Positions 1 to 64,000 of a stretch of 64,000 bases of DNA are shown here, piece by piece. Numbering within the stretch: position 1 is the first letter of the stretch; each line of letters opens with the position of its first letter. The DNA is from Fundidesulfovibrio soli (GTDB lineage: Bacteria; Desulfobacterota; Desulfovibrionia; Desulfovibrionales; Desulfovibrionaceae), in the NCBI RefSeq assembly GCF_022808695.1, contig NZ_JAKZKW010000001.1, forward strand, positions 744,001-808,000, given 5' to 3'. The notes under the pieces are model-generated. The model did no database searches and was not told the DNA's origin. It was given only the letters and a program-made list of their open reading frames with translations. The position numbers and the translations under genes are program-made.

Positions 1-381
1 TTCATCTCCGCCACGCTGATCTACTGCGTGGGCTCCATGGCCATTCTGGGCTCCCTTGACGAGGGGCTGCGCGGCGACCCCACCATCCTGCTGACCAAGG
101 CCACGCTGGACGGCTTCGCCTCCATCCCCCTGGCCTCCACCTACGGCGTGGGCGTGATGTTCTCGGCCGTGCCGGTGTTCCTCTACCAGGGGTTCATCGT
201 CTTCGGGGCCGGGGCGCTGCGGGGGGTAGTCACGCCGGACCTGCTCACCCAGATCACGGCCACCGGGGGCATGCTCATCTTCGGCATCGGGGTGAACCTG
301 CTGGGCTTCATGCAGATCCGGGTGGGCAACCTGCTTCCCGCGCTTCTGGCGGCTGCGCTCTTGAGTTTCGCTCCCATTTAG
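1..381 (+). CDS. DUF554 family membrane protein, 5' end outside window
   Basis: The reading frame is open from the first base, so the N-terminus is missing; 126 residues remain. What is left is almost entirely hydrophobic, with about four membrane segments and the glycine-rich pieces IFGIGVNLLG and MQIRVGNLLPALL that end DUF554 (YdfK/YqgA-type) integral membrane proteins. The family is widespread and its transport or other role is not established. The stop lies 17 bp before hypA on the same strand, so it may be read through into hypA-hypB, but nothing else ties it to hydrogenase maturation. Confidence 0.8.
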   Translation, partial: FISATLIYCVGSMAILGSLDEGLRGDPTILLTKATLDGFASIPLASTYGVGVMFSAVPVFLYQGFIVFGAGALRGVVTPDLLTQITATGGMLIFGIGVNLLGFMQIRVGNLLPALLAAALLSFAPI

Positions 382-398
382 GTCACAAGGGTGTCACC

Positions 399-752
399 AT
401 GCACGAAATGTCCATCGCCCAATCCATCCTGGACATCGTCACCCAGGAAATGGAGAAGAACGGCCTCAAACGGCTGATCCGCGTGAAGGTCAAGCACGGC
501 GCGCTGACCAACACCGTGCCCGAGGCCCTCGAGACGTGTTTCATGGCCCTCACGGCCAAGACGCCCATGGAGGACGCGATCTTCGAGATCGAGGCCATCC
601 CGGCGAAATACAAATGCTTCTCCTGCGGCACGGAGTTCACCACCGAGGAGCGCGGACGGCTTCTGATCCCCTGTCCCTCCTGCGGGGAGGATTTCGGGCA
701 TACCGTTCTGGCGGGCAAGGAACTCTACATCGAATCCATCGAGGCGGAATAA
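399..752 (+). CDS. hypA: Hydrogenase maturation nickel chaperone HypA
   Basis: HypA delivers nickel with HypB to the large subunit of [NiFe] hydrogenases in the cytoplasm. The 117-residue length is typical. The protein starts with MHEMSIA, whose His2 is part of the family's nickel site, and carries the structural zinc motif as CFSCG near residue 73 and CPSCG near residue 98. It ends 2 bp before hypB, so the two are clearly cotranscribed. No hydrogenase structural gene lies in this window. The ribosome binding site is weak, but this ATG gives the conserved N-terminus and is secure. Confidence 0.95.
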   Translation: MHEMSIAQSILDIVTQEMEKNGLKRLIRVKVKHGALTNTVPEALETCFMALTAKTPMEDAIFEIEAIPAKYKCFSCGTEFTTEERGRLLIPCPSCGEDFGHTVLAGKELYIESIEAE

Positions 753-754
753 AC

Positions 755-2714
<1,960 letters not shown>

Positions 2715-2822
2715 GCTCCCGCCCGGAGCATTGCAGCCGGGCAGAAGCAAGAGGACAGCAAGCCCGCCGGGCCGCCCGCAGAACACATCACGCCCATCCG
2801 GCTGGCTCCGCGCAAGAAAACA

Positions 2823-2860
2823 GGTCCGATGCATGGCTCACCATGCATCGGGCCTGACTT
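2823..2860. terminator. Bidirectional terminator between convergent genes
   Basis: A 14-bp near-perfect stem, GGTCCGATGCATGG against CCATGCATCGGGCC with a 4-nt loop, lies between the oxidoreductase (+) and alr (-). T-rich DNA follows on the + strand (GACTTTCT), and on the minus strand the hairpin is followed by TGTTTTCTT, so it can end both transcripts. Confidence 0.85.
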
Positions 2861-2895
2861 TCTGACGATTCTTCCGGCTGAGCCTTCCGGGCGGG

Positions 2896-4017
<1,122 letters not shown>

Positions 4018-4064
4018 GGCTACTCCGTTGCCGGACGGTGCGCTATCGGATAGGAGGCGGGCGT

Positions 4065-6059
4065 ATGAGCAGCTACAGCACCATCCGGGTATTGCCTCCC
4101 AAGCTCCAGAATCAGATCGCCGCCGGTGAGGTGGTAGAGCGGCCTTCGAGCGTCGTCAAGGAGCTGGTGGAAAACAGCCTCGACGCCGGGGCGGATCGCG
4201 TGCAGGTCACCCTGGAGGGCGGAGGCGTGGGCCTGATCCTGATCCAGGACAACGGGCGCGGCATGGACCAGGGCGAGCTGCGCCTGGCGCTCACCCGCCA
4301 CGCCACCAGCAAGCTCGTCCAGGTGGAGGATCTGGAATCCATCGCCACCTTCGGCTTCCGGGGCGAGGCCCTGCCATCCATCGCCTCGGTCTCCCGGCTG
4401 CGCCTGGCCTCCAAAAGCGAGGACTCCCCTGACGCGGGCTTCATGGACGTGCACTACGGCGACTTCCGCGAGGAAGGCCCCACCGCCATGACCCGGGGCA
4501 CCCGCGTGGAGGTGCGCGACCTGTTCGCCAACGTGCCCGCGCGGCTCAAATTCCTCAAGTCCCAGGCCACGGAGCTCAAACGCTGCCAGGAGGTGCTGGA
4601 GCGCGTGGCCCTGGTCCGGCTGGACGTGGCCTTCAAGCTCACTGTCGGCGAGCGCACGGTGCTGCGCTTCGTTGCCGGGCAGAACCTGCTCTCGCGCCTG
4701 CAGGCCGTCTGGCCCCCAGCCGTGACCCAGGCCCTGACTCCGGTTGAAGGCGAGCTGCACGGCAGCCGCGTGGCCGGTTTCGCCGGGCTGCCCCATGCCG
4801 GGCAGGCGAGGCCGGACAGGCTGCTCTTCTATGTGAACAACCGCCCCGTGCAGGACCGCGTGCTGCTGCGCGCCGTGCGCGACGCCTACAAGGGCCGGAT
4901 GCTCTCCCGGGAGTATCCGGTGGCTGTGCTCTTCATCGAGACCCCGCCCGGCGAGGTGGACGTCAACGTGCACCCGGCCAAGACCGAGGTGCGCTTCCGG
5001 GACGAGAAGCTGGCCTTCTCCCTGGTGCGCCAGGCCGTGGCCCGCGCCCTGGACCTGGGCGCGCCCTCCGCCCCCATGACCCGCGTGCTGGACCACCAAG
5101 GCCCCTCCCTGGCGGACGCCGGGCCGGAGGAGCTGGATCTCGGCGCGGCTGCCGCCCCCCCTCGGGAGGACTTCGCCCCCCAGGCCCCGTCCGGCCCCAA
5201 GTACGCCACCTACCGCCAATACCTGAGCGAGGTGGCCCGCGAGGAGAGCGACGGAGGGGAGGCCTGGCCGCGACCCGGCCGGACGGAGGGGCGGCGCACC
5301 GATGAATCCTGGCGGGACGACGCCGCGCCCGGCCATGCCATGTCCGCGAGCCGCGAGCCTGGCGAGGGGGGGGAGGTGCGCTTCCGGCCTTCCGGCGCCC
5401 AATCCCTGCGGGACCGGGAGGCGCGCTACGCCGCCGATACGGACGGCCCGTCCTTCGCCCGCCCCGACCGGCGGGAGCCGCGACCGGCCGCCCGCGCCGG
5501 GGGCAAGGCCGCCGGGCTGGAATATCTGGGGCAGATAGCGGGCACCTACCTGATCCTGCGCATGCCCGGGGAGGGCCTAGCCGTGCTGGACCAGCACGCC
5601 GCCCACGAGCGCGTGCTCTACTCCAGGATGCGCGAGAGCCAGAGCAAGGGCCAGAGCCAGGCCCTGGCCATCCCCTTCGAGCTGTCCCTGCACCCGGCCG
5701 AGGAGCGCAAGATCACCGCCCTCTGGAGCGAGCTGACCGCCCTGGGCTTCCAGTTGGAGGGCGGGCGGCCGGGCGTGGTGGCCGTGCGGGGCATCCCGCC
5801 GCTTCTGAGCACCGGGCAGGCCAAGGATTTCCTGAAGGAGCTGGTTGCCGGGCAGGCCCGCAAGATGGAGGACCTCTGGGCCATGATCTGCTGCAAGGCA
5901 TCCATCAAGGCCGGGGACGCGCTGGCCCCGGACGAGGCCCTGGCCCTGGTGCGGGAGTGGGCGGCCGCGCCTGACCGCGACTACTGCCCCCACGGCAGGC
6001 CCGTGGTGGTCACCTGGGACAAGGCCGCGCTGGAGAAGCTGTTCAAACGGCGCAAGTAG
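4065..6059 (+). CDS. mutL: DNA mismatch repair protein MutL
   Basis: MutL couples MutS mismatch recognition to strand incision. The ATG at 4065 is preferred over an ATG 27 bp upstream because AGGAGG lies 8 bp before it; 664 residues. The GHKL ATPase motifs are clear: ENSLDAGA, DNGRGM, then HATSK and GFRGEALPS. The linker (about residues 340-480) is low-complexity and Pro/Arg/Glu-rich. The C-terminal dimerisation domain has DQHAAHERVLYS, CCKASIKAG and CPHGRP, the signatures of MutL endonucleases in organisms without MutH. The last glutamate of the DQHAxxExxxxE motif is Ser here. Family assignment is certain; nuclease activity is inferred. Confidence 0.96.
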   Translation: MSSYSTIRVLPPKLQNQIAAGEVVERPSSVVKELVENSLDAGADRVQVTLEGGGVGLILIQDNGRGMDQGELRLALTRHATSKLVQVEDLESIATFGFRGEALPSIASVSRLRLASKSEDSPDAGFMDVHYGDFREEGPTAMTRGTRVEVRDLFANVPARLKFLKSQATELKRCQEVLERVALVRLDVAFKLTVGERTVLRFVAGQNLLSRLQAVWPPAVTQALTPVEGELHGSRVAGFAGLPHAGQARPDRLLFYVNNRPVQDRVLLRAVRDAYKGRMLSREYPVAVLFIETPPGEVDVNVHPAKTEVRFRDEKLAFSLVRQAVARALDLGAPSAPMTRVLDHQGPSLADAGPEELDLGAAAAPPREDFAPQAPSGPKYATYRQYLSEVAREESDGGEAWPRPGRTEGRRTDESWRDDAAPGHAMSASREPGEGGEVRFRPSGAQSLRDREARYAADTDGPSFARPDRREPRPAARAGGKAAGLEYLGQIAGTYLILRMPGEGLAVLDQHAAHERVLYSRMRESQSKGQSQALAIPFELSLHPAEERKITALWSELTALGFQLEGGRPGVVAVRGIPPLLSTGQAKDFLKELVAGQARKMEDLWAMICCKASIKAGDALAPDEALALVREWAAAPDRDYCPHGRPVVVTWDKAALEKLFKRRK

Positions 6060-6088
6060 CGCCTGCCGTCAACATCCCGAGGCATGCG

Positions 6089-7528
6089 ATGGAAATGAAC
6101 CTCGCGGACGAGCTTTCGCGCATCAGGACGCTCTTCTGGCTCCAGTACCCGGCCAGGCGCGTGCTGGATCTTCCGCACACGCCGCTGGTCACGGGCAACG
6201 ACGCCCGCTTCGTGTGCTTCGGCTCCTGCTTCGCCTCGCACATGCACGACTCGCTGCGCCAGGTGGGCATCGAGAGCTTCCGCAACCTGCCCACCACCTT
6301 CGGCTACAGCTTCGAGTCATTGGCCCATGTGCTCCGTGCCGCCGACGGAACCGACCCGGCCTACGCCGAGCGCATCCACGAGTATGCGGACAGCCTCGGC
6401 GGGCACAACCCCTACCTGTTCCACTTCGACCACAGGCTGCACACCACCCGCGAGGAGACCGCCGCGCTGCTGGAGCGCGAGGTTGAGGCCCTGCGCGAGG
6501 CCCTGCGCCGCTGCACGCACGTGGTGGTCACAGCGGGCACGCCCCACGTCATCAGGCTGAAGTCCAACGGGCTGTGCATCAACAGGTCCAACGGCATCCC
6601 GGCCTCGGAGTACGCGCACCACAGGAACACCGTTCAGGACGAGCTCCTCCACGTCGGCTCCATCCTGGCGAGCATCCGCCGGATTCGTGGGGGCGGCTTG
6701 CCGGAGGTGCTCTTCACCGTCTCGCCCCAGCGCTACGGCTTCAACGCCCGCGAGGTGGGCAAGGTCCCGGCCGCGCAGATACCGGAGTGCCGCTTCGTGG
6801 AGAACTCCCTGTGCAAGTCCATCCTGCGCGTGGCCGTGCAGGCCGCCATCGAGGAGAACCCGGGCGAGCCCCTGCGCTATTTCCCGTCCTACGAGATCGT
6901 GTTGGACGAGCTGCGCCCCTTCGAACCCTTCGAGCGCGACCTGATGCACGTGGACATCCACCAGACCGGCAATCACGTGGTCACGCGCTTCATGGAGGCC
7001 CACTTCAGCGCGGAGATGCGGCAAAACGTGGTGGCCGTGGCCAAGGGCCTGCGGCTGGAGAACGCCGTGCGGGCCAACAGCGGGGCGCAAGGGATGCGGG
7101 GGCACTTCCTGCCGGAGTTCAGCGAACTTCTGGAGGGATATCTTGCCCGCATCCCGGCCACGGGCTGCAACGAGGTTCTGGGCAGGATCGTGCTGGACTG
7201 CGCCGAGCTTCTGGAGGTCTGGGAGGAGCTGGCGGAATCCCTGGCGTGCTACGCCGCGCTGGGGCCGCAGGACTCGGTGCTCATCTGGGGAACGGGCGGG
7301 AGATTCGAGCGCTATCACCGCAACCTGCTGCCGCACCTCACGAAAAAATGCAGGGTCGTCCTGGCGGACAGCGGCAGGCACGGCGAGATTATCGACGGGA
7401 TCACGGTACAAAGCCCCGAGGACCTGGCCGGAACCGCGCACAAACTGGGAATCGTGGCCTCCACCTTCAGGGAGGCGATCATGGACGCCGCCGCGCGGTT
7501 GGACATCGGGTTCGAGCGTCTGTTCTAG
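6089..7528 (+). CDS. GSCFA-domain protein, putative polysaccharide-modifying enzyme
   Basis: The N-terminal half contains CFGSCFASH (about residues 46-54), the sequence after which the GSCFA family is named; the family is related to SGNH/GDSL esterases and is often near glycan genes. Further family pieces are NLPTTFGYSFES, VVTAGTPHVI and FTVSPQRY. The C-terminal ~110 residues (VLIWGTGGRFERY, then VVLADS) look like a small Rossmann-like nucleotide- or sugar-binding domain, as in sugar-modifying enzymes. It starts 29 bp after mutL and converges on hldD, a heptose epimerase, which fits an envelope-glycan role but does not prove one. The actual reaction is unknown. Confidence 0.75.
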   Translation: MEMNLADELSRIRTLFWLQYPARRVLDLPHTPLVTGNDARFVCFGSCFASHMHDSLRQVGIESFRNLPTTFGYSFESLAHVLRAADGTDPAYAERIHEYADSLGGHNPYLFHFDHRLHTTREETAALLEREVEALREALRRCTHVVVTAGTPHVIRLKSNGLCINRSNGIPASEYAHHRNTVQDELLHVGSILASIRRIRGGGLPEVLFTVSPQRYGFNAREVGKVPAAQIPECRFVENSLCKSILRVAVQAAIEENPGEPLRYFPSYEIVLDELRPFEPFERDLMHVDIHQTGNHVVTRFMEAHFSAEMRQNVVAVAKGLRLENAVRANSGAQGMRGHFLPEFSELLEGYLARIPATGCNEVLGRIVLDCAELLEVWEELAESLACYAALGPQDSVLIWGTGGRFERYHRNLLPHLTKKCRVVLADSGRHGEIIDGITVQSPEDLAGTAHKLGIVASTFREAIMDAAARLDIGFERLF

Positions 7529-7537
7529 AACCGCCCC

Positions 7538-8509
7538 TCACAGCCAGGGCGTCTGCGCTTCAAGATACCCCCGCACATAATCCCCCACGCCGTCCTCCAG
7601 GGAGGTGAACGGCGCGTGGTACCCTGCCTCGCGCAGGCGGTCCATGGGCGCCTCGGTGAAGTACTGGTAGGTGTCGCGGATGGCCTCGGGCATGTCCACG
7701 TATTCGATGCGGGGCTTCTCGCCCATGGCGGCGTACACGGCCAGGGCCAGGTCCCGGAAGCTGCGGGCCTTGCCCGTGCCCACGTTGAAGACGCCGCCCA
7801 CCTCGGGGTGCTCCAAAAGCCAGCAGACCACCTCGGCGCAATCCTTGACGTAGACGAAATCCCGCAGCTGGCCGCCGTCCTCCCAGCCGTCGCGGTGGGA
7901 GCGGAACAACCGCACCGGCCCGCCCGCGCTGATCTGCTCGAAGGCCTTGCAGGCCACGCTGCGCATGTCGCCCTTGTGGTATTCGTTGGGGCCGTAGACG
8001 TTGAAGAACTTCAGGCTGGCCACCCTGTCCAGCCAGCCCTCGCGCCTGGCGGCCAGGTCGAACAGGTGCTTGGAGTAACCGTACATGTTCATGGGGCGCA
8101 GGCGCTCCAGCCCCTCGGAGCCGTCCTGGAAGCCCTGGGCGCCGTCGCCGTAGGTGGCGGCGCTGGAAGCGTTGATGAAGCGCACCCCGTTCTCCAGGCA
8201 CCAGCGGCACAGCTCCAGGCTGTAGCGGGTGTTGTTGTCGTGGAGGTAGTCCGCGTCGCGCTCCGTGGTGGCGCTGCAGGCCCCCATGTGCACCACGGCC
8301 TCCACCCGAGACGGATTGCCGCCCTGGGCCAGGGAGCGCCGGAAGTCGTCCTTGTGGCGGTATTCGCTGTAGCGCAGGCCCGGGAGGTTGCGCCACTTCT
8401 CGCCCGTGCCCAGCGCGTCCACCACCAGGACGTCGCCCTGCCCCAGCGCGTTGAGCTTCCAGACCACCGCGCTTCCGATGAACCCGGCTCCCCCGGTGAC
8501 CACGATCAT
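7538..8509 (-). CDS. hldD: ADP-L-glycero-D-manno-heptose 6-epimerase
   Basis: HldD makes ADP-L-glycero-heptose for lipopolysaccharide inner core. It is a 323-residue short-chain dehydrogenase-type epimerase with the NADP-binding VTGGAGFIGSA at the N-terminus, SSAATYGDG, the catalytic YGYSKHLFD, and KFFNVYGPNEYHKGDMRS, which is characteristic of HldD rather than of GalE. GGAGG lies 6 bp before the ATG. It converges with the GSCFA gene 9 bp away and diverges from pckA. Its presence indicates a Gram-negative outer membrane with heptose-containing LPS. Confidence 0.95.
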   Translation of the reverse strand: MIVVTGGAGFIGSAVVWKLNALGQGDVLVVDALGTGEKWRNLPGLRYSEYRHKDDFRRSLAQGGNPSRVEAVVHMGACSATTERDADYLHDNNTRYSLELCRWCLENGVRFINASSAATYGDGAQGFQDGSEGLERLRPMNMYGYSKHLFDLAARREGWLDRVASLKFFNVYGPNEYHKGDMRSVACKAFEQISAGGPVRLFRSHRDGWEDGGQLRDFVYVKDCAEVVCWLLEHPEVGGVFNVGTGKARSFRDLALAVYAAMGEKPRIEYVDMPEAIRDTYQYFTEAPMDRLREAGYHAPFTSLEDGVGDYVRGYLEAQTPWL

Positions 8510-8657
8510 ACCAGACCTCCATGGCGCGTTTCGCCAACAACCTGATATCCCGCACTAAGTCAGGGCGGTGCCAATTGCAACCCGCCACAATGCTTGGCAG
8601 GGGCTCGTGAAATGATGTACAAGGACGAATCGCCCCAACCAACCCAGTGAGGCACGC

Positions 8658-10247
8658 ATGCATATTTTCGATCAGTTCGAGCAGGCAGCCAGAACGATCT
8701 ATACCCAGGCGGCCGACGATGAACGCATCGTCCACAACCCCGGACCTGACCGCCTGCGGCGCATAAGCCTTCAGGAACCCGATGTTTTCGAGACGGTCTA
8801 CGGCAACCTTGTCGCCATCACGGAGCCCACCTCCCGGGCCAAGCCCTTCACCCGGAACAACATCGACGACGAGTTCGGCCAGGCCGAGCTGGACCTGCTC
8901 CAGCAGGCCGTGACCAACCTGCAAGACCAGCCGCTGATCTGCCTGGACGTGCTCATCCGCGACGAGGCCACCCCGGTCACCGCGCGCCTCATCGTGCCAC
9001 GCCGCTTCGCCCACATCGCCTACGGCGGGCTCAAGCTCTTCGGGCCGCGCGTCAACGACGTCACGGACCCCACCTACCAGGTGATCTTCTTCCACGACGA
9101 AGCCTGGGCGGGCAACTCCTCCAAGGTGCTGCCCGAGAAGGACATCACCATCCGCCTGGCGCTTGGCGAATCGGGCCGGATGATCAAGTTCGTGCGCAAC
9201 TCCAGCTACCTGGGCGAGTGGAAGAAGGGCGTCTTCGCCGGGGAGGACTGGCGCGCCAAGCTCGGGCGCGAGGGCATCTTCCTGCACTCGGGCTGCCGCC
9301 GCGACACCCTGCAGATGAGCAACGGCGACATGCAGACCAAGACCTCGCTGTTCGTGGCGCTCTCCGCCAACGGCAAGACCTCGCTGACCTGCCGGGTGCT
9401 GGCCCGCAACATCGGCGAGGAATCCTGGCTGGTGCAGGACGACGGCGGCATCCTCAAGCGAGACGGCTCGTTCCACGGTTTCGAGCAGGGCGGCATCTAC
9501 GCCAAGACCGACGGCCTGACCCCGAGCGAGCAGATCGAGACCTTCTACGGTGCGCTCAAGCCCGACGCCTACCTGGAGAACGTGCACGTCACCGCCGACA
9601 AGGGGCTCGACTTCTTCAACATCGAGCGCACCTCCAACGGCCGCGCCGTCATCGAGCGGCGCGACTTCATGCACGCCGCCCGCTTCATCGCGGTGAACGA
9701 GGTGGACAACCTGTTCATCATCACGCGCGGGCCCACCATCCCGGCGGTGGCCAAGCTCTCGCCCTGGCAGGCCACAGCCTTCATGGTGCTGGGCCAGTCC
9801 ATGGAGTCCTCCGCGGGGGATCCCACCCAGGCGGGCAAGATCAAGAACGTCTTCTTCTACGACCCCTTCCTGGCCGGGGACCGCGTGGAGCACGCCCACC
9901 TGTTTCACGAGATCCTCAAGTGGAACCCACACATCGACTGCTACCTGCTGAACACCGGCGGCGTGGGCGAGGGCGAGCACTACCACAAGATCACCCTGCA
10001 CGACACGGTGAACATCCTGGAATCCATCCTGCGCGGCGACCTGGAGGACTGGGAGATCTGCGAGGCCACCGGGCTCAAGGTGCCCAGGGCCGTGCGCGGG
10101 GTGGAGTCCATCCTGCTGCAGCCGGAGAAGCTCTACTCCAAGGCGGAGTTCGAACAAAGGCAGAGCGAGCTGTTCGCCACCAGGAAGGCCATCCTGGAGT
10201 CCTACCCGGGGCTGGACAAGGCCATCGTGACCTCCATCAAGAAATAG
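8658..10247 (+). CDS. pckA: Phosphoenolpyruvate carboxykinase, ATP-type, variant P-loop
   Basis: ATP-type PEPCK converts oxaloacetate and ATP to PEP and CO2, or runs in reverse as an anaplerotic step. The 529-residue length is right. Recognisable motifs are NRTS-like segments, the nucleotide-binding ALSANGKTSLT (about residues 234-244; the usual form is GLSGTGKTTLS), and DDGGI followed by FEQGGIYAKTDGL and YLENVHV, matching the kinase-2 region and FEGGCYAKT of classical enzymes. It has GAGG 6 bp before the ATG and its own terminator. The P-loop and DDGG differ from textbook PckA, so this is a divergent subfamily, but no other family fits. Confidence 0.85.
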   Translation: MHIFDQFEQAARTIYTQAADDERIVHNPGPDRLRRISLQEPDVFETVYGNLVAITEPTSRAKPFTRNNIDDEFGQAELDLLQQAVTNLQDQPLICLDVLIRDEATPVTARLIVPRRFAHIAYGGLKLFGPRVNDVTDPTYQVIFFHDEAWAGNSSKVLPEKDITIRLALGESGRMIKFVRNSSYLGEWKKGVFAGEDWRAKLGREGIFLHSGCRRDTLQMSNGDMQTKTSLFVALSANGKTSLTCRVLARNIGEESWLVQDDGGILKRDGSFHGFEQGGIYAKTDGLTPSEQIETFYGALKPDAYLENVHVTADKGLDFFNIERTSNGRAVIERRDFMHAARFIAVNEVDNLFIITRGPTIPAVAKLSPWQATAFMVLGQSMESSAGDPTQAGKIKNVFFYDPFLAGDRVEHAHLFHEILKWNPHIDCYLLNTGGVGEGEHYHKITLHDTVNILESILRGDLEDWEICEATGLKVPRAVRGVESILLQPEKLYSKAEFEQRQSELFATRKAILESYPGLDKAIVTSIKK

Positions 10248-10284
10248 GCGCTCGCGGCGACGGCCGCGGCGGCACATTGCGCAG

Positions 10285-10328
10285 CGCCCCGCCCCCCCCA
10301 CCGGGGGAGGCGGGGCGTTGACGTTTTG
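10285..10328 (+). terminator. Terminator after pckA
   Basis: CGCCCCGCC pairs with GGCGGGGCG, and inner C and G runs extend the stem; GACGTTTTGG follows. It lies 38 bp after the pckA stop. Confidence 0.7.
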
Positions 10329-10652
10329 GGGGGTCTGTCGCGAGGAGGGCGGCCCGTTCGCGTCCAAAGGCCCTGACGCATCCCTCGCCGTCCTGCCGCC
10401 CGCAACGAAACGGCCCGCCCCGCTTCTTGCCATCCCCCTGCGGACGAAAGGTCAAGCGGCCCCGATTTCCCTGGCTGGAGCATGCGCTCCCCTGGCCGCC
10501 CTCCTGGCAGTGACATCATCCCCTCCCACCTCTTCCTCTGGACCTTGGCGGAGCACATGCGCTACAACATACTCAAGCTGGCGCCCCGCCGACAGGTTCC
10601 GGCCAACCCCATGTGTACAACCCTCTCCCGCAAGAGCCGGAGGTATATGGTC
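10329..10652 (+). other. Gene-less stretch upstream of HD-domain gene
   Basis: About 320 bp between the pckA terminator and the HD-domain start. In-frame start codons for the HD gene exist here (from 10482), but the encoded extension is not protein-like and lacks a ribosome binding site. I see no tRNA, riboswitch motif, or convincing promoter; it presumably carries the promoter of the downstream gene. Confidence 0.4.
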
Positions 10653-11225
10653 ATGCATCCCGAAATCACCCCAGAGGACGTCGAACTGCTGCGCGCCCAA
10701 GGCATGAACGAGGAAGACCTGGACCACTCCCTGACCGTGGCCGAACTGGCCCTGGACATAGCGGAGAGGACCGGCGCGGCCCTGGACATGCGCCTGGTGG
10801 CGCGCGGCGCCCTCTTCCACGACCTGGGCAAGACGGTGACCCACGCCATCGAGCACGGAAAACTCGGCGCGGAGCTGGGCGCGAAGCTCGGCCTGCCGCC
10901 CGAAGTCTGCGCGGTGATGGAAAAACACATTCGGGGAGGACTCAGCGAGGCCGAAGCCCTGGAGTTCGGGCTGCCCGTCAAGGATTACGCGCTGCACCGC
11001 CTGGAGGAGCGCGTCATCATCTATGCGGACAGGCTGGTGGACATCATCACGGAGGGGAAGGTGCCCCTGAGCGGCCCGCGCGACGCGGAGGACCGCTTCG
11101 AGGAAATCCTGGCGGCCTACCCCAAATACGGGAAGAACGCCGTCACCATGGCCCGCTACTTCGGCTATCACCGGGAGATTCAGGGGCTCATCGCGGCCGC
11201 GGAGAACATCTCCTCCCCGGCCTGA
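10653..11225 (+). CDS. HDIG/HD-domain metal-dependent phosphohydrolase-like protein
   Basis: A 190-residue HD-superfamily protein; such proteins hydrolyse phosphate esters, often nucleotides, with a metal bound by His and Asp. The motif order is present: H in DHSLTVAELAL (about residue 27), HDLGKT (about residue 54), MEKHIRGG and YADRLVDIITEG. The ATG at 10653 is chosen because GGAGG lies 9 bp upstream; the ATG two codons earlier leaves only 3 bp. It is followed 152 bp later by the PEP-synthase-like gene. Substrate unknown; annotation as an HDIG-domain protein is safe. Confidence 0.8.
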   Translation: MHPEITPEDVELLRAQGMNEEDLDHSLTVAELALDIAERTGAALDMRLVARGALFHDLGKTVTHAIEHGKLGAELGAKLGLPPEVCAVMEKHIRGGLSEAEALEFGLPVKDYALHRLEERVIIYADRLVDIITEGKVPLSGPRDAEDRFEEILAAYPKYGKNAVTMARYFGYHREIQGLIAAAENISSPA

Positions 11226-11377
11226 ACCCGGGGCTGAGCGCCTGCCCGGACCGAACCGGGGAGGCCGCATCAAGCTTGGCCGGATGTCTCAAGGAGTGGC
11301 CGGAGGAGACCATTTCCTCATCAGCTCGATCCCACGGGGCCGCAATCCGGCCCCGGCCAGCACCGTGGAGGCCTTCA

Positions 11378-14300
11378 ATGAGTCTGTTCGGATTTCTCAG
11401 GAAAAAGAACGCCTGCCTGCTCCTGGCCGACCCGGAGGACAGGGCCGCCCGCAAGTACCGCCATTTCCGCGACATGCTCGCGGAAAACAACGCGGTGCTC
11501 GACGGGCTCGCGGCCCTGGAGCAGACCTTCTACGGGGGCGAGCCCTTCACCACCGGCGCGGTGCGGGGCGCCTGCCGCGCCATCGTGGAGTCCACCCGGT
11601 GCATGGCCGATTCCCTCAACGACCTCTCGCAGCGCCGCCATGAGGGGCTCTATCCCGCGCTGGACGCGGTGCTGGCCGGAGCCCTGGCCGCCCTGGAGCC
11701 GAGCACGGACGCACAGGAAGGCCCCGCCGCAGCCCCCTTGGTTGTCCCGCTTTCGGCGGCGGGCGGGACGGGCGACACCGCAGCGCAGGACGCCCTGCTC
11801 GGTGGCAAGGGCTCCAAGCTGGCCCTGGTGCGCAGCGTCGCAGCCCTGCCGACCCCGGACGGTTTCGTACTGACCACCGCCGCATTCCGGCTGTTCCTGC
11901 GCGCCTCCGGGCTGGAGGAGCTGGCGGCGAAAGAGCTGGAGCCCGTCTCCCCCCTGGACCTGCCGGACCTGGAGGCCCGCTCGCTCAGGCTGCGCCAGGC
12001 CGTGCGGGATGCCCCCTTCCCGCCGGAGATCAGCAGCGAACTCGCGGCCGCCCTGAAGGCCCTGACAGCCGCGCGAGGCCCGGGGCTCACGCTGGCCGTG
12101 CGCTCCAGCGCCGTGGGCGAGGACGGCGCGGCCAGCTTCGCCGGTCAGTACGAGTCCGTGCTGAACGTGGCCCCGCAAGACCTGGAGGCCGCGTGCCGCA
12201 TGGTCTTCGCCAGCAAGTATTCCCCCCACGCCATCCTCTACCGGCTGCGCCACGGCCTCGAGGACGCGGACGCGCCCATGGCCGTGCTGGTGCTGGCCAT
12301 GGTCCACAGCAAGGTGAGCGGCGTGCTGTACACGGTCGATCCGTCTTTCCCGGCCTCCCCGGCCTCCCCGTCTGGCGGCGTCATGCGCCTGGACGCGGTG
12401 GAGGGCCTGGGGGAGAAGCTGGTCTCTGGCGAGGCCAGGCCGTCGGCCTACGCCCTCTCGCGCGAGCCGCTGAAGGTGCTCTCGCGCCCGGAAGCCGCCC
12501 TGCTCACCGACGCCCAGGCCCTGGAGCTTGCGCGCATGGGCCTTGCGCTGGAGGCGTTTTTCGGCTCCCCCCAGGACGTGGAGTGGTGCCTGGATCAGGA
12601 CGGCTCGCTGGTGGTGGTGCAGTCCAGGCCGCTGGGCGCGCAGGAACAGGACGAGACCCCGGCCCAGATCCAAGACCAGGCCGGCGCGGACTGGGCGGCG
12701 GGGCTCAAGGTGATCCTGCAGGGTGGAACCGCGGCCAGCTCCGGGGCCGCCAGCGGCGAGGTCGTGCGCGTCGAGGGCGCGGTGCCCGAATCCATCCCGG
12801 AGGGGGCCATCCTCGCGGCCCGCAACGCCGCCCCCGAGCTGGCCGCCCTGCTGGACCGGGCGGGCGGCGTGGTCACCGCCATGGGCGGTGCGGCCAGCCA
12901 TCTGGCCTCCGTGGCGCGGGAGATGGGCATACCGGCCCTGTTCGGCCTGCCCGGCTGCCCCGAGGCCTTCAGCCCCGGCCAGGTCGTCACTCTGGACGCC
13001 ACGGGCGGGCGCGTGCTGGAGGGCCGGGCCGAGCTGCCGCCCTCCTCCCGGCCGCGCTCGCGCCTGGTGGACAGCCCCATGCACCGCCGCCTGCGGGCCG
13101 CGCTGGATCTGCTCGCGCCCCTGACCCTCACCGACCCCGATTCCGCTGACTTCAAGCCCGAGAACTGCCGGACCCTGCACGACGTGGTGCGCTACGCCCA
13201 CGAGATGGGCATGCGGGAGATGTTCGGGCTCTGCGACTCCGCCGGGGATGACGACCTGCCCGTGGCCCGGCTCAAGGCGCAGATTCCGCTCATCCTCTAC
13301 TGCGTGGACCTGGGCGGCGGCCTGCGCGAGAACCTGACCACCTGCGACGACATCACCCCGGACGACCTGCGCAGCGTGCCCATGCTGGCCGTGTGGCGCG
13401 GGTTCACGCACCCCGGCATCACCTGGTCCGGCACCATCGCCTTCGACGCCAAGAGCTTCATGACCCTCATGGCCTCCTCGGCCACCGCCGAGGTGGGCGG
13501 CGGCGCCCCCGGGGGGGACTCCTACGCCATGCTCGGCAGGGACTACCTGAACCTCTCGGCCCGCTTCGGCTACCACTTCGCCAACGTGGACGCCTTCTGC
13601 GGCGGCCAGCCGAGCCAGAACCACGTGACCCTGCGCTTCGCGGGCGGGGCGGGGGGCTTCACGGGCAAATGCCTGCGCGTGGCCTTCCTTTCCAGGGTGC
13701 TGGCCAGGCTGGGCTTCACGGTGGATGCCAGCGGCGACGTGCTGGACGGCTCCCTCAAGGGCGCGCCCCAACAGCAAACGGAGGACGCGCTGGACCAGCT
13801 GGGCCGCCTGCTGGCCTGCAGCAGGCTCCTGGACATGGCCATCACCGGGCAGGCCGAGGTCGAATCCATGGCCGAGGCCTTCCTGCGCGGCGATTACGAC
13901 CTGCTGGCCAAGCGCAGGGAGAACCCCCTGCCGGAATTCCACTTGGCGCTGGGCGACTGGGAGTGCCTCCCGGATGGCGCGGGGCGCTGCGTCGCCAGGC
14001 AGGACGGCTCCGAGTGGGCCACGGGGCTCTCCAAGGGCCTGGCTTCGCTCATGGGCAGGCTCTCCGGCGGGCGCTACCAGCGCTTCCTGGACACCGTGGA
14101 GGCCTACTTCCACTTCCCGCTGGCCGTGGCCAAGGGTTCGGAGATGGGCGACGGCCGGGCCGCGCTGATGGTGCGGCCCGTGGCGGGCGTCATAGACCAG
14201 GCCGCCGGGCTGGCCTTCGCCGTGCGCAGCGCGGGAACCTACCTGGTGCTGCGCGTCAACGCCCTGGAGGACAACCTGATGCTCTTCGCCTTCAAGGACG

Positions 14301-14605
14301 GCCGCAGGACCGAACTGGCCAGCGCCCGCCTGCCCGTGGAAACCGGCCGCTGGCGCGAGTTGGCGGTTGAGGTGCGGGGCGGGGCCGTCACGGGGTTCGT
14401 GGACGGCAAGCCCTACATCGTCCACCACTTCGACCAGCCGCCCGTGGGCCTGGTTGGCCTGTGGTCCAAGGCGGATTCGGTGGCCGAGTTCGCCGAACTG
14501 ACGCGATCGGGCGAAGGGATGGAGAAGCGCTATCTCGCCGCCGTGCCGCAGGAAGGCGCCGCCCCGGCGGAGACGGCCGGCCCCTCGGAGCAGAAGGCAA
14601 CTTGA
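11378..14605 (+). CDS. PEP-synthase-like protein with non-canonical C-terminal half
   Basis: This 1075-residue protein begins at the ATG at 11378; the longer frame upstream is a shadow of the HD gene. Residues about 140-430 are a PEP/pyruvate-binding ATP-grasp domain: GGKGSKLALV, LPTPDGFVLTT, AVRSSAVGEDGAASFAGQYES, EGLGEKLVSG and EWCLDQDG. The swivelling phosphohistidine domain follows, with GGAASHLASVAREMGIPA (His near residue 508). The PEP-binding TIM barrel expected next in PpsA/PpdK is not recognisable. Instead there are about 350 residues of unknown type and then a LamG/concanavalin-like beta domain (about residues 900-1050). It shares one base with the chromate-family transporter start. 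It may transfer phosphate between ATP and an unknown acceptor; the function is inferred only. Confidence 0.75.
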   Translation: MSLFGFLRKKNACLLLADPEDRAARKYRHFRDMLAENNAVLDGLAALEQTFYGGEPFTTGAVRGACRAIVESTRCMADSLNDLSQRRHEGLYPALDAVLAGALAALEPSTDAQEGPAAAPLVVPLSAAGGTGDTAAQDALLGGKGSKLALVRSVAALPTPDGFVLTTAAFRLFLRASGLEELAAKELEPVSPLDLPDLEARSLRLRQAVRDAPFPPEISSELAAALKALTAARGPGLTLAVRSSAVGEDGAASFAGQYESVLNVAPQDLEAACRMVFASKYSPHAILYRLRHGLEDADAPMAVLVLAMVHSKVSGVLYTVDPSFPASPASPSGGVMRLDAVEGLGEKLVSGEARPSAYALSREPLKVLSRPEAALLTDAQALELARMGLALEAFFGSPQDVEWCLDQDGSLVVVQSRPLGAQEQDETPAQIQDQAGADWAAGLKVILQGGTAASSGAASGEVVRVEGAVPESIPEGAILAARNAAPELAALLDRAGGVVTAMGGAASHLASVAREMGIPALFGLPGCPEAFSPGQVVTLDATGGRVLEGRAELPPSSRPRSRLVDSPMHRRLRAALDLLAPLTLTDPDSADFKPENCRTLHDVVRYAHEMGMREMFGLCDSAGDDDLPVARLKAQIPLILYCVDLGGGLRENLTTCDDITPDDLRSVPMLAVWRGFTHPGITWSGTIAFDAKSFMTLMASSATAEVGGGAPGGDSYAMLGRDYLNLSARFGYHFANVDAFCGGQPSQNHVTLRFAGGAGGFTGKCLRVAFLSRVLARLGFTVDASGDVLDGSLKGAPQQQTEDALDQLGRLLACSRLLDMAITGQAEVESMAEAFLRGDYDLLAKRRENPLPEFHLALGDWECLPDGAGRCVARQDGSEWATGLSKGLASLMGRLSGGRYQRFLDTVEAYFHFPLAVAKGSEMGDGRAALMVRPVAGVIDQAAGLAFAVRSAGTYLVLRVNALEDNLMLFAFKDGRRTELASARLPVETGRWRELAVEVRGGAVTGFVDGKPYIVHHFDQPPVGLVGLWSKADSVAEFAELTRSGEGMEKRYLAAVPQEGAAPAETAGPSEQKAT

Positions 14606-15897
14606 TGAGCGAAGAGACAGCCACCCCCCGTGTCCCCTTGAAGGTGGCCTTCCTCTACTGGTTCCAGCTCGGGTTCATCAACTTCGGCGGCCCTGCCGGG
14701 CAGATCGCCATGATGCACAAGAACCTGGTGGATACGCGGGGCTGGATCAGCGGGCAGGCCTTCCTGCGGGCGCTCAACTTCTGCATGCTCCTGCCGGGTC
14801 CGGAGGCGCACCAATTGGCCGTGTACATCGGCTGGCGGCTCAACGGACGCCTGGGCGGGGCCATCGCCGGGCTGTGCTTTCTGCTGCCGTCCGTGGCGTT
14901 GATGCTGTTCCTCTCCTGGCTTGCCGCCGCGAAAGGGCACGTGCCCGCCGTGGCGGGCGTCTTCCACGGGATTGCGGCCGCCGTGGTGGCCATCGTGGTG
15001 GAGGCGCTGTTCCGGCTTTCAAAGAAGTCCCTCCGGCACCCGGCACTTTACGCTTTCGCGGGCGGCTCCTTCATCCTGGGGCAGTTCTTCGGCGTGTCCT
15101 TCCCCATGATCGTGCTGATGGCCGGTCTCGGAGGCATGGCCCTGGCGCGGGTCCGCCCGGACATCTTCTGCCAAACCCGCCCCGGCGCCAAGGAATGCCT
15201 GCCGGAAGAGCCCGGCGACGCCGCGCCGCTGCCCCCGCTGACGCACGTCGTGAAGACCGTGGGCGCCTTCGCGGCCATCTGGGCGGCCGTGGTGCTGCCG
15301 GTGCTGGCCTGCCGAGGCATGCCGGACACGCTTTCCCAGATCGCCCTCTTTTTCAGCAAGGCCCCTTTCGTCACCTTCGGCGGGGCCTACGCCGTCCTGG
15401 CCTACATCGTTGACCACGCGGTGCGGCTGGACTGGCTGACGCAGACGGAGATGCTGCTCGGCCTGGGCCTGGCCGAGACCACCCCCGGCCCCCTGATCAT
15501 GGTGACGCAGTTCGTGGGCTTCATCGCGGCCTGGAAGCAGCCGGGGGACCTGGCCCCCCTGGCCGCCGGGATCGCAGGGGGCCTGCTCACCACCTTCACC
15601 ATGTTCCTGCCGAGCTTCATGTTCGTGTTCGCGGGCGCGCCCTACATCGAGGCCATCACCGCCGACCGCAGGCTCGGCGCGGCCCTGACGGGCATATCGG
15701 GCGCGGTTGTGGGCGTGGTGCTCAAGATCGGCGTCTATTTCGCCTGGCACACGTTCTTTCCCTCGGGCGAAGCCGACGTTTTCGCCATGGCGGTGGCCGT
15801 GGCGGCCCTGGCCGCGCTCGTGCGCTGGAAGGTCTCCATGCACGTGCTCGTCGGTCTGAGCGGCGCGGCGGGACTCATGTGGCAAATGATCCGTTAA
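14605..15897 (+). CDS. chrA: Chromate transporter family (CHR) protein
   Basis: A 430-residue two-domain CHR transporter with about ten membrane segments. Both halves carry the family signature: FGGPAGQIAMMHK near the N-terminus and FGGAYAVLAYI in the second half, plus LLPGPEAHQLA and ETTPGPLIMVTQFVGF. The family exports chromate; some members move sulfate-like anions or have no known substrate. Its ATG overlaps the preceding stop (TGATG), so it is translationally coupled to the PEP-synthase-like gene, and the octaheme cytochrome starts 17 bp after it. The neighbourhood fits a metal or oxyanion response but does not prove chromate as substrate. Confidence 0.88.
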   Translation: MSEETATPRVPLKVAFLYWFQLGFINFGGPAGQIAMMHKNLVDTRGWISGQAFLRALNFCMLLPGPEAHQLAVYIGWRLNGRLGGAIAGLCFLLPSVALMLFLSWLAAAKGHVPAVAGVFHGIAAAVVAIVVEALFRLSKKSLRHPALYAFAGGSFILGQFFGVSFPMIVLMAGLGGMALARVRPDIFCQTRPGAKECLPEEPGDAAPLPPLTHVVKTVGAFAAIWAAVVLPVLACRGMPDTLSQIALFFSKAPFVTFGGAYAVLAYIVDHAVRLDWLTQTEMLLGLGLAETTPGPLIMVTQFVGFIAAWKQPGDLAPLAAGIAGGLLTTFTMFLPSFMFVFAGAPYIEAITADRRLGAALTGISGAVVGVVLKIGVYFAWHTFFPSGEADVFAMAVAVAALAALVRWKVSMHVLVGLSGAAGLMWQMIR

Positions 15898-15914
15898 CCA
15901 TAAGGAGAGTGGCT

Positions 15915-17486
15915 ATGCGCGGAAACCGGATGTTCGCCGTGGCGGCGGTGCTGGCGATCCTGGCGGTGCTGGGAGTTTGCGGGGGTGACGCACTCCAGGC
16001 CAAGGAGAAGGCAGGCCAGACGCCCCCCAGGGTGACGGCCCCGGCCGGCATGGTCAGGCCGTCGGTGTCCACCGCGGCCGTCGAGGGGGCCTCGTTCGCA
16101 GGCTCCCAGGCCTGCAAGGCCTGCCACGCCAAGGAGTTCAAGGAGTGGTCCGCCTCGGGCCACGCCAACATGCTGCGGCCTTACGACGCGGGCATCGTTA
16201 AAGGGAATTTCTCGGGGCCTGAGCTGGTCTTCGAGGGGGTCGAGGTCGAGGACGCCGACAAGAACAAGGTCAAGATCGCACCCAAGGTGAAGGCCGAAAC
16301 CAGGGACGGCAAGTGCTACGTCACGCTGCTGGACGCCGATTCCCCGGCCAACGCCCAGAGCTACGAGGTCGTCGAGGTGCTCGGCTCACTGTGGGAGCAG
16401 CAGTACTACCTCAAGGTCGGTGACAAGGTGTACCCCAGCCCGGTGCGCTGGGTGGAGACCGACAAGCAGTGGCGCAAGAACGCCTTCGCGCCCTTCTGGT
16501 GGGCCGCCGACGGCACCCCCGACGGCAGGCCCAGGAAGCCGGAGGAGATGCCCGCCAAGCAGACCGTGGACTACCAGTGCAACGGGTGCCACACCACCGC
16601 CTTCAACGCCAAGAAGGACGAGCAGGGCAAATACGCCTTCTCCCGCTTGGAAGGCGGCATCGGCTGCGAGCAGTGCCACGGCCCCGGCTCCAAGCACGTG
16701 GCCGCACAGGGCCAGGGCGGCATCCTCAACCCCCGCAAGCTGGGCACCTGGCAACAGGAGCAGCTCTGCGGCCAGTGCCACATCCGCGTGAACAGCAAGC
16801 AGGACAAGGACTTCGCCTTCCCCCTGGGCTTCAGGAGCGGCCAAACCGACCTCCAGGACAAGGTCGAGTTCTGGAGCTACTCCACCAGGCCCGCCAACTT
16901 CTGGGGCAACGAGGACTCCAGGAAGAACCGCCAGCAATACCACGACACCATGCGCTCCGGGCACATGGCCGCCGGGGTGACCTGCTCCGCGTGCCACCTG
17001 GACCACGCCACCAAGCACCTGAGCTCAAGCCTCAAGCTCCCCAGGGAACAGCAGTGCGTGGGCTGCCACGCCGCCCAGAAAGCCCTGTATGAGGGCAGCG
17101 TCCATGCGTCCAAAGGGGTCGTCTGCGTGGACTGCCACATGTCCAAGATGGGCAACCGGGCCGGGGCCACGCAAAAGACCCCGAAGGACCCGTGGGACGT
17201 CTCGGCCCACACCATGCGGGTTGTGACTCCTGAAGAGGCCGACGTGTTCAAGATGCGCTCCAGCTGCGACAAGTGCCACAAGGACGCGGACCGGGCCGCG
17301 AAGGGGGCGGCGCTGATGGAGTCACGGCAGGCAGTGCTCAAGCAGGTCCAGAAGCTCCAGTCCTCTCCTGCGGGTGGCAAGGCGGCGTCCACAGCCGTGG
17401 AGAAGGCGAATCTGGTTCTGATGGACGGGTCCCTGGGCGCCCACAACCCGCAGAAGGCCCTCCAACTGCTGCAAGCCTCGAAGTAG
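15915..17486 (+). CDS. Secreted octaheme c-type cytochrome (cytochrome c554-like)
   Basis: A 523-residue periplasmic cytochrome. A Sec signal covers residues 1 to about 30 (hydrophobic AVAAVLAILAVLGV). Eight CXXCH haem sites are visible in order: CKACH (67-71), CNGCH, CEQCH, CGQCH, CSACH, CVGCH, CVDCH and CDKCH. The spacing and FAGSQACKACHAKEF...WSASGHA resemble the cytochrome c554 family; extra histidines (HGPGSKH, SGHMAAG) could be distal ligands. AAGGAG lies 8 bp before the ATG at 15915. It likely passes electrons to a periplasmic acceptor. Its position 17 bp after the CHR transporter suggests one transcript. It is not an ammonia-forming nitrite reductase: no CXXCK haem is present. Confidence 0.88.
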   Translation: MRGNRMFAVAAVLAILAVLGVCGGDALQAKEKAGQTPPRVTAPAGMVRPSVSTAAVEGASFAGSQACKACHAKEFKEWSASGHANMLRPYDAGIVKGNFSGPELVFEGVEVEDADKNKVKIAPKVKAETRDGKCYVTLLDADSPANAQSYEVVEVLGSLWEQQYYLKVGDKVYPSPVRWVETDKQWRKNAFAPFWWAADGTPDGRPRKPEEMPAKQTVDYQCNGCHTTAFNAKKDEQGKYAFSRLEGGIGCEQCHGPGSKHVAAQGQGGILNPRKLGTWQQEQLCGQCHIRVNSKQDKDFAFPLGFRSGQTDLQDKVEFWSYSTRPANFWGNEDSRKNRQQYHDTMRSGHMAAGVTCSACHLDHATKHLSSSLKLPREQQCVGCHAAQKALYEGSVHASKGVVCVDCHMSKMGNRAGATQKTPKDPWDVSAHTMRVVTPEEADVFKMRSSCDKCHKDADRAAKGAALMESRQAVLKQVQKLQSSPAGGKAASTAVEKANLVLMDGSLGAHNPQKALQLLQASK

Positions 17487-17535
17487 CGGCCCGCCCGGGC
17501 GCGGTTGAAACGTCCGCACCCTCACTACATGCAAA

Positions 17536-17560
17536 ACGGCCGCCCTCCCCGGGCGGCCGT
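17536..17560. terminator. Strong hairpin after octaheme cytochrome
   Basis: A perfect 10-bp stem, ACGGCCGCCC against GGGCGGCCGT with a 5-nt loop. No T-run follows on the + strand; on the minus strand TTTTG follows. It probably ends or stabilises the cytochrome mRNA. Confidence 0.6.
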
Positions 17561-17875
17561 ATCAAGCCCCGCAGCCGCTGCCCATAAGCGGCGGAACCGT
17601 CAATGACGCCCTTTTTGTTCCACCAGGGCTTTACATTCTCCGAACATACTGTACATTATTTATTAAGTACGTGTATTTGGACCATCGCGGTTCCCTTGCG
17701 CACAGGGCACCGCGACCGGATCACCACATTTCAGGTGTTGGGGCGGGCATCCCGGAGAGCTGCGGCAGCCGCCCTGAAACGGATGCGCCGCGTCTCCGCC
17801 CGCAGGGCCTGAACGATGCGGCAGCCACCGGATTCAGCCCATCCCTGTGCATGCCTGCTCCGCAAAGGATGTTTC
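17561..17875 (+). promoter_or_regulatory. Gene-less AT-rich leader of the nosL operon, with promoter candidate
   Basis: This 315-bp gap holds no credible gene. A local AT-rich patch carries a possible sigma-70 promoter: TTTACA at 17630-17635, a 16-bp spacer, and TACATT at 17652-17657. That would leave a 210-nt leader before nosL. I see no recognisable metal-regulator operator. Confidence 0.35.
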
Positions 17876-18364
17876 ATGAAGAAAGTCATTCGCTTTGTGC
17901 CTCTGGTTCTTGGTCTGCTGCTCCTGGCCTCCGCCGCTCTCGCCCAGCCCGCCGAGCCGAAGCTCCCTCCGCCGGGCAAGACCGACAAGTGCCCGGCCTG
18001 CGGCATGTTCGTGGCCAAGTACAAGGATTGGCTGGCCTACGCGGTGCTCACGGACGGCAAGACCCTCTACTTCGACGGCCCCAAGGACATGTTCCGCTTC
18101 GTGGCCGACCCGGGCCATTACCTGCCCGGCTTCAAGAAGGAGCAGATTGCGGACCTGTACGTGAGCGAATTCTATTCCCTGAAGCCCATCCCCGCGCAGG
18201 CGGCCTTCTACGTGGCGGGCAGCGACACGTACGGCCCCATGGGGCAGGAGCTTGTGCCCCTGGCCAGCCAGGCCGACGCCGAGGCTTTCCGCAAGGATCA
18301 CAAGGGCAAACGCGTTCTGCGCTACGGCGACATCACCCCGGCCCTGCTCAAGGCTCTGGACTGA
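17876..18364 (+). CDS. nosL: NosL-family periplasmic copper-binding protein
   Basis: NosL proteins bind Cu(I) and deliver it to a periplasmic target, classically nitrous oxide reductase. The 162-residue protein has a cleavable Sec signal ending near LLASAALA, then KCPACGMFVAKYKDW, whose Cys and Met are the NosL metal ligands, and LYFDGPKDMFRF. It lacks the lipoprotein cysteine of typical NosL. AAGGA lies 6 bp before the ATG at 17876. No nosZ, nosD or nosF is nearby; instead it leads a coupled set with an ABC transporter and CusBA-type efflux genes, so a general copper-trafficking role is more likely than N2O reduction. Confidence 0.85.
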   Translation: MKKVIRFVPLVLGLLLLASAALAQPAEPKLPPPGKTDKCPACGMFVAKYKDWLAYAVLTDGKTLYFDGPKDMFRFVADPGHYLPGFKKEQIADLYVSEFYSLKPIPAQAAFYVAGSDTYGPMGQELVPLASQADAEAFRKDHKGKRVLRYGDITPALLKALD

Positions 18365-18690
18365 TGCGCCCCTCCGACGCCTTTCTGGCCGTGACGGGCG
18401 GCCTGGGTTTCATCCTGGCGGGCCTTTTGGCGGGCTACCCTCTGGCCGAGGCCGGACGGCGCGACGCCCGCCTGGCCCTCGAGTCGCAACTGGTGGCCGA
18501 GCTGGGCCTGACCGACCTCTGCCTCTCCACCGAGGCCCGCTACACCCGGCACCTCTCCCAGGCGGACCTGTTCTCGGCCTTCCAGGACCACCCGCGCAGC
18601 CTGGAGCACTTCCCCAGCGGAGCCCTGCTGCCGCCGCCTGGCATCCTCACCTCTCGCGGCGGGCCCGGCGGGGGGGAGGACAGGCCATGA
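18364..18690 (+). CDS. Small membrane-anchored protein of unknown function
   Basis: A 108-residue protein with one N-terminal membrane segment (about residues 8-27, FLAVTGGLGFILAGLLAGY) and a soluble, probably periplasmic, remainder that ends in a Gly/Pro-rich tail. I do not recognise the family. It is certainly expressed with its neighbours: its ATG overlaps the nosL stop (TGATG) and its stop overlaps the permease ATG (ATGA). The context suggests an accessory subunit of the NosL/ABC unit. It has no cysteine- or histidine-rich metal motif. Confidence 0.75.
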   Translation: MRPSDAFLAVTGGLGFILAGLLAGYPLAEAGRRDARLALESQLVAELGLTDLCLSTEARYTRHLSQADLFSAFQDHPRSLEHFPSGALLPPPGILTSRGGPGGGEDRP

Positions 18691-19823
18691 GCTCCTTCGA
18701 GCGCCAGCGGGCGTTTCTTGATTACACCCTGGCCAGCCTGGTGCGGCGCAAGGCCAAGAACGGCGCGCTGGTCCTGGCGTACGCCCTGGTGGTGTTCCTG
18801 ATCGCCTCGGTCATGTTCTTCTCCCGCGCCTTGCGCACCGAAGGCCAGGCCGTGCTGGCCGGGGCTCCGGAATTGGTGGTCCAGCGGATGCTGGCGGGGC
18901 GCTTCGACACGATCCCCGCCTCATACGCCGTGTCCATCGGCAAGATCCGCGGCGTGAGCCAGGTGGAGCCGCGCCTGTGGGGCTACTATTTCAACCGGGC
19001 CGTGGGCGCGACCTTCACGGTCCTGGGCCTGCCGGACTTCGCCCACGCCGACAACGAGATCGTGGCCGGCCCGGCCGCGGCCAAGGCCTGGACCAACCTC
19101 CAGGAGGGCCGTTACCTCTTCCGCACCTTCAAGGGCGACTCCGCCGGGTTCACCCCCGTGCAGGTGCTGCCCGAGGAGACGCGGCTCGTCTCCGCCGACC
19201 TGATCATCATGTCGGAGACAGCCTTCCGCCAGGTGTTCGGCCTGCCCGAGGGCCAGTACACCGATCTCGCGGTCAACGTGCGCAACCCCCAGGAGATGCA
19301 GACCGTCACCGAGAAGATTCAGCGCGAGCACCCCGACACCCGGCCCATCCAGCGCGAGGAGATTCTGCGGACCTACGAGTCCGTGTTCGAATGGCGCGGG
19401 GGCATGGTCATCGTGGTGTTCACGGGCGCGGCCCTGGCCTTCTTCATCTTCGCCTGGGACAAGGCCACCGGCCTCTCCGCCGAGGAGCGCCACGAGATCG
19501 GCATCCTCAAGGCCCTGGGCTGGGACACCTCCGACGTGCTGGTGATGAAGTTCTGGGAGGGGCTGGCCATCTCGCTCACGTCCTTCCTGTTGGGCACCAT
19601 CGCCGCCTACGCGCACGTCTTCCTGGCGGACGCGGGCCTTTTCGCCCAGGCCCTCAAGGGCTGGAGCGTGCTCTATGTGGACTTCCCGCTGAGCCCCGTG
19701 GTCAGCCTCACGGAACTGCTGGCCCTGTTCTTCCTTTCCGTGGTGCCCTACACCTTCATAACCGTCATACCGGCCTGGCGGGCGGCCATCACCGACCCGG
19801 ACACGGTCATGCGCGCGAGTTGA
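18687..19823 (+). CDS. ABC transporter permease, MacB/FtsX type
   Basis: A 378-residue permease of the FtsX/MacB/LolC class: one N-terminal membrane helix (about residues 28-48), a large periplasmic domain, and three C-terminal helices with the FtsX-like core. The segment ERHEIGILKALGWDTSDVLVMKFWEG is the cytoplasmic coupling region typical of this class. Such permeases move or sort substrates on the periplasmic side of the membrane instead of pumping from the cytoplasm. It is coupled to both neighbours, with the ATPase 3 bp downstream. With NosL it may handle copper delivery; the substrate is not known. Confidence 0.85.
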   Translation: MSSFERQRAFLDYTLASLVRRKAKNGALVLAYALVVFLIASVMFFSRALRTEGQAVLAGAPELVVQRMLAGRFDTIPASYAVSIGKIRGVSQVEPRLWGYYFNRAVGATFTVLGLPDFAHADNEIVAGPAAAKAWTNLQEGRYLFRTFKGDSAGFTPVQVLPEETRLVSADLIIMSETAFRQVFGLPEGQYTDLAVNVRNPQEMQTVTEKIQREHPDTRPIQREEILRTYESVFEWRGGMVIVVFTGAALAFFIFAWDKATGLSAEERHEIGILKALGWDTSDVLVMKFWEGLAISLTSFLLGTIAAYAHVFLADAGLFAQALKGWSVLYVDFPLSPVVSLTELLALFFLSVVPYTFITVIPAWRAAITDPDTVMRAS

Positions 19824-19826
19824 ACC

Positions 19827-20516
19827 ATGATCCGTGTTGAAAACGTCACCAAGGTATTCAATCCCGGCAGGCCCAGCGAATACGTGGCCCTGCGCGGGGT
19901 GAGCGCGACCGTGCCCGAGAACAAGGTGGTGGTGCTCACCGGCCCCAGCGGCTCCGGCAAGACCACCCTCCTCTCGCTGCTGGGCTGCATGGCCCGCCCC
20001 TCCTCGGGGCGCATCCACCTGGGCGATCGGGAGATATCCTCCCTGCCGGAGCGCTTCCTGGCGGAGCTCAGGCGCACGGCCTTCGGCTTCATCTTCCAGA
20101 GCTTCAACCTGGTGCCCGGGCTGACCACGCTGGAGAACGTCATGGTCCCGGCCTGCCCGCTGGGCCAGCCCCGCCATCAGGTTCGCGACAAGGCCGCCGC
20201 CCTGCTGGAGAAATTCCGCCTGGGCGGCAAGATCGGGCAGAAGGTGGAGAGCCTCTCCGGCGGCGAGAAGCAGCGCACGGCCATCGCCCGCGCCCTGATC
20301 AACGATCCGCCCACAATCATCGCCGACGAACCCACCGCCAACCTGGACACGGCCCTCTCCCTGGAGTTCCTGGAGATCGTGGACCAGCTGCACGCCGAGG
20401 GCAAAACGTTCATCATCGCCAGCCACGACGCCCTCGTCCACCAGGCGAAGGTGGTGGACGAGGTGATCAGCCTGCGCGACGGACTGGTCGTGCCTTCAGG
20501 CCCACATGATTGTTAA
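19827..20516 (+). CDS. ABC transporter ATP-binding protein, LolD/MacB type
   Basis: The 229-residue ATPase partner of the preceding permease. Walker A is GPSGSGKTT (about residues 37-45), the Q-loop is [18 protein letters not shown], the signature is [15 protein letters not shown], and Walker B is [12 protein letters not shown], followed by the H-loop SHD. The FNLVPxLTTLENV sequence is typical of the LolD/MacB subfamily. Its 3' end overlaps the next gene by 11 bp, so it is part of the same coupled operon. Confidence 0.93.
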
Positions 20517-21501
20517 GCCGGTCGTCCTCGCGCTGCTCCTGGCCTCGGGCCTCATCGGAGCGGTCATGGCCTACGCCGCGTGGCAGGGCGTGGCCATCCT
20601 GCGCCACTTCGACCTCACCAGCGGCGACCCGCGCCAGCTTGCCCTGGAGCGCAAGACCTACCTGATCTCCACCATTCTCTCCTACGTGATGGCCTTCGAG
20701 CTGCTCTCGCTGTTCCTGTTCATCTACGCCGGGGAGGACCTGCACACCCTGTTCGTGGGGGCCATGTGCGCGGTGGGCACCTTCAACGTCAACAGCTACG
20801 GCTACACCGCGCTGCTGCTCAAGATCGCCTCCGCCCTGGGCTGCGGGGTCTGGCTCATCGTCAACCACCTGGACAACCAGGGCTACGACTACCCCCTGGT
20901 CAAACCCAAGTACGCCATGCTCCTGCCGCTCACTGGCCTGGTGCTCTTCGAGGCCTACGTGCAGTACGGCTATTTCTCGCACCTGGCCCCGAACCTGATC
21001 ACCTCCTGCTGCGGGGCCGTCTTCAGCGAGGAGTCCTCGGGCCTGTCGGCCTCCCTGGCCCACCTGCCGCCCACCCTGGCCCAGATTCTCTTCTGGGGCG
21101 GGCTGGTGGCCCTGGCCCGCAGCGGCGCGCACTTCCTGGCCACCGGGCGGGGCGCGCGCGTCTTCGCCTGGATATCCGGGGTCATGTTCCTCATCGGCAT
21201 CCTGGCCCTGCTCTCCTTCATATCCGTCTACTGGTACGAGCTGCCCACGCACCACTGCCCTTTCTGCCTGCTCAAGGCGGAATTCCACTGGATCGGCTAC
21301 CCGCTCTACGCCTCCCTGCTGATGTTGGGGATCTGCGGGGCCGGGGTCGGCGCGGTGGAGAGGGCGCGCGGGATTCCCTCCCTGGCCCAGGCCCTGCCCC
21401 GCCTCCAGCGCCGCCTCTGCCAGGCCGCGCTGGCAGCGGCCGTGCTCCTCGCGGCCATCGCCGTCTGGCCCATGCTCGTCTCCGACTTCACACTGGGATA
21501 G
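20506..21501 (+). CDS. Polytopic membrane protein with CC and HHCPFC motifs
   Basis: A 331-residue integral membrane protein with about eight hydrophobic segments. I do not recognise a family with confidence. Distinctive features are a vicinal cysteine pair (TSCCGAV, about residue 167) and THHCPFCLL (about residue 249), where a CXXC lies beside two histidines near a membrane boundary, as in thiol-redox or metal-relay membrane proteins. It overlaps the ATPase gene by 11 bp and ends 6 bp before cusB. The position between an ABC/NosL set and a CusBA pair makes metal transfer or thiol redox control plausible; this is inference. Confidence 0.75.
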
Positions 21502-21507
21502 GAAACC

Positions 21508-23238
21508 ATGAACGTATCCGCCCCCCGCCCCGAAGCTTGGCCCCTGGCCCGTCTGTTCGTCCTTCTGGCGATCCTGTGCCTCCTGGCCCTGGCGTCCGCC
21601 TGCTCCCAAAACCCGGAGAAAGCCCCCGCTGACAGCGGAGGGCAGGCCGCCCCCAAGGCCGCCGGGGGTGAATCCACCGAAGGCAAGCTGGTGCTCTACG
21701 CCTGCCCCATGAACGACATTCCCCCCCTGCCCGCGCCCGGCAAGTGCCCGGTCTGCGGCATGGGGCTGGCCCCGGTGGTCGTTGGGGACATGGAATCAGG
21801 GAACGCCGCCCGCAACCACCTGGACCCGGCGCAGATGCGCCTGGCGGGCATCAGCACCTCGCGCGTGGAGAGCCGCTACGTGACCGCCTTGGTGGATCTC
21901 TACGGGCAGATCGAATACGACGACGCCTTCATCGCCGACATCAACGCCCCCGTGAACGGCATAGTGGACAAGGTCTACATCCGCCGCAGCGGCGAATACA
22001 TCCGCACGGACCAACGGCTCTTCGACTTCTACTCCGCCGACATCCAGGACGTGGAGATACAGTTGCTCGAGCAGGTGCGCATGATCCCGGACATCGTCTC
22101 CTCGCTCCTTGGCCAGCCGGTCAACCAGGCGCTGCGCTCCTCGTCCGGGACGCCGCCCGACGAGAAGGCCACCCAGGACGCCCAGCGCAAGTTCGCCATG
22201 CTGCGCTCCCGCCTGAAGGGCTTTGGCCTGCCCGACAAGGACATCGCCCAGATCCTGCGCCTGGAGCGGCCACCGGGGGTCATCCCCATACGCATGCCCA
22301 ACCTGGCCTCCAACGTGGGCGGAGTGATCATCGAAAACAACGCCGTCCAGGGCGCCTATGTCAACAAAGGCACGCGCCTGGTCAGGATCGCCGACCCCAA
22401 CTTCGTGCTCGCAAGCTTCGACGCTTTCGAGCAGGACTTCCCCTGGCTGCGCATCGGGCAGGAGGTGGAGTTCTCCTCCCCTGCCCGCCCCGGCGAAAGC
22501 TTCTGGGGCAAGGTCCTGGTCATCGAGCCGACCTTCAGCGAGAAGAACAAGACCTTCCGGGTTCTCGTGGGCTATAACGACGTCAAGACCCTGCTGCGTC
22601 CGGGCATGAGCCTGCGCGGCAAGGTCAAGGCCCTGCTGGACAGGGAGGGCAGGCCCACCAGCCCGGGCACCGCGCCTGAACGTGCACCGCTGGTCATCCC
22701 GGAATCGGCCCCCCTGGTCACGGGCGGGCGCGCGGTGGTCTACGTTGCGGTGCAGGGCAAGCCCGGCGTGTTCGAGGGGCGCGAGATCGTGCTCGGACCG
22801 AAGGCTGAGGGGTTCTTCATCGTGCAGTCCGGCCTGACCGAAGGGGATGAGGTCGTCACGAACGGAGCCTTCAAGCTCGACAGCGAACGCCAGATCCTGG
22901 CCAAGCCGAGCATGCTCCAGCCCGAGGGGCTTGTCCGCCTGCAGGATTTCGGACTCAACGTGGCGCCCCCCGCTGCCATCGAACTGCCGCCCAGCGAGCG
23001 GCCCAACGGGCCATCCCCCATTCCAGCCTTCCCGCCAGCCGAGATCTTCGGAGGCGAAGGGTCCGTGGTGCCGGAAGACGCCCTGCCCAAGACGGACGAA
23101 CCGCCCGTGAACGAGCAGTTCAAGCTCATGCTCCGCTCCAAGGGCCGTTCGCCCGCGCCCGGACAGGGCGGGCAGCCCAAGGCCGCACCGCAATCAGGCG
23201 CTGCGCCGAGGCAGCCCCAGGCCCCGGCGGGCAACTGA
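21508..23238 (+). CDS. cusB: RND efflux periplasmic adaptor, CusB-like, with heavy-metal-binding domain
   Basis: A 576-residue membrane-fusion protein that would link the CusA-like pump to an outer-membrane channel. The N-terminus is a signal with a possible but non-ideal lipobox (LASAC, Cys32). Next is the heavy-metal-binding domain YACPMNDIPPLPAPGKCPVCGMGL (residues about 69-92, seen as YACPM and GKCPVCGMGL), then barrel-sandwich and beta-barrel domains (INAPVNGIVDKVYI, GRAVVYVAVQGKPGVFEGREIVLG). The C-terminal ~100 residues are Pro/Gly-rich and extend past the usual CusB end. Copper or silver is the family substrate, though zinc or cobalt (CzcB) cannot be excluded. Confidence 0.88.
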   Translation: MNVSAPRPEAWPLARLFVLLAILCLLALASACSQNPEKAPADSGGQAAPKAAGGESTEGKLVLYACPMNDIPPLPAPGKCPVCGMGLAPVVVGDMESGNAARNHLDPAQMRLAGISTSRVESRYVTALVDLYGQIEYDDAFIADINAPVNGIVDKVYIRRSGEYIRTDQRLFDFYSADIQDVEIQLLEQVRMIPDIVSSLLGQPVNQALRSSSGTPPDEKATQDAQRKFAMLRSRLKGFGLPDKDIAQILRLERPPGVIPIRMPNLASNVGGVIIENNAVQGAYVNKGTRLVRIADPNFVLASFDAFEQDFPWLRIGQEVEFSSPARPGESFWGKVLVIEPTFSEKNKTFRVLVGYNDVKTLLRPGMSLRGKVKALLDREGRPTSPGTAPERAPLVIPESAPLVTGGRAVVYVAVQGKPGVFEGREIVLGPKAEGFFIVQSGLTEGDEVVTNGAFKLDSERQILAKPSMLQPEGLVRLQDFGLNVAPPAAIELPPSERPNGPSPIPAFPPAEIFGGEGSVVPEDALPKTDEPPVNEQFKLMLRSKGRSPAPGQGGQPKAAPQSGAAPRQPQAPAGN

Positions 23239-23254
23239 GCAGGCGAGGCGCACC

Positions 23255-26200
23255 GTGAGCATGAACAAACCTGACCGCCCCGGCCTGCCCGTGGAACCGC
23301 TCGTCACCCCGCCCCCAGGGGCCGGGCCGCTGGAAAGAGTGCTGGCGTTTTGCCAGCGCCAGAAGCTCGTCGTCGGCCTGCTGACCGTAATGACCGTGTT
23401 GGGCGGCCTTTCCGTGGCGCCCTTCGACTGGAACCTGCCCTGGCTCCTGCGTGCCCCCGTGGCCGTGGACGCCATCCCCAACATCGGCGAAAACCAGCAG
23501 ATCGTCTTCACCGAGTGGACGGGCCGCTCCCCCCGCGACGTGGAGGAACAGGTGACCTACCCGCTGACCACGGCCCTGCTCGGGGTCGCCGGGGTCAAGA
23601 CGGTGCGCTCCAACTCCTCGTTCGGATTCTCGGAGGTCTACGTGGTCTTCGAGGAAGGGGTGGACTTCTACTTCTCCCGTGCGCGCATCCTGGAAAAGCT
23701 GGCCAGCCTGCCGCCCGGCCTGCTGCCCACGGGCGTTGCCCCGCGCCTGGGCCCGGACGCCACGCCCCTGGGCCAGGTGTTCTGGTACACCCTCGACGGA
23801 TTGGACCCCGAAGGCCGCTTCGTGGGCGGCTTCGAGGCCAGCGAATTGCGCACCCTACAGGACTATTACCTGCGCTACGCCCTTCTGGCCGTGCCCGGCG
23901 TGGCCGAAGCGGCCTCCATCGGCGGTTTCGTGCGCGAGTACCAGGTGGAGCTGGACCCGCAGCTGCTCAAGGCCTACGGCGTCTCCCTGGAGGACGTGGC
24001 GGCCGCCGTGCAGAAATCCAACCTGGATGTGGGCGCGCGCACCATCGAGATCAACCGGGTGGAATACCTGGTGCGCGGCCTGGGCTTCATCAAGAGCCTG
24101 GACGACCTGGGCAAGACCCTGGTGGCCACCCGCGAGGGGCGGCCCGTGTTCCTCAACCAGTTGGGTGCGCTGAACTTCGGCCCGGCCTTGCGCCAGGGCG
24201 CTCTGGACAAGAACGGCCACGAGGCCGTGGGCGGCGTGGTGGTGACGCGCTTCGGGGCCAACCCCATGGAGGTCATCGCCGGGGTCAAGGCGGCCATCGC
24301 CCGCATCGAGCCCTCCCTGCCCAAGCGCACCCTTCCGGGAGGCGTCGTCAGCCAGGTGAAGGTGGTGCCCTTCTATGACCGCTCCGGCCTCATCAAGGAG
24401 ACGCTGCACACCCTGGACGAGGCCCTGGTTTCCGAGATCCTGGTCACTGTGGTTGTGGTCCTGGCCATGGTCATGAACCTGGGGGCCTCGGCGCTCATCT
24501 CGGCCCTGCTGCCCCTGGCCGTGCTGTTGACCTTCCTGGCCATGAAGGCCTTCGGGGTGGAGGCCAACATCGTGGCCCTGGCGGGCATCGCCATCGCCAT
24601 CGGCACCATGGTGGACATGGGCATCATCCTCACCGAGAACATCCTGCGCAGGCGGGACGAAGCCCCCCCGGGCGAACCACTTCCCGTTACCGTGTACCTG
24701 GCCTCGCGGGAGGTGGGCGGCGCGGTGCTGGCCTCCATCGCCACCACGGTCATCGGCTTCCTGCCCGTCTTCTTCATGACCGGGGCCGAAGGCAAACTGT
24801 TCCGGCCCCTGGCCTTCACCAAGACCTTCGCCCTGACGGCCTCCCTGGTGGTGGCCCTGGGGCTCATCCCCCCTGCCGCCGAGCTGATCTTCAAGCGCAG
24901 GAGCCTGGACCGCTCCAAGGACTTCTCGCCCTACGAACTGGCGGTCTACGCCGGGGCGCTGCTGGCCATCTTCCTGGACGCCGCCGCGGGCCTGGCCATG
25001 ACCGCCGTGGGCGGGCTGTACCTGGCCCGGCGCTTCGTCTCCCCCGAGCGCAAGGCCCTGCTCACCCGCGCGGCCGTCTGGACGGCCATCGGCGGGGTGG
25101 CCCTGCTGCTGGCCCGACACTGGCTGCCCCTGGGACCGGAGCGCGGCGTCATGCGCAACCTGGTGTTCGTGGGCATGGTTCTCGGTGTCTGGCTGGGCCT
25201 GTTCCACCTGTTCCACCGCCGCTACGCCCGCGTGCTGGCCTGGTGCCTGGAGCACAAGGCGGCCTTCCTGTCCATGCCAGCGGCCCTGGTGCTTCTGGGC
25301 GGGCTGGTGTGGCTGGGCTTCGGCGGCATGTTCGGCTGGCTGCCGGGGTTCATGCGCGAATCCGCCCCACTGGCCGCCATGCAACGCGCCTTCCCGGGGC
25401 TGCAGAAGGAGTTCATGCCGCCCCTGGACGAGGGCTCCTTCCTGTACATGCCCACCACCATGCCCCACGCCTCCACGGCCGAAGTGCTGGACATCGTGCA
25501 GCGCCAGGACGAGGCCCTGCGCCGCGTGCCCGAGGTAGCCTCCGTGGTTGGCAAGCTCGGCAGGGCCGAATCCCCACTGGACCCCGCGCCGCTGAACATG
25601 ATCGAGACGGTGGTCAACTACCACCCCGAATTCCTGACCGGAGACAACGGCACCGTGCTGAGCTTCAAATACGACCCCGACGCCGTGGGATACGCCGAGA
25701 ACCGCGAGGGCGTGCCCGTGGCCGCCCCGGACGGGGCCGGATACTTCGTGCGCGGGGTCTTCACCCGCGACGCCGAAGGCCGCCTCGTGCCGGACCCATC
25801 CGGCCAGCCCTTCCGCCTCTGGCGGCGCGCCCTGGACCCGGTCCTGAACCCCGGCCGCGCGGCCTGGCCCGGCGTGCGCGACCCCGAGGACGTCTGGGCC
25901 GCCGTGGCCGCCGCCGCGCGCATGCCCGGCGTGACCACCGCCCCCAAGCTCCAGCCCATCTCGGCCCGGCTTGTCATGCTCCAGAGCGGCATCCGCGCCT
26001 CGGTGGCCGTGCGGGTCAAGGGCCCGGATGTGCCCAGCGTGGAGAAGGCCGCCGAACTGATCGAGCGCTTCCTGCGCGACATCAAGGTCATCGAGCCGAC
26101 CTCGGTGCTGGCGGACCGCATCACGGCCAAGCCATACCTACAGATCGCCATCGACCGGGGCAGGGCCGGGATGTACGGCCTCACGGTCCAGGCCGTGCAG

Positions 26201-27193
26201 GACGCCATCGAGACCGGCCTGGGCGGCCGCGTGGTCACCACCACGGTGGAAGGCCGCGAGCGCTACCCCGTGCGCCTGCGCTACCAGCGCGAACTGCGCG
26301 ACGACCCCAAGACCATCGGCGCGCTGCTGGTGACCACCCCCGAGGGCGCACAGATACCCCTGGGCCAGGTGGCGGAGATCCGCTACAGCCCCGGCCCGTA
26401 CATGATCCGGGGGGAGGACACCTTCACCGCCGCCTACGTGATCTTCGACGGCAAGGCCGGGGTGACGGCCATCCACGCCGTGGAGGCCGCCAAGGCCTAC
26501 CTGGACTCCATGCGCGAGGCCGGGCTGCTGGAGCTGCCCGCCGGCGTCACCTACGACTTCACCGGCACCTTCGAGAACCACGCCCGGGCCGAAAAGCGGC
26601 TGGCCTTTATCCTGCCGCTGACCATGGCGCTGATCTTCCTGGTGATCTACATGCACTTCTCCTCGGTGAGCACCTCGCTCATCGTGTTCTCGGCCATCCC
26701 GGTGGCCTGGGCGGGCGGCTTCGTCATGATCTGGCTCTACGGCCTGCCCTGGTTCATGGACGTGGACATCTTCGGGGTGAACATGCGCCACCTCTTCCAG
26801 ATGCACGAACTGGCCCTCTCCCTGCCGGTGTGGGTCGGCTTCCTGGCGCTCTTCGGGGTGGCCACCAACGACGGCGTGGTCATGGCCACCTACCTGCGCG
26901 ACCGCTTCCTGGAGCACGCGCCCCAGGACGTTGCCGCCATCCGGGCCGCCACCATCGAGGCGGGCCTCAAGCGCGTGCGTCCCTGCCTGATGACCACCGC
27001 CACCACAATCCTGGCGCTGATACCCGTGCTGACCTCGCGGGGCCGGGGCGCGGACCTGGTGGTGCCCATGGCCATCCCGCCCTTCGGCGGCATGGTCTTC
27101 GTGCTGGTGACCATGTTCGTGGTCCCCGTGCTGTGGTGCTGGATGCAGGAGAGGCGGCTGGCGCAAAACCACGCCCCGGACACGGAGCGGTAA
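23255..27193 (+). CDS. cusA: Heavy-metal efflux RND transporter, CusA-like, enlarged
   Basis: Proton-driven inner-membrane pump of the HME-RND family. GTG at 23255 or ATG at 23261 can start it; GTG has the better spacing from GCGAGG. Family motifs: VEEQVTYPLTTALLGVAGV, the TM4 proton-relay AIAIGTMVDMGIILTENILRR, EFMPPLDEGSFLYMPTT, RYPVRLRYQRELRDDP and TTATTILALIPVL. At 1312 residues it is about 250 longer than CusA/CzcA. The extra length is mainly a hydrophobic insert after TM6 (about residues 560-650, two or more extra helices) and an insert in the second periplasmic loop (about residues 810-880). It lies 16 bp after cusB. No CusC-type outer-membrane channel gene is present here. Confidence 0.9.
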   Translation: MSMNKPDRPGLPVEPLVTPPPGAGPLERVLAFCQRQKLVVGLLTVMTVLGGLSVAPFDWNLPWLLRAPVAVDAIPNIGENQQIVFTEWTGRSPRDVEEQVTYPLTTALLGVAGVKTVRSNSSFGFSEVYVVFEEGVDFYFSRARILEKLASLPPGLLPTGVAPRLGPDATPLGQVFWYTLDGLDPEGRFVGGFEASELRTLQDYYLRYALLAVPGVAEAASIGGFVREYQVELDPQLLKAYGVSLEDVAAAVQKSNLDVGARTIEINRVEYLVRGLGFIKSLDDLGKTLVATREGRPVFLNQLGALNFGPALRQGALDKNGHEAVGGVVVTRFGANPMEVIAGVKAAIARIEPSLPKRTLPGGVVSQVKVVPFYDRSGLIKETLHTLDEALVSEILVTVVVVLAMVMNLGASALISALLPLAVLLTFLAMKAFGVEANIVALAGIAIAIGTMVDMGIILTENILRRRDEAPPGEPLPVTVYLASREVGGAVLASIATTVIGFLPVFFMTGAEGKLFRPLAFTKTFALTASLVVALGLIPPAAELIFKRRSLDRSKDFSPYELAVYAGALLAIFLDAAAGLAMTAVGGLYLARRFVSPERKALLTRAAVWTAIGGVALLLARHWLPLGPERGVMRNLVFVGMVLGVWLGLFHLFHRRYARVLAWCLEHKAAFLSMPAALVLLGGLVWLGFGGMFGWLPGFMRESAPLAAMQRAFPGLQKEFMPPLDEGSFLYMPTTMPHASTAEVLDIVQRQDEALRRVPEVASVVGKLGRAESPLDPAPLNMIETVVNYHPEFLTGDNGTVLSFKYDPDAVGYAENREGVPVAAPDGAGYFVRGVFTRDAEGRLVPDPSGQPFRLWRRALDPVLNPGRAAWPGVRDPEDVWAAVAAAARMPGVTTAPKLQPISARLVMLQSGIRASVAVRVKGPDVPSVEKAAELIERFLRDIKVIEPTSVLADRITAKPYLQIAIDRGRAGMYGLTVQAVQDAIETGLGGRVVTTTVEGRERYPVRLRYQRELRDDPKTIGALLVTTPEGAQIPLGQVAEIRYSPGPYMIRGEDTFTAAYVIFDGKAGVTAIHAVEAAKAYLDSMREAGLLELPAGVTYDFTGTFENHARAEKRLAFILPLTMALIFLVIYMHFSSVSTSLIVFSAIPVAWAGGFVMIWLYGLPWFMDVDIFGVNMRHLFQMHELALSLPVWVGFLALFGVATNDGVVMATYLRDRFLEHAPQDVAAIRAATIEAGLKRVRPCLMTTATTILALIPVLTSRGRGADLVVPMAIPPFGGMVFVLVTMFVVPVLWCWMQERRLAQNHAPDTER

Positions 27194-27220
27194 GCCGTGG
27201 CGGCGCGCCTTGGGGATAGG

Positions 27221-27355
27221 TTGACCGCCTGCGCGGCGTACTTGAAGCCGGACTTGGCCGCCTGAACGGCGTGCCCGTGTGGAGAAATGGGCCGCCTGAC
27301 CGGCGAGCCCGTGGGCAGAGATGGGCCGCCTCATTGGCGTCCCGGAGAATTGAAA
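27221..27355. repeat. Four degenerate tandem copies of a 33-34 bp unit
   Basis: Units start at about 27221, 27254, 27288 and 27322. Each begins with (G/A)CCGCCT followed by a GGCG and a CCCG-like core; copies 2 and 3 are the closest match. They lie just after the cusA stop and before a terminator. There is no spacer variation, so this is not a CRISPR. The stretch could be a decayed coding tail or a repeat of unknown role. Confidence 0.6.
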
Positions 27356-27361
27356 CGAAAG

Positions 27362-27400
27362 CGCGGCGCTTCACCGATGTGGAGCGCCGCGTCTGTTTTG
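27362..27400. terminator. Bidirectional terminator between cusA and katG
   Basis: CGCGGCGCT pairs with AGCGCCGCG around a 12-nt loop. TCTGTTTTG follows on the + strand and CTTTCGTTT follows on the minus strand, so it serves both converging genes. Confidence 0.85.
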
Positions 27401-27446
27401 TAGGCCGTGCCTTCCCGCCAACGGGCGGCGGGAGGGTTCAGTCAAT

Positions 27447-29690
<2,244 letters not shown>

Positions 29691-29748
29691 TCAAACCATG
29701 AGAAGCATCGGCTTGATACGTGATGTAATGCACCACAACCCAAAGAAT

Positions 29749-30258
29749 TCAACTCGGGTCAGCACCACAACGCTTGTTATCTTCCGTCGTCAAAATGCTG
29801 TGGGCAACACTCTCTTCTTGTGCGCAGACGTGGCATATGCCCTTCACTTCGACCTGCGTCCTTTCGATTGATCCGATGGCTGCAACGGATTCCGGGAGCT
29901 TCAGCCGGTTCAGCTCCTCGCTGTAGAAATCCCGGGTCAAGCCGCAGCGTATGCAGACGAAATGGTGGTGGCGTGTCAGGTTCGCATCGAATCGCGTTCG
30001 GTCCTGCGTCGGGCCGAGTGTCGTCACCATCCCCATCTTCGTGAGCCACCACAACGTCCTGTAGACGGTATCCAATGAAACATTCGGGAGCCGCTCGCGC
30101 ACGCCTTTGTAGATCGACTCCGCGTCAGGGTGCTCCTCGCTGGCGGCGATTTCGCGAAAGATTTCGATCCGCTGCGAGGTGAGCTTCTCCCCGGCGGCCT
30201 TGCAGCCCTGCTTGAAGGCCTGCAAACGCCGATCGGCTTCCTGTTGGTCGAGGACCAT
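29749..30258 (-). CDS. perR: Peroxide-responsive repressor PerR (Fur family)
   Basis: A 169-residue metalloregulator. Aligned with Bacillus PerR, the regulatory-metal ligands are all present: His in EEHPDAESIYKG, Asp in RFDANL, HHH before CIRCG, and Asp (not Glu, as in Fur) in LTRDF. That Asp is the residue that makes PerR peroxide-sensitive. The structural zinc site is CIRCG plus CHVC. An ATG nine codons upstream (30285) overlaps the operator palindrome and lies almost on the predicted transcription start, so the ATG at 30258, preceded by GGGGGG, is preferred. It precedes katG, its likely target, and probably represses itself. Confidence 0.88.
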   Translation of the reverse strand: MVLDQQEADRRLQAFKQGCKAAGEKLTSQRIEIFREIAASEEHPDAESIYKGVRERLPNVSLDTVYRTLWWLTKMGMVTTLGPTQDRTRFDANLTRHHHFVCIRCGLTRDFYSEELNRLKLPESVAAIGSIERTQVEVKGICHVCAQEESVAHSILTTEDNKRCGADPS

Positions 30259-30274
30259 AATCCCCCCATCGACG

Positions 30275-30325
30275 TAGGAATACATTCCTATCTAGAGTTA
30301 TCAGTGATTCGGCTTGCCCTGTCAA
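30275..30325 (-). promoter_or_regulatory. perR promoter and PerR-type operator palindrome
   Basis: On the minus strand TTGACA (30320-30325) is followed by a 17-bp spacer and GATAAC (30297-30302), a good sigma-70 promoter. The expected start point falls at the edge of a perfect 7-2-7 palindrome, TAGGAAT-N2-ATTCCTA (30275-30290). An AT-flanked palindrome covering the start point is how Fur-family repressors usually bind, so autoregulation by PerR is likely. I find no second copy directly before katG. Confidence 0.65.
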
Positions 30326-30856
30326 GCAGAACCCGGAGCGCATTCAGTTGCATAGCAACCTTGAGAAAGAGTTTGAAATTCAAGACAATACATGCAGCCC
30401 ATATTTTAACGGCAATTCCGGGGCTGATAGCATGCTTCGGCTTGCCCCGGCGTCAAAAAGAGCACCCCCCCTCCCTCCTCCATGAAGGAAGTTCATCCTA
30501 CAACACTTCGTTCAACGGAGCCACATGGGCGCCTGACTCGACCATCCGTAGATTGTGGGAAGACTACGCCTTGAACGCGATTGTTACTGGGAGCGGCCCT
30601 GCTCGCCCGCTGAACCGGCGGCATCAGGCTTACGGCAGATGGACAGAGTTCAACGCTGTGTGCGCACGCCATCCATCCCAAGTCCAGGATTCCTTCCGTT
30701 CCAAACAGGACTATGCGGTGAGTGGCACGGCCATCTGTGCCGGGGAATGAGATGACGCCAACCGACTGCACGGCAGAACTGATGGCCAAGGTGGAGCCTG
30801 GATGCAGGCGGTGCCGGATGAGGCGCGAAATCGGCGGCAACGGCTGGCGGAAAATA
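30326..30856. other. Gene-less stretch between perR promoter and tRNA-Lys
   Basis: About 530 bp. Short open frames exist on both strands but overlap each other, have no ribosome binding site, and show no protein-like composition. I see no RNA gene or mobile-element end. It may be decayed coding sequence. Confidence 0.45.
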
Positions 30857-30889
30857 GAAAAAGGGAGCTAGGTTTATCACCTAACTCCC
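30857..30889 (-). terminator. Terminator of tRNA-Lys transcript
   Basis: On the minus strand GGGAG-TTAGGT pairs with ACCTA-GCTCCC with one mismatch, and TTTTTC follows. It begins 9 bp after the tRNA 3' end. Confidence 0.85.
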
Positions 30890-30897
30890 TGATTTCC

Positions 30898-30973
<76 letters not shown>

Positions 30974-31013
30974 GTTCAGCGCTTCGGGACGTTCCCCCCG
31001 TCGCGGAAGGCGG

Positions 31014-31042
31014 TAATTACGCGTGTGCCCTCATGTTGTCAA
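31014..31042 (-). promoter_or_regulatory. Likely promoter of tRNA-Lys
   Basis: On the minus strand a perfect -35 TTGACA (31037-31042) is followed after 17 bp by TAATTA (31014-31019), placing a start point about 34 nt before the tRNA. The -35 is convincing; the -10 is weak. Confidence 0.5.
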
Positions 31043-31318
31043 CAAACAGTCGCAACTTTTTTCAAAAACTTTTCGCCGCTTCGCGGGCTACGGACGTGAG
31101 TGCTCGACTCGACTTGATTTTCTTGTTTACCGGCCTGTTAGCCCTTCCTGTATGGTCCGGTATCCGGGCACTCCCTCCCGGCCTGCGCCACCCCGCGACC
31201 CCGGAAGACAGGTCCACCGGGATTGCGCGCCCCTTGGGGTTTGAAGTTCCCGCCATCATGAGCTATCAAGGGTTGTTCATCCATCTTCAACCACCCTCAG
31301 GGGTGTTTCGGATACACC

Positions 31319-32548
31319 ATGACTCACATTCTGGGACTGAGGTTCCGGGAAAACGGCCAGATATACTATTTCGACGCAGCCTCCTTCGAGGTCCGCCCCG
31401 GGCAGCACGTTCTGGTGAAGACCGATCAGGGGCTGGCCATGGCCAGCGTCGCCAGCGTGCTGGAGCAGTTGCCCGCGGGCCAGGAGCAGGAAGAGCTCAA
31501 ACCCATCGTCCGCATCGCCGCCCCGGAGGACATGGACGTCTACGGCGAGAACCGCGAACTCGCGCGCGACGCCATCCGCCATTGCCGCCGTTGCATCAAC
31601 GAGCGCAACCTGGACATGAAGCTCGTGGACGTGGAAATCCTGCAAGACCGCTCCAAGATGGTCTTCTACTTCACCGCGCCCGGGCGCATCGACTTCCGGG
31701 AGTTGGTGAAGGACCTCGTGAAGGCCTACCGCACGCGCATCGAGCTGCGCCAGATCGGCGTGCGCCACGAGACGCAGATGCTCGGGGCCATCGGGAACTG
31801 CGGCCAGATGTGCTGCTGCGCGCGCTTCATCCGCAAGTTCCAGCCCGTGACCATCAAGATGGCCAAGGAGCAGAACCTGTTCCTCAACCCGGCCAAGATC
31901 TCGGGCATGTGCGGCAGGCTCCTGTGCTGCCTGGCCTACGAGCAGGGCACCTACGAGGAGTTCCAGCGGCGCTGCCCCAAGCTGGGCAAGAAATACCAGA
32001 CCGAGCAGGGCCCCATGAAGGTGCTGCGCTCCAACATCTTCCGGGAGTCCATTTCGGTGTACACCGAGGCCGGGGAGGAGCGCGAGCTCACCCTGGAGGA
32101 GTGGAACACCATCGCCGGGGATACCTGGGTGCCCTACGTGGCTCCGCAACAGCCGCCTGGCGGCCGCCCCGCCCCTCCCCAGGCCAGTGAGAGGCCCCAG
32201 CAGGGCAGGCAGCAGCAAGGCAGGCCACAGCAGCCCAGGCCGCAACGCCCCCAGGAGCCCCGCAACCAGGAGCCCGGGCAGCCTGGCTTGGCCCAGCCGC
32301 AGTCCGGCGAGCAGATTCCCGGCCAGCCTGATTCCAGGCCCGCGCCCGGCGGGGGCGAACGCCCCGCGGCCGAGGCCGCAGTGCCGTCCACCGACGGCGA
32401 CGACGGCGAGATCGTGGCCCTTGGCCTGCCCTCCGAGGCTCTGCCCGCCGAGGGAGCTCCGCCCAAGGCCAAGCGCAAGCGCAAGCGCAAACCCAAGAAC
32501 AAACGCCCCGAAGGCGGCCAGGCCCCCGCGCCTGAATCCGGAGACTGA
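31319..32548 (+). CDS. ricT: PSP1-domain protein RicT (YaaT) with long tail
   Basis: RicT/YaaT proteins belong to the PSP1 family; in Bacillus RicT forms the iron-sulfur-binding Y-complex that adjusts RNase Y specificity. In this 409-residue protein the PSP1 domain ends with the cysteine-rich core IGNCGQMCCCARF (about residues 158-170) and GMCGRLLCCLAYE (about residues 197-209). From residue ~275 on there is a low-complexity Pro/Gln/Gly-rich tail ending in a Lys/Arg-rich block (KAKRKRKRKPKN), suggestive of RNA or membrane contact. metG begins 2 bp later. In many bacteria ricT sits with holB, tmk and metG; here only metG remains adjacent and a tRNA lies upstream. Confidence 0.88.
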   Translation: MTHILGLRFRENGQIYYFDAASFEVRPGQHVLVKTDQGLAMASVASVLEQLPAGQEQEELKPIVRIAAPEDMDVYGENRELARDAIRHCRRCINERNLDMKLVDVEILQDRSKMVFYFTAPGRIDFRELVKDLVKAYRTRIELRQIGVRHETQMLGAIGNCGQMCCCARFIRKFQPVTIKMAKEQNLFLNPAKISGMCGRLLCCLAYEQGTYEEFQRRCPKLGKKYQTEQGPMKVLRSNIFRESISVYTEAGEERELTLEEWNTIAGDTWVPYVAPQQPPGGRPAPPQASERPQQGRQQQGRPQQPRPQRPQEPRNQEPGQPGLAQPQSGEQIPGQPDSRPAPGGGERPAAEAAVPSTDGDDGEIVALGLPSEALPAEGAPPKAKRKRKRKPKNKRPEGGQAPAPESGD

Positions 32549-32550
32549 TC

Positions 32551-34494
32551 GTGGAGCGCTTCTACCTCACCACGCCCATTTACTACGTCAACGCGCGCCC
32601 GCACCTTGGGCACGCGCACACCACCATCCTGGCCGACGCCATGACCCGCTTCAACCGACTCATGGGCCGCCAGGTGATGATGCTCACCGGCACCGACGAG
32701 CACGGCGACAAGATCGTCAAGGCCGCCGAGGCCGCTGGCAAGACCCCCCAGGCCTACTGCGACGAAATCAGCCAGCTCTTCAAGGACCTCTGGCCCAACC
32801 TGGGCATCGACTACACCCGCTTCATCCGCACCACGGACCCCCTGCACAAGGCCACGGTGCAGAAGGCCCTGCAGCAGGTCTACGACTCCGGCGACATCTA
32901 CTTCGGCGAGTACGGCGGGCACTATTGCTTCGGGTGCGAGCGTTTCTACACCGAGAAAGAGCTGGCGGACGGCCTCTGCCCCGACCACAAGACCAAGCCA
33001 GAATACATCGCGGAGAAGAACTACTTCTTCAAGATGGGCAAATACCAGGACTGGCTCCTGAACCACATCAAGGCCAACCCGGACTTCATCCGCCCCGAGC
33101 AGTACCGCAACGAGGTGGTGGCCCTGTTGGAGAGCGGCGCCCTGGAAGACCTGTGCATCTCCCGGCCCAAGTCCCGCCTGGAGTGGGGCGTGGAGCTGCC
33201 CTTCGACACCAATTACGTGGCCTACGTCTGGTTCGACGCTCTGCTCAACTACCTCACGGCCCTGGGCTGGCCCGACGGCGAGGACATGAAGGCCTACTGG
33301 CCCGCCGCCAACCACCTGATCGCCAAGGACATCCTCAAGCCCCACGCCGTTTTCTGGCCCACCATGCTCAAGGCCATGGGCCTGGAGCCCTTCCAGCACC
33401 TGAACGTGCACGGCTACTGGCTCATCAAGGACACCAAGATGTCCAAATCCCTGGGCAACGTGGTGGACCCGCTCTCCATGGTGCAGAAGTACGGCCTCTC
33501 CGGCTTCCGTTACTTCCTGCTGCGCGAGATGAGCCTCGGGCACGACTCCTCCTTCTCGGAGGAGGCCCTCTGCGGGCGCTTCAACGCCGACCTGGCCAAC
33601 GACCTGGGCAACCTCTTCAGCCGCACCCTGGCCATGACCCACAAGTACTTCGACGGGGCCATCCCCCAGGCCGGGCAAGGCGGACCCGACGAGGAGGAGC
33701 TGATGCTCCTGGCCAAGGACTGCTGCCTGAACTACCAGCGCCTGTTCGAGCGCTTCCAGACCGCCAAGGCCCTGGACAGCCTTTGGGAGCTGGTGCGCGG
33801 CCTGAACAAGTACATCGACACCCAGGCCCCCTGGACCCTCTTCAAGGAGAAGAACCCCTCCCGCCTGGCCACGGTGATGTATTTCGTGCTGGAGTGCATG
33901 CGCAAGGTGGCCGTGCACCTCTGGCCGGTGATGCCCGAGGCTTCCGAAGCCATGCTCGCCCAGCTCGGCGTCACGACCCCCGCCAGCCAGATGAACCTGC
34001 AGATGGAGGCCGAGGGCTGGGGCAACCTGAGCGCGGGCACCCCGGTGGCCAAGACCTCCAACATGTTCCCCCGCGTGGAGCCTCCCGCGCCCTCCGCCGC
34101 GCCCGAACCGGCCCCCAAGGCCGATGCCAAACCCGCCGCCACTTCCCCCGAGGCCGCCGTGAGCAAAGACCCCATCGACTTCGAGGACTTCCAGAAGGTC
34201 GACCTGCGCGTGGCCACCGTGCTCAAGGTCGAGCCCGTGCCCAAGGCCGACAAGCTCCTGCTGGTCACCGTGGACGCCGGCGACCCCGAACCGCGCCAGG
34301 TTGTCGCGGGCATAGCGGAATACTGGAAGCCCGAGGATCTGCAGGGCAGGCAGGTGGTCATCGTGGCCAACCTCAAGCCCCGCAAGCTGCGCGGCGTGGT
34401 CTCGCAGGGCATGATCCTGGCCGTGAAGCGCGAAGGCGGCCTCGAGCTGCTGGCCCCCTCGGCCCAGGTGTTGCCCGGCAGCGCCGTTTCGTAA
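32551..34494 (+). CDS. metG: Methionyl-tRNA synthetase
   Basis: Charges tRNA-Met. The 647-residue class I synthetase starts with GTG at 32551, 2 bp after the ricT stop, and opens MERFYLTTPIYYVNARPHLGHAHTT, with the HIGH-type motif as HLGHAH. GTDEHGDK follows, a zinc-knuckle segment (CFGCERFYTE, then CPDHK), and KMSKSLGN near residue 296. After a Pro/Ala linker (about residues 510-545) the C-terminal EMAP/Trbp111-like tRNA-binding domain is present (DFQKVDLRVATVLKVEPVP), which in other bacteria dimerises the enzyme. Confidence 0.97.
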   Translation: MERFYLTTPIYYVNARPHLGHAHTTILADAMTRFNRLMGRQVMMLTGTDEHGDKIVKAAEAAGKTPQAYCDEISQLFKDLWPNLGIDYTRFIRTTDPLHKATVQKALQQVYDSGDIYFGEYGGHYCFGCERFYTEKELADGLCPDHKTKPEYIAEKNYFFKMGKYQDWLLNHIKANPDFIRPEQYRNEVVALLESGALEDLCISRPKSRLEWGVELPFDTNYVAYVWFDALLNYLTALGWPDGEDMKAYWPAANHLIAKDILKPHAVFWPTMLKAMGLEPFQHLNVHGYWLIKDTKMSKSLGNVVDPLSMVQKYGLSGFRYFLLREMSLGHDSSFSEEALCGRFNADLANDLGNLFSRTLAMTHKYFDGAIPQAGQGGPDEEELMLLAKDCCLNYQRLFERFQTAKALDSLWELVRGLNKYIDTQAPWTLFKEKNPSRLATVMYFVLECMRKVAVHLWPVMPEASEAMLAQLGVTTPASQMNLQMEAEGWGNLSAGTPVAKTSNMFPRVEPPAPSAAPEPAPKADAKPAATSPEAAVSKDPIDFEDFQKVDLRVATVLKVEPVPKADKLLLVTVDAGDPEPRQVVAGIAEYWKPEDLQGRQVVIVANLKPRKLRGVVSQGMILAVKREGGLELLAPSAQVLPGSAVS

Positions 34495-34504
34495 GAATAT
34501 CACT

Positions 34505-34581
34505 GGGAGGAGACGCCTCCGGCGGCCAGAGAGGGCGCTGCCCTCTCTGGACTCTCCCGCGAGAGGGAGTTCCTCCCTCTC
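34505..34581. repeat. REP-like cluster of three hairpins
   Basis: Three successive inverted repeats follow metG: GGAGGAGACGCCTCC, then CCAGAGAGGG-N5-CCCTCTCTGG (34526-34550), then GAGAGGGAG-TTC-CTCCCTCTC (34561-34581). All stems are perfect or nearly so. Their purine/pyrimidine style is shared by the element at 36509. They likely act as mRNA 3'-end structures and as an intergenic mosaic repeat. Confidence 0.7.
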
Positions 34582-34658
34582 GACACCCGGATCGCTTCGC
34601 GAGGGACGCGGGGCAATAGCGTTCTCAAGCGCGCCCCGCTCATCCCAACAGGAAGCGC

Positions 34659-36032
34659 ATGGATCAACTCGAACGCCGCCAGTACTGGTCCCAGGCCGCA
34701 GTGGGCCTGGCATCCTTCCTGACGCCCTTCCTCAACGGCGCGCTGGCCGTGGCCATGCCCTCCATCGGGCGTGAGTTCTCACTCTACCCGCATCAGCTGC
34801 CCCTGGTGGTGCTGGCCCACCTCGTACCGGCGGCGGCGTTCATGGCCATCTTCGGCCGCCTCTCTGACCATCTCGGCAACAAGCGCATCTTCCTCTGCGG
34901 CAGCGTGCTGTTCATCTGCGCCTCCGTCACGGCCACGCTGGCCCCGAACCTGCCGGCGCTCCTGGCAGCGCGCGCCATGCAGGGGCTGGCCGACTCCATG
35001 ACCTTCGGGGTGGGCGCGGCCATCCTCATGGATTCGGCAGCATCCGAGCGCAGGGGGCGCGCCCTGGGCCTGAACCTGATGTTCGTCTACGTGGGGCTGG
35101 CCCTGGGGCCGCTGGTGGGAGGCATCCTGACGGCGTCCGTATCCTGGCGGGCCATCTTCGTGCTCTGCGCGCTGATCGGCGCCGGGGCCTGCACGCTCAT
35201 CGCCCGCAACCGCCCGCCCGACGCGCCCGGCCACATGGCCGGGTTCGACTGGACCGGCGCCGTCACCTACGTTCCGGCCATGCTGGCCTTGGTAGGCGGC
35301 CTGGCCACGCAGCCATCCCTGTGGGGGCTGGGCGTCATGGCGGCCGGGGCGCTGCTCGGCGCGCGTTTCGTGCGCATGCAGGCACGGCTCAAGTCCCCGC
35401 TCATCGCGCCGCAGCTCTTCACGGACAACCACCGCTTCAGCCACGCCGCGTTCGCCGGGGCCTTCGGCTACACCGCCGCATTCTCCACCAGCCTGCTCCT
35501 GAGCATCACCCTGCAGGGCGTCCTGGGCTTGAGCCCTGGCGCGGCGGGGGTGTTCCTGCTCGTCCAGCCCGCCACGCAGGCCCTGCTCTCCCCCCTGGCC
35601 GGGACGCTCTCGGACAGGATCGCGCCCACGCGGCTCAGCGCACTGGGGCTTGGCGTGCTGGGCCTGGGGCTCTGGGCCCTGGCCGCCTGGAGCGAAGGCC
35701 TGACCACGGCTGGCGTGGCGGGGTTCCAGATCGTGCTGGGTGCGGGGTTCGCCTTCTTCGCCTCGCCCAACATCCACGCGCTCATGGGCTCGGTGGACAC
35801 CACCCGGCGCGGGGTCGCCTCCGGGCTGCTGGCCACCATGCGCACCTCGGGCATGAGCCTCTCCATGGCGCTCACGGGTGTGATGCTTGCGCTGTTCTCG
35901 GGCGATGGCGCGGCCGGGCGTGTCGGCGCGGAGGCCCTGCCCGCCGTGCGGGCGGCATTCGCGCTGTTCGGCTGCTTCGCCATGCTCGCTGCCTGGATTT
36001 CCTTCCGGGGCGGAAGGGACAAAATAGCGTGA
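34659..36032 (+). CDS. MFS transporter, DHA2/EmrB-like
   Basis: A 457-residue major-facilitator protein with at least twelve, probably fourteen, membrane segments. The N-terminal half has LNGALAVAMPSIGREF and the loop GRLSDHLGNKRIFL (MFS motif A); motif C appears as VGLALGPLVGGIL. These are features of the 14-helix drug:H+ antiporters (EmrB/QacA). The substrate cannot be read from sequence. It stands alone, with no EmrA-like adaptor beside it. Confidence 0.85.
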   Translation: MDQLERRQYWSQAAVGLASFLTPFLNGALAVAMPSIGREFSLYPHQLPLVVLAHLVPAAAFMAIFGRLSDHLGNKRIFLCGSVLFICASVTATLAPNLPALLAARAMQGLADSMTFGVGAAILMDSAASERRGRALGLNLMFVYVGLALGPLVGGILTASVSWRAIFVLCALIGAGACTLIARNRPPDAPGHMAGFDWTGAVTYVPAMLALVGGLATQPSLWGLGVMAAGALLGARFVRMQARLKSPLIAPQLFTDNHRFSHAAFAGAFGYTAAFSTSLLLSITLQGVLGLSPGAAGVFLLVQPATQALLSPLAGTLSDRIAPTRLSALGLGVLGLGLWALAAWSEGLTTAGVAGFQIVLGAGFAFFASPNIHALMGSVDTTRRGVASGLLATMRTSGMSLSMALTGVMLALFSGDGAAGRVGAEALPAVRAAFALFGCFAMLAAWISFRGGRDKIA

Positions 36033-36131
36033 CCTCCGGCCATGTAGCCGCCAAATGCTGAAAGCCCGCTCGGGAGACAGCGCGTGTGCATACGTCAGAT
36101 GCGCACCGCCCCCGCTCGGAGGCATCCTGAG

Positions 36132-36443
36132 ATGAAAAAGTACCTGCTTCTGCTGCCTGTCGCGGTCATCCTCGCTTCCCTCAGTCTGACGTTCTTCGTG
36201 ATCCCGCCCATCGGCGGGCTCCCCGAAGGCAGGACGCTCGTCATTCTCAAGCGGGAAAAAACCCGCTTCATCGACAGTCCGGACGCCTTTTGCGCGCGGG
36301 AGCGCGGCAGCGTCAGCCCGGAATGCCGGGCAACCGTGATCGAGGGAATCCTCGACCAGGGAAACGGCCCGGTGCTCCTGACGTTCCCCTACATCCGCTG
36401 GCCTTACCTGCTGAACACGGGCGGAGCAGAATACGAACGTTGA
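36132..36443 (+). CDS. Small exported or membrane-anchored protein, unknown
   Basis: A 103-residue protein starting at the ATG at 36132, chosen because GGAGG lies about 9 bp upstream. Residues 4-24 form a hydrophobic anchor or signal (LLLLPVAVILASLSLTFFVI); the rest is soluble and contains two cysteines (FCARERGSVSPEC). I do not recognise a family. The following hairpin at 36460 and the convergent der gene bound it. Real gene status rests on the ribosome binding site and signal-like start. Confidence 0.6.
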   Translation: MKKYLLLLPVAVILASLSLTFFVIPPIGGLPEGRTLVILKREKTRFIDSPDAFCARERGSVSPECRATVIEGILDQGNGPVLLTFPYIRWPYLLNTGGAEYER

Positions 36444-36459
36444 TCGGGCCGCGAAAAAA

Positions 36460-36483
36460 GCCGGAAACCACGTGGTTTCCGGC
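36460..36483 (-). terminator. Terminator of der (12-bp perfect palindrome)
   Basis: GCCGGAAACCAC is followed directly by its complement GTGGTTTCCGGC. On the minus strand TTTTTTCGC follows, so it ends the der transcript; it may also end the small + strand gene. Confidence 0.8.
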
Positions 36484-36508
36484 TGATCATCGAATATAAT
36501 TGGGGATG

Positions 36509-36558
36509 CAAGGGCATCATGCCCTTGCCGGTGGGGTTCGGGGAGGCAGCGCCTCCCT
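36509..36558. repeat. REP-like pair of hairpins
   Basis: CAAGGGCAT-CATGCCCTTG (36509-36527) and GGGAGGCAGCGCCTCCC (36541-36557) lie in tandem between the terminator and der. The organisation resembles the triple hairpin after metG. Confidence 0.55.
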
Positions 36559-36589
36559 GATTCAGCCGACAGATTTCTTCTCCGCCGAT

Positions 36590-37921
36590 CTATTTCACCT
36601 CTTCACGGCCTTCGTGGCTGCCCCTGAAATAGAGCTTCACGGGCGCGCGGCGGATGCCGAAAATCTTGCGCAGCTGGTTCTCCAGGAAGCGGGAGTAGCT
36701 GTCCTTGATGCGCTCCGGGTCGTTGACGAAGAACACGAAGGTGGGCGGCGCGGTATCGGTCTGCGTCAGGTAGTAGAACTTGGGCCGCCTGCCCTTGACC
36801 AGCGGCGGCTGGTGCTTGCCCAGGGCGTCGCGCAGCAGGCGGTTGAGCGCGCCCGTGCCCACGCGGATGTCGCACTCCTCGCGGATGGCCTGGGCCGTGG
36901 GCAGGATGTCGCGCAGGTTCTTGCCCTTGAGCGCGGAGATGTAGAGCACCGGCACGTGGTTGCAGATGCGCAGCTCCTCGCTGATGTCCTGCTTGAGTTC
37001 CGAGAGCCCTTTGGCGTCCAGAAGGTCCACCTTGTTGATCACGATCAGGAAGGGGACCTTCTCCTTGTCCAGGTAGGCGATGAGGCGCTTGTCCTGCATG
37101 GCCAGGCCGCCGGGGCCGTCGATGACCAGGATGGTCACCTCGGCGCGCTTGCCGCTGCCCAGGGCCGTGAGCGAGGCGATGCGCTCCAGGGAGTCGTCGA
37201 TCTTGGACTTGCGGCGCACGCCCGCCGTGTCCACGAAAACGTAGCGCTTGCCGCCGCGTTCGAAGGCCACGTCCACGGCGTCGCGGGTGGTTCCGGCCAC
37301 TTCGCTGACGATGAGCCTGTCGTCGCCCACCAGGGCGTTGACCAGGGAGCTCTTGCCCGCGTTGGGCCTGCCCAGCAGGGAGAGGGTCAGGGCCGTCTCG
37401 GGATTCTGCCTGCCCCGCTCGTCCGTCTCGGGCAGGCGGGAGACGATCTCGTCCACCAGGCTGCGCACCCCGTAGCCGTGCTCGGCGGAGACCGGCGCCA
37501 GGTCCAGGCCAAGGGCGTGGAAGTCCGCCATGAAGAGGTCTTCCTTTTCGCCGCCGTCCACCTTGTTCACGGCCACCAGCACCGGCTTGCCGGACTGGCG
37601 CAGCAGGGTGGCCACGCGCTGGTCCTCGGAGGTGAGGCCCTCGCGGCCGTCCACCACCAGGAGCACAAGGTTGGCGGCGTAGACCGCGCGGCGGGCCTGC
37701 TCCAGCACGTCAAGTTCGAGGCCCTGGGGGTCCTCCAGGGTCAGGCCGCCGGTGTCCACAAGGTTCACGGGCACGCCCGCAAGCACGGCCTGGCCTTCCA
37801 GGCGGTCGCGGGTGACGCCGGGGCGGTCGTGCGTGATGGCCTTGCGCTTGCGCAGCAGGCGATTGAAAAGCGAAGACTTGCCCACGTTGGGGCGGCCGAT
37901 GATGGCTACTGTGGCTGGCAT
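36590..37921 (-). CDS. der: Ribosome biogenesis GTPase Der (EngA)
   Basis: Der is the double-GTPase needed for 50S assembly. The start is the ATG at 37921, giving MPATVAIIGRPNVGKSS; the frame upstream is not conserved. The two G domains show GRPNVGKSSLFNRL with DTGG and NKVD, then GRPNAGKSSLVNALVG with DTAG and NKVD, followed by the KH-like C-terminal domain. 443 residues is typical. It lies 141 bp downstream of the cysteine hydrolase gene on the same strand and is probably transcribed separately. Confidence 0.97.
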   Translation of the reverse strand: MPATVAIIGRPNVGKSSLFNRLLRKRKAITHDRPGVTRDRLEGQAVLAGVPVNLVDTGGLTLEDPQGLELDVLEQARRAVYAANLVLLVVDGREGLTSEDQRVATLLRQSGKPVLVAVNKVDGGEKEDLFMADFHALGLDLAPVSAEHGYGVRSLVDEIVSRLPETDERGRQNPETALTLSLLGRPNAGKSSLVNALVGDDRLIVSEVAGTTRDAVDVAFERGGKRYVFVDTAGVRRKSKIDDSLERIASLTALGSGKRAEVTILVIDGPGGLAMQDKRLIAYLDKEKVPFLIVINKVDLLDAKGLSELKQDISEELRICNHVPVLYISALKGKNLRDILPTAQAIREECDIRVGTGALNRLLRDALGKHQPPLVKGRRPKFYYLTQTDTAPPTFVFFVNDPERIKDSYSRFLENQLRKIFGIRRAPVKLYFRGSHEGREEVK

Positions 37922-38062
37922 GGGGTGGTGTGTCCCTGATTGGGCCTCCGGCGTGGCGGGCCTGCGGAATGCAGACCCGCGAGATTGCCGGGGACAGGGA
38001 CTTTGCCCTATCCCGAAGGCGGCGTCAACCCGCAAAACCTCTTCGCTCCAGGAAAACAGGCT

Positions 38063-38614
38063 CTAGCGCAGGGCCGCGGCCATATCCTTCACTCCCACCA
38101 GTTCGGCGTACACGGCCCCCAGGGCGGCCATGAACGCGCCGTGCACTTGGGCTGCGGGCACATGCACGTGGGCGAAATCAAGGTCCCGGGTAGCGCAGGC
38201 GTCGGCCAGCACGATGCAGGTGAAGCCCAGGTCGAAGGCCTGCCGGGTGGTGGCGTCCACGCACATGTGGCTCATCATGCCCGCGATCACCAGGCGTTCC
38301 ACCTTGGCGGCGCGCAGGGTGGCCTCCAGGCCGGTCTCCCGGAAGGCGTTGGGGAAGTGCTTTTCGATCACGGGCTCCTCCTCGGCCGGGGCCACGTAGG
38401 GGTGGAACTCCACCCCCGGGGTGCCGGGCAGGAAGAAGCCCGCCCCCGGCCTCAGGGAGACGTGCCGGATGTGGAACACGGGCATGCCCTGGGCGCGGAA
38501 GTGCTCAAGGGCGCGAGCCGCCTTGGCTGCGGCGGCTTCCGCGCCCACGAGCTCCATGGCCCCGCCTGGGAAGTAGTCTTTCTGGATATCGATGAGCAGC
38601 AGAGCGGTTTTCAT
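38063..38614 (-). CDS. Isochorismatase-like cysteine hydrolase
   Basis: A 183-residue hydrolase of the isochorismatase/nicotinamidase superfamily. The catalytic triad is visible: Asp in LLIDIQKDYF (about residue 9), Lys in IEKHFPNAF (about residue 87) and Cys in SHMCVDATTR (about residue 119). The cis-peptide region VIAGMMSHMCVD is standard. The ATG at 38614 has GGAG 9 bp upstream; a TTG one codon earlier is less likely. The substrate is unknown. It is 12 bp after the cupin gene, at the end of the thiamin gene run. Confidence 0.88.
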   Translation of the reverse strand: MKTALLLIDIQKDYFPGGAMELVGAEAAAAKAARALEHFRAQGMPVFHIRHVSLRPGAGFFLPGTPGVEFHPYVAPAEEEPVIEKHFPNAFRETGLEATLRAAKVERLVIAGMMSHMCVDATTRQAFDLGFTCIVLADACATRDLDFAHVHVPAAQVHGAFMAALGAVYAELVGVKDMAAALR

Positions 38615-38626
38615 CAAGGGGGTCTC

Positions 38627-38977
38627 CTAGAGTTCGGGCGCGCCCGAAGGAACGAGGCACACCACGGTGAGCGGCTTCTCGCCCGTGTTTCTGATCTGAT
38701 GCTCGGAGTTGCCGGGCACGAAGGCCACGCAGCCCGCGCCCACCGGGTTCCACTGCCCGTTGCCGTACACCTCGCCCTCGCCTGTGTGGAAGAACATCTC
38801 GTGCTCCCAGGCGTGGGCGTGGCGGGGGGTGTGCCCGCCGGGGGCGATCTCGAAGGCCCTCATGCAGAAGTTCTGCGCGCCGTCGGCCTTGCCCACAAGA
38901 ACCCTGCCCGCAACGCCCTTGGCCACTTCGTTGTCGAAGTGGGTGGGCTCCACAGCCGTGTACTCCATGATCTTCAT
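38627..38977 (-). CDS. Cupin-domain protein
   Basis: A 116-residue single-domain cupin. Motif 1 is GGHTPRHAHAWEHEMFFHTGEG, giving three His and one Glu as metal ligands (about residues 47-66), and motif 2 is PGNSEHQIRNTG. Single-domain cupins include dioxygenases, isomerases and sensors, so the reaction cannot be named. It lies between thiE (9 bp) and the cysteine hydrolase (12 bp), so all three are cotranscribed. Confidence 0.88.
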   Translation of the reverse strand: MKIMEYTAVEPTHFDNEVAKGVAGRVLVGKADGAQNFCMRAFEIAPGGHTPRHAHAWEHEMFFHTGEGEVYGNGQWNPVGAGCVAFVPGNSEHQIRNTGEKPLTVVCLVPSGAPEL

Positions 38978-38986
38978 GACAACTCC

Positions 38987-39643
38987 TTATTCGGTACGCA
39001 TTGCCGCCGTCAGCGCGCGCACCCTGGCCCCGATGTCCCTGGCGGCCACGATCTCCGTGACCAGGCAGATGTTGCGGGCCCCGGCCGCGCGCACCTGGGC
39101 GATGTTGTGCTCCTTGATGCCGCCGATCGCCACGAAGGGCAATTCGATATTCTTGATGACGTGGTTCAGATATTCGAATCCCACCGGGGCGCAGACGTCC
39201 TTCTTGGTCTTGGTGGCGAAGATGGGCCCCACCCCGATGTAGTCCACCAGCCCGGATTCCTGGGCGGCGCGGGCCTCCTCTGGGCAGTGGGTGGAGAGCC
39301 CGAGGATCTTGTCCGGCCCGATGAGCCGGCGCACCGCTTCGGGCGGCAAGTCCTCCTGGCCGATGTGCACGCCGTCGGCGTCCACCAGCATGGCGATGTC
39401 CACGTGGTCGTTGACCAGGAAGGTGGCCCCGGCCTCGCGGGTCAGCTCACGGATGGCCAGGCACTCGTGGTACATTTGGCCGGGCTTCATGTCCTTCTCG
39501 CGGTACTGCAGCACGCGCACCCCTGCTTCCAGGACGGCCTCGGCCACCTCCAGGTTACTGCGCCCCAGTGAATGTTCATGGCTGGTGATGGCGTATATGC
39601 CGCCCTCGAGCAGCGGCGTCATGGCCGGTTTGGCTGAATTCAT
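38987..39643 (-). CDS. thiE: Thiamin-phosphate synthase
   Basis: Joins HMP-pyrophosphate and thiazole phosphate to thiamin phosphate. The start is the ATG at 39643, which overlaps the thiF stop by 4 bp and has GGGGAG 7 bp upstream; 218 residues. Family motifs: LQYREKDMKP, FLVNDHVDIAMLVDADGVHIGQEDLP, IGVGPIFATKTKK and FVAIGGI. No thiD or thiC is present here, so HMP is made elsewhere or imported. Confidence 0.95.
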   Translation of the reverse strand: MNSAKPAMTPLLEGGIYAITSHEHSLGRSNLEVAEAVLEAGVRVLQYREKDMKPGQMYHECLAIRELTREAGATFLVNDHVDIAMLVDADGVHIGQEDLPPEAVRRLIGPDKILGLSTHCPEEARAAQESGLVDYIGVGPIFATKTKKDVCAPVGFEYLNHVIKNIELPFVAIGGIKEHNIAQVRAAGARNICLVTEIVAARDIGARVRALTAAMRTE

Positions 39644-40254
39644 GGCAGTCTCCCCAGGGCGAAGGCCAGCACGATGTCCGCCTGCTTGGCGGCGGCCAGC
39701 GTGACCTTGGGGGCCAGGGGCGGGTTGTCCGGCCCGGCCTCGCTGGCGAGGTCGCCCACGATGTAGAATGATTTCCGGACACGCCGCGTGACGATGGCGT
39801 CCGCGTCGCCGCACCCGGCCAGCCCGGAGGCCGCCACCAGGAGCACGTCGCGGCCCATGTGCGCCTCCGCGAGCATCCTCTTGGCCGAGGCCTTGTCGAA
39901 GGCCTCCACGATGGCGTGGCAGCCTTCGAACAGCGAGACGGCGTTATCGGCGGTCACTTCGGCCTGGATGGCGGTTACGCGCGCCTCGGGGTCGATGTCC
40001 AGCAGGTTCTCCCGCAGGGCCTGGACCTTGGGCATGCCCACTTGCCGGGCGAAGAAGAACTGGCGGTTCAAGTTGCTCGGCTCCACCACGTCGTGGTCCA
40101 CCACGGTGAGGTCGGCGAAGCCGGAGCGCACCAGCATCCAGGCGCAGTTGGAGCCAAGGCCGCCAGCGCCCGCGATGCCCACGCGCAGGGCGCGGATGCG
40201 GGCAAGGTCGGCTTGGGTCAGGTAGCGGGAGAGGCCGGAGCGCAGCTGGTTCAT
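39640..40254 (-). CDS. thiF: ThiS adenylyltransferase ThiF
   Basis: Activates the C-terminus of ThiS for sulfur loading in thiazole synthesis. The 204-residue E1-like protein has the nucleotide-binding GIAGAGGLGSNCA, VDHDVVEPSNLNRQFFF and the typical adenylation residues. It is shorter than E. coli ThiF, lacking the zinc-binding CXXC pairs, as in the anaerobe-type ThiF encoded with ThiH. It overlaps thiE by 4 bp and follows thiH by 15 bp. Confidence 0.92.
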   Translation of the reverse strand: MNQLRSGLSRYLTQADLARIRALRVGIAGAGGLGSNCAWMLVRSGFADLTVVDHDVVEPSNLNRQFFFARQVGMPKVQALRENLLDIDPEARVTAIQAEVTADNAVSLFEGCHAIVEAFDKASAKRMLAEAHMGRDVLLVAASGLAGCGDADAIVTRRVRKSFYIVGDLASEAGPDNPPLAPKVTLAAAKQADIVLAFALGRLP

Positions 40255-40269
40255 GGCTCGAATCTACTG

Positions 40270-41367
40270 TTACTGCCAGTCCTTGTATACCGGCTGGTAG
40301 CCCTGGGACTGGAACATGGCGGCCATCTCCGCCACGCTGCGGTCGTCGGAGATCTCGAACTGGCCCGGGTCGCTCTGGCCCGTGGCCCTTCCCCCAACCG
40401 AAGTGCTCACCCCGGCGGACATGCGCGTCACGCCCAGGCGCAGCAGGTTGTCGCGCAGCCCGGGCCTCTCCCGCGAGGAGAGGGTGATTCCGGCGCGGGG
40501 CATGAAGATGCGCAGGGCCGCGATGTACTGCACCAGGTCGCGGTCGCCGACCTCCACCTTGGGCTGGAAGCCGCCGGTCTGGGGCCTGATGCGCGGCACC
40601 GAGACGTTTACCTCCACCGAGGGGTACGCGCTCTGCAGGTAGTCCGCGTGCAGGCCGGTGCAGAAGGCCTCGGAGCGCCAGTCGTGCAGGCCCAGCAGCG
40701 CGCCCACGCCCACCTGGCGGAACCCTGCCGCGCAGGCCCTGTCCGGGGCCTCCAGGCGGAAGCGGTAGTCCCGCTTGGGGCCGCCCGGGTGCAGGGGCAG
40801 GTAGGCCGCCTCGTCGTAGACCTCCTGGAACATGGTCATGCCGTCGATCCCGGCCTCCAGGAGCCTGGCGTAGCCCGCCTCGTCCAGCGGGTAGACCTCC
40901 ACGGAGAGCGAGGCGAAGTATTTGGCCAGCACGCGGGCGCAATCGGCCATGTACTCCACGGAGCTGGTCCTGGGGGCCTCGCCCGTGAGCAGCAGGATGT
41001 GCCTGAGCCCCGTGGCCGCGATGCAGCGGGCCTCGGCCTCGACCTCCTCCAGGGTGAGCTGGCGGCGGTTGATGTCGTGGTGGGTGTTGAAGCCGCAATA
41101 GACGCAGCGGTTGACGCAGTGGTTGGCCAGGTAGAGCGGCGTGAACAGGTTGATGGCCCGGCCGAAGTGCCGCACGGTCAGCTCGTGGGCGCGCCGGGCC
41201 ATGGGCTCGAGCTGCCGGGCCGCCGCCGGGGAGAGCAGCGCCAGGAAGTCCGCCCGGGTGGGGCGCTCGCTGGCCAGGGCCCGCAGCACGTCGGCTTCGG
41301 TGGCGGCCGCCAGGGCGGACGCAACGGAGGCCATGTCCACGGATTTCAGAACGTCGTAGAAGCTCAT
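40270..41367 (-). CDS. thiH: 2-Iminoacetate synthase ThiH (radical SAM)
   Basis: Cleaves tyrosine to dehydroglycine and p-cresol in the anaerobic branch of thiazole synthesis. The 365-residue enzyme has the radical-SAM motif [10 protein letters not shown] at about residues 85-94, [12 protein letters not shown], and the C-terminal ThiH/BATS region. The use of ThiH rather than the oxygen-dependent ThiO fits an anaerobe. It is 7 bp after thiG. Confidence 0.95.
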
Positions 41368-41374
41368 GGCCGCC

Positions 41375-42145
41375 CTACTCCCCCAAAAAACCAGTCAGCG
41401 GCGAGGAGGCCCGGGCCAGCTCGCTGACAGCGCCGGGCCCGGCCAGCCAGGCCTCGCGCCCGGCGGCCACGGCGCGCCCGAAGGCGCGGGCCATGCCCAC
41501 GGGGTCGGCGGCGGAGGCCACGGCGGTGTTCACCAGCACGGCGGCAGCGCCCATCTCCATGGCCTCGCAGGCCTCGGAGGGGCGGCCGATGCCCGCGTCC
41601 ACCACGATGGGCACATCCAGCTCCTCGATCATGATGCGCACCATCTCGCGGGTCTTGAGGCCCCGGTTGGTGCCGATGGGCGCGCCCAGCGGCATCACGG
41701 CGGCGGCTCCGGCCTCAACCATGCGCCTGCCGGCGGCCAGGTCCGGGCTCATGTAGCACAGCACGGTGAAGCCCTCGGCCGCAAGGATCTCGGTGGCCTT
41801 CACGGTCTCGAAGTTGTCGGGGAGCAGGTAGCGGTTGTCGTTGATGACCTCGATCTTGACCCAGTCCCCGCAGCCGGCGGCGCGGGCCAGACGTGCGATG
41901 CGCACGGCCTCCTGGGCGGTCCTGGCCCCGGAGGTGTTGGGCATGAGAATGGCGCTCTTCGGCACGTGGGCCAGGATGTTCTCCTGCCCGGCCTCAGGGT
42001 CCACCCGGCGCACAGCCACGGTGATGACCTGCGCGCCGCTGGCCTCCATGACGGCCGGGATCACGGCGTTGGAGGAATATTTGCCTGAGCCTATGAAGAG
42101 GCGGCTCGTGAGCTCACGGTCGCCGATGGTCAGCATGTCGGACAT
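41375..42145 (-). CDS. thiG: Thiazole synthase ThiG
   Basis: Forms the thiazole phosphate ring from DXP, dehydroglycine and ThiS thiocarboxylate. The 256-residue TIM barrel opens with [19 protein letters not shown]; the Schiff-base lysine is in WVKIEVI, followed by [24 protein letters not shown] and AVLVNTAVA. It starts 6 bp after thiS. Confidence 0.96.
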
Positions 42146-42151
42146 GACGGA

Positions 42152-42352
42152 TCAGCCTCCGCCCACGAAGGAGACGACCTCCACGCGGTCGCCCTCCTTG
42201 AGGGCAGTGTCGGGCCACTGCTCGCGGGGAACGATGGCCTCGTTTATTTCCACGATGACGGCCTGGGGGTCCAGCCCGCGTGCGGCGAGCCATGCGGCCA
42301 CGGTCTGGCCGGGTTCCAGGGTCGATTCTTTTCCGTTGATGATAAGGCGCAC
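42152..42352 (-). CDS. thiS: Sulfur carrier protein ThiS
   Basis: A 66-residue ubiquitin-like sulfur carrier. It begins MRLIINGKE and ends VVSFVGGG; the terminal Gly-Gly is the thiocarboxylate site activated by ThiF. It leads the thiS-G-H-F-E run. No TPP riboswitch core is visible in the 87 bp between it and mtnA. Confidence 0.92.
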   Translation of the reverse strand: MRLIINGKESTLEPGQTVAAWLAARGLDPQAVIVEINEAIVPREQWPDTALKEGDRVEVVSFVGGG

Positions 42353-42401
42353 GGGGTGGTCCTTCCTGCGGGGGCGCGGAAGCGCTCAAGGCGGGGGGAA
42401 A

Positions 42402-42424
42402 GGGGCGGAACGGCTCTGCGCCCC
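42402..42424 (-). terminator. Hairpin between mtnA and thiS
   Basis: GGGGCG pairs with CGCCCC around an 11-nt loop and on the minus strand TTTCCCC follows. It may end or attenuate transcription from gatB-mtnA into the thiamin genes. Confidence 0.45.
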
Positions 42425-42439
42425 GCCCCCGCGTCGTTG

Positions 42440-43483
42440 TTATTCGCCGCCGATGATCCGGCGGATGTTCTCCACGTAGGGGGCGCGGATCACGCCGCGC
42501 TCGGTGACGATGCCCGCGATGAGCTCCGAGGGCGTCACGTCGAAGGCGTAGTTGAACACGCCCACGTTGTCCGGGGTGATCTGGTGCTCGCCCACGTGGG
42601 TCACCTCCCTGGGGGTGCGGTCCTCGATGGGGATGCCCGCGCCCGTGGGGGTGTTCAGGTCGAAGGTGGAGGCCGGGGCCGCCACGTAGAAGGGCACGCC
42701 GAAGTGCTTGGCCAGGATGGCCACCCCGAAGGTGCCGATCTTGTTGGCGGCGTCGCCGTTGGCCGCGATGCGGTCCGCGCCGACGACCACCTTCTGGACC
42801 ATGCCGCGCTGCATGAGCAGGGCGCAGGCGTTGTCGCAGGCCACCTTCACGGGGATTCCGTCCTTGGCCAGCTCGTAGGCGGTCAGGCGCGCTCCCTGCA
42901 GGAAGGGGCGGGTCTCGTTGGCGATCACCTGGATCTTCTTGCCCTGCTCCCAGGCGCCGCGGATCACGCCCAGGGCGGTGCCGTACCCGGCGGTGGCCAG
43001 GGCTCCGGCGTTGCAGTGGGTCATCACGGTGTCGCCGTCGGCGATGAGCTCGGCCCCGTAGCGGCCCATGGCCTTGTTGATCTCAATGTCCTGGAGGTGA
43101 ATCTCCTTGGCCATCTCCAGCCACTTGGCGCGCAGCTGGACCAGGGAGAGCTCCGGCAGGGTCTTCCAGGCCTTGCGCATGAGCTCAACGGCCCAGCGCA
43201 GGTTCACGGCGGTGGGGCGGGCGTCCTCCAGGTCCTTGAGCAGGCCTTCGAGGCGGGCCTTCCAGCCGGAGTCCTTGCCGTCAACCTCGCCGGCGGCCAG
43301 GTAGCAGCCGTAGGCGGCGGTGACGCCGATGGCGGGCGCGCCGCGCACCACCATGGTCTGCAGGGCGTAGATGGTGTCCGCGTTGTTCTTGCAGACGAAG
43401 TATTCCTCGCGGCAGGGCAGGATGCGCTGGTCCAGGAGGACCAGGGCGTCCTGCTCGGGGGAGAACTGGATATGGTCTGTCAT
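42440..43483 (-). CDS. mtnA: Methylthioribose-1-phosphate isomerase MtnA
   Basis: Isomerises MTR-1-P to MTRu-1-P in methylthioadenosine salvage. The ATG at 43483 gives 347 residues; the longer frame upstream overlaps gatB and is a shadow. Motifs: [67 protein letters not shown]. No other mtn gene is nearby. Some family members act instead on ribose-1,5-bisphosphate or 5-deoxyribose phosphates, so a side role is possible. Confidence 0.92.
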
Positions 43484-43491
43484 TGTGCGTC

Positions 43492-44922
43492 CTAGCTGAG
43501 TTTTTTGGCCAGAAGCTGGTTGAGCAGCCCGGGGTTGGCCTGCCCCTTGGTGGCCTTCATGACCTGGCCCACGAAGAAGCCCATGAGCTTGGTCTTGCCG
43601 CCCTTGTAGGCTTCCACTTCCGCCGGGCTGGCGGCCAGCACGGCGTCGATGGCCTCCTCCAGGGCGGAGGAGTCGGAAATCTGCACCAGGCCCTTGGCCT
43701 TGACCAGGGCCTCGGGATCGCCCCCCTGGGCGAAGAGGTCGGGGAAGATCTGCTTGCCGATCTTGCCGGAGATCACGCCTTCGTCCACCAGCTTCACCAG
43801 CTTGGCCAGGTCCGCTGGTGCCAGCTTGAGCTGCGCGGCGCTCAGCTTTGCCTCGCCCATCTCGCGCAGCAGCTCGCTCATGATCCAGTTGGCGATCTTC
43901 TTGGGCTGGGCGTAGGCGGCGCAGGCGGCCTCGAAGTAGTCGGCCAGGTCGCGCTCGGCGGTGATGGTGGCGGCATCGTTCGCGGTGAGTCCGAAATCGT
44001 TCTCGAAGCGCTGGCGGCGCACCCGGGGCAGCTCCGGCAGTTGGGCCTTCCACTGCTCCAGCTTGGCGGGGTCGAGCTTGAGGGGCACCAGGTCCGGGTC
44101 GGGGAAATAGCGGTAGTCGTGGGCCTCTTCCTTGCCGCGCATGCTGGCCGTGACGTTCTTGTCCGGGTTGTAGAGGCGCGTCTCCTGCACGATGGCCTCG
44201 CCGTCCTCCAGGCAGTCCTTCTGGCGCTGGATTTCGTACTCGATGGCCTTGTGCACGTTGCGGAAGGAGTTGACGTTCTTGATCTCAGCCCGGGTGCCGA
44301 ACTCCTTCTGCCCCTTGGGGCGAATGGAGACGTTGGCGTCGCAGCGGAAGGAGCCCTCCTCCATGTTGCCGTCGCAGATGCCCAGGTAGACCAGGATGGA
44401 GCGCAGCTCCTTGAGGTAGGCAACGGCCTCGTCGGCGGAGCGCATGTCCGGCTCTGAGACGATCTCGATGAGGGGCACGCAGGCGCGGTTCAGATCCACG
44501 TAGCTGGCGTTGTCCGTGGCGGAGTGGATGTTCTTGCCCGCGTCCTCCTCCATGTGGATGCGCGTGACGCCGATGGTCTTGGCCGCGCCGTCCACGAGGA
44601 TGTCCACCTTGCCGTGCTCCGCGATGGGCAGCTCGAACTGGGAGATCTGGTAGCCCTTGGGCAGGTCGGGATAGAAATAGTTCTTGCGCGCGAACACCGA
44701 GATGGGGTTGAGCGCGCAGTCGATGGCCATGCCCATCTTGGCGGCGTACTCCACGGCGCGCTCGTTGAGCACGGGCAGCACGCCGGGCATGCCCGAGCAC
44801 ACGGGGCAGACGTTCTCGTTGGGGTCGTTGCCGAAACGTGTGGAGCAGGAACAGAAAATCTTGCTTTCGGTCAGCAACTGGGCGTGGACTTCAAGGCCGA
44901 TTACCGCCTCGTATTCTGCCAT
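43492..44922 (-). CDS. gatB: Asp/Glu-tRNA(Asn/Gln) amidotransferase subunit B
   Basis: Subunit of GatCAB, which amidates Glu-tRNA(Gln) and/or Asp-tRNA(Asn). The 476 residues open [23 protein letters not shown]; zinc cysteines occur as CSCS and CPVCSG, and [13 protein letters not shown] and RCDANVS follow. The C-terminal helical and YqeY-like tail domain is complete. gatA and gatC are not adjacent. mtnA follows after 8 bp. Confidence 0.96.
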
Positions 44923-45083
44923 GTCTGGAGGCTCCTGGATGAACTGGCGCTCGCGCCGGGGAAGGTCTTACAGGCCAAGCGTTGCGGGGTCAACATTCCC
45001 GGCCGGACGGACGGTGGAGTGGAGCGCGCCGCGTTGACTTGCCGCGCTCTTTGTGGTGCATAAGGGCATACCCAGGAGGCCCC

Positions 45084-45401
45084 ATGAACATCCGCTACGT
45101 GCTGCTGCTCACTCTTCTCGCCCTGGCAGGCTGCGTGGATACCGCCCAGCGCGGCGGCTACTACGACGACCCCTACTACGGCCGGGGCGGCTATTACCAG
45201 GGCAATCCCGGCTACCGCGGTGGGCGCCACGACCCCTACTACGACGAGGACGCCGCCGAGCGCCGCCGCCGCAACCAGGAAAACGCCTGCAACGTCAGCT
45301 GGGCCAACTGCGTCAATGTCTGCAACTCCATGCGCGACGCCAACCAGCGCGCCGTTTGCGTGGCCAACTGCAACAACGCCCTGAACCAGTGCAAGCGGTA
45401 G
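45084..45401 (+). CDS. Small lipoprotein with twin CX3C cysteine hairpin
   Basis: A 105-residue protein with AGGAGG about 5 bp before the ATG and a canonical lipobox LAGC (Cys18). A Tyr/Gly/Asp-rich stretch (repeats of YYDDPYYG type) follows. The C-terminal third has six cysteines in mirror-symmetric spacing, C-x6-C-x3-C-x11-C-x3-C-x6-C (about residues 67-103), as expected of two antiparallel helices tied by disulfides. No family is recognised. It converges with the Cys-rich gene at 45507, with a hairpin between them. Confidence 0.8.
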   Translation: MNIRYVLLLTLLALAGCVDTAQRGGYYDDPYYGRGGYYQGNPGYRGGRHDPYYDEDAAERRRRNQENACNVSWANCVNVCNSMRDANQRAVCVANCNNALNQCKR

Positions 45402-45453
45402 CGCAACGCGCTGCCCTCCCCTGCCTGCGTAACTTCCCCTTCACCAACGACGA

Positions 45454-45485
45454 CTGCCGGGGTTCGGCGAACCGGACCCCGGCAG
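45454..45485. terminator. Hairpin between convergent small Cys-rich genes
   Basis: CTGCCGGGGT pairs perfectly with ACCCCGGCAG, and inner TCGG/CCGG extends the stem to 14 bp closed by CGAA. No T-run follows on either strand; it probably ends both mRNAs. Confidence 0.6.
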
Positions 45486-45506
45486 TGAATGCAACGCTTA
45501 TCCTTA

Positions 45507-45779
45507 CTACTGGGCTTTCTTCGCCGACTTGTCCACGGTCGGAATGCCGCTGGGCATGACCGCGGTCTCTTGGCCATGAACGGCGCGATAGCAGGATTGA
45601 TACTGTTTCACGCACTGGTACTTGCCGGCCTCGTCCGTGATCTCCTTGGAGTTCACGCATTGGACGTAGGTCCTCTTGCATGCGGCAGCCTGCTGCTGGT
45701 TCTGGGACATGGCGGCCCCGGGGAGCAGTACTCCCGCCAGCAGAACCAGGCTCATGGCGATCGTTCTGGTTGAGATCAT
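45507..45779 (-). CDS. Small secreted protein with CX6C-x14-CX6C motif
   Basis: A 90-residue protein with GGAGG 8 bp before the ATG and a Sec signal (AMSLVLLAGVLLPGAAMS). The mature part has four cysteines spaced C-x6-C-x14-C-x6-C (about residues 34-63), which predicts a disulfide-locked helical hairpin similar in design to that of the convergent lipoprotein at 45084. It follows the multicopper oxidase gene on the same strand by 107 bp and may be its cotranscribed partner. No known family. Confidence 0.78.
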   Translation of the reverse strand: MISTRTIAMSLVLLAGVLLPGAAMSQNQQQAAACKRTYVQCVNSKEITDEAGKYQCVKQYQSCYRAVHGQETAVMPSGIPTVDKSAKKAQ

Positions 45780-45886
45780 GATAAATCCTCCGTTGCGGCA
45801 GCTTCATGTCTCGCAACTGCCTGGATACGATTGAAGCGCAGTCCGATCCTCAATGCCTCAGGAATCCGTGTCTGCATCTTCAACCA

Positions 45887-48244
45887 TCAACCGCCGTTCA
45901 TCAGCAGCCAATCCGCCGCTGGCGGGGCGTATGGGTTGTACACCTGGATGACGTGCATCATATCGTGCTCCTCGTGCTCGAGCATATGGCAGTGCCAGAT
46001 GTATTCGAAGCCGAAGTTGTGCAGCGGATTTGTCACAGCGTTGAAGGGCTTCGTGGCGTTGAGCGGGCGCACGCTCTGGGGCACGCCGAAGGACAGGCGA
46101 GGCGGCGAGAACTTCACGGCCACGATGGCGTTGGTCCCCGGCAGCATCCGGATTGTTTCCTTCCAGCCCAGTTCGTTGGGGTCCGGGGGCGTCACGACGC
46201 CGGCCCAGTCCACGCGGGCCACGAGCTGCACGTTCTCGAGGTGGATGTGAATGGGATGGACATCACCCGTATTGTTGACCACGGTCCATATCTGCGGCTG
46301 GCGGTTGAACACGGTTTCCGTGGGCATATCCTCGTAGCCGGTGCCGTAGGCCGGGGTGCCCTGGTTGCCTATGGTGAAGGCGTTGGTGCCGATCTGGGTG
46401 TTCAGGCGGCCGTGGCTGTCGAAGTTCTCGTTGAGGGTCTTGATCTTGACCGGGATGCCGGCGACGGTGGTATCGCGCACGTTCACAGGGGTGCCGGGGG
46501 GCACTATGGCCTTGGGCTGGGTCTGGGCGAAGATCGCGGGCAGGCCGGTATTGGCGTTTGCCAGATAGGCCTTGGTGGCCGCGTAGTTCACGGCGTCAGG
46601 GGTCCCACCGGCCACGACGCGGAACTCCATCATCGTGCGGGTGTTGGGGCCCTGGCCCTGAAGGGTGGTCGGGGCGCCTCCGAACGCGGTCTGGTCGGGA
46701 GCTCCAGTGAAGAAGTCGTCGCGGGGGTCTCCGGCCGGGGCGGGCGCGGGCGCGTCGTTGTAGAGGATCAGCCTGGCGCCCGGGGGCAAGGCCGAAAAGT
46801 CGACGATGATGTCCGCGCGCTCAGCCGGGGCGACCAGGAGGGTGTACGCCGTGGGCATGGTCGTCGAGGTCGGGATGGCGCCCCACTGGGTCGGCGGATT
46901 GTTCATCTCCACCGGTGCGGGCAGCACGCCGCCCTCGTTGGCTATCTGGAGCATGGCCGGGCCGGGCTGGGCCAGGTTCGCCTCGCCGGTGTAGTTCAGG
47001 TTGATGTCCTGAGCTTCCATGTACAGCTGCAGGTTGAAGGCCCTTGCGCCAGCCGCGTTGAGGATGCGGAAGCGATACTTGCGCTGCTGCACATCCATGT
47101 AGGGGTAGGCCACCCCGTTGACCATGGACGTGTCCTGAAATGCCTCGGCCACGGCGGAGACGGCGGGCGGGTTCTGGACGTTCTGCACGGGCGGATACAC
47201 CCAGCCGCCGAAGTCCCAGCGGCCTGTGGGGTTCGGAGTGCCGTCGGCCAGGTTCTGGTTGGGCTCGTACACATGGGGGTACCAGAGGGCGCCGGTGAAC
47301 TGGCCCCAATCCGGGTTGGCGGCCCAGGAGGGATCCTGGGTTCCGATCGTGGCGGAATTGACGAAGCTCTTGTCCTGGATGATCAGCGGAATGCCGAGGC
47401 CGCTGTTGTCGGCGGGCAGGATTCCGTTGGCCACCAGCTGCGCTTCGGCCGTATCCGTGACCAGGAAAGCCGAGGCCATGCCGGCGTAGACGTTGGTGCG
47501 GGTGATGCCCACGGCGTGGTCATGGTACCAGAGCATGCGCGCGCTCTGCAGGTTGGGGTAGTAGGCGTTCCATTCGTTTGCTGCCGGTGTCGCCATGTCC
47601 GGCACATTGATGTAGCTCACACCCTTCTGGCCTATGCCGGAAGGCGTGAACCACTGGTTGGGGGTGCCGTCGCTGATCCAGGGCACGAAACCGCCGTGCA
47701 GGTGGATGGCCGTGCGGTTCTGGACGCCCTCCGCGCCCATGATGGTGGTGTCGACTGGCAGAAAGGCGTTGCCAATCGGCAACTCGTTGCGGAAGGTCAC
47801 ACGCACTGGACGGTTGGTGTGGGCCACAATGATGGGGCCAAGATAGGACTGCTTCTCCGTGGTTCCCAGCTTCGTGATCGAAGCATTGGGACTGAGGTCA
47901 TAGTAACCGCGCAGTGTCGTCTGGTTAGGCAGCCCTGAATGCATCTGCTGGGAATACTGCCGAATTCCTATCTGATAGTAATCACTATTAGGATCGGAAG
48001 GATAACTGACAGGCTTCGCGATCGGTATGCAATATCCCAACGTATTATAGGAAGTATTCGTATCATTGCAGACAGGCGTAAGAGAGTCGACAAATTTGTT
48101 AAGAATCGGGCTAAATGCGTACCCATGAGCATCCGAAGTTACAACCCCGTTTCCAGGGGAGTAGCTTACGGGTGACAACACTGCACAGAGCATTGTCATC
48201 ACAATTGCTGTCCGCGACAAGTTCAACTTACGCCACAATTCCAT
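45887..48244 (-). CDS. Exported multicopper oxidase, CotA/bilirubin-oxidase-like
   Basis: A 785-residue multicopper oxidase with all four copper motifs: AIHLHGG, LWYHDHAVG, HPIHIHL and WHCHMLEHEEHDMM. The last holds the type-1 Cys and the axial Met, so a full set of four coppers is predicted. The ATG at 48244 is chosen because AGGAGG lies 8 bp before it; the ATG six codons upstream has none. A Sec-type signal covers about residues 10-33. The N-terminal region has an extra pair PVCNDTNTSYNTLGYC. The first ~110 codons are clearly AT-richer than the rest. The substrate may be a metal ion, phenol or bilirubin-like compound. Confidence 0.88.
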   Translation of the reverse strand: MELWRKLNLSRTAIVMTMLCAVLSPVSYSPGNGVVTSDAHGYAFSPILNKFVDSLTPVCNDTNTSYNTLGYCIPIAKPVSYPSDPNSDYYQIGIRQYSQQMHSGLPNQTTLRGYYDLSPNASITKLGTTEKQSYLGPIIVAHTNRPVRVTFRNELPIGNAFLPVDTTIMGAEGVQNRTAIHLHGGFVPWISDGTPNQWFTPSGIGQKGVSYINVPDMATPAANEWNAYYPNLQSARMLWYHDHAVGITRTNVYAGMASAFLVTDTAEAQLVANGILPADNSGLGIPLIIQDKSFVNSATIGTQDPSWAANPDWGQFTGALWYPHVYEPNQNLADGTPNPTGRWDFGGWVYPPVQNVQNPPAVSAVAEAFQDTSMVNGVAYPYMDVQQRKYRFRILNAAGARAFNLQLYMEAQDINLNYTGEANLAQPGPAMLQIANEGGVLPAPVEMNNPPTQWGAIPTSTTMPTAYTLLVAPAERADIIVDFSALPPGARLILYNDAPAPAPAGDPRDDFFTGAPDQTAFGGAPTTLQGQGPNTRTMMEFRVVAGGTPDAVNYAATKAYLANANTGLPAIFAQTQPKAIVPPGTPVNVRDTTVAGIPVKIKTLNENFDSHGRLNTQIGTNAFTIGNQGTPAYGTGYEDMPTETVFNRQPQIWTVVNNTGDVHPIHIHLENVQLVARVDWAGVVTPPDPNELGWKETIRMLPGTNAIVAVKFSPPRLSFGVPQSVRPLNATKPFNAVTNPLHNFGFEYIWHCHMLEHEEHDMMHVIQVYNPYAPPAADWLLMNGG

Positions 48245-48949
48245 TGCAGCACCTCCTATCAACAGTTGAAATCAGTAACAGCTGGCATGATTTCCTTACT
48301 GGCCTCTTGGTTTCAAACAATCCAAGAGTCAATGAGGCTACACTCCAAGCAGGGCAAAGGCCTGCCGCCCATTTGCGCGGGCCTTAAATGGACTTCCCAT
48401 CCAACATACACCCAGTCGTGAAGGTTTCAACTTATTTTTCACGATTTCGCACTGTCCTCCGAAAATTATTGCCCCACCGCCATACCCATTCGCACCCATT
48501 GACTTTTGTACCAACCTGAACGGCGACACTCACACGTCAATCATTACAAACAGATGTGGGTGTGTTTAGGTGCATAGACACGCCGGATGTCAATCCAGCG
48601 ACATCGTGGCAACTCCCAATATGCTCCAGCAAGAACATTCGACTTGCGGACTGATCATCTCGCCAATCCGACCGGTCATGAGGGCCGAGGGGCTCATAAC
48701 GGCCACATACAACCTGCCTCCAAAACTGGGTATCGCCGTGGCGAGCAGCGCTGACATGCCCAGTGTCCCTGAGCATGAACATCATCTTCCGGGCTGTCTC
48801 ACCGCCATGACGCTACAAAATTGCTGTACGGGCCTGGATGACCTGGAAGCAGGAGCACTGAGAGCTGTTCCGCCTATATGCAAGCAATAGACGCGCCCCG
48901 TAGATACGGGAGGCCGCCCGCCCGCGCAATGGCCGAGATCTTCAAACGT
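48245..48949. other. Gene-less AT-rich stretch upstream of multicopper oxidase
   Basis: About 700 bp with no credible gene on either strand. It holds the promoter region of the oxidase. One notable element is an inverted repeat TCGTGAA-N15-TTCACGA at 48416-48444, a possible operator about 170 bp before the start codon. Base composition is visibly lower in GC than in the flanking core genes. Confidence 0.45.
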
Positions 48950-48981
48950 AAGAGCCCGGACGATTTCTCACCCAGGCTCTT
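48950..48981 (-). terminator. Terminator of the four-gene oxidase operon
   Basis: AAGAGCC pairs with GGCTCTT, and two inner G-C pairs continue after one C-A mismatch. It lies 110 bp after the stop of the di-heme cytochrome gene. Its loop is the same as that of the terminator at 56089. Confidence 0.7.
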
Positions 48982-49090
48982 AATTATTACCATGCATGGC
49001 TGCATATCAGGGCCGCCCCCTGCTCCGGATCATTTCCCGCAAGCGGGCCGGCGACTGCTGGAACACCAAACTGTTGCCAGACTATGATCC

Positions 49091-51058
49091 CTACTGCAGC
49101 AGATGGATCAGGGCCGGCGCGATGACATTGCTCGGGATGAGCCTGTCGTCCCGGCTGAAGGGGTCCATCCCGAGGAATGGTTTGAGCGGATACGTGCTTC
49201 CCGCCTGGCCCACTGCCGGAATTTCGCGCATCTCGCTGCAGGTTGCTGTCAGGATCTGCTCATCCGTACACAAGACTGCAAGCTGGTTCCCGGGCTCTCC
49301 ATTGGGCACGAAGAGTTGGGGATGGTCAAACGGAGCCCTCCGATACTTGACCCGGTCATCGGTGAGAGTGAGCAGGAAGGCCACCAGGGCATCCTTGTTG
49401 GCCTCGTTGCCCACGAGCAGATTCAGCCGTCCGCCGGGCTGATCCGGCCCGATGGCGGGCGGCATGTCCCTGAGGTTCTGCTGCTGAAAGTCACCGCCTC
49501 GGCCGTAGAAGTCCATGACCTCCTTGAGGGTGGTGAGGCCACCATTATGGAAGTACGGTCCGGTCAGCTCGACATTGCGCAGTCCGGGCGTCTTGAACGC
49601 GCCGTTGACGGAGATGAAGCTCTCCGGGAGAGGCTGACCGAATTCGTCCCTGACATTTCGGGAGAAGGACAATGGCCTGTCCCAGGGATCCTTCCCGCCG
49701 CGACCGAGGTCCGCGGCAGTCGGGCGGACCGCGAGGTTGTAGAAGCCGATGTCATAATTGCGGGAAAAGCCGTCCTTCATGGGCATGAATTCGATGACCG
49801 CCAGCGGCTCTCCAGGGTTGGCGGCAGCCAACTCCACGGTGGAGATGTTCGTCAGCTCCGGCCCGAAGTGGCATATGGAGCAGGACGTCCCCTTTTGCGG
49901 ATCCGTGTTGTAGAACAGGTCCATGCCGCGTTTTTCCCGCTCCGTAAGGTCGATCAGGCCTTCGCGGAACCGGTCAAAGCGGGTATCATTGGAGATGAGC
50001 GTCCGCTCATACGCCTGGATCGCCAGCCCGGCGAAAAGGGAGAAGTTGTTCTCCATCTGCTCCCGCCCGTGCGCCCAAAAGTCGTCCTTGAAGGCCGCGG
50101 CGACAAGGTCGGCGTAAGTCCGAGGGCTCCCGTCCTGATTGGTCCGCAGGCCCGGGCCCGGGCGGGCGGAGAGGCTCCCCAGCACGCTGTCCTGGGGATG
50201 GACGTCCTGTTTCGCCAGGGGCGTGAGCGCGAGCATCTTCCGGCCCAGTTGGGGAAACGTCCGGCCCGCATAGGACATCTCGGCGGAGCTGAGCATGGGT
50301 CCGACAGCCTGGGAGGCGAGACTCGAAAAGTCGAGGCTGACAGTTTCAGGGACGAGGGTGCCGGTGCCGTCCATGCGGAGTATCTGGTGGGCCAGAACGG
50401 CGCCGGTGCCGAACTCGTTGACACCATTGAAAATATTGCTCGCCCTTCCGTCCCAGAAGTTCACGTAGTTGAACGCGGCATTGATCACCGAGGGCGCGTT
50501 CCTGGCAGTCACCTGGCGAACCTGCTTCCCATTGACCTGGAAGACGGTCGGTGCGGCCGTGAGTGTCCCCTGCTCCAATCCCCCCTGGGCGGGATCGTGT
50601 CCGACGTAGTCGACGCTGAAGACGCCCTGGGAGCCGGAGCTGTCGTCGCTGTCCCCCAGCACGGTGTTGCGGTCGTCGGGGGATGAGAGCTTGCGAAAGG
50701 GATACTTCGCAGCCGTCAGGATGGCGTTTGGCTGCATGGCGAAAGCGCCATCCTTGCCGGGGTGGACCTGATTCTTGTTCCTGTTGTCCCCGCCGGCGTG
50801 GAAGTGACAGCTCGCGCAGGCCGTGACGCCGTCGCTGCCGATCTGCATATCCCAAAACAGGGCCTTCCCGAGAATAATCGCGGCATTGTTGTCCTTGATG
50901 TACCTGTCGATCCCGGGGATCGCCGGAAGAGTGATCGTCTTCAGTGATGGCGGGATGACCGGAGCCACTTGGCTGAAGGGGAGGGACGGAAACAGGAACA
51001 AGGTCGCCAGGATGAACGCGGCGAGAGGGTAAACCCGGAATCGATGACGGCGGACCAT
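49091..51058 (-). CDS. Secreted di-heme cytochrome, MauG/CcpA family, enlarged
   Basis: A 655-residue exported protein; ATG at 51058 has AGGAG 7 bp upstream, and a signal covers about residues 10-30. Two c-haem sites are visible: CASCH at residues 81-85 and CSICH near residue 395. Family context is seen in LGKALFWDMQIGSDGVTACASCH, RNAPSVINAAFNYVNFWDGRA and FKTPGLRNVELTGPYFHNG. CcpA enzymes are about 330 residues and MauG about 370; the extra length is mostly between the haem domains and at the C-terminus. It may be a peroxidase, a protein-modifying enzyme, or the electron acceptor for the oxidases upstream. It is the last gene of the operon. Confidence 0.85.
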   Translation of the reverse strand: MVRRHRFRVYPLAAFILATLFLFPSLPFSQVAPVIPPSLKTITLPAIPGIDRYIKDNNAAIILGKALFWDMQIGSDGVTACASCHFHAGGDNRNKNQVHPGKDGAFAMQPNAILTAAKYPFRKLSSPDDRNTVLGDSDDSSGSQGVFSVDYVGHDPAQGGLEQGTLTAAPTVFQVNGKQVRQVTARNAPSVINAAFNYVNFWDGRASNIFNGVNEFGTGAVLAHQILRMDGTGTLVPETVSLDFSSLASQAVGPMLSSAEMSYAGRTFPQLGRKMLALTPLAKQDVHPQDSVLGSLSARPGPGLRTNQDGSPRTYADLVAAAFKDDFWAHGREQMENNFSLFAGLAIQAYERTLISNDTRFDRFREGLIDLTEREKRGMDLFYNTDPQKGTSCSICHFGPELTNISTVELAAANPGEPLAVIEFMPMKDGFSRNYDIGFYNLAVRPTAADLGRGGKDPWDRPLSFSRNVRDEFGQPLPESFISVNGAFKTPGLRNVELTGPYFHNGGLTTLKEVMDFYGRGGDFQQQNLRDMPPAIGPDQPGGRLNLLVGNEANKDALVAFLLTLTDDRVKYRRAPFDHPQLFVPNGEPGNQLAVLCTDEQILTATCSEMREIPAVGQAGSTYPLKPFLGMDPFSRDDRLIPSNVIAPALIHLLQ

Positions 51059-51073
51059 TCGTTTCTCCTGAGA

Positions 51074-51103
51074 ATCCGGCTCCCGCATGCGCGGGAGCCG
51101 GAT
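51074..51103 (-). other. Intercistronic perfect hairpin
   Basis: ATCCGGCTCCCGC and GCGGGAGCCGGAT pair perfectly over 13 bp around ATGC. No T-run follows, so it is more likely an mRNA processing or stability element between the secreted protein gene and the di-heme cytochrome gene than a full terminator. Confidence 0.65.
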
Positions 51104-51129
51104 AGTCGACGGATTTTCTGCTTCAGGAA

Positions 51130-52503
51130 TTACTGCTGCAGCAGCATGTAGTTAGGTCCGGCTACGACCGGCGGAATGACGAATTCCACCTTCACCCTGG
51201 CCATGCCGCCCTTAGCCGACTTGACCACAATCTCCGAGGGAGGAATGGGGAGCGCCATGCTCAGGGAGCCTGAGGCTGACATCGCCCCCAGCAAGGTGGT
51301 TCCGTCGCCGTCATAGACAGTGAGCGCAGGGGCGTTGAGGAGGTCCGCCGACTTGGCCTTCACGTTCAGCGTCCCTGTCGGATTGCTGGCGTTCTCCGCG
51401 ATGACGTACTGGGCTCTCGTAATGTTCACGATATCCACGGGCTGAACCGTGAGGCTCGAGGTCGCGGGGGCGTCGGACACGTTTTGGACGACGACAGGCC
51501 CCGGCACCTGGCCTCCCTGGAAGAACACCCTCCCGAACTGCTTTCCGGGGGGCAAGGGGGTTGTGCCGGGCGTCAACTGAACCGGCACCGCGACGCCCGG
51601 GGCGGAGGCGGTCAGGGTCTTTCCGGGCGCAGTCGAGGCGTAGACATCGACCCTGCCCGAGCCCGTGCGCCCGAGGGTGTAGGTCGCCTGGTCCAGGGAG
51701 GCGCCGAACTTGGTCGCCACCTTGCCCATGATCGCGAAGGAGTTGCTCTCGATCACGTCCGAGGGATTGCCGGCCGTGCCGAACGCCCCTCCGGTCACAA
51801 CCGGGCCGCTTATGCGCTGGACCCTGAACACGTTCGTGTTGTTCGGGCTCCCGGTCGCCGTGCAGGGCACGTTGGGATCACCCAGGAACCCGGCAGGGGC
51901 CGCGGGGGAGACGCACTGCAGGAAGGGGCCGATTTCGCCCTTGAGCGCGCCGGTGAACACGCCGACCTGGATGCCGACGTCCGCGGTATGGTTGATGGCC
52001 CGTCCACCGGCGGTAGCGGCGTCAACTACGAAGTCGGTGACTCCGTAAGGGTGGGTGACACGGTAGGTGCCAGCCGCCCCCGCGTTCGTATCCACCCTGA
52101 TCCGCATCCTGGCAAAACTGATCTGGTCCCCAGCGGCCGGGGTTTCGCCAAGTGAGAACGCCGCCTCAATGGCCATATCCAGCAGCGCATCGCCGCCGTT
52201 CGGCAGGGTGATGGCCGACGTCGCGCTCCACCAGAAAGCTTCGGCGCCGAAGTTGTCCGGGAACGAGACGGGGTTGTTGGGGAACGGCAAGGCCCGCAGG
52301 CAGAGGGGGCCGGCCACGGTCTCGATGGGGTCCATGCAGAGTTCCAGGTAGGTCCCGGCCTTGTCCTGGTACCAGAGGGGGAACCCGTTGGCCGGGTCCA
52401 GCGGACCGACGGCCGCCAGTTCGGCGCGCGCCGGTCCCGACAACGCTACGAGTGAGATGCAGGCCAAGGCGGCGAAAAGGCTCAACAGCTTATTCTTAAT
52501 CAT
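51130..52503 (-). CDS. Secreted protein of unknown function in oxidase operon
   Basis: A 457-residue protein; the ATG at 52503 has AGGAG 6 bp upstream, and the longer frame beyond it is a shadow of the neighbouring gene. A clear Sec signal ends at LSGPARA. The mature protein begins with GFPLWYQDKAGTYLELCMDP and has cysteine pairs in the first third. The C-terminal half is rich in Val, Thr, Ser and Gly and looks like all-beta domains. I do not recognise a family or any haem or copper motif. It sits 35 bp after the second oxidase gene and 71 bp before the di-heme cytochrome, so it is a structural or binding partner of that system. Confidence 0.82.
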   Translation of the reverse strand: MIKNKLLSLFAALACISLVALSGPARAELAAVGPLDPANGFPLWYQDKAGTYLELCMDPIETVAGPLCLRALPFPNNPVSFPDNFGAEAFWWSATSAITLPNGGDALLDMAIEAAFSLGETPAAGDQISFARMRIRVDTNAGAAGTYRVTHPYGVTDFVVDAATAGGRAINHTADVGIQVGVFTGALKGEIGPFLQCVSPAAPAGFLGDPNVPCTATGSPNNTNVFRVQRISGPVVTGGAFGTAGNPSDVIESNSFAIMGKVATKFGASLDQATYTLGRTGSGRVDVYASTAPGKTLTASAPGVAVPVQLTPGTTPLPPGKQFGRVFFQGGQVPGPVVVQNVSDAPATSSLTVQPVDIVNITRAQYVIAENASNPTGTLNVKAKSADLLNAPALTVYDGDGTTLLGAMSASGSLSMALPIPPSEIVVKSAKGGMARVKVEFVIPPVVAGPNYMLLQQ

Positions 52504-52538
52504 TGTCGCTCCTGGGCGAGAGGTATTCACGGGAAGCG

Positions 52539-53777
52539 TTACCCAAGCAAAAGGTTGTACGGCACGGGGTTCCATTTCTTCACCTCGATGTATGTCTGCG
52601 ACGAGTAGTCGACCTGGCCGGTGATCCAGTTCAGGAACTCGATCTTCACGGGGAACTTGCCGCCAGCCTTGGGCTTGATGATCAGGTCGTAGCGCCTGGC
52701 CGTTGTCAGGGTGAACGGCTGACCGGCCTTGATGGTGATCGGGCGGGAGTACTTGGTCATCGCGTTCTTGGTCGGGTTCGCGCCGACGCCGAGGGGACGG
52801 CCGTCCTCGGCGACAAGTTCCACATCCAGCCCGAAGGTGTAGCGCTGCACCTTGTATCCGCCGCAGAGCAGCCTGATGAGGATGGTTTCGCGCCCCTTGG
52901 ACGTGATGCGGGACCTGGGGTCGGTCTGCCACAGGCCAGGCGTCGGATTGCCCTTGACCTGGGGCACGCCGCTGATGAGGAAGATGTCAGGGTCGTAGAC
53001 GTGAAGGCCTGGAGCCCCGTTACTGGTGTTTTGAGCGATGGTGGTGAACCCGGAGAGCTGGGGCGCCCCCGGGATGTCGTTGGGCGCCGGCGGCTGGCCG
53101 AACGACTTGTCCATGACGTGCCACTTGCGGTCGATCTCCGTGACAGCCCAAAGCGCTTCCACGTCGTACTTGGGCCCCCCCTCGTAGAGCGTGCCAGGCC
53201 CGGTGGGCGGGTCGATGATGAGGAAGCCGAACATGCCCATCTGGAAGTGGAGAGGCGTGTTGCGGTGGCAGTGGTAGAAGAACGTCCCGGCCTGCCTGGG
53301 CACCATCTGGTAAATGTACTGGCCGTCGACCTCCATGGTCACGTGGCCGACGCCGTCGTTGATGGGCTCGGGCTCGAGGCCATGGTGGTGGATCGTGTGC
53401 GGGCCGTGGTGCGTGTGCACCGTTGTGTGGATGATCTTGTCCTGGGTGTAGCGCAGGGGCACGGACGGATACGTGATCACGTTGGAATTGTCCGGGTCGA
53501 AGAAGCCCCAGACCTCCACTGTGTTCGGCGTGGCGTTATTGAGTATCTGGCCGGTGACCAGGCTCAGGTGCTTGTCCTTGTAGAACTCGCGGGTGGTGCG
53601 CTGGTGGGTCGCCGGATTGAAGGGAACGAATCCCGGCGTGTTCGGCGTCCCGTGGAAGATGTTCGCGAAGCCGCGATTGAAGTGATAGACCGCGTGGTCG
53701 TACTCGGGGTCGCTGGGGGCCGGGAAGTGACCCCGGCTGACGGTCGGGAAGGTCGTGTTGTTGCACTGTATGGCCAT
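52539..53777 (-). CDS. Half-size multicopper oxidase without signal peptide
   Basis: A 412-residue cupredoxin protein. Near residue 125 is HTHHGPHTIHHHGL, a His-rich version of multicopper motif 1, and near residue 165 is FFYHCHRNTPLHFQMGMFG, motif 2 combined with type-1 Cys/His/Met ligands. The C-terminal half is cupredoxin-like but I see no motif 3 or 4. Despite these copper sites there is no signal peptide: the N-terminus is polar (MAIQCNNTTFPTVSRG). The gene begins 21 bp after the Tat-signal protein gene, so export as a complex with that product is likely. Activity alone is doubtful. Confidence 0.85.
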   Translation of the reverse strand: MAIQCNNTTFPTVSRGHFPAPSDPEYDHAVYHFNRGFANIFHGTPNTPGFVPFNPATHQRTTREFYKDKHLSLVTGQILNNATPNTVEVWGFFDPDNSNVITYPSVPLRYTQDKIIHTTVHTHHGPHTIHHHGLEPEPINDGVGHVTMEVDGQYIYQMVPRQAGTFFYHCHRNTPLHFQMGMFGFLIIDPPTGPGTLYEGGPKYDVEALWAVTEIDRKWHVMDKSFGQPPAPNDIPGAPQLSGFTTIAQNTSNGAPGLHVYDPDIFLISGVPQVKGNPTPGLWQTDPRSRITSKGRETILIRLLCGGYKVQRYTFGLDVELVAEDGRPLGVGANPTKNAMTKYSRPITIKAGQPFTLTTARRYDLIIKPKAGGKFPVKIEFLNWITGQVDYSSQTYIEVKKWNPVPYNLLLG

Positions 53778-53798
53778 GGGGAACTCCGTGATATGCTG

Positions 53799-55085
53799 TT
53801 ATAAACCAACGCTGTTGGTGAAGCCGCGGGGGTCGGGGTCCCCGAAAATCCTGCGGTCGGGATGCTTGCCGATCAGGGCCGGATCAACAGGGCCGCCGAT
53901 GGTGGGCGACAGGATGGACCAGTGCGTCATGGAGCCGTTGGGATAGTTTCCGCCGGCCGCGGTCTGGGAAGTCTCCAGGTGGCAGTGCATCGGGTATACG
54001 AAGGGGAATTGTGATCTCAGCACGCCCGAGGCGACCTCGACCTTGGGCACCCCGCCGGCTGCTGACCAGGCCGCCGGGTCTTCCGGACTGTTGATGGTAT
54101 CGGGCGGAATGATGAAAGGCAGAAGATGGCTCTTGATGTCGCCCGACAGCATGCTCCACGTGTCCAGGAATATGAGGTTGTCCTTGACCGTGCCGTTCGC
54201 GGCGAGCTCAAAAACGTGGTTGCCATGGATGTGGGGAGAGGCAGCGTTCAAGCCGCTGTTCATGGACACGATGAGGGCCGGCATGCCGACGTTGCCGTAA
54301 GGCGCCGTGTCCGGCTCGTGGCCGGACCAGTGCCCGCTTCTGCCGTTGATGAGAAAATACTGGGGCGTATAGGTGGTCGTGAAACTCGCCACGCTCGCTG
54401 CTATGCCCGCGGCGTTGCCGTCGCAGGCAAGGGTCTGGATCGTCTGGTTCCAGTTCGGATCCACGCTGTGGAACATCCAGAGCCAGGTTCTTGCCGGATC
54501 CCAGTCGTCTCCGGGGAAATACGAAACCTTTCCAAAATCCGAGAACAGCTCCTGCATCGCGGCAGGGGGCGAGCTGTAGGGAATCCTGTTCCCGTTCGGG
54601 AGGACCGCGTTCTGCGGCTTGACGAACAAGGCGCCGTTCAGGCCCATGACCCGGTGCAGAGGCCAGTTCAAGGGGTCAACGTACATGTAGCTCCCAGCTG
54701 CGGGAGCCGTGAACGTCACCGAGCCCGTGCCGCCGGGTTGAATGGAGGCAATGGTCGTGCCGGGCAGTATCTGGGTGCCGTTCCACAGGCCGAAGCCATG
54801 GGGGATGCTGTTGTTGTTCGTGATGTTGAAGGTGACCTGCTCGCCCTCCAAAGCGTTGACGATCACCCCGGGTATCCTCGGCCCGGAACCGTCATCGAAC
54901 GCCCAGGCGTTGACCTGGATGCCGTCTACCATCTCCCAAAGCACTGGCTGGATGGTTAGGTTGACAGATGAAGCCGCATGACTGGTTGAGACGCCCAGCA
55001 TTGTGGGCAGGCCCTGAGTTCCAGCCAAGGCAATTCCCGCCAGGGCCATACGAACGTTGATCTTGATGAATTCACGCCTGTTCAT
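53799..55085 (-). CDS. Tat-exported half-size multicopper oxidase subunit
   Basis: A 428-residue protein with a twin-arginine signal (MNRREFIKINVRMALAGIALAG; cleavage near SHAAS). It has two or three cupredoxin domains. In the N-terminal domain the usual HxHG and YHCH motifs are degenerate (PHGFGLW; SYMYVDPLNWPLHRVMGLNG, no Cys). The C-terminal domain has SPHIHGNHVFEL, a motif-3 equivalent, and MHCHLETSQTAAGG, a motif-4 equivalent. It leads the four-gene operon, with GGAG 7 bp before the ATG. Together with the next gene it supplies one complete set of copper motifs, so a heteromeric oxidase is inferred. Confidence 0.87.
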   Translation of the reverse strand: MNRREFIKINVRMALAGIALAGTQGLPTMLGVSTSHAASSVNLTIQPVLWEMVDGIQVNAWAFDDGSGPRIPGVIVNALEGEQVTFNITNNNSIPHGFGLWNGTQILPGTTIASIQPGGTGSVTFTAPAAGSYMYVDPLNWPLHRVMGLNGALFVKPQNAVLPNGNRIPYSSPPAAMQELFSDFGKVSYFPGDDWDPARTWLWMFHSVDPNWNQTIQTLACDGNAAGIAASVASFTTTYTPQYFLINGRSGHWSGHEPDTAPYGNVGMPALIVSMNSGLNAASPHIHGNHVFELAANGTVKDNLIFLDTWSMLSGDIKSHLLPFIIPPDTINSPEDPAAWSAAGGVPKVEVASGVLRSQFPFVYPMHCHLETSQTAAGGNYPNGSMTHWSILSPTIGGPVDPALIGKHPDRRIFGDPDPRGFTNSVGL

Positions 55086-56088
55086 TCACTTCTCCACCTT
55101 GTTTAGGGCGTCTCGCCTGCTCAAATGCCTCTCGTTGTGTCCGAATGCCCGATCCCTGCGCCGGCGGATAAAACGCCAGCTGAGTCTCGAACATGGCGCT
55201 GTCGCCTATCACCAGCCGTCATCCGGCATCATAACGTTGCCTGCCTGTGCGCCACCATCACTTGCGATACGATATTTTCGGCACAGCTATGGAATCAAGA
55301 CCATTTTTCCATTCGTCAGATACATAACACATCATTGCAAAATGGAAATGATTATTTCATGAGAAAATGCCTTCCTTCAACTCTGATCTAAAAACAAATT
55401 CCTCGTGGAACGACATATTTATCAAGGTTATACAAGAGGGAACATCTCGCAGGACACACGACGATGATGCCGAATATGCCACTGAGCAGGTTGCAGTCAA
55501 CCCTTTTTAGTAAACTTTCCGAATTCGTACGGATATGAGTATTACACGAAGACCAGGGGCGGATGTGAAGTCGCCGAAATTCCCGATAAACTCAGGACCT
55601 GAGCCACTCGAGCCCGCATCCCGGTCAAGCCGGAACTGCTCATTTTGAGAGGTAAATGTTCTAGGCAAGTGGCTCCGGCATGCACGACAACTACAATTCT
55701 GGCCAAGCCAATCAGTCTAAAATAGTATACTTTTCGGTTCATGAATGTCTGGAAAGCTAAAAATAGCCGTGGCAGTATTCTAGTCGAGTCAGACGAATAA
55801 ATTGACGCGTCTTCGTTCTAGGCAAGTCGGAACACATGGATCGCCATCGGCCGTTTACTGGGACGCCTCAGCCCGTAATCGCACTCCCATCGGGCCAGTC
55901 CCTAGCGTGATAGACCGCAAGGCCCCCTGCCGCTGGAGCCCCGAACGCAGTATGAGCAGACGCAGGGCGCCCGCGCCACCCTCGGGCAACGCCGCTGACT
56001 CGTCCCGCCTAGCGGCCAGCAACACGCATCCCTCCTGGCATACCCCACAGGCGCCCTTGACGAACCGGATTCTTCGTACGTCAAAAGA
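55086..56088. other. Gene-less ~1 kb upstream of oxidase operon
   Basis: No convincing gene on either strand. The part from 55300 to 55800 is strongly AT-rich for this genome; 55840-56088 is GC-rich again. GTTCTAGGCAAGT occurs twice (55658 and 55815). I see no transposase remnant, integrase or clear promoter hexamers. It must contain the operon promoter and may be the edge of acquired DNA. Confidence 0.5.
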
Positions 56089-56118
56089 AGAACCCGGACG
56101 ATTTCTCGCCCGGGTTCT
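56089..56118 (-). terminator. Terminator after tRNA-Leu
   Basis: AGAACCCGG pairs perfectly with CCGGGTTCT; on the minus strand TCTTTTG follows. It lies 51 bp after the tRNA 3' end. The 15-nt core is identical to that of the terminator at 48950. Confidence 0.85.
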
Positions 56119-56169
56119 CAATGGCTTCCAAGGCTTGCGGCTTTGTATGGCCGTCCCTGGACATATGGA

Positions 56170-56256
56170 TGGTGCCGAAGAGGGGACTCGAACCCCTATG
56201 GGCTTTCGCCCGCCACCCCCTCAAGATGGTGTGTCTACCATTTCCACCACTTCGGC
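56170..56256 (-). tRNA. tRNA-Leu(GAG)
   Basis: An 87-nt class II tRNA on the minus strand. Acceptor GCCGAAG pairs with CTTCGGC and the CCA end is encoded. The anticodon stem CCATC/GGTGG encloses TTGAGGG, giving anticodon GAG. The long variable arm GCGGGCGAAAGCCC and the T-arm GGTTCGAGTCC are clear. It starts 11 bp after the secG stop and is cotranscribed with it, the same arrangement as secG-leuU in E. coli. Confidence 0.97.
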
Positions 56257-56267
56257 ATTCTCGACAA

Positions 56268-56636
56268 TTACTGCTTCTGTTCGGCCGGGGCCTTCTGCTC
56301 CTCGAAGAGGTTCTGCTGCCCGGGCTTCTTGTTCTCGGCCGGGACGGCCTTCTGCTCAGCGGGAGCGGTGTCCATCACGGAGGAGGCGCTAGGTTTCCTG
56401 TCCACGCCGGTGACCACGTTGTAGGCCAGCGAGGTGACCAGGAACAGCGCGGCCAGGCCTGCGGTGAGCTTCACCAGGAGCCCGCCGGCGCCGGAGCTGC
56501 CGAACACGGAGCCGCTGCCGCCGCCGAAGATGACACCCATGCCTTCCTTGCCGGACTGGAGCAGCACCAGCACGACCAGCAGGACGCATGCGATGACGTG
56601 TACCGTTGCGATGAGAGTTTCCAACGTATTCTCCAA
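56268..56636 (-). CDS. secG: Protein-export membrane protein SecG
   Basis: Subunit of the SecYEG translocon. The 122-residue protein has two membrane segments (about residues 8-28 and 55-75), LLQSGKEGMGVIFGGGSGSVFGSSG between them (seen as LLQSGKEGMG and FGGGSGSVFG), which is diagnostic, and a Lys/Glu/Pro-rich tail. It lies 37 bp after tpiA and directly before tRNA-Leu. Confidence 0.93.
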   Translation of the reverse strand: MENTLETLIATVHVIACVLLVVLVLLQSGKEGMGVIFGGGSGSVFGSSGAGGLLVKLTAGLAALFLVTSLAYNVVTGVDRKPSASSVMDTAPAEQKAVPAENKKPGQQNLFEEQKAPAEQKQ

Positions 56637-56673
56637 TGCGGCTTTCGAGCGTGTCCCCGGGTTTGATGCGCTT

Positions 56674-57425
56674 CTAGGCGGTCACAATCCGCGAGAAGCT
56701 TTCCGCGCTCAGGGAGGAGCCTCCTACCAACACTCCGTCAACATTGTCAAGAGACATTATTTCCGAAGCGTTCTCGGGCTTCACCGAGCCACCGTATTGC
56801 AGGCGCATTTCCAGGGCCTTCGCGCCGAATTTATCCTGCAATATGGAGCGCACCAGCCCGTGCGCCTCCACGATCTCCTTGGGCCCTGCCGTCAGGCCCG
56901 AACCGATGGCCCACACGGGCTCGTAGGCCACCGTGAGGCGCTCGGGGGCCACGTCGGCGGGCACGCCCGCCAGGCCCATCTCCATCTGGCGGCGCACGAC
57001 CTCCTCAAGGCGGCCCTCCTTGCGCTCGTCGATGGTCTCGCCCACGCACAGGATCATGCTCAGGCCGCGCTCCAGGCCGAAGGTCACCTTCTGGCCCACG
57101 AATTCGTCGGCCTCGCCCATGACGTGCCTGCGCTCCGAGTGGCCCGCCAGGGCGTAGGTGCAGCCCATGTCCAGGAGCATGTCCGGGGCGATCTCCCCGG
57201 TGAAGGCCCCCTGCATGGAGGGGAAGAAGTTCTGGCCGCCCAGGGCGAACCCCGGGGCCTTCTTGATCGCCTTGCGCACGGAGCGCAGGGCCGTGAACGG
57301 CGGAAGGATCAGCACCTCGCGGTCCTGGGGCATGGAGTCCTTCACGGCCTTGACCAGGGCCTCGGCAGTGTCCCCGGCCTCGTGGCGCAGCTTGTACATC
57401 TTCCAGTTGGCAGCCATCAGCTTTT

Positions 57426-57429
<4 letters not shown>
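56674..57429 (-). CDS. tpiA: Triosephosphate isomerase
   Basis: Interconverts DHAP and GAP. The 251 residues show AANWKMYK (catalytic Lys), LAGHSERR (catalytic His), VAYEPVWAIGSG (catalytic Glu) and YGGSVKPENA. The ATG overlaps the pgk stop by 4 bp, so the two glycolytic genes are translationally coupled. Confidence 0.97.
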
Positions 57430-58628
<1,199 letters not shown>

Positions 58629-58690
58629 TGAGCGCTCCTTTTCCAGCGGAATCGTGGGTCGGCCGGGCCCGGACACACCGGACCCGAGGA

Positions 58691-59200
58691 TCATGAGTCG
58701 GGAGAGGGCTCCGGGTCCATGTCCAACCGCATGACCAGGGCGTCCTCCTTGTTGTCGGGGTAGTAGCGCTTGCGGACGCCCACTTCCTCGAAACCGAAGG
58801 CGGCATACAAGCCCTGCGCGGCGACGTTGGAACGCCGGACTTCCAAATACCCCCGGTTTATGCCCATTCCACGGCAAAGTTGCAAGACGTGACCCAGCAG
58901 ATGCTGGCCCAGCCCACGGCGCCTGCGACCGGGATGGACCGCGATGTTGAGTATTTCCATCTCCCAGTCGGCCGCGAAGAAGGTGATGTAGGCGATGACG
59001 GCCCCCTGCTCCACGAGCCCGAACACGTGGAAACGCTCGTTGTCGACCACGGCCTCGTACTGCTTGCGGGACCAGGGCACGGAAAAACACTGCTTTTCCA
59101 GCTCCACGACAGCGGGTATGTCCGCCTTGCCGAAGCGCACGATTTTGGGTTTCGGGCCGGGCTTCGGGCGCGGCGCGCCCGGGACGCCGGTATCGGGCAT
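58691..59200 (-). CDS. rimI: GNAT acetyltransferase, RimI-like
   Basis: A 169-residue GNAT enzyme. RimI acetylates the N-terminal alanine of ribosomal protein S18. Family features: CFSVPWSRKQYEAV, ILNIAVHPGRRRRGLGQHLL (acetyl-CoA binding), LEVRRSNVAAQGLYAAFGFEEVGVRKRYYPDN and DALVMRLDM. The first ~18 residues are Pro/Lys-rich and may not be part of the fold; a later start is possible. It is 62 bp before pgk. Confidence 0.85.
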   Translation of the reverse strand: MPDTGVPGAPRPKPGPKPKIVRFGKADIPAVVELEKQCFSVPWSRKQYEAVVDNERFHVFGLVEQGAVIAYITFFAADWEMEILNIAVHPGRRRRGLGQHLLGHVLQLCRGMGINRGYLEVRRSNVAAQGLYAAFGFEEVGVRKRYYPDNKEDALVMRLDMDPEPSPDS

Positions 59201-59314
59201 GATCTGGCTCCGTTTCGCGCCCCCAGCGGGCGCGCTGTGATTGCGGGAACGCCGGGCGGCTCAGCAGCGCGAAATGTCGCGCGAAGCCACGCCAGGACGC
59301 ACACGAGGAACATA

Positions 59315-59860
59315 ATGGAAACCCACAGGAAACACCAATCCCCAGAGACCGAGATGGTTGAGGTTGTGGACCATGACGGCAACCTCCTGGCCGTGATCCC
59401 GGCCTCGGAGGCGCACCGCCAGTCCCTGCCGCACAGGGCCGCGCTGACGCTCCTGTTCGACAAGCTGGGCAGGCTGGCGCTCACCAGGCGCCCGCAAACG
59501 GAGGCCCTGTACCCGGGCCGCTGGGAGCTCCCGGCGCGCGGGCACATCCTCCCCGGCGAGGCCGCCTCGGATGCCGCGCGCAGGCTGGCGGAGGGCCGCT
59601 TTCCGCAGGGCCTCGGCCCGCTGACCCCGCAATCCGCGCTCAAAGCTGGGGAGGACACGGCTTTCGAAGCCCTGAAGGTGTTCCGCTGCACCCTGCACAG
59701 CGACGGAGACGACGAAGAGCTGCTGCTGGTCAGCCGGGAGGAGCTTTCCGTGTTGTCGGACGACCACCGCGAGCTGTTTGCGCCCTGGGTGGTCTACGCC
59801 CTGAAGGAAGGGGTGCTGTTTCCTGAGAAAACGCGGGAAGAGGGACGCGGAGAGGGTTAA
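59315..59860 (+). CDS. Nudix-like hydrolase with degenerate Nudix box
   Basis: A 181-residue protein beginning at the ATG at 59315. It resembles the Nudix subgroup related to isopentenyl-diphosphate isomerase: MVEVVDHDGN, ALTLLFDKLGRLALTRRPQTEALYPGRWELPARGHI (seen as LALTRR and YPGRWELPA). The Nudix box reads G-x5-E-x7-RLAEG instead of G-x5-E-x7-REUxEE, so metal-binding glutamates are missing and hydrolysis is doubtful. It overlaps the convergent suhB by 4 bp. The upstream frame to 58880 is a rimI shadow. No clear ribosome binding site beyond GAGGA. Confidence 0.7.
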   Translation: METHRKHQSPETEMVEVVDHDGNLLAVIPASEAHRQSLPHRAALTLLFDKLGRLALTRRPQTEALYPGRWELPARGHILPGEAASDAARRLAEGRFPQGLGPLTPQSALKAGEDTAFEALKVFRCTLHSDGDDEELLLVSREELSVLSDDHRELFAPWVVYALKEGVLFPEKTREEGRGEG

Positions 59861-60651
59861 TCCTCGCGCAGGAGCGCGGCCACGGCCTCGTGCACCAGGC
59901 CGTTGGAGGCCAGGATGGAGCGCGAGCGCAGCCAATAAGGCCGCGAGGCGTCGAACGCGCTCACGCGCCCGCCCGCCTCGGTGACCAGCAGCCATCCGGC
60001 GGCCGTGTCCCAGGGTTTGAGCCCGGTCTCGTAGAAGGCGTCGAAGCGTCCCGCCGCCGTATAAGCCAGGTCGATGGAGGCCGCGCCGGGCCTGCGCACG
60101 CCCTGGGTGTTCACGAGCATGTTCTCCAGGTTGTCCATCAGGGGCCGGATGTCCTGGCGCACGGTGTAGGGGAAGCCGGTGGCGATCAGCGAGTCCTCCA
60201 GGCGTGCCACGCCGGAGACCCGTATGGGCTCGCCGTTGCAGAAGGCCCCGCCGCCCAGGACGGCGTGGAAGCACTCGTTCATTGCGGGCACGTTGACGAT
60301 GCCCAGCACCGTGCGCCCGCCCTGCCACAGGGCCACGGAAGTGGCCACGAAGGGCACGCGGTGGGCGAAGTTGGTAGTGCCGTCAACGGGATCGATGATC
60401 CAGCACAGCTCGCCGGGGTCGAGGCTCTCGGCGGACTCCTCGGCCAGGAAGGTGGAGCCGGGCAGGATGCGGGCGAGGCTCTGCTTGAGGGCCTCCTCCA
60501 CTGCCAGGTCGGTCTCCGTCACCAGGTCGATGGGGCCTTTGCGCCGGATGTCGCTGGGCTTGCTCCACTGGCGCAGGATGATCCCCCCGGCCTGGCGCAC
60601 GGCCTCCAGGGCCGCCTCGGCCAGTCCGGGCGTCATCTCGAAATCTGCCAT
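59857..60651 (-). CDS. suhB: Inositol-1-monophosphatase family protein
   Basis: A 264-residue lithium-sensitive Mg-dependent phosphatase. Metal-site motifs are LAEESAES, WIIDPVDGTTNFAH and KPWDTAAGWLLVTEAGG, with GAASIDLAYTAAGR between them. The family acts on inositol phosphate and also on nucleotide or sugar phosphates; in E. coli SuhB also joins transcription antitermination complexes. It starts 1 bp after mreB, so the two are cotranscribed. Confidence 0.92.
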   Translation of the reverse strand: MADFEMTPGLAEAALEAVRQAGGIILRQWSKPSDIRRKGPIDLVTETDLAVEEALKQSLARILPGSTFLAEESAESLDPGELCWIIDPVDGTTNFAHRVPFVATSVALWQGGRTVLGIVNVPAMNECFHAVLGGGAFCNGEPIRVSGVARLEDSLIATGFPYTVRQDIRPLMDNLENMLVNTQGVRRPGAASIDLAYTAAGRFDAFYETGLKPWDTAAGWLLVTEAGGRVSAFDASRPYWLRSRSILASNGLVHEAVAALLRED

Positions 60652-60652
60652 G

Positions 60653-61678
<1,026 letters not shown>

Positions 61679-61749
61679 GTGCAGCCCGCTCGCGAGATGG
61701 TTGAATTACGGAACAATTGCTTCTGTCTACGGGCAGGCTGGAAAAATGT

Positions 61750-62715
61750 CTATGCCTTGTGGCGAGCGAGCCGGGCCTTGAGGTGCAGGTTTTCGAGGAA
61801 CATGGCCAGCTGGTCGGCCACGGCGCGGGCGAAGTCCTTGTGGAGATCGCCAAGGGTTGCGGTCTCCTGGCTGGCGAGCACCAGCACGGCGCGGGTGCGG
61901 CGTGAGAAGCGCACGGGCTGGCAGATGACAGTTTTGAAAACCGGGGCGCTGGCCTGCGCGCCGAAGAGCCGCAGGGCCGTGAGGTCGGCCTCCTGGGAAT
62001 AGACGGGAGCGTCGTTCTTGAACACCCAGCCGATCATGCCCCCGCCCAGGGGGAAGCCCGCCGGGGCCGGCTGACTGGGGGAGAAGAGCACCTTGCTCAC
62101 GCCCTCAACCGCGAAGCAGCAGGAAGGGTCGTCGCGCACGGCCAGGAAGCAGTGGCTGAAGCCCGTGGCGCGGGAGACCTGGTCGAGCAGTTCGCCCAGG
62201 TAGGCGTGCCACTTGGGGTGCATGCGGGGCAGGTCGGTGAGCTGGCGCAGGCACTGGCAGATCCTGGCCTCGGCGTGGCCTTCGGCCAGCGAATCGCGCT
62301 CCAGATAGAGAGCGGAGACCAGCCTGGCGAACTCGCCCAGGATTTTCTGGTCCTTGTCGCCGAAGCTGTGCACCTTTTTGGAGTCAAGGCAGAGCGCGCC
62401 CGTGACGCCGTCCAGCGGCACGCCCAAAAACGCCCTGATCTCCGCCTCGCCCTTGCCGGAATAGTAGCCCAGCACGCCGCGTTTCTGGTCGAAGTTGCCC
62501 ACCAGCAGGGGCTTGCGCTCCCTGATGATCCAACCCGCCAGGCCCTGGCCCGGGGCCAGGGTCATGCCCTGGCGCACGCCGTCGCCCAGGCTGAAGGACG
62601 CGGCAAGGCGGCAGCCCTCGCCCCCCGGATCGGGGAGAAAGAGCACCGCGGAATAGCTGTCGAACACGTTGCAGACCAGCTGCAGAACGCGTGAGAAAAC
62701 GTCCAGGCGGGCCAT
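61750..62715 (-). CDS. Tandem GAF-domain protein
   Basis: A 321-residue soluble protein with a well-formed N-terminal GAF domain (LQLVCNVFDSYSAVLFLPD, then GLAGWIIRERKPLLV and AFLGVPLDGVTGALCLDSKK) and a second, more divergent GAF-like domain (SRATGFSHCFLAVRDDP, GMIGWVFKND, ICQPVRF). No output domain is attached, so it probably acts through protein contacts as a ligand or redox sensor. It begins 1 bp after the stop of the DUF6485 gene and is cotranscribed with it. Confidence 0.82.
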   Translation of the reverse strand: MARLDVFSRVLQLVCNVFDSYSAVLFLPDPGGEGCRLAASFSLGDGVRQGMTLAPGQGLAGWIIRERKPLLVGNFDQKRGVLGYYSGKGEAEIRAFLGVPLDGVTGALCLDSKKVHSFGDKDQKILGEFARLVSALYLERDSLAEGHAEARICQCLRQLTDLPRMHPKWHAYLGELLDQVSRATGFSHCFLAVRDDPSCCFAVEGVSKVLFSPSQPAPAGFPLGGGMIGWVFKNDAPVYSQEADLTALRLFGAQASAPVFKTVICQPVRFSRRTRAVLVLASQETATLGDLHKDFARAVADQLAMFLENLHLKARLARHKA

Positions 62716-62716
62716 G

Positions 62717-62923
62717 TCAGCCTTGGCGGCAGTCCATGAAATAGGCGATGGATCGGTTGTAGGTGGCCTCCTGCTCCTTGGTGAAGTAGCAGGCGGGGAG
62801 CTGGTCCTTGGCGCGGTGGTGGGCCACGCACTGGCAGCAGTTGCCGAGCCTGGGGCAGCTGGAGTAGGTGCAAGGACAGTCGGCCATATTGCCGGATTGC
62901 TGGCGTTCGCAGCCTGTGCTCAT
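62717..62923 (-). CDS. DUF6485 cysteine-rich small protein
   Basis: A 68-residue protein with nine cysteines, including DCPCTYSSCPRLGNCCQCVAHH (about residues 15-36, seen as CPCTYSSC and NCCQC) and PACYFTKEQEATYNRSIAYF, the pattern of DUF6485. The cysteines probably bind zinc or an iron-sulfur cluster. The role is unknown; the family is common in anaerobic delta-proteobacteria and clostridia. It is coupled to the GAF gene. Confidence 0.82.
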   Translation of the reverse strand: MSTGCERQQSGNMADCPCTYSSCPRLGNCCQCVAHHRAKDQLPACYFTKEQEATYNRSIAYFMDCRQG

Positions 62924-63144
62924 GATCTTGGGCTCCGTTGCGCCCTCGCGTTCAGGGTTTTCCTACCTTGACAGAGCGAGGGAAATGCACTTCTAATATA
63001 AAACTTTGGGATGGAAAGGCGCGCCGGGCGATCCGAGCGGCCTCCGTTCTCGGTGAGTAGCGCAAACAGCCGCGTTTGGAAAGCCGCTTGCGGACGCCAC
63101 AGGCGTCCCGCCGGACCGGACGACCGACGCGGCGGAGACGTAGT

Positions 63145-64000
63145 ATGTCCTTGAGTTGGGAAAACGCCTTCAGCAAGCTCCCTGGCGGGCGCGGCCTTGC
63201 CGCGCGCGCACGCTCCCTCAAGGACGGCGACCTGCTGGCCCTCAAGGACTTCCTCGACCTGGCGCACGCCAAGTACGCCCTGCTCCAGCCCTATTTCACC
63301 CTGCCCAACTACCCCCTGGTGGAAAACCGCGAGCTGCTCCCCTCCTTCGAGGTGGACATCTTCGAGTACAAGGAGCTTCCGGGCTTCTCCATGGTGGTGC
63401 TGCCCAGGCAGCTCTCCTACTTCCAGGAGGTCTTCCAGTACGACATCCTGCACTCCCCGGACGACCTTCACGGCCCCGGGAGCAAAGGCGCCGCAGTGGC
63501 CGAACGGCTGGCGGCCTCCAACCTCAACTCCCTGACCATGCGCATCCCCCGGCAGGACCAGGACAAGCTGCGCCAGCAGTTCGCCGGGACGGACATCACA
63601 GCGCTGACCAGCTACATGGAGCTGCTGCCCACCCTTTTGAACATGGAGCGCGCCCACGTGCTGTCGCACACCTCCAAGGGGCGCTTCCACCTGGCCGGGG
63701 TGTACAGCTCCTTCCCCTCCTACCTGGACACGGAGCTCAAGCAGTTCGGGCTGCGCATCGGCAAGTTCAGCTCCGGGGACGACGCCAAGTACGAGGCCAA
63801 CCGCCTCTTCGTGTACCAGTTCCTCATGGAACTCTACGGCTTTCCCATCGTCTCGGAGCGGCGCACCTCGGCGGCCATGTTCGCCCGCCGCCTCTCCCGC
63901 TCGGGCGAGAACTTCATGGTGCGCGTGCTTGGCCAATCCGACAGGACCATCACCACCATGTACTCCCACCCCGACGCCAAGCACTACCCCCGGGTGGAGA
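63145..64000 (+). CDS. Unidentified protein, 3' end outside window
   Basis: An open frame runs from the ATG at 63145, with CGGAG 7 bp upstream, to the edge (285 codons so far). Codon use is strongly like that of the neighbours, with third-position G/C, and the frame is clearly coding. It begins MSLSWENAFSKLPGG and contains no signal peptide or membrane segment. I do not recognise a domain. Segments such as YMELLPTLLNMERAHVLSHTSKGRF and FVYQFLMELYGFPIVSERR suggest a mixed alpha/beta soluble protein. It is divergent from the DUF6485/GAF pair across a 221-bp gap. Confidence 0.8.
   Translation, partial: MSLSWENAFSKLPGGRGLAARARSLKDGDLLALKDFLDLAHAKYALLQPYFTLPNYPLVENRELLPSFEVDIFEYKELPGFSMVVLPRQLSYFQEVFQYDILHSPDDLHGPGSKGAAVAERLAASNLNSLTMRIPRQDQDKLRQQFAGTDITALTSYMELLPTLLNMERAHVLSHTSKGRFHLAGVYSSFPSYLDTELKQFGLRIGKFSSGDDAKYEANRLFVYQFLMELYGFPIVSERRTSAAMFARRLSRSGENFMVRVLGQSDRTITTMYSHPDAKHYPRVE

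Follow-up and report, generated by a model that had tools for sequence, protein, structure and literature searches.

Two adjacent two-cupredoxin proteins are very probably the subunits of a single multicopper oxidase

To our knowledge, textbook multicopper oxidases carry the whole set of copper ligands on every active chain or on every chain of a homo-oligomer. Within the window, the 64,000-nucleotide stretch of Fundidesulfovibrio soli DNA analysed here, two neighbouring genes encode proteins that each bear exactly one half of the O2-reducing centre, which raises the question of whether they are the halves of one enzyme.

Gene run and copper ligands of the pair

The two genes, assigned by motifs, Pfam, alignment and profile matches, encode A, a Tat-exported protein of 428 residues (53,799–55,085, minus strand), and B, a leaderless protein of 412 residues (52,539–53,777, minus strand). 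Both open reading frames were confirmed in the ORF list at the positions where an earlier, sequence-only reading had placed them. Each chain gives one match to Pfam Cu-oxidase_3, which speaks against a chance occurrence of the motifs, and contains two cupredoxin domains, as judged by profile and fold comparison, and curated family libraries hold no specific name for either. The TAA stop codon of A and the following 21-nt spacer, which carries the GGAG ribosome-binding site of B, occupy positions 53,778–53,801 (minus strand); in the window B is read in the same frame as A, with the TAA in frame between them. Read-through of this TAA as the normal route to a single A–B chain was considered and rejected, since a separate ribosome-binding site precedes B and the two genes of other pairs overlap or are read in different frames.

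A and B open a co-oriented run of four genes, A-B-C-D, on the minus strand (55,085–49,091), with gaps of 21 nt between the A stop and the B start, 35 nt between B and C, and 41 nt between C and D. Domain search and neighbourhood comparison identify C (51,130–52,503, minus strand) as a secreted protein without known domain and D (49,091–51,088, minus strand) as a MauG/MbnH-like di-haem protein. The C family has no known domain or PDB relative; it recurs adjoining A–B, is expanded there in Desulfuromonadia, is also found within surface-repeat proteins and is linked to fibrillar repeat proteins. A gene for E, a complete CotA-like three-domain laccase (45,887–48,262, minus strand), lies 828 bp downstream of D. 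With 785–791 residues, E is unusually long for a CotA-like laccase; it is a separate enzyme and not part of the split one.

The copper ligands were compared in an alignment of 101 A and 103 B sequences from same-phylum genomes, plasmid records and 80 genome-contig loci, and each histidine was assigned to the type-1 site or to the trinuclear cluster (TNC) from the profile alignment with 2zwn and 3g5w and from established multicopper oxidase chemistry. Four TNC histidines in domain 2 of A are invariant (101/101): H285 and H287 of motif 3, HIHGNH (residues 285–290; 54,216–54,233, minus strand), where H290 is kept in 100 of the 101 sequences, and H367 and H369 of motif 4, MHCH (53,979–53,990, minus strand). 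The residue between the motif-4 histidines, Cys368, is by contrast variable (59 Cys, 20 Asp, 12 Ser and 10 Gly among 101), and a second type-1 His, sought from C+2 to C+13 of motif 4, is absent from all 101 A sequences. Since, in addition, position 282, the first of motif 3, is Ala in the window, A supplies TNC ligands only, and its MHCH is not a type-1 copper motif. Alignment and A/B profile comparison show a degenerate copper loop in domain 1 of A, SYMYVDPLNWPLH (residues 132–144; 54,654–54,692, minus strand), in which SYMYVDPLN stands where B has FYHCHRNT. Position 137, equivalent to the type-1 Cys of B, is Asp in the window and is occupied by 92 Asp, 4 Glu and 5 gaps among the 101 sequences.

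The reverse pattern is found in B, whose domain 1 retains H130, H132, H169 and H171 as TNC ligands together with the type-1 set H127, C170 and H177, all invariant (103/103), while the axial position 182 is shared by Met (59) and Leu (44). The HTIHHHG motif (53,379–53,399, minus strand) contributes the type-1 ligand H127 and the TNC ligands H130 and H132; the segment YHCHRNTPLHFQMGM (residues 168–182; 53,232–53,276, minus strand) contributes H169 and H171 to the TNC and C170, H177 and M182 to the type-1 copper. As judged from the alignment, B thus holds a complete type-1 site (H127, C170, H177 and M182). Nothing similar to motif 3 or 4 was detected in B, and the domain-2 stretch facing motif 3 of A in an hhalign comparison of profiles, GGYKVQRYTFGLDVE (52,818–52,862, minus strand), has lost all ligands. 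Copper sites are therefore missing from domain 1 of A and domain 2 of B.

The sequence-only reading had proposed that the two proteins carry complementary copper motifs, and this holds throughout the family, four TNC histidines always being on A, and four plus the type-1 site always on B (101 A, 103 B). Its description of each chain was confirmed at the sequence level, with HIHGNH, MHCHLE (366–371) and a degenerate first domain in A, and HTIHHHGL (from residue 127) and the second domain-1 motif without motifs 3 and 4 in B. It had also held that the two products jointly supply exactly one ligand set; indeed, none of the eight TNC histidines is replaced in any of the A and B homologues, while the residues neighbouring them vary, and the combination of eight such histidines in four HxH motifs with a type-1 site is found only in A and B together. 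Apparent relatives of A without motifs 3 and 4 were rejected upon alignment, the search pattern having been too strict (HGNH versus HANH, MHCH versus MHDH or MHSH).

Pairing, distribution and export

A lies directly 5′ of B in 77 of the 80 loci of the B-seeded genome-contig set, and the remaining three (L088, L103 and L115) are truncated where their contigs end. In an A-seeded search of 395 genomes of the phylum, full A matches also adjoin B; of two other matches, one (L028) is weak and not clearly an A, and the other (L027) is truncated by the end of its contig. Across 24 whole genomes, there is one adjacent B per strong A, except for an A fragment (G459:C255). Skermanella aerolata (L118, L127, L141) has seven A–B pairs on different contigs, in one of which A is partial. 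Plasmid pTC1 of Paenarthrobacter aurescens carries one A without adjacent B, and the remains of a decayed A–B pair (L038:2129–2984) lie about 6.5 kb from it. The distance matrices of A and B are correlated at 0.78, compared with 0.13 or less in 1000 permutations, a value that partly reflects the shared descent of linked genes. In one locus (L095; JACPFJ010000025, 8816–11164), from a single deltaproteobacterial metagenome assembly, A and B form one ORF of 858 codons, with neither the A stop nor the B ATG at the junction. The joining segment of this natural fusion contains a short GC-rich inverted repeat.

A scan of genome contigs with the single B sequence returned no matches, and a profile scan retrieved 211 relatives. 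Alphaproteobacteria account for 39–40 of the 80 loci, the others belonging to Thermodesulfobacteriota, Chloroflexota, Myxococcota, Nitrospirota, Actinomycetota, Planctomycetota and Bdellovibrionota, that is, eight phyla by name, or about nine when unplaced deltaproteobacterial lineages are counted apart (NCBI ranks taken from record titles). The pair is infrequent. Within the phylum it turned up in 14 of 395 genomes, a count that takes in the genome of the window and a few weak matches, and within Sphingomonadales in 3 of 199. The window pair clusters with those of Desulfuromonadia (support 98) on a long branch, and no A–B pair was detected in the same-genus genomes searched. In the annotated records examined, the halves are labelled 'hypothetical protein' or 'multicopper oxidase domain-containing protein'.

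The two chains also differ in their export signals. A begins with MNRREFIK, a twin-arginine signal (signal region, residues 1–38; 54,972–55,085, minus strand), and B begins with MAIQCNNTTF and has no signal. A twin-arginine precedes domain 1 in 87 of 89 A sequences with a loose pattern and in 78 of 89 with a strict one; the strict-pattern misses are mostly plain RRxF with a weak hydrophobic stretch, and a genuine exception is A of L037, whose match to the loose pattern is spurious. Among 99 B sequences, none has a Tat-like and two have a possibly Sec-like N terminus. The Tat system transports folded proteins, and other Tat hitchhiker pairs exist. Since folded proteins are carried, the leaderless B would most simply ride out on A, and it is probably exported bound to it.

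Ancestry, predicted structure and rival explanations

The profiles of A and B align with each other across both domains (hhalign, 99.4%), which shows the two proteins to be homologous; on the simplest view they are paralogues descended from a two-domain oxidase, with losses that complement each other. This mutual homology argues for loss after duplication rather than for one gene cut in two. The domain 2 profile of A maps onto domain 2 of 2zwn (HIHGNH against HAMHSHGH, MHCH against HDH), and that of domain 1 of B onto domain 1 of 2zwn and 3g5w (HTIHWHG, YHCH). These structures, a laccase and the blue copper oxidase of Nitrosomonas europaea, respectively, are type-C two-domain oxidases, with two cupredoxin domains per chain, as in A and B, and type-1 copper in domain 1 only, a pattern shared by B and matched by its absence from domain 2 of A. 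The motifs HTIHWHG, YHCHxN, HxxHxHGH and HDH are common to both kinds. In type-C oxidases the TNC is shared by two chains, one contributing domain 1 and the other domain 2, and the same is predicted for A–B. Known type-C oxidases are, however, homotrimers with both halves on each chain, whereas the A–B halves are carried by two diverged paralogues, A having the domain-2 half only and B the domain-1 half only, the remaining two domains being devoid of copper sites; B, moreover, seems to rely on A for export. The homotrimeric type-C oxidase is thus the nearest known kind, from which A–B departs in lacking both halves on one chain: it would work like a type-C enzyme, but as a heteromer. A closed ring of three subunits would not accommodate A and B at 1:1.

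The in-frame TAA allowed the window A–B to be folded with AlphaFold2 as one chain of 848 residues, giving a pTM of 0.87 and a mean pLDDT of 82.5 with a disordered linker (residues 404–437); the natural fusion reached a pTM of 0.89 and a pLDDT of 88.5. Values this high would not normally be expected for halves whose mutual orientation is uncertain, and they support an A–B interface without proving it, as joined chains force proximity. Foldseek places MnxG, ceruloplasmin and factors V/VIII at the head of its matches, with query TM scores of 0.43–0.53, those of MnxG and ceruloplasmin being 0.47–0.53, and an r.m.s. deviation of about 8–12 Å; the single two-domain chains of 2zwn and 3g5w score just 0.26–0.28. 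These matches agree with a predicted arrangement of four successive ring domains. Ceruloplasmin and MnxG (9bxa), among the top matches of both A–B models, are rings of successive cupredoxin domains, some of them copper-free, but they have six domains on a single chain where A–B has two chains of two, and A–B does not belong with them at the sequence level. MnxG acts with MnxE and MnxF. In a Chloroflexi locus (L107:11104–12141), a third, weakly A-like cupredoxin ORF follows directly after A–B and could complete a six-domain ring.

That A and B are separate, cotranscribed copper proteins with no shared centre, B being a type-1 carrier or NirK-like and A a type-2 protein, is unlikely. The best single-sequence PDB matches of A are indeed NirK, which has a two-domain fold like that of A and B and sequence similarity in domain 1, and B could form a complete type-1 site alone. 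NirK, however, has one mononuclear type-2 site between subunits and not pairs of HxH motifs, while all eight TNC histidines are retained across A and B, and domain 2 of A matches at the profile level the TNC half of a two-domain laccase. Against the NirK model TIGR02376, A scores 63.7 bits and B 22.2 bits, well below the cut-off of 296, which places neither in that family. The natural fusion and the lack of an export signal in B also speak against two independent proteins.

Two further explanations fare worse. Two-domain oxidases are trimers (PMC13151041), and A and B could each form homotrimers whose missing ligands another protein provides, for instance the CotA-like E, encoded in the same region; yet E-type oxidases already have a full ligand set, E is no regular neighbour of A–B elsewhere, and A and B complement each other exactly, which makes this highly improbable. 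The loss of half of the ancestral ligands from each protein and the decayed copy on pTC1 could point to a fragmented oxidase without copper function. This is barely credible, given that the remaining ligands are 100% invariant in about nine phyla at roughly 35–45% identity and that ribosome-binding sites and signal peptide are intact.

A and B are, we consider, very likely two subunits of one multicopper oxidase, and its activity very probably requires both proteins. We regard the pair as a two-domain multicopper oxidase of type C that has become an obligate heteromer through subfunctionalisation. The obligate hetero-oligomer put forward in the sequence-only reading is supported by ligand invariance in about nine phyla, strict pairing, the natural fusion, the presence of a Tat signal on A but not on B, the domain mapping to 2zwn and 3g5w, and confident joint models. 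In the proposed scheme, an ancestral type-C oxidase with type-1 copper in domain 1 would have been duplicated, copy A retaining only the domain-2 trinuclear ligands and copy B only the type-1 site and the domain-1 trinuclear ligands. Domain 2 of A would pack on domain 1 of B, as between neighbouring subunits of the known homotrimers, and the eight histidines would form one trinuclear cluster at this contact. Electrons from the substrate would pass from the type-1 copper of B through Cys170 and His169/171 to the cluster, where O2 would be reduced to water. The pair may assemble in the cytoplasm and leave as a complex through Tat on the signal of A, to meet outside the cell a substrate that is probably Mn(II), Fe(II) or phenols.

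Gene neighbours, possible substrate and significance

Erythrobacter sp. SD-21 is a classical Mn(II) oxidiser. Its A–B locus (L123:8420–19421) contains A at 8420, B at 9809, a LuxR-type response regulator gene at 11887 and a giant RTX animal-haem-peroxidase gene at 12969–19421, which is apparently mopA. MopA of this strain is an Mn(II) oxidase (PMC6247904); the gene neighbourhood of mopA is not described in that paper. MopA, an unrelated haem enzyme and a possible partner, shares its neighbourhood with A–B in several alphaproteobacteria: in ten alphaproteobacterial loci, a giant gene of the MopA type lies 2–3.5 kb downstream of the B start, and an animal-haem-peroxidase gene is present in all 14 alphaproteobacterial genomes tested. 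Among 199 Sphingomonadales, the giant RTX peroxidase occurs in five and A in three, all three among the five (p = 8e-6; p = 0.015 after removal of two seed genomes). Other neighbours of A–B include type II secretion genes and a PCuAC copper chaperone; plasmids of Arthrobacter and Paenarthrobacter add copper-resistance genes and an MntH-type transporter. The neighbours in delta-type bacteria and Brocadia are secreted repeat proteins and, as with D in the window, a MauG/MbnH-like di-haem protein; D may be an electron partner, or a modifier of a neighbouring secreted protein.

The position of A–B beside a MopA-type peroxidase gene in SD-21 and its relatives points to extracellular oxidation of Mn(II) or Fe(II), which we offer as a tentative best guess; phenols are a possible substrate as well. 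Rather more doubtful is the wider proposal that A–B forms a class of its own among secreted metal oxidases, a split, heteromeric Mn(II)/Fe(II) oxidase acting with MopA-type peroxidases in alphaproteobacteria and, in delta-type bacteria, with surface proteins and MauG-like di-haem proteins. Its rare four-domain fusion would then stand midway between the two-domain homotrimers and the six-domain MnxG and ceruloplasmin.

We found no description of a split or heteromeric multicopper oxidase in the open-licence literature searched, and the current annotation labels of A and B hide the enzyme. A widespread pair of gene products that share a single trinuclear cluster would be a clean case of duplication and complementary loss at a metal centre, and a simple system for probing cluster assembly through half-site mutation. 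It may also represent a step between two- and six-domain oxidases, and the pair beside the mopA-type gene of SD-21 is a testable candidate for an as yet unassigned copper-dependent Mn(II) oxidase.
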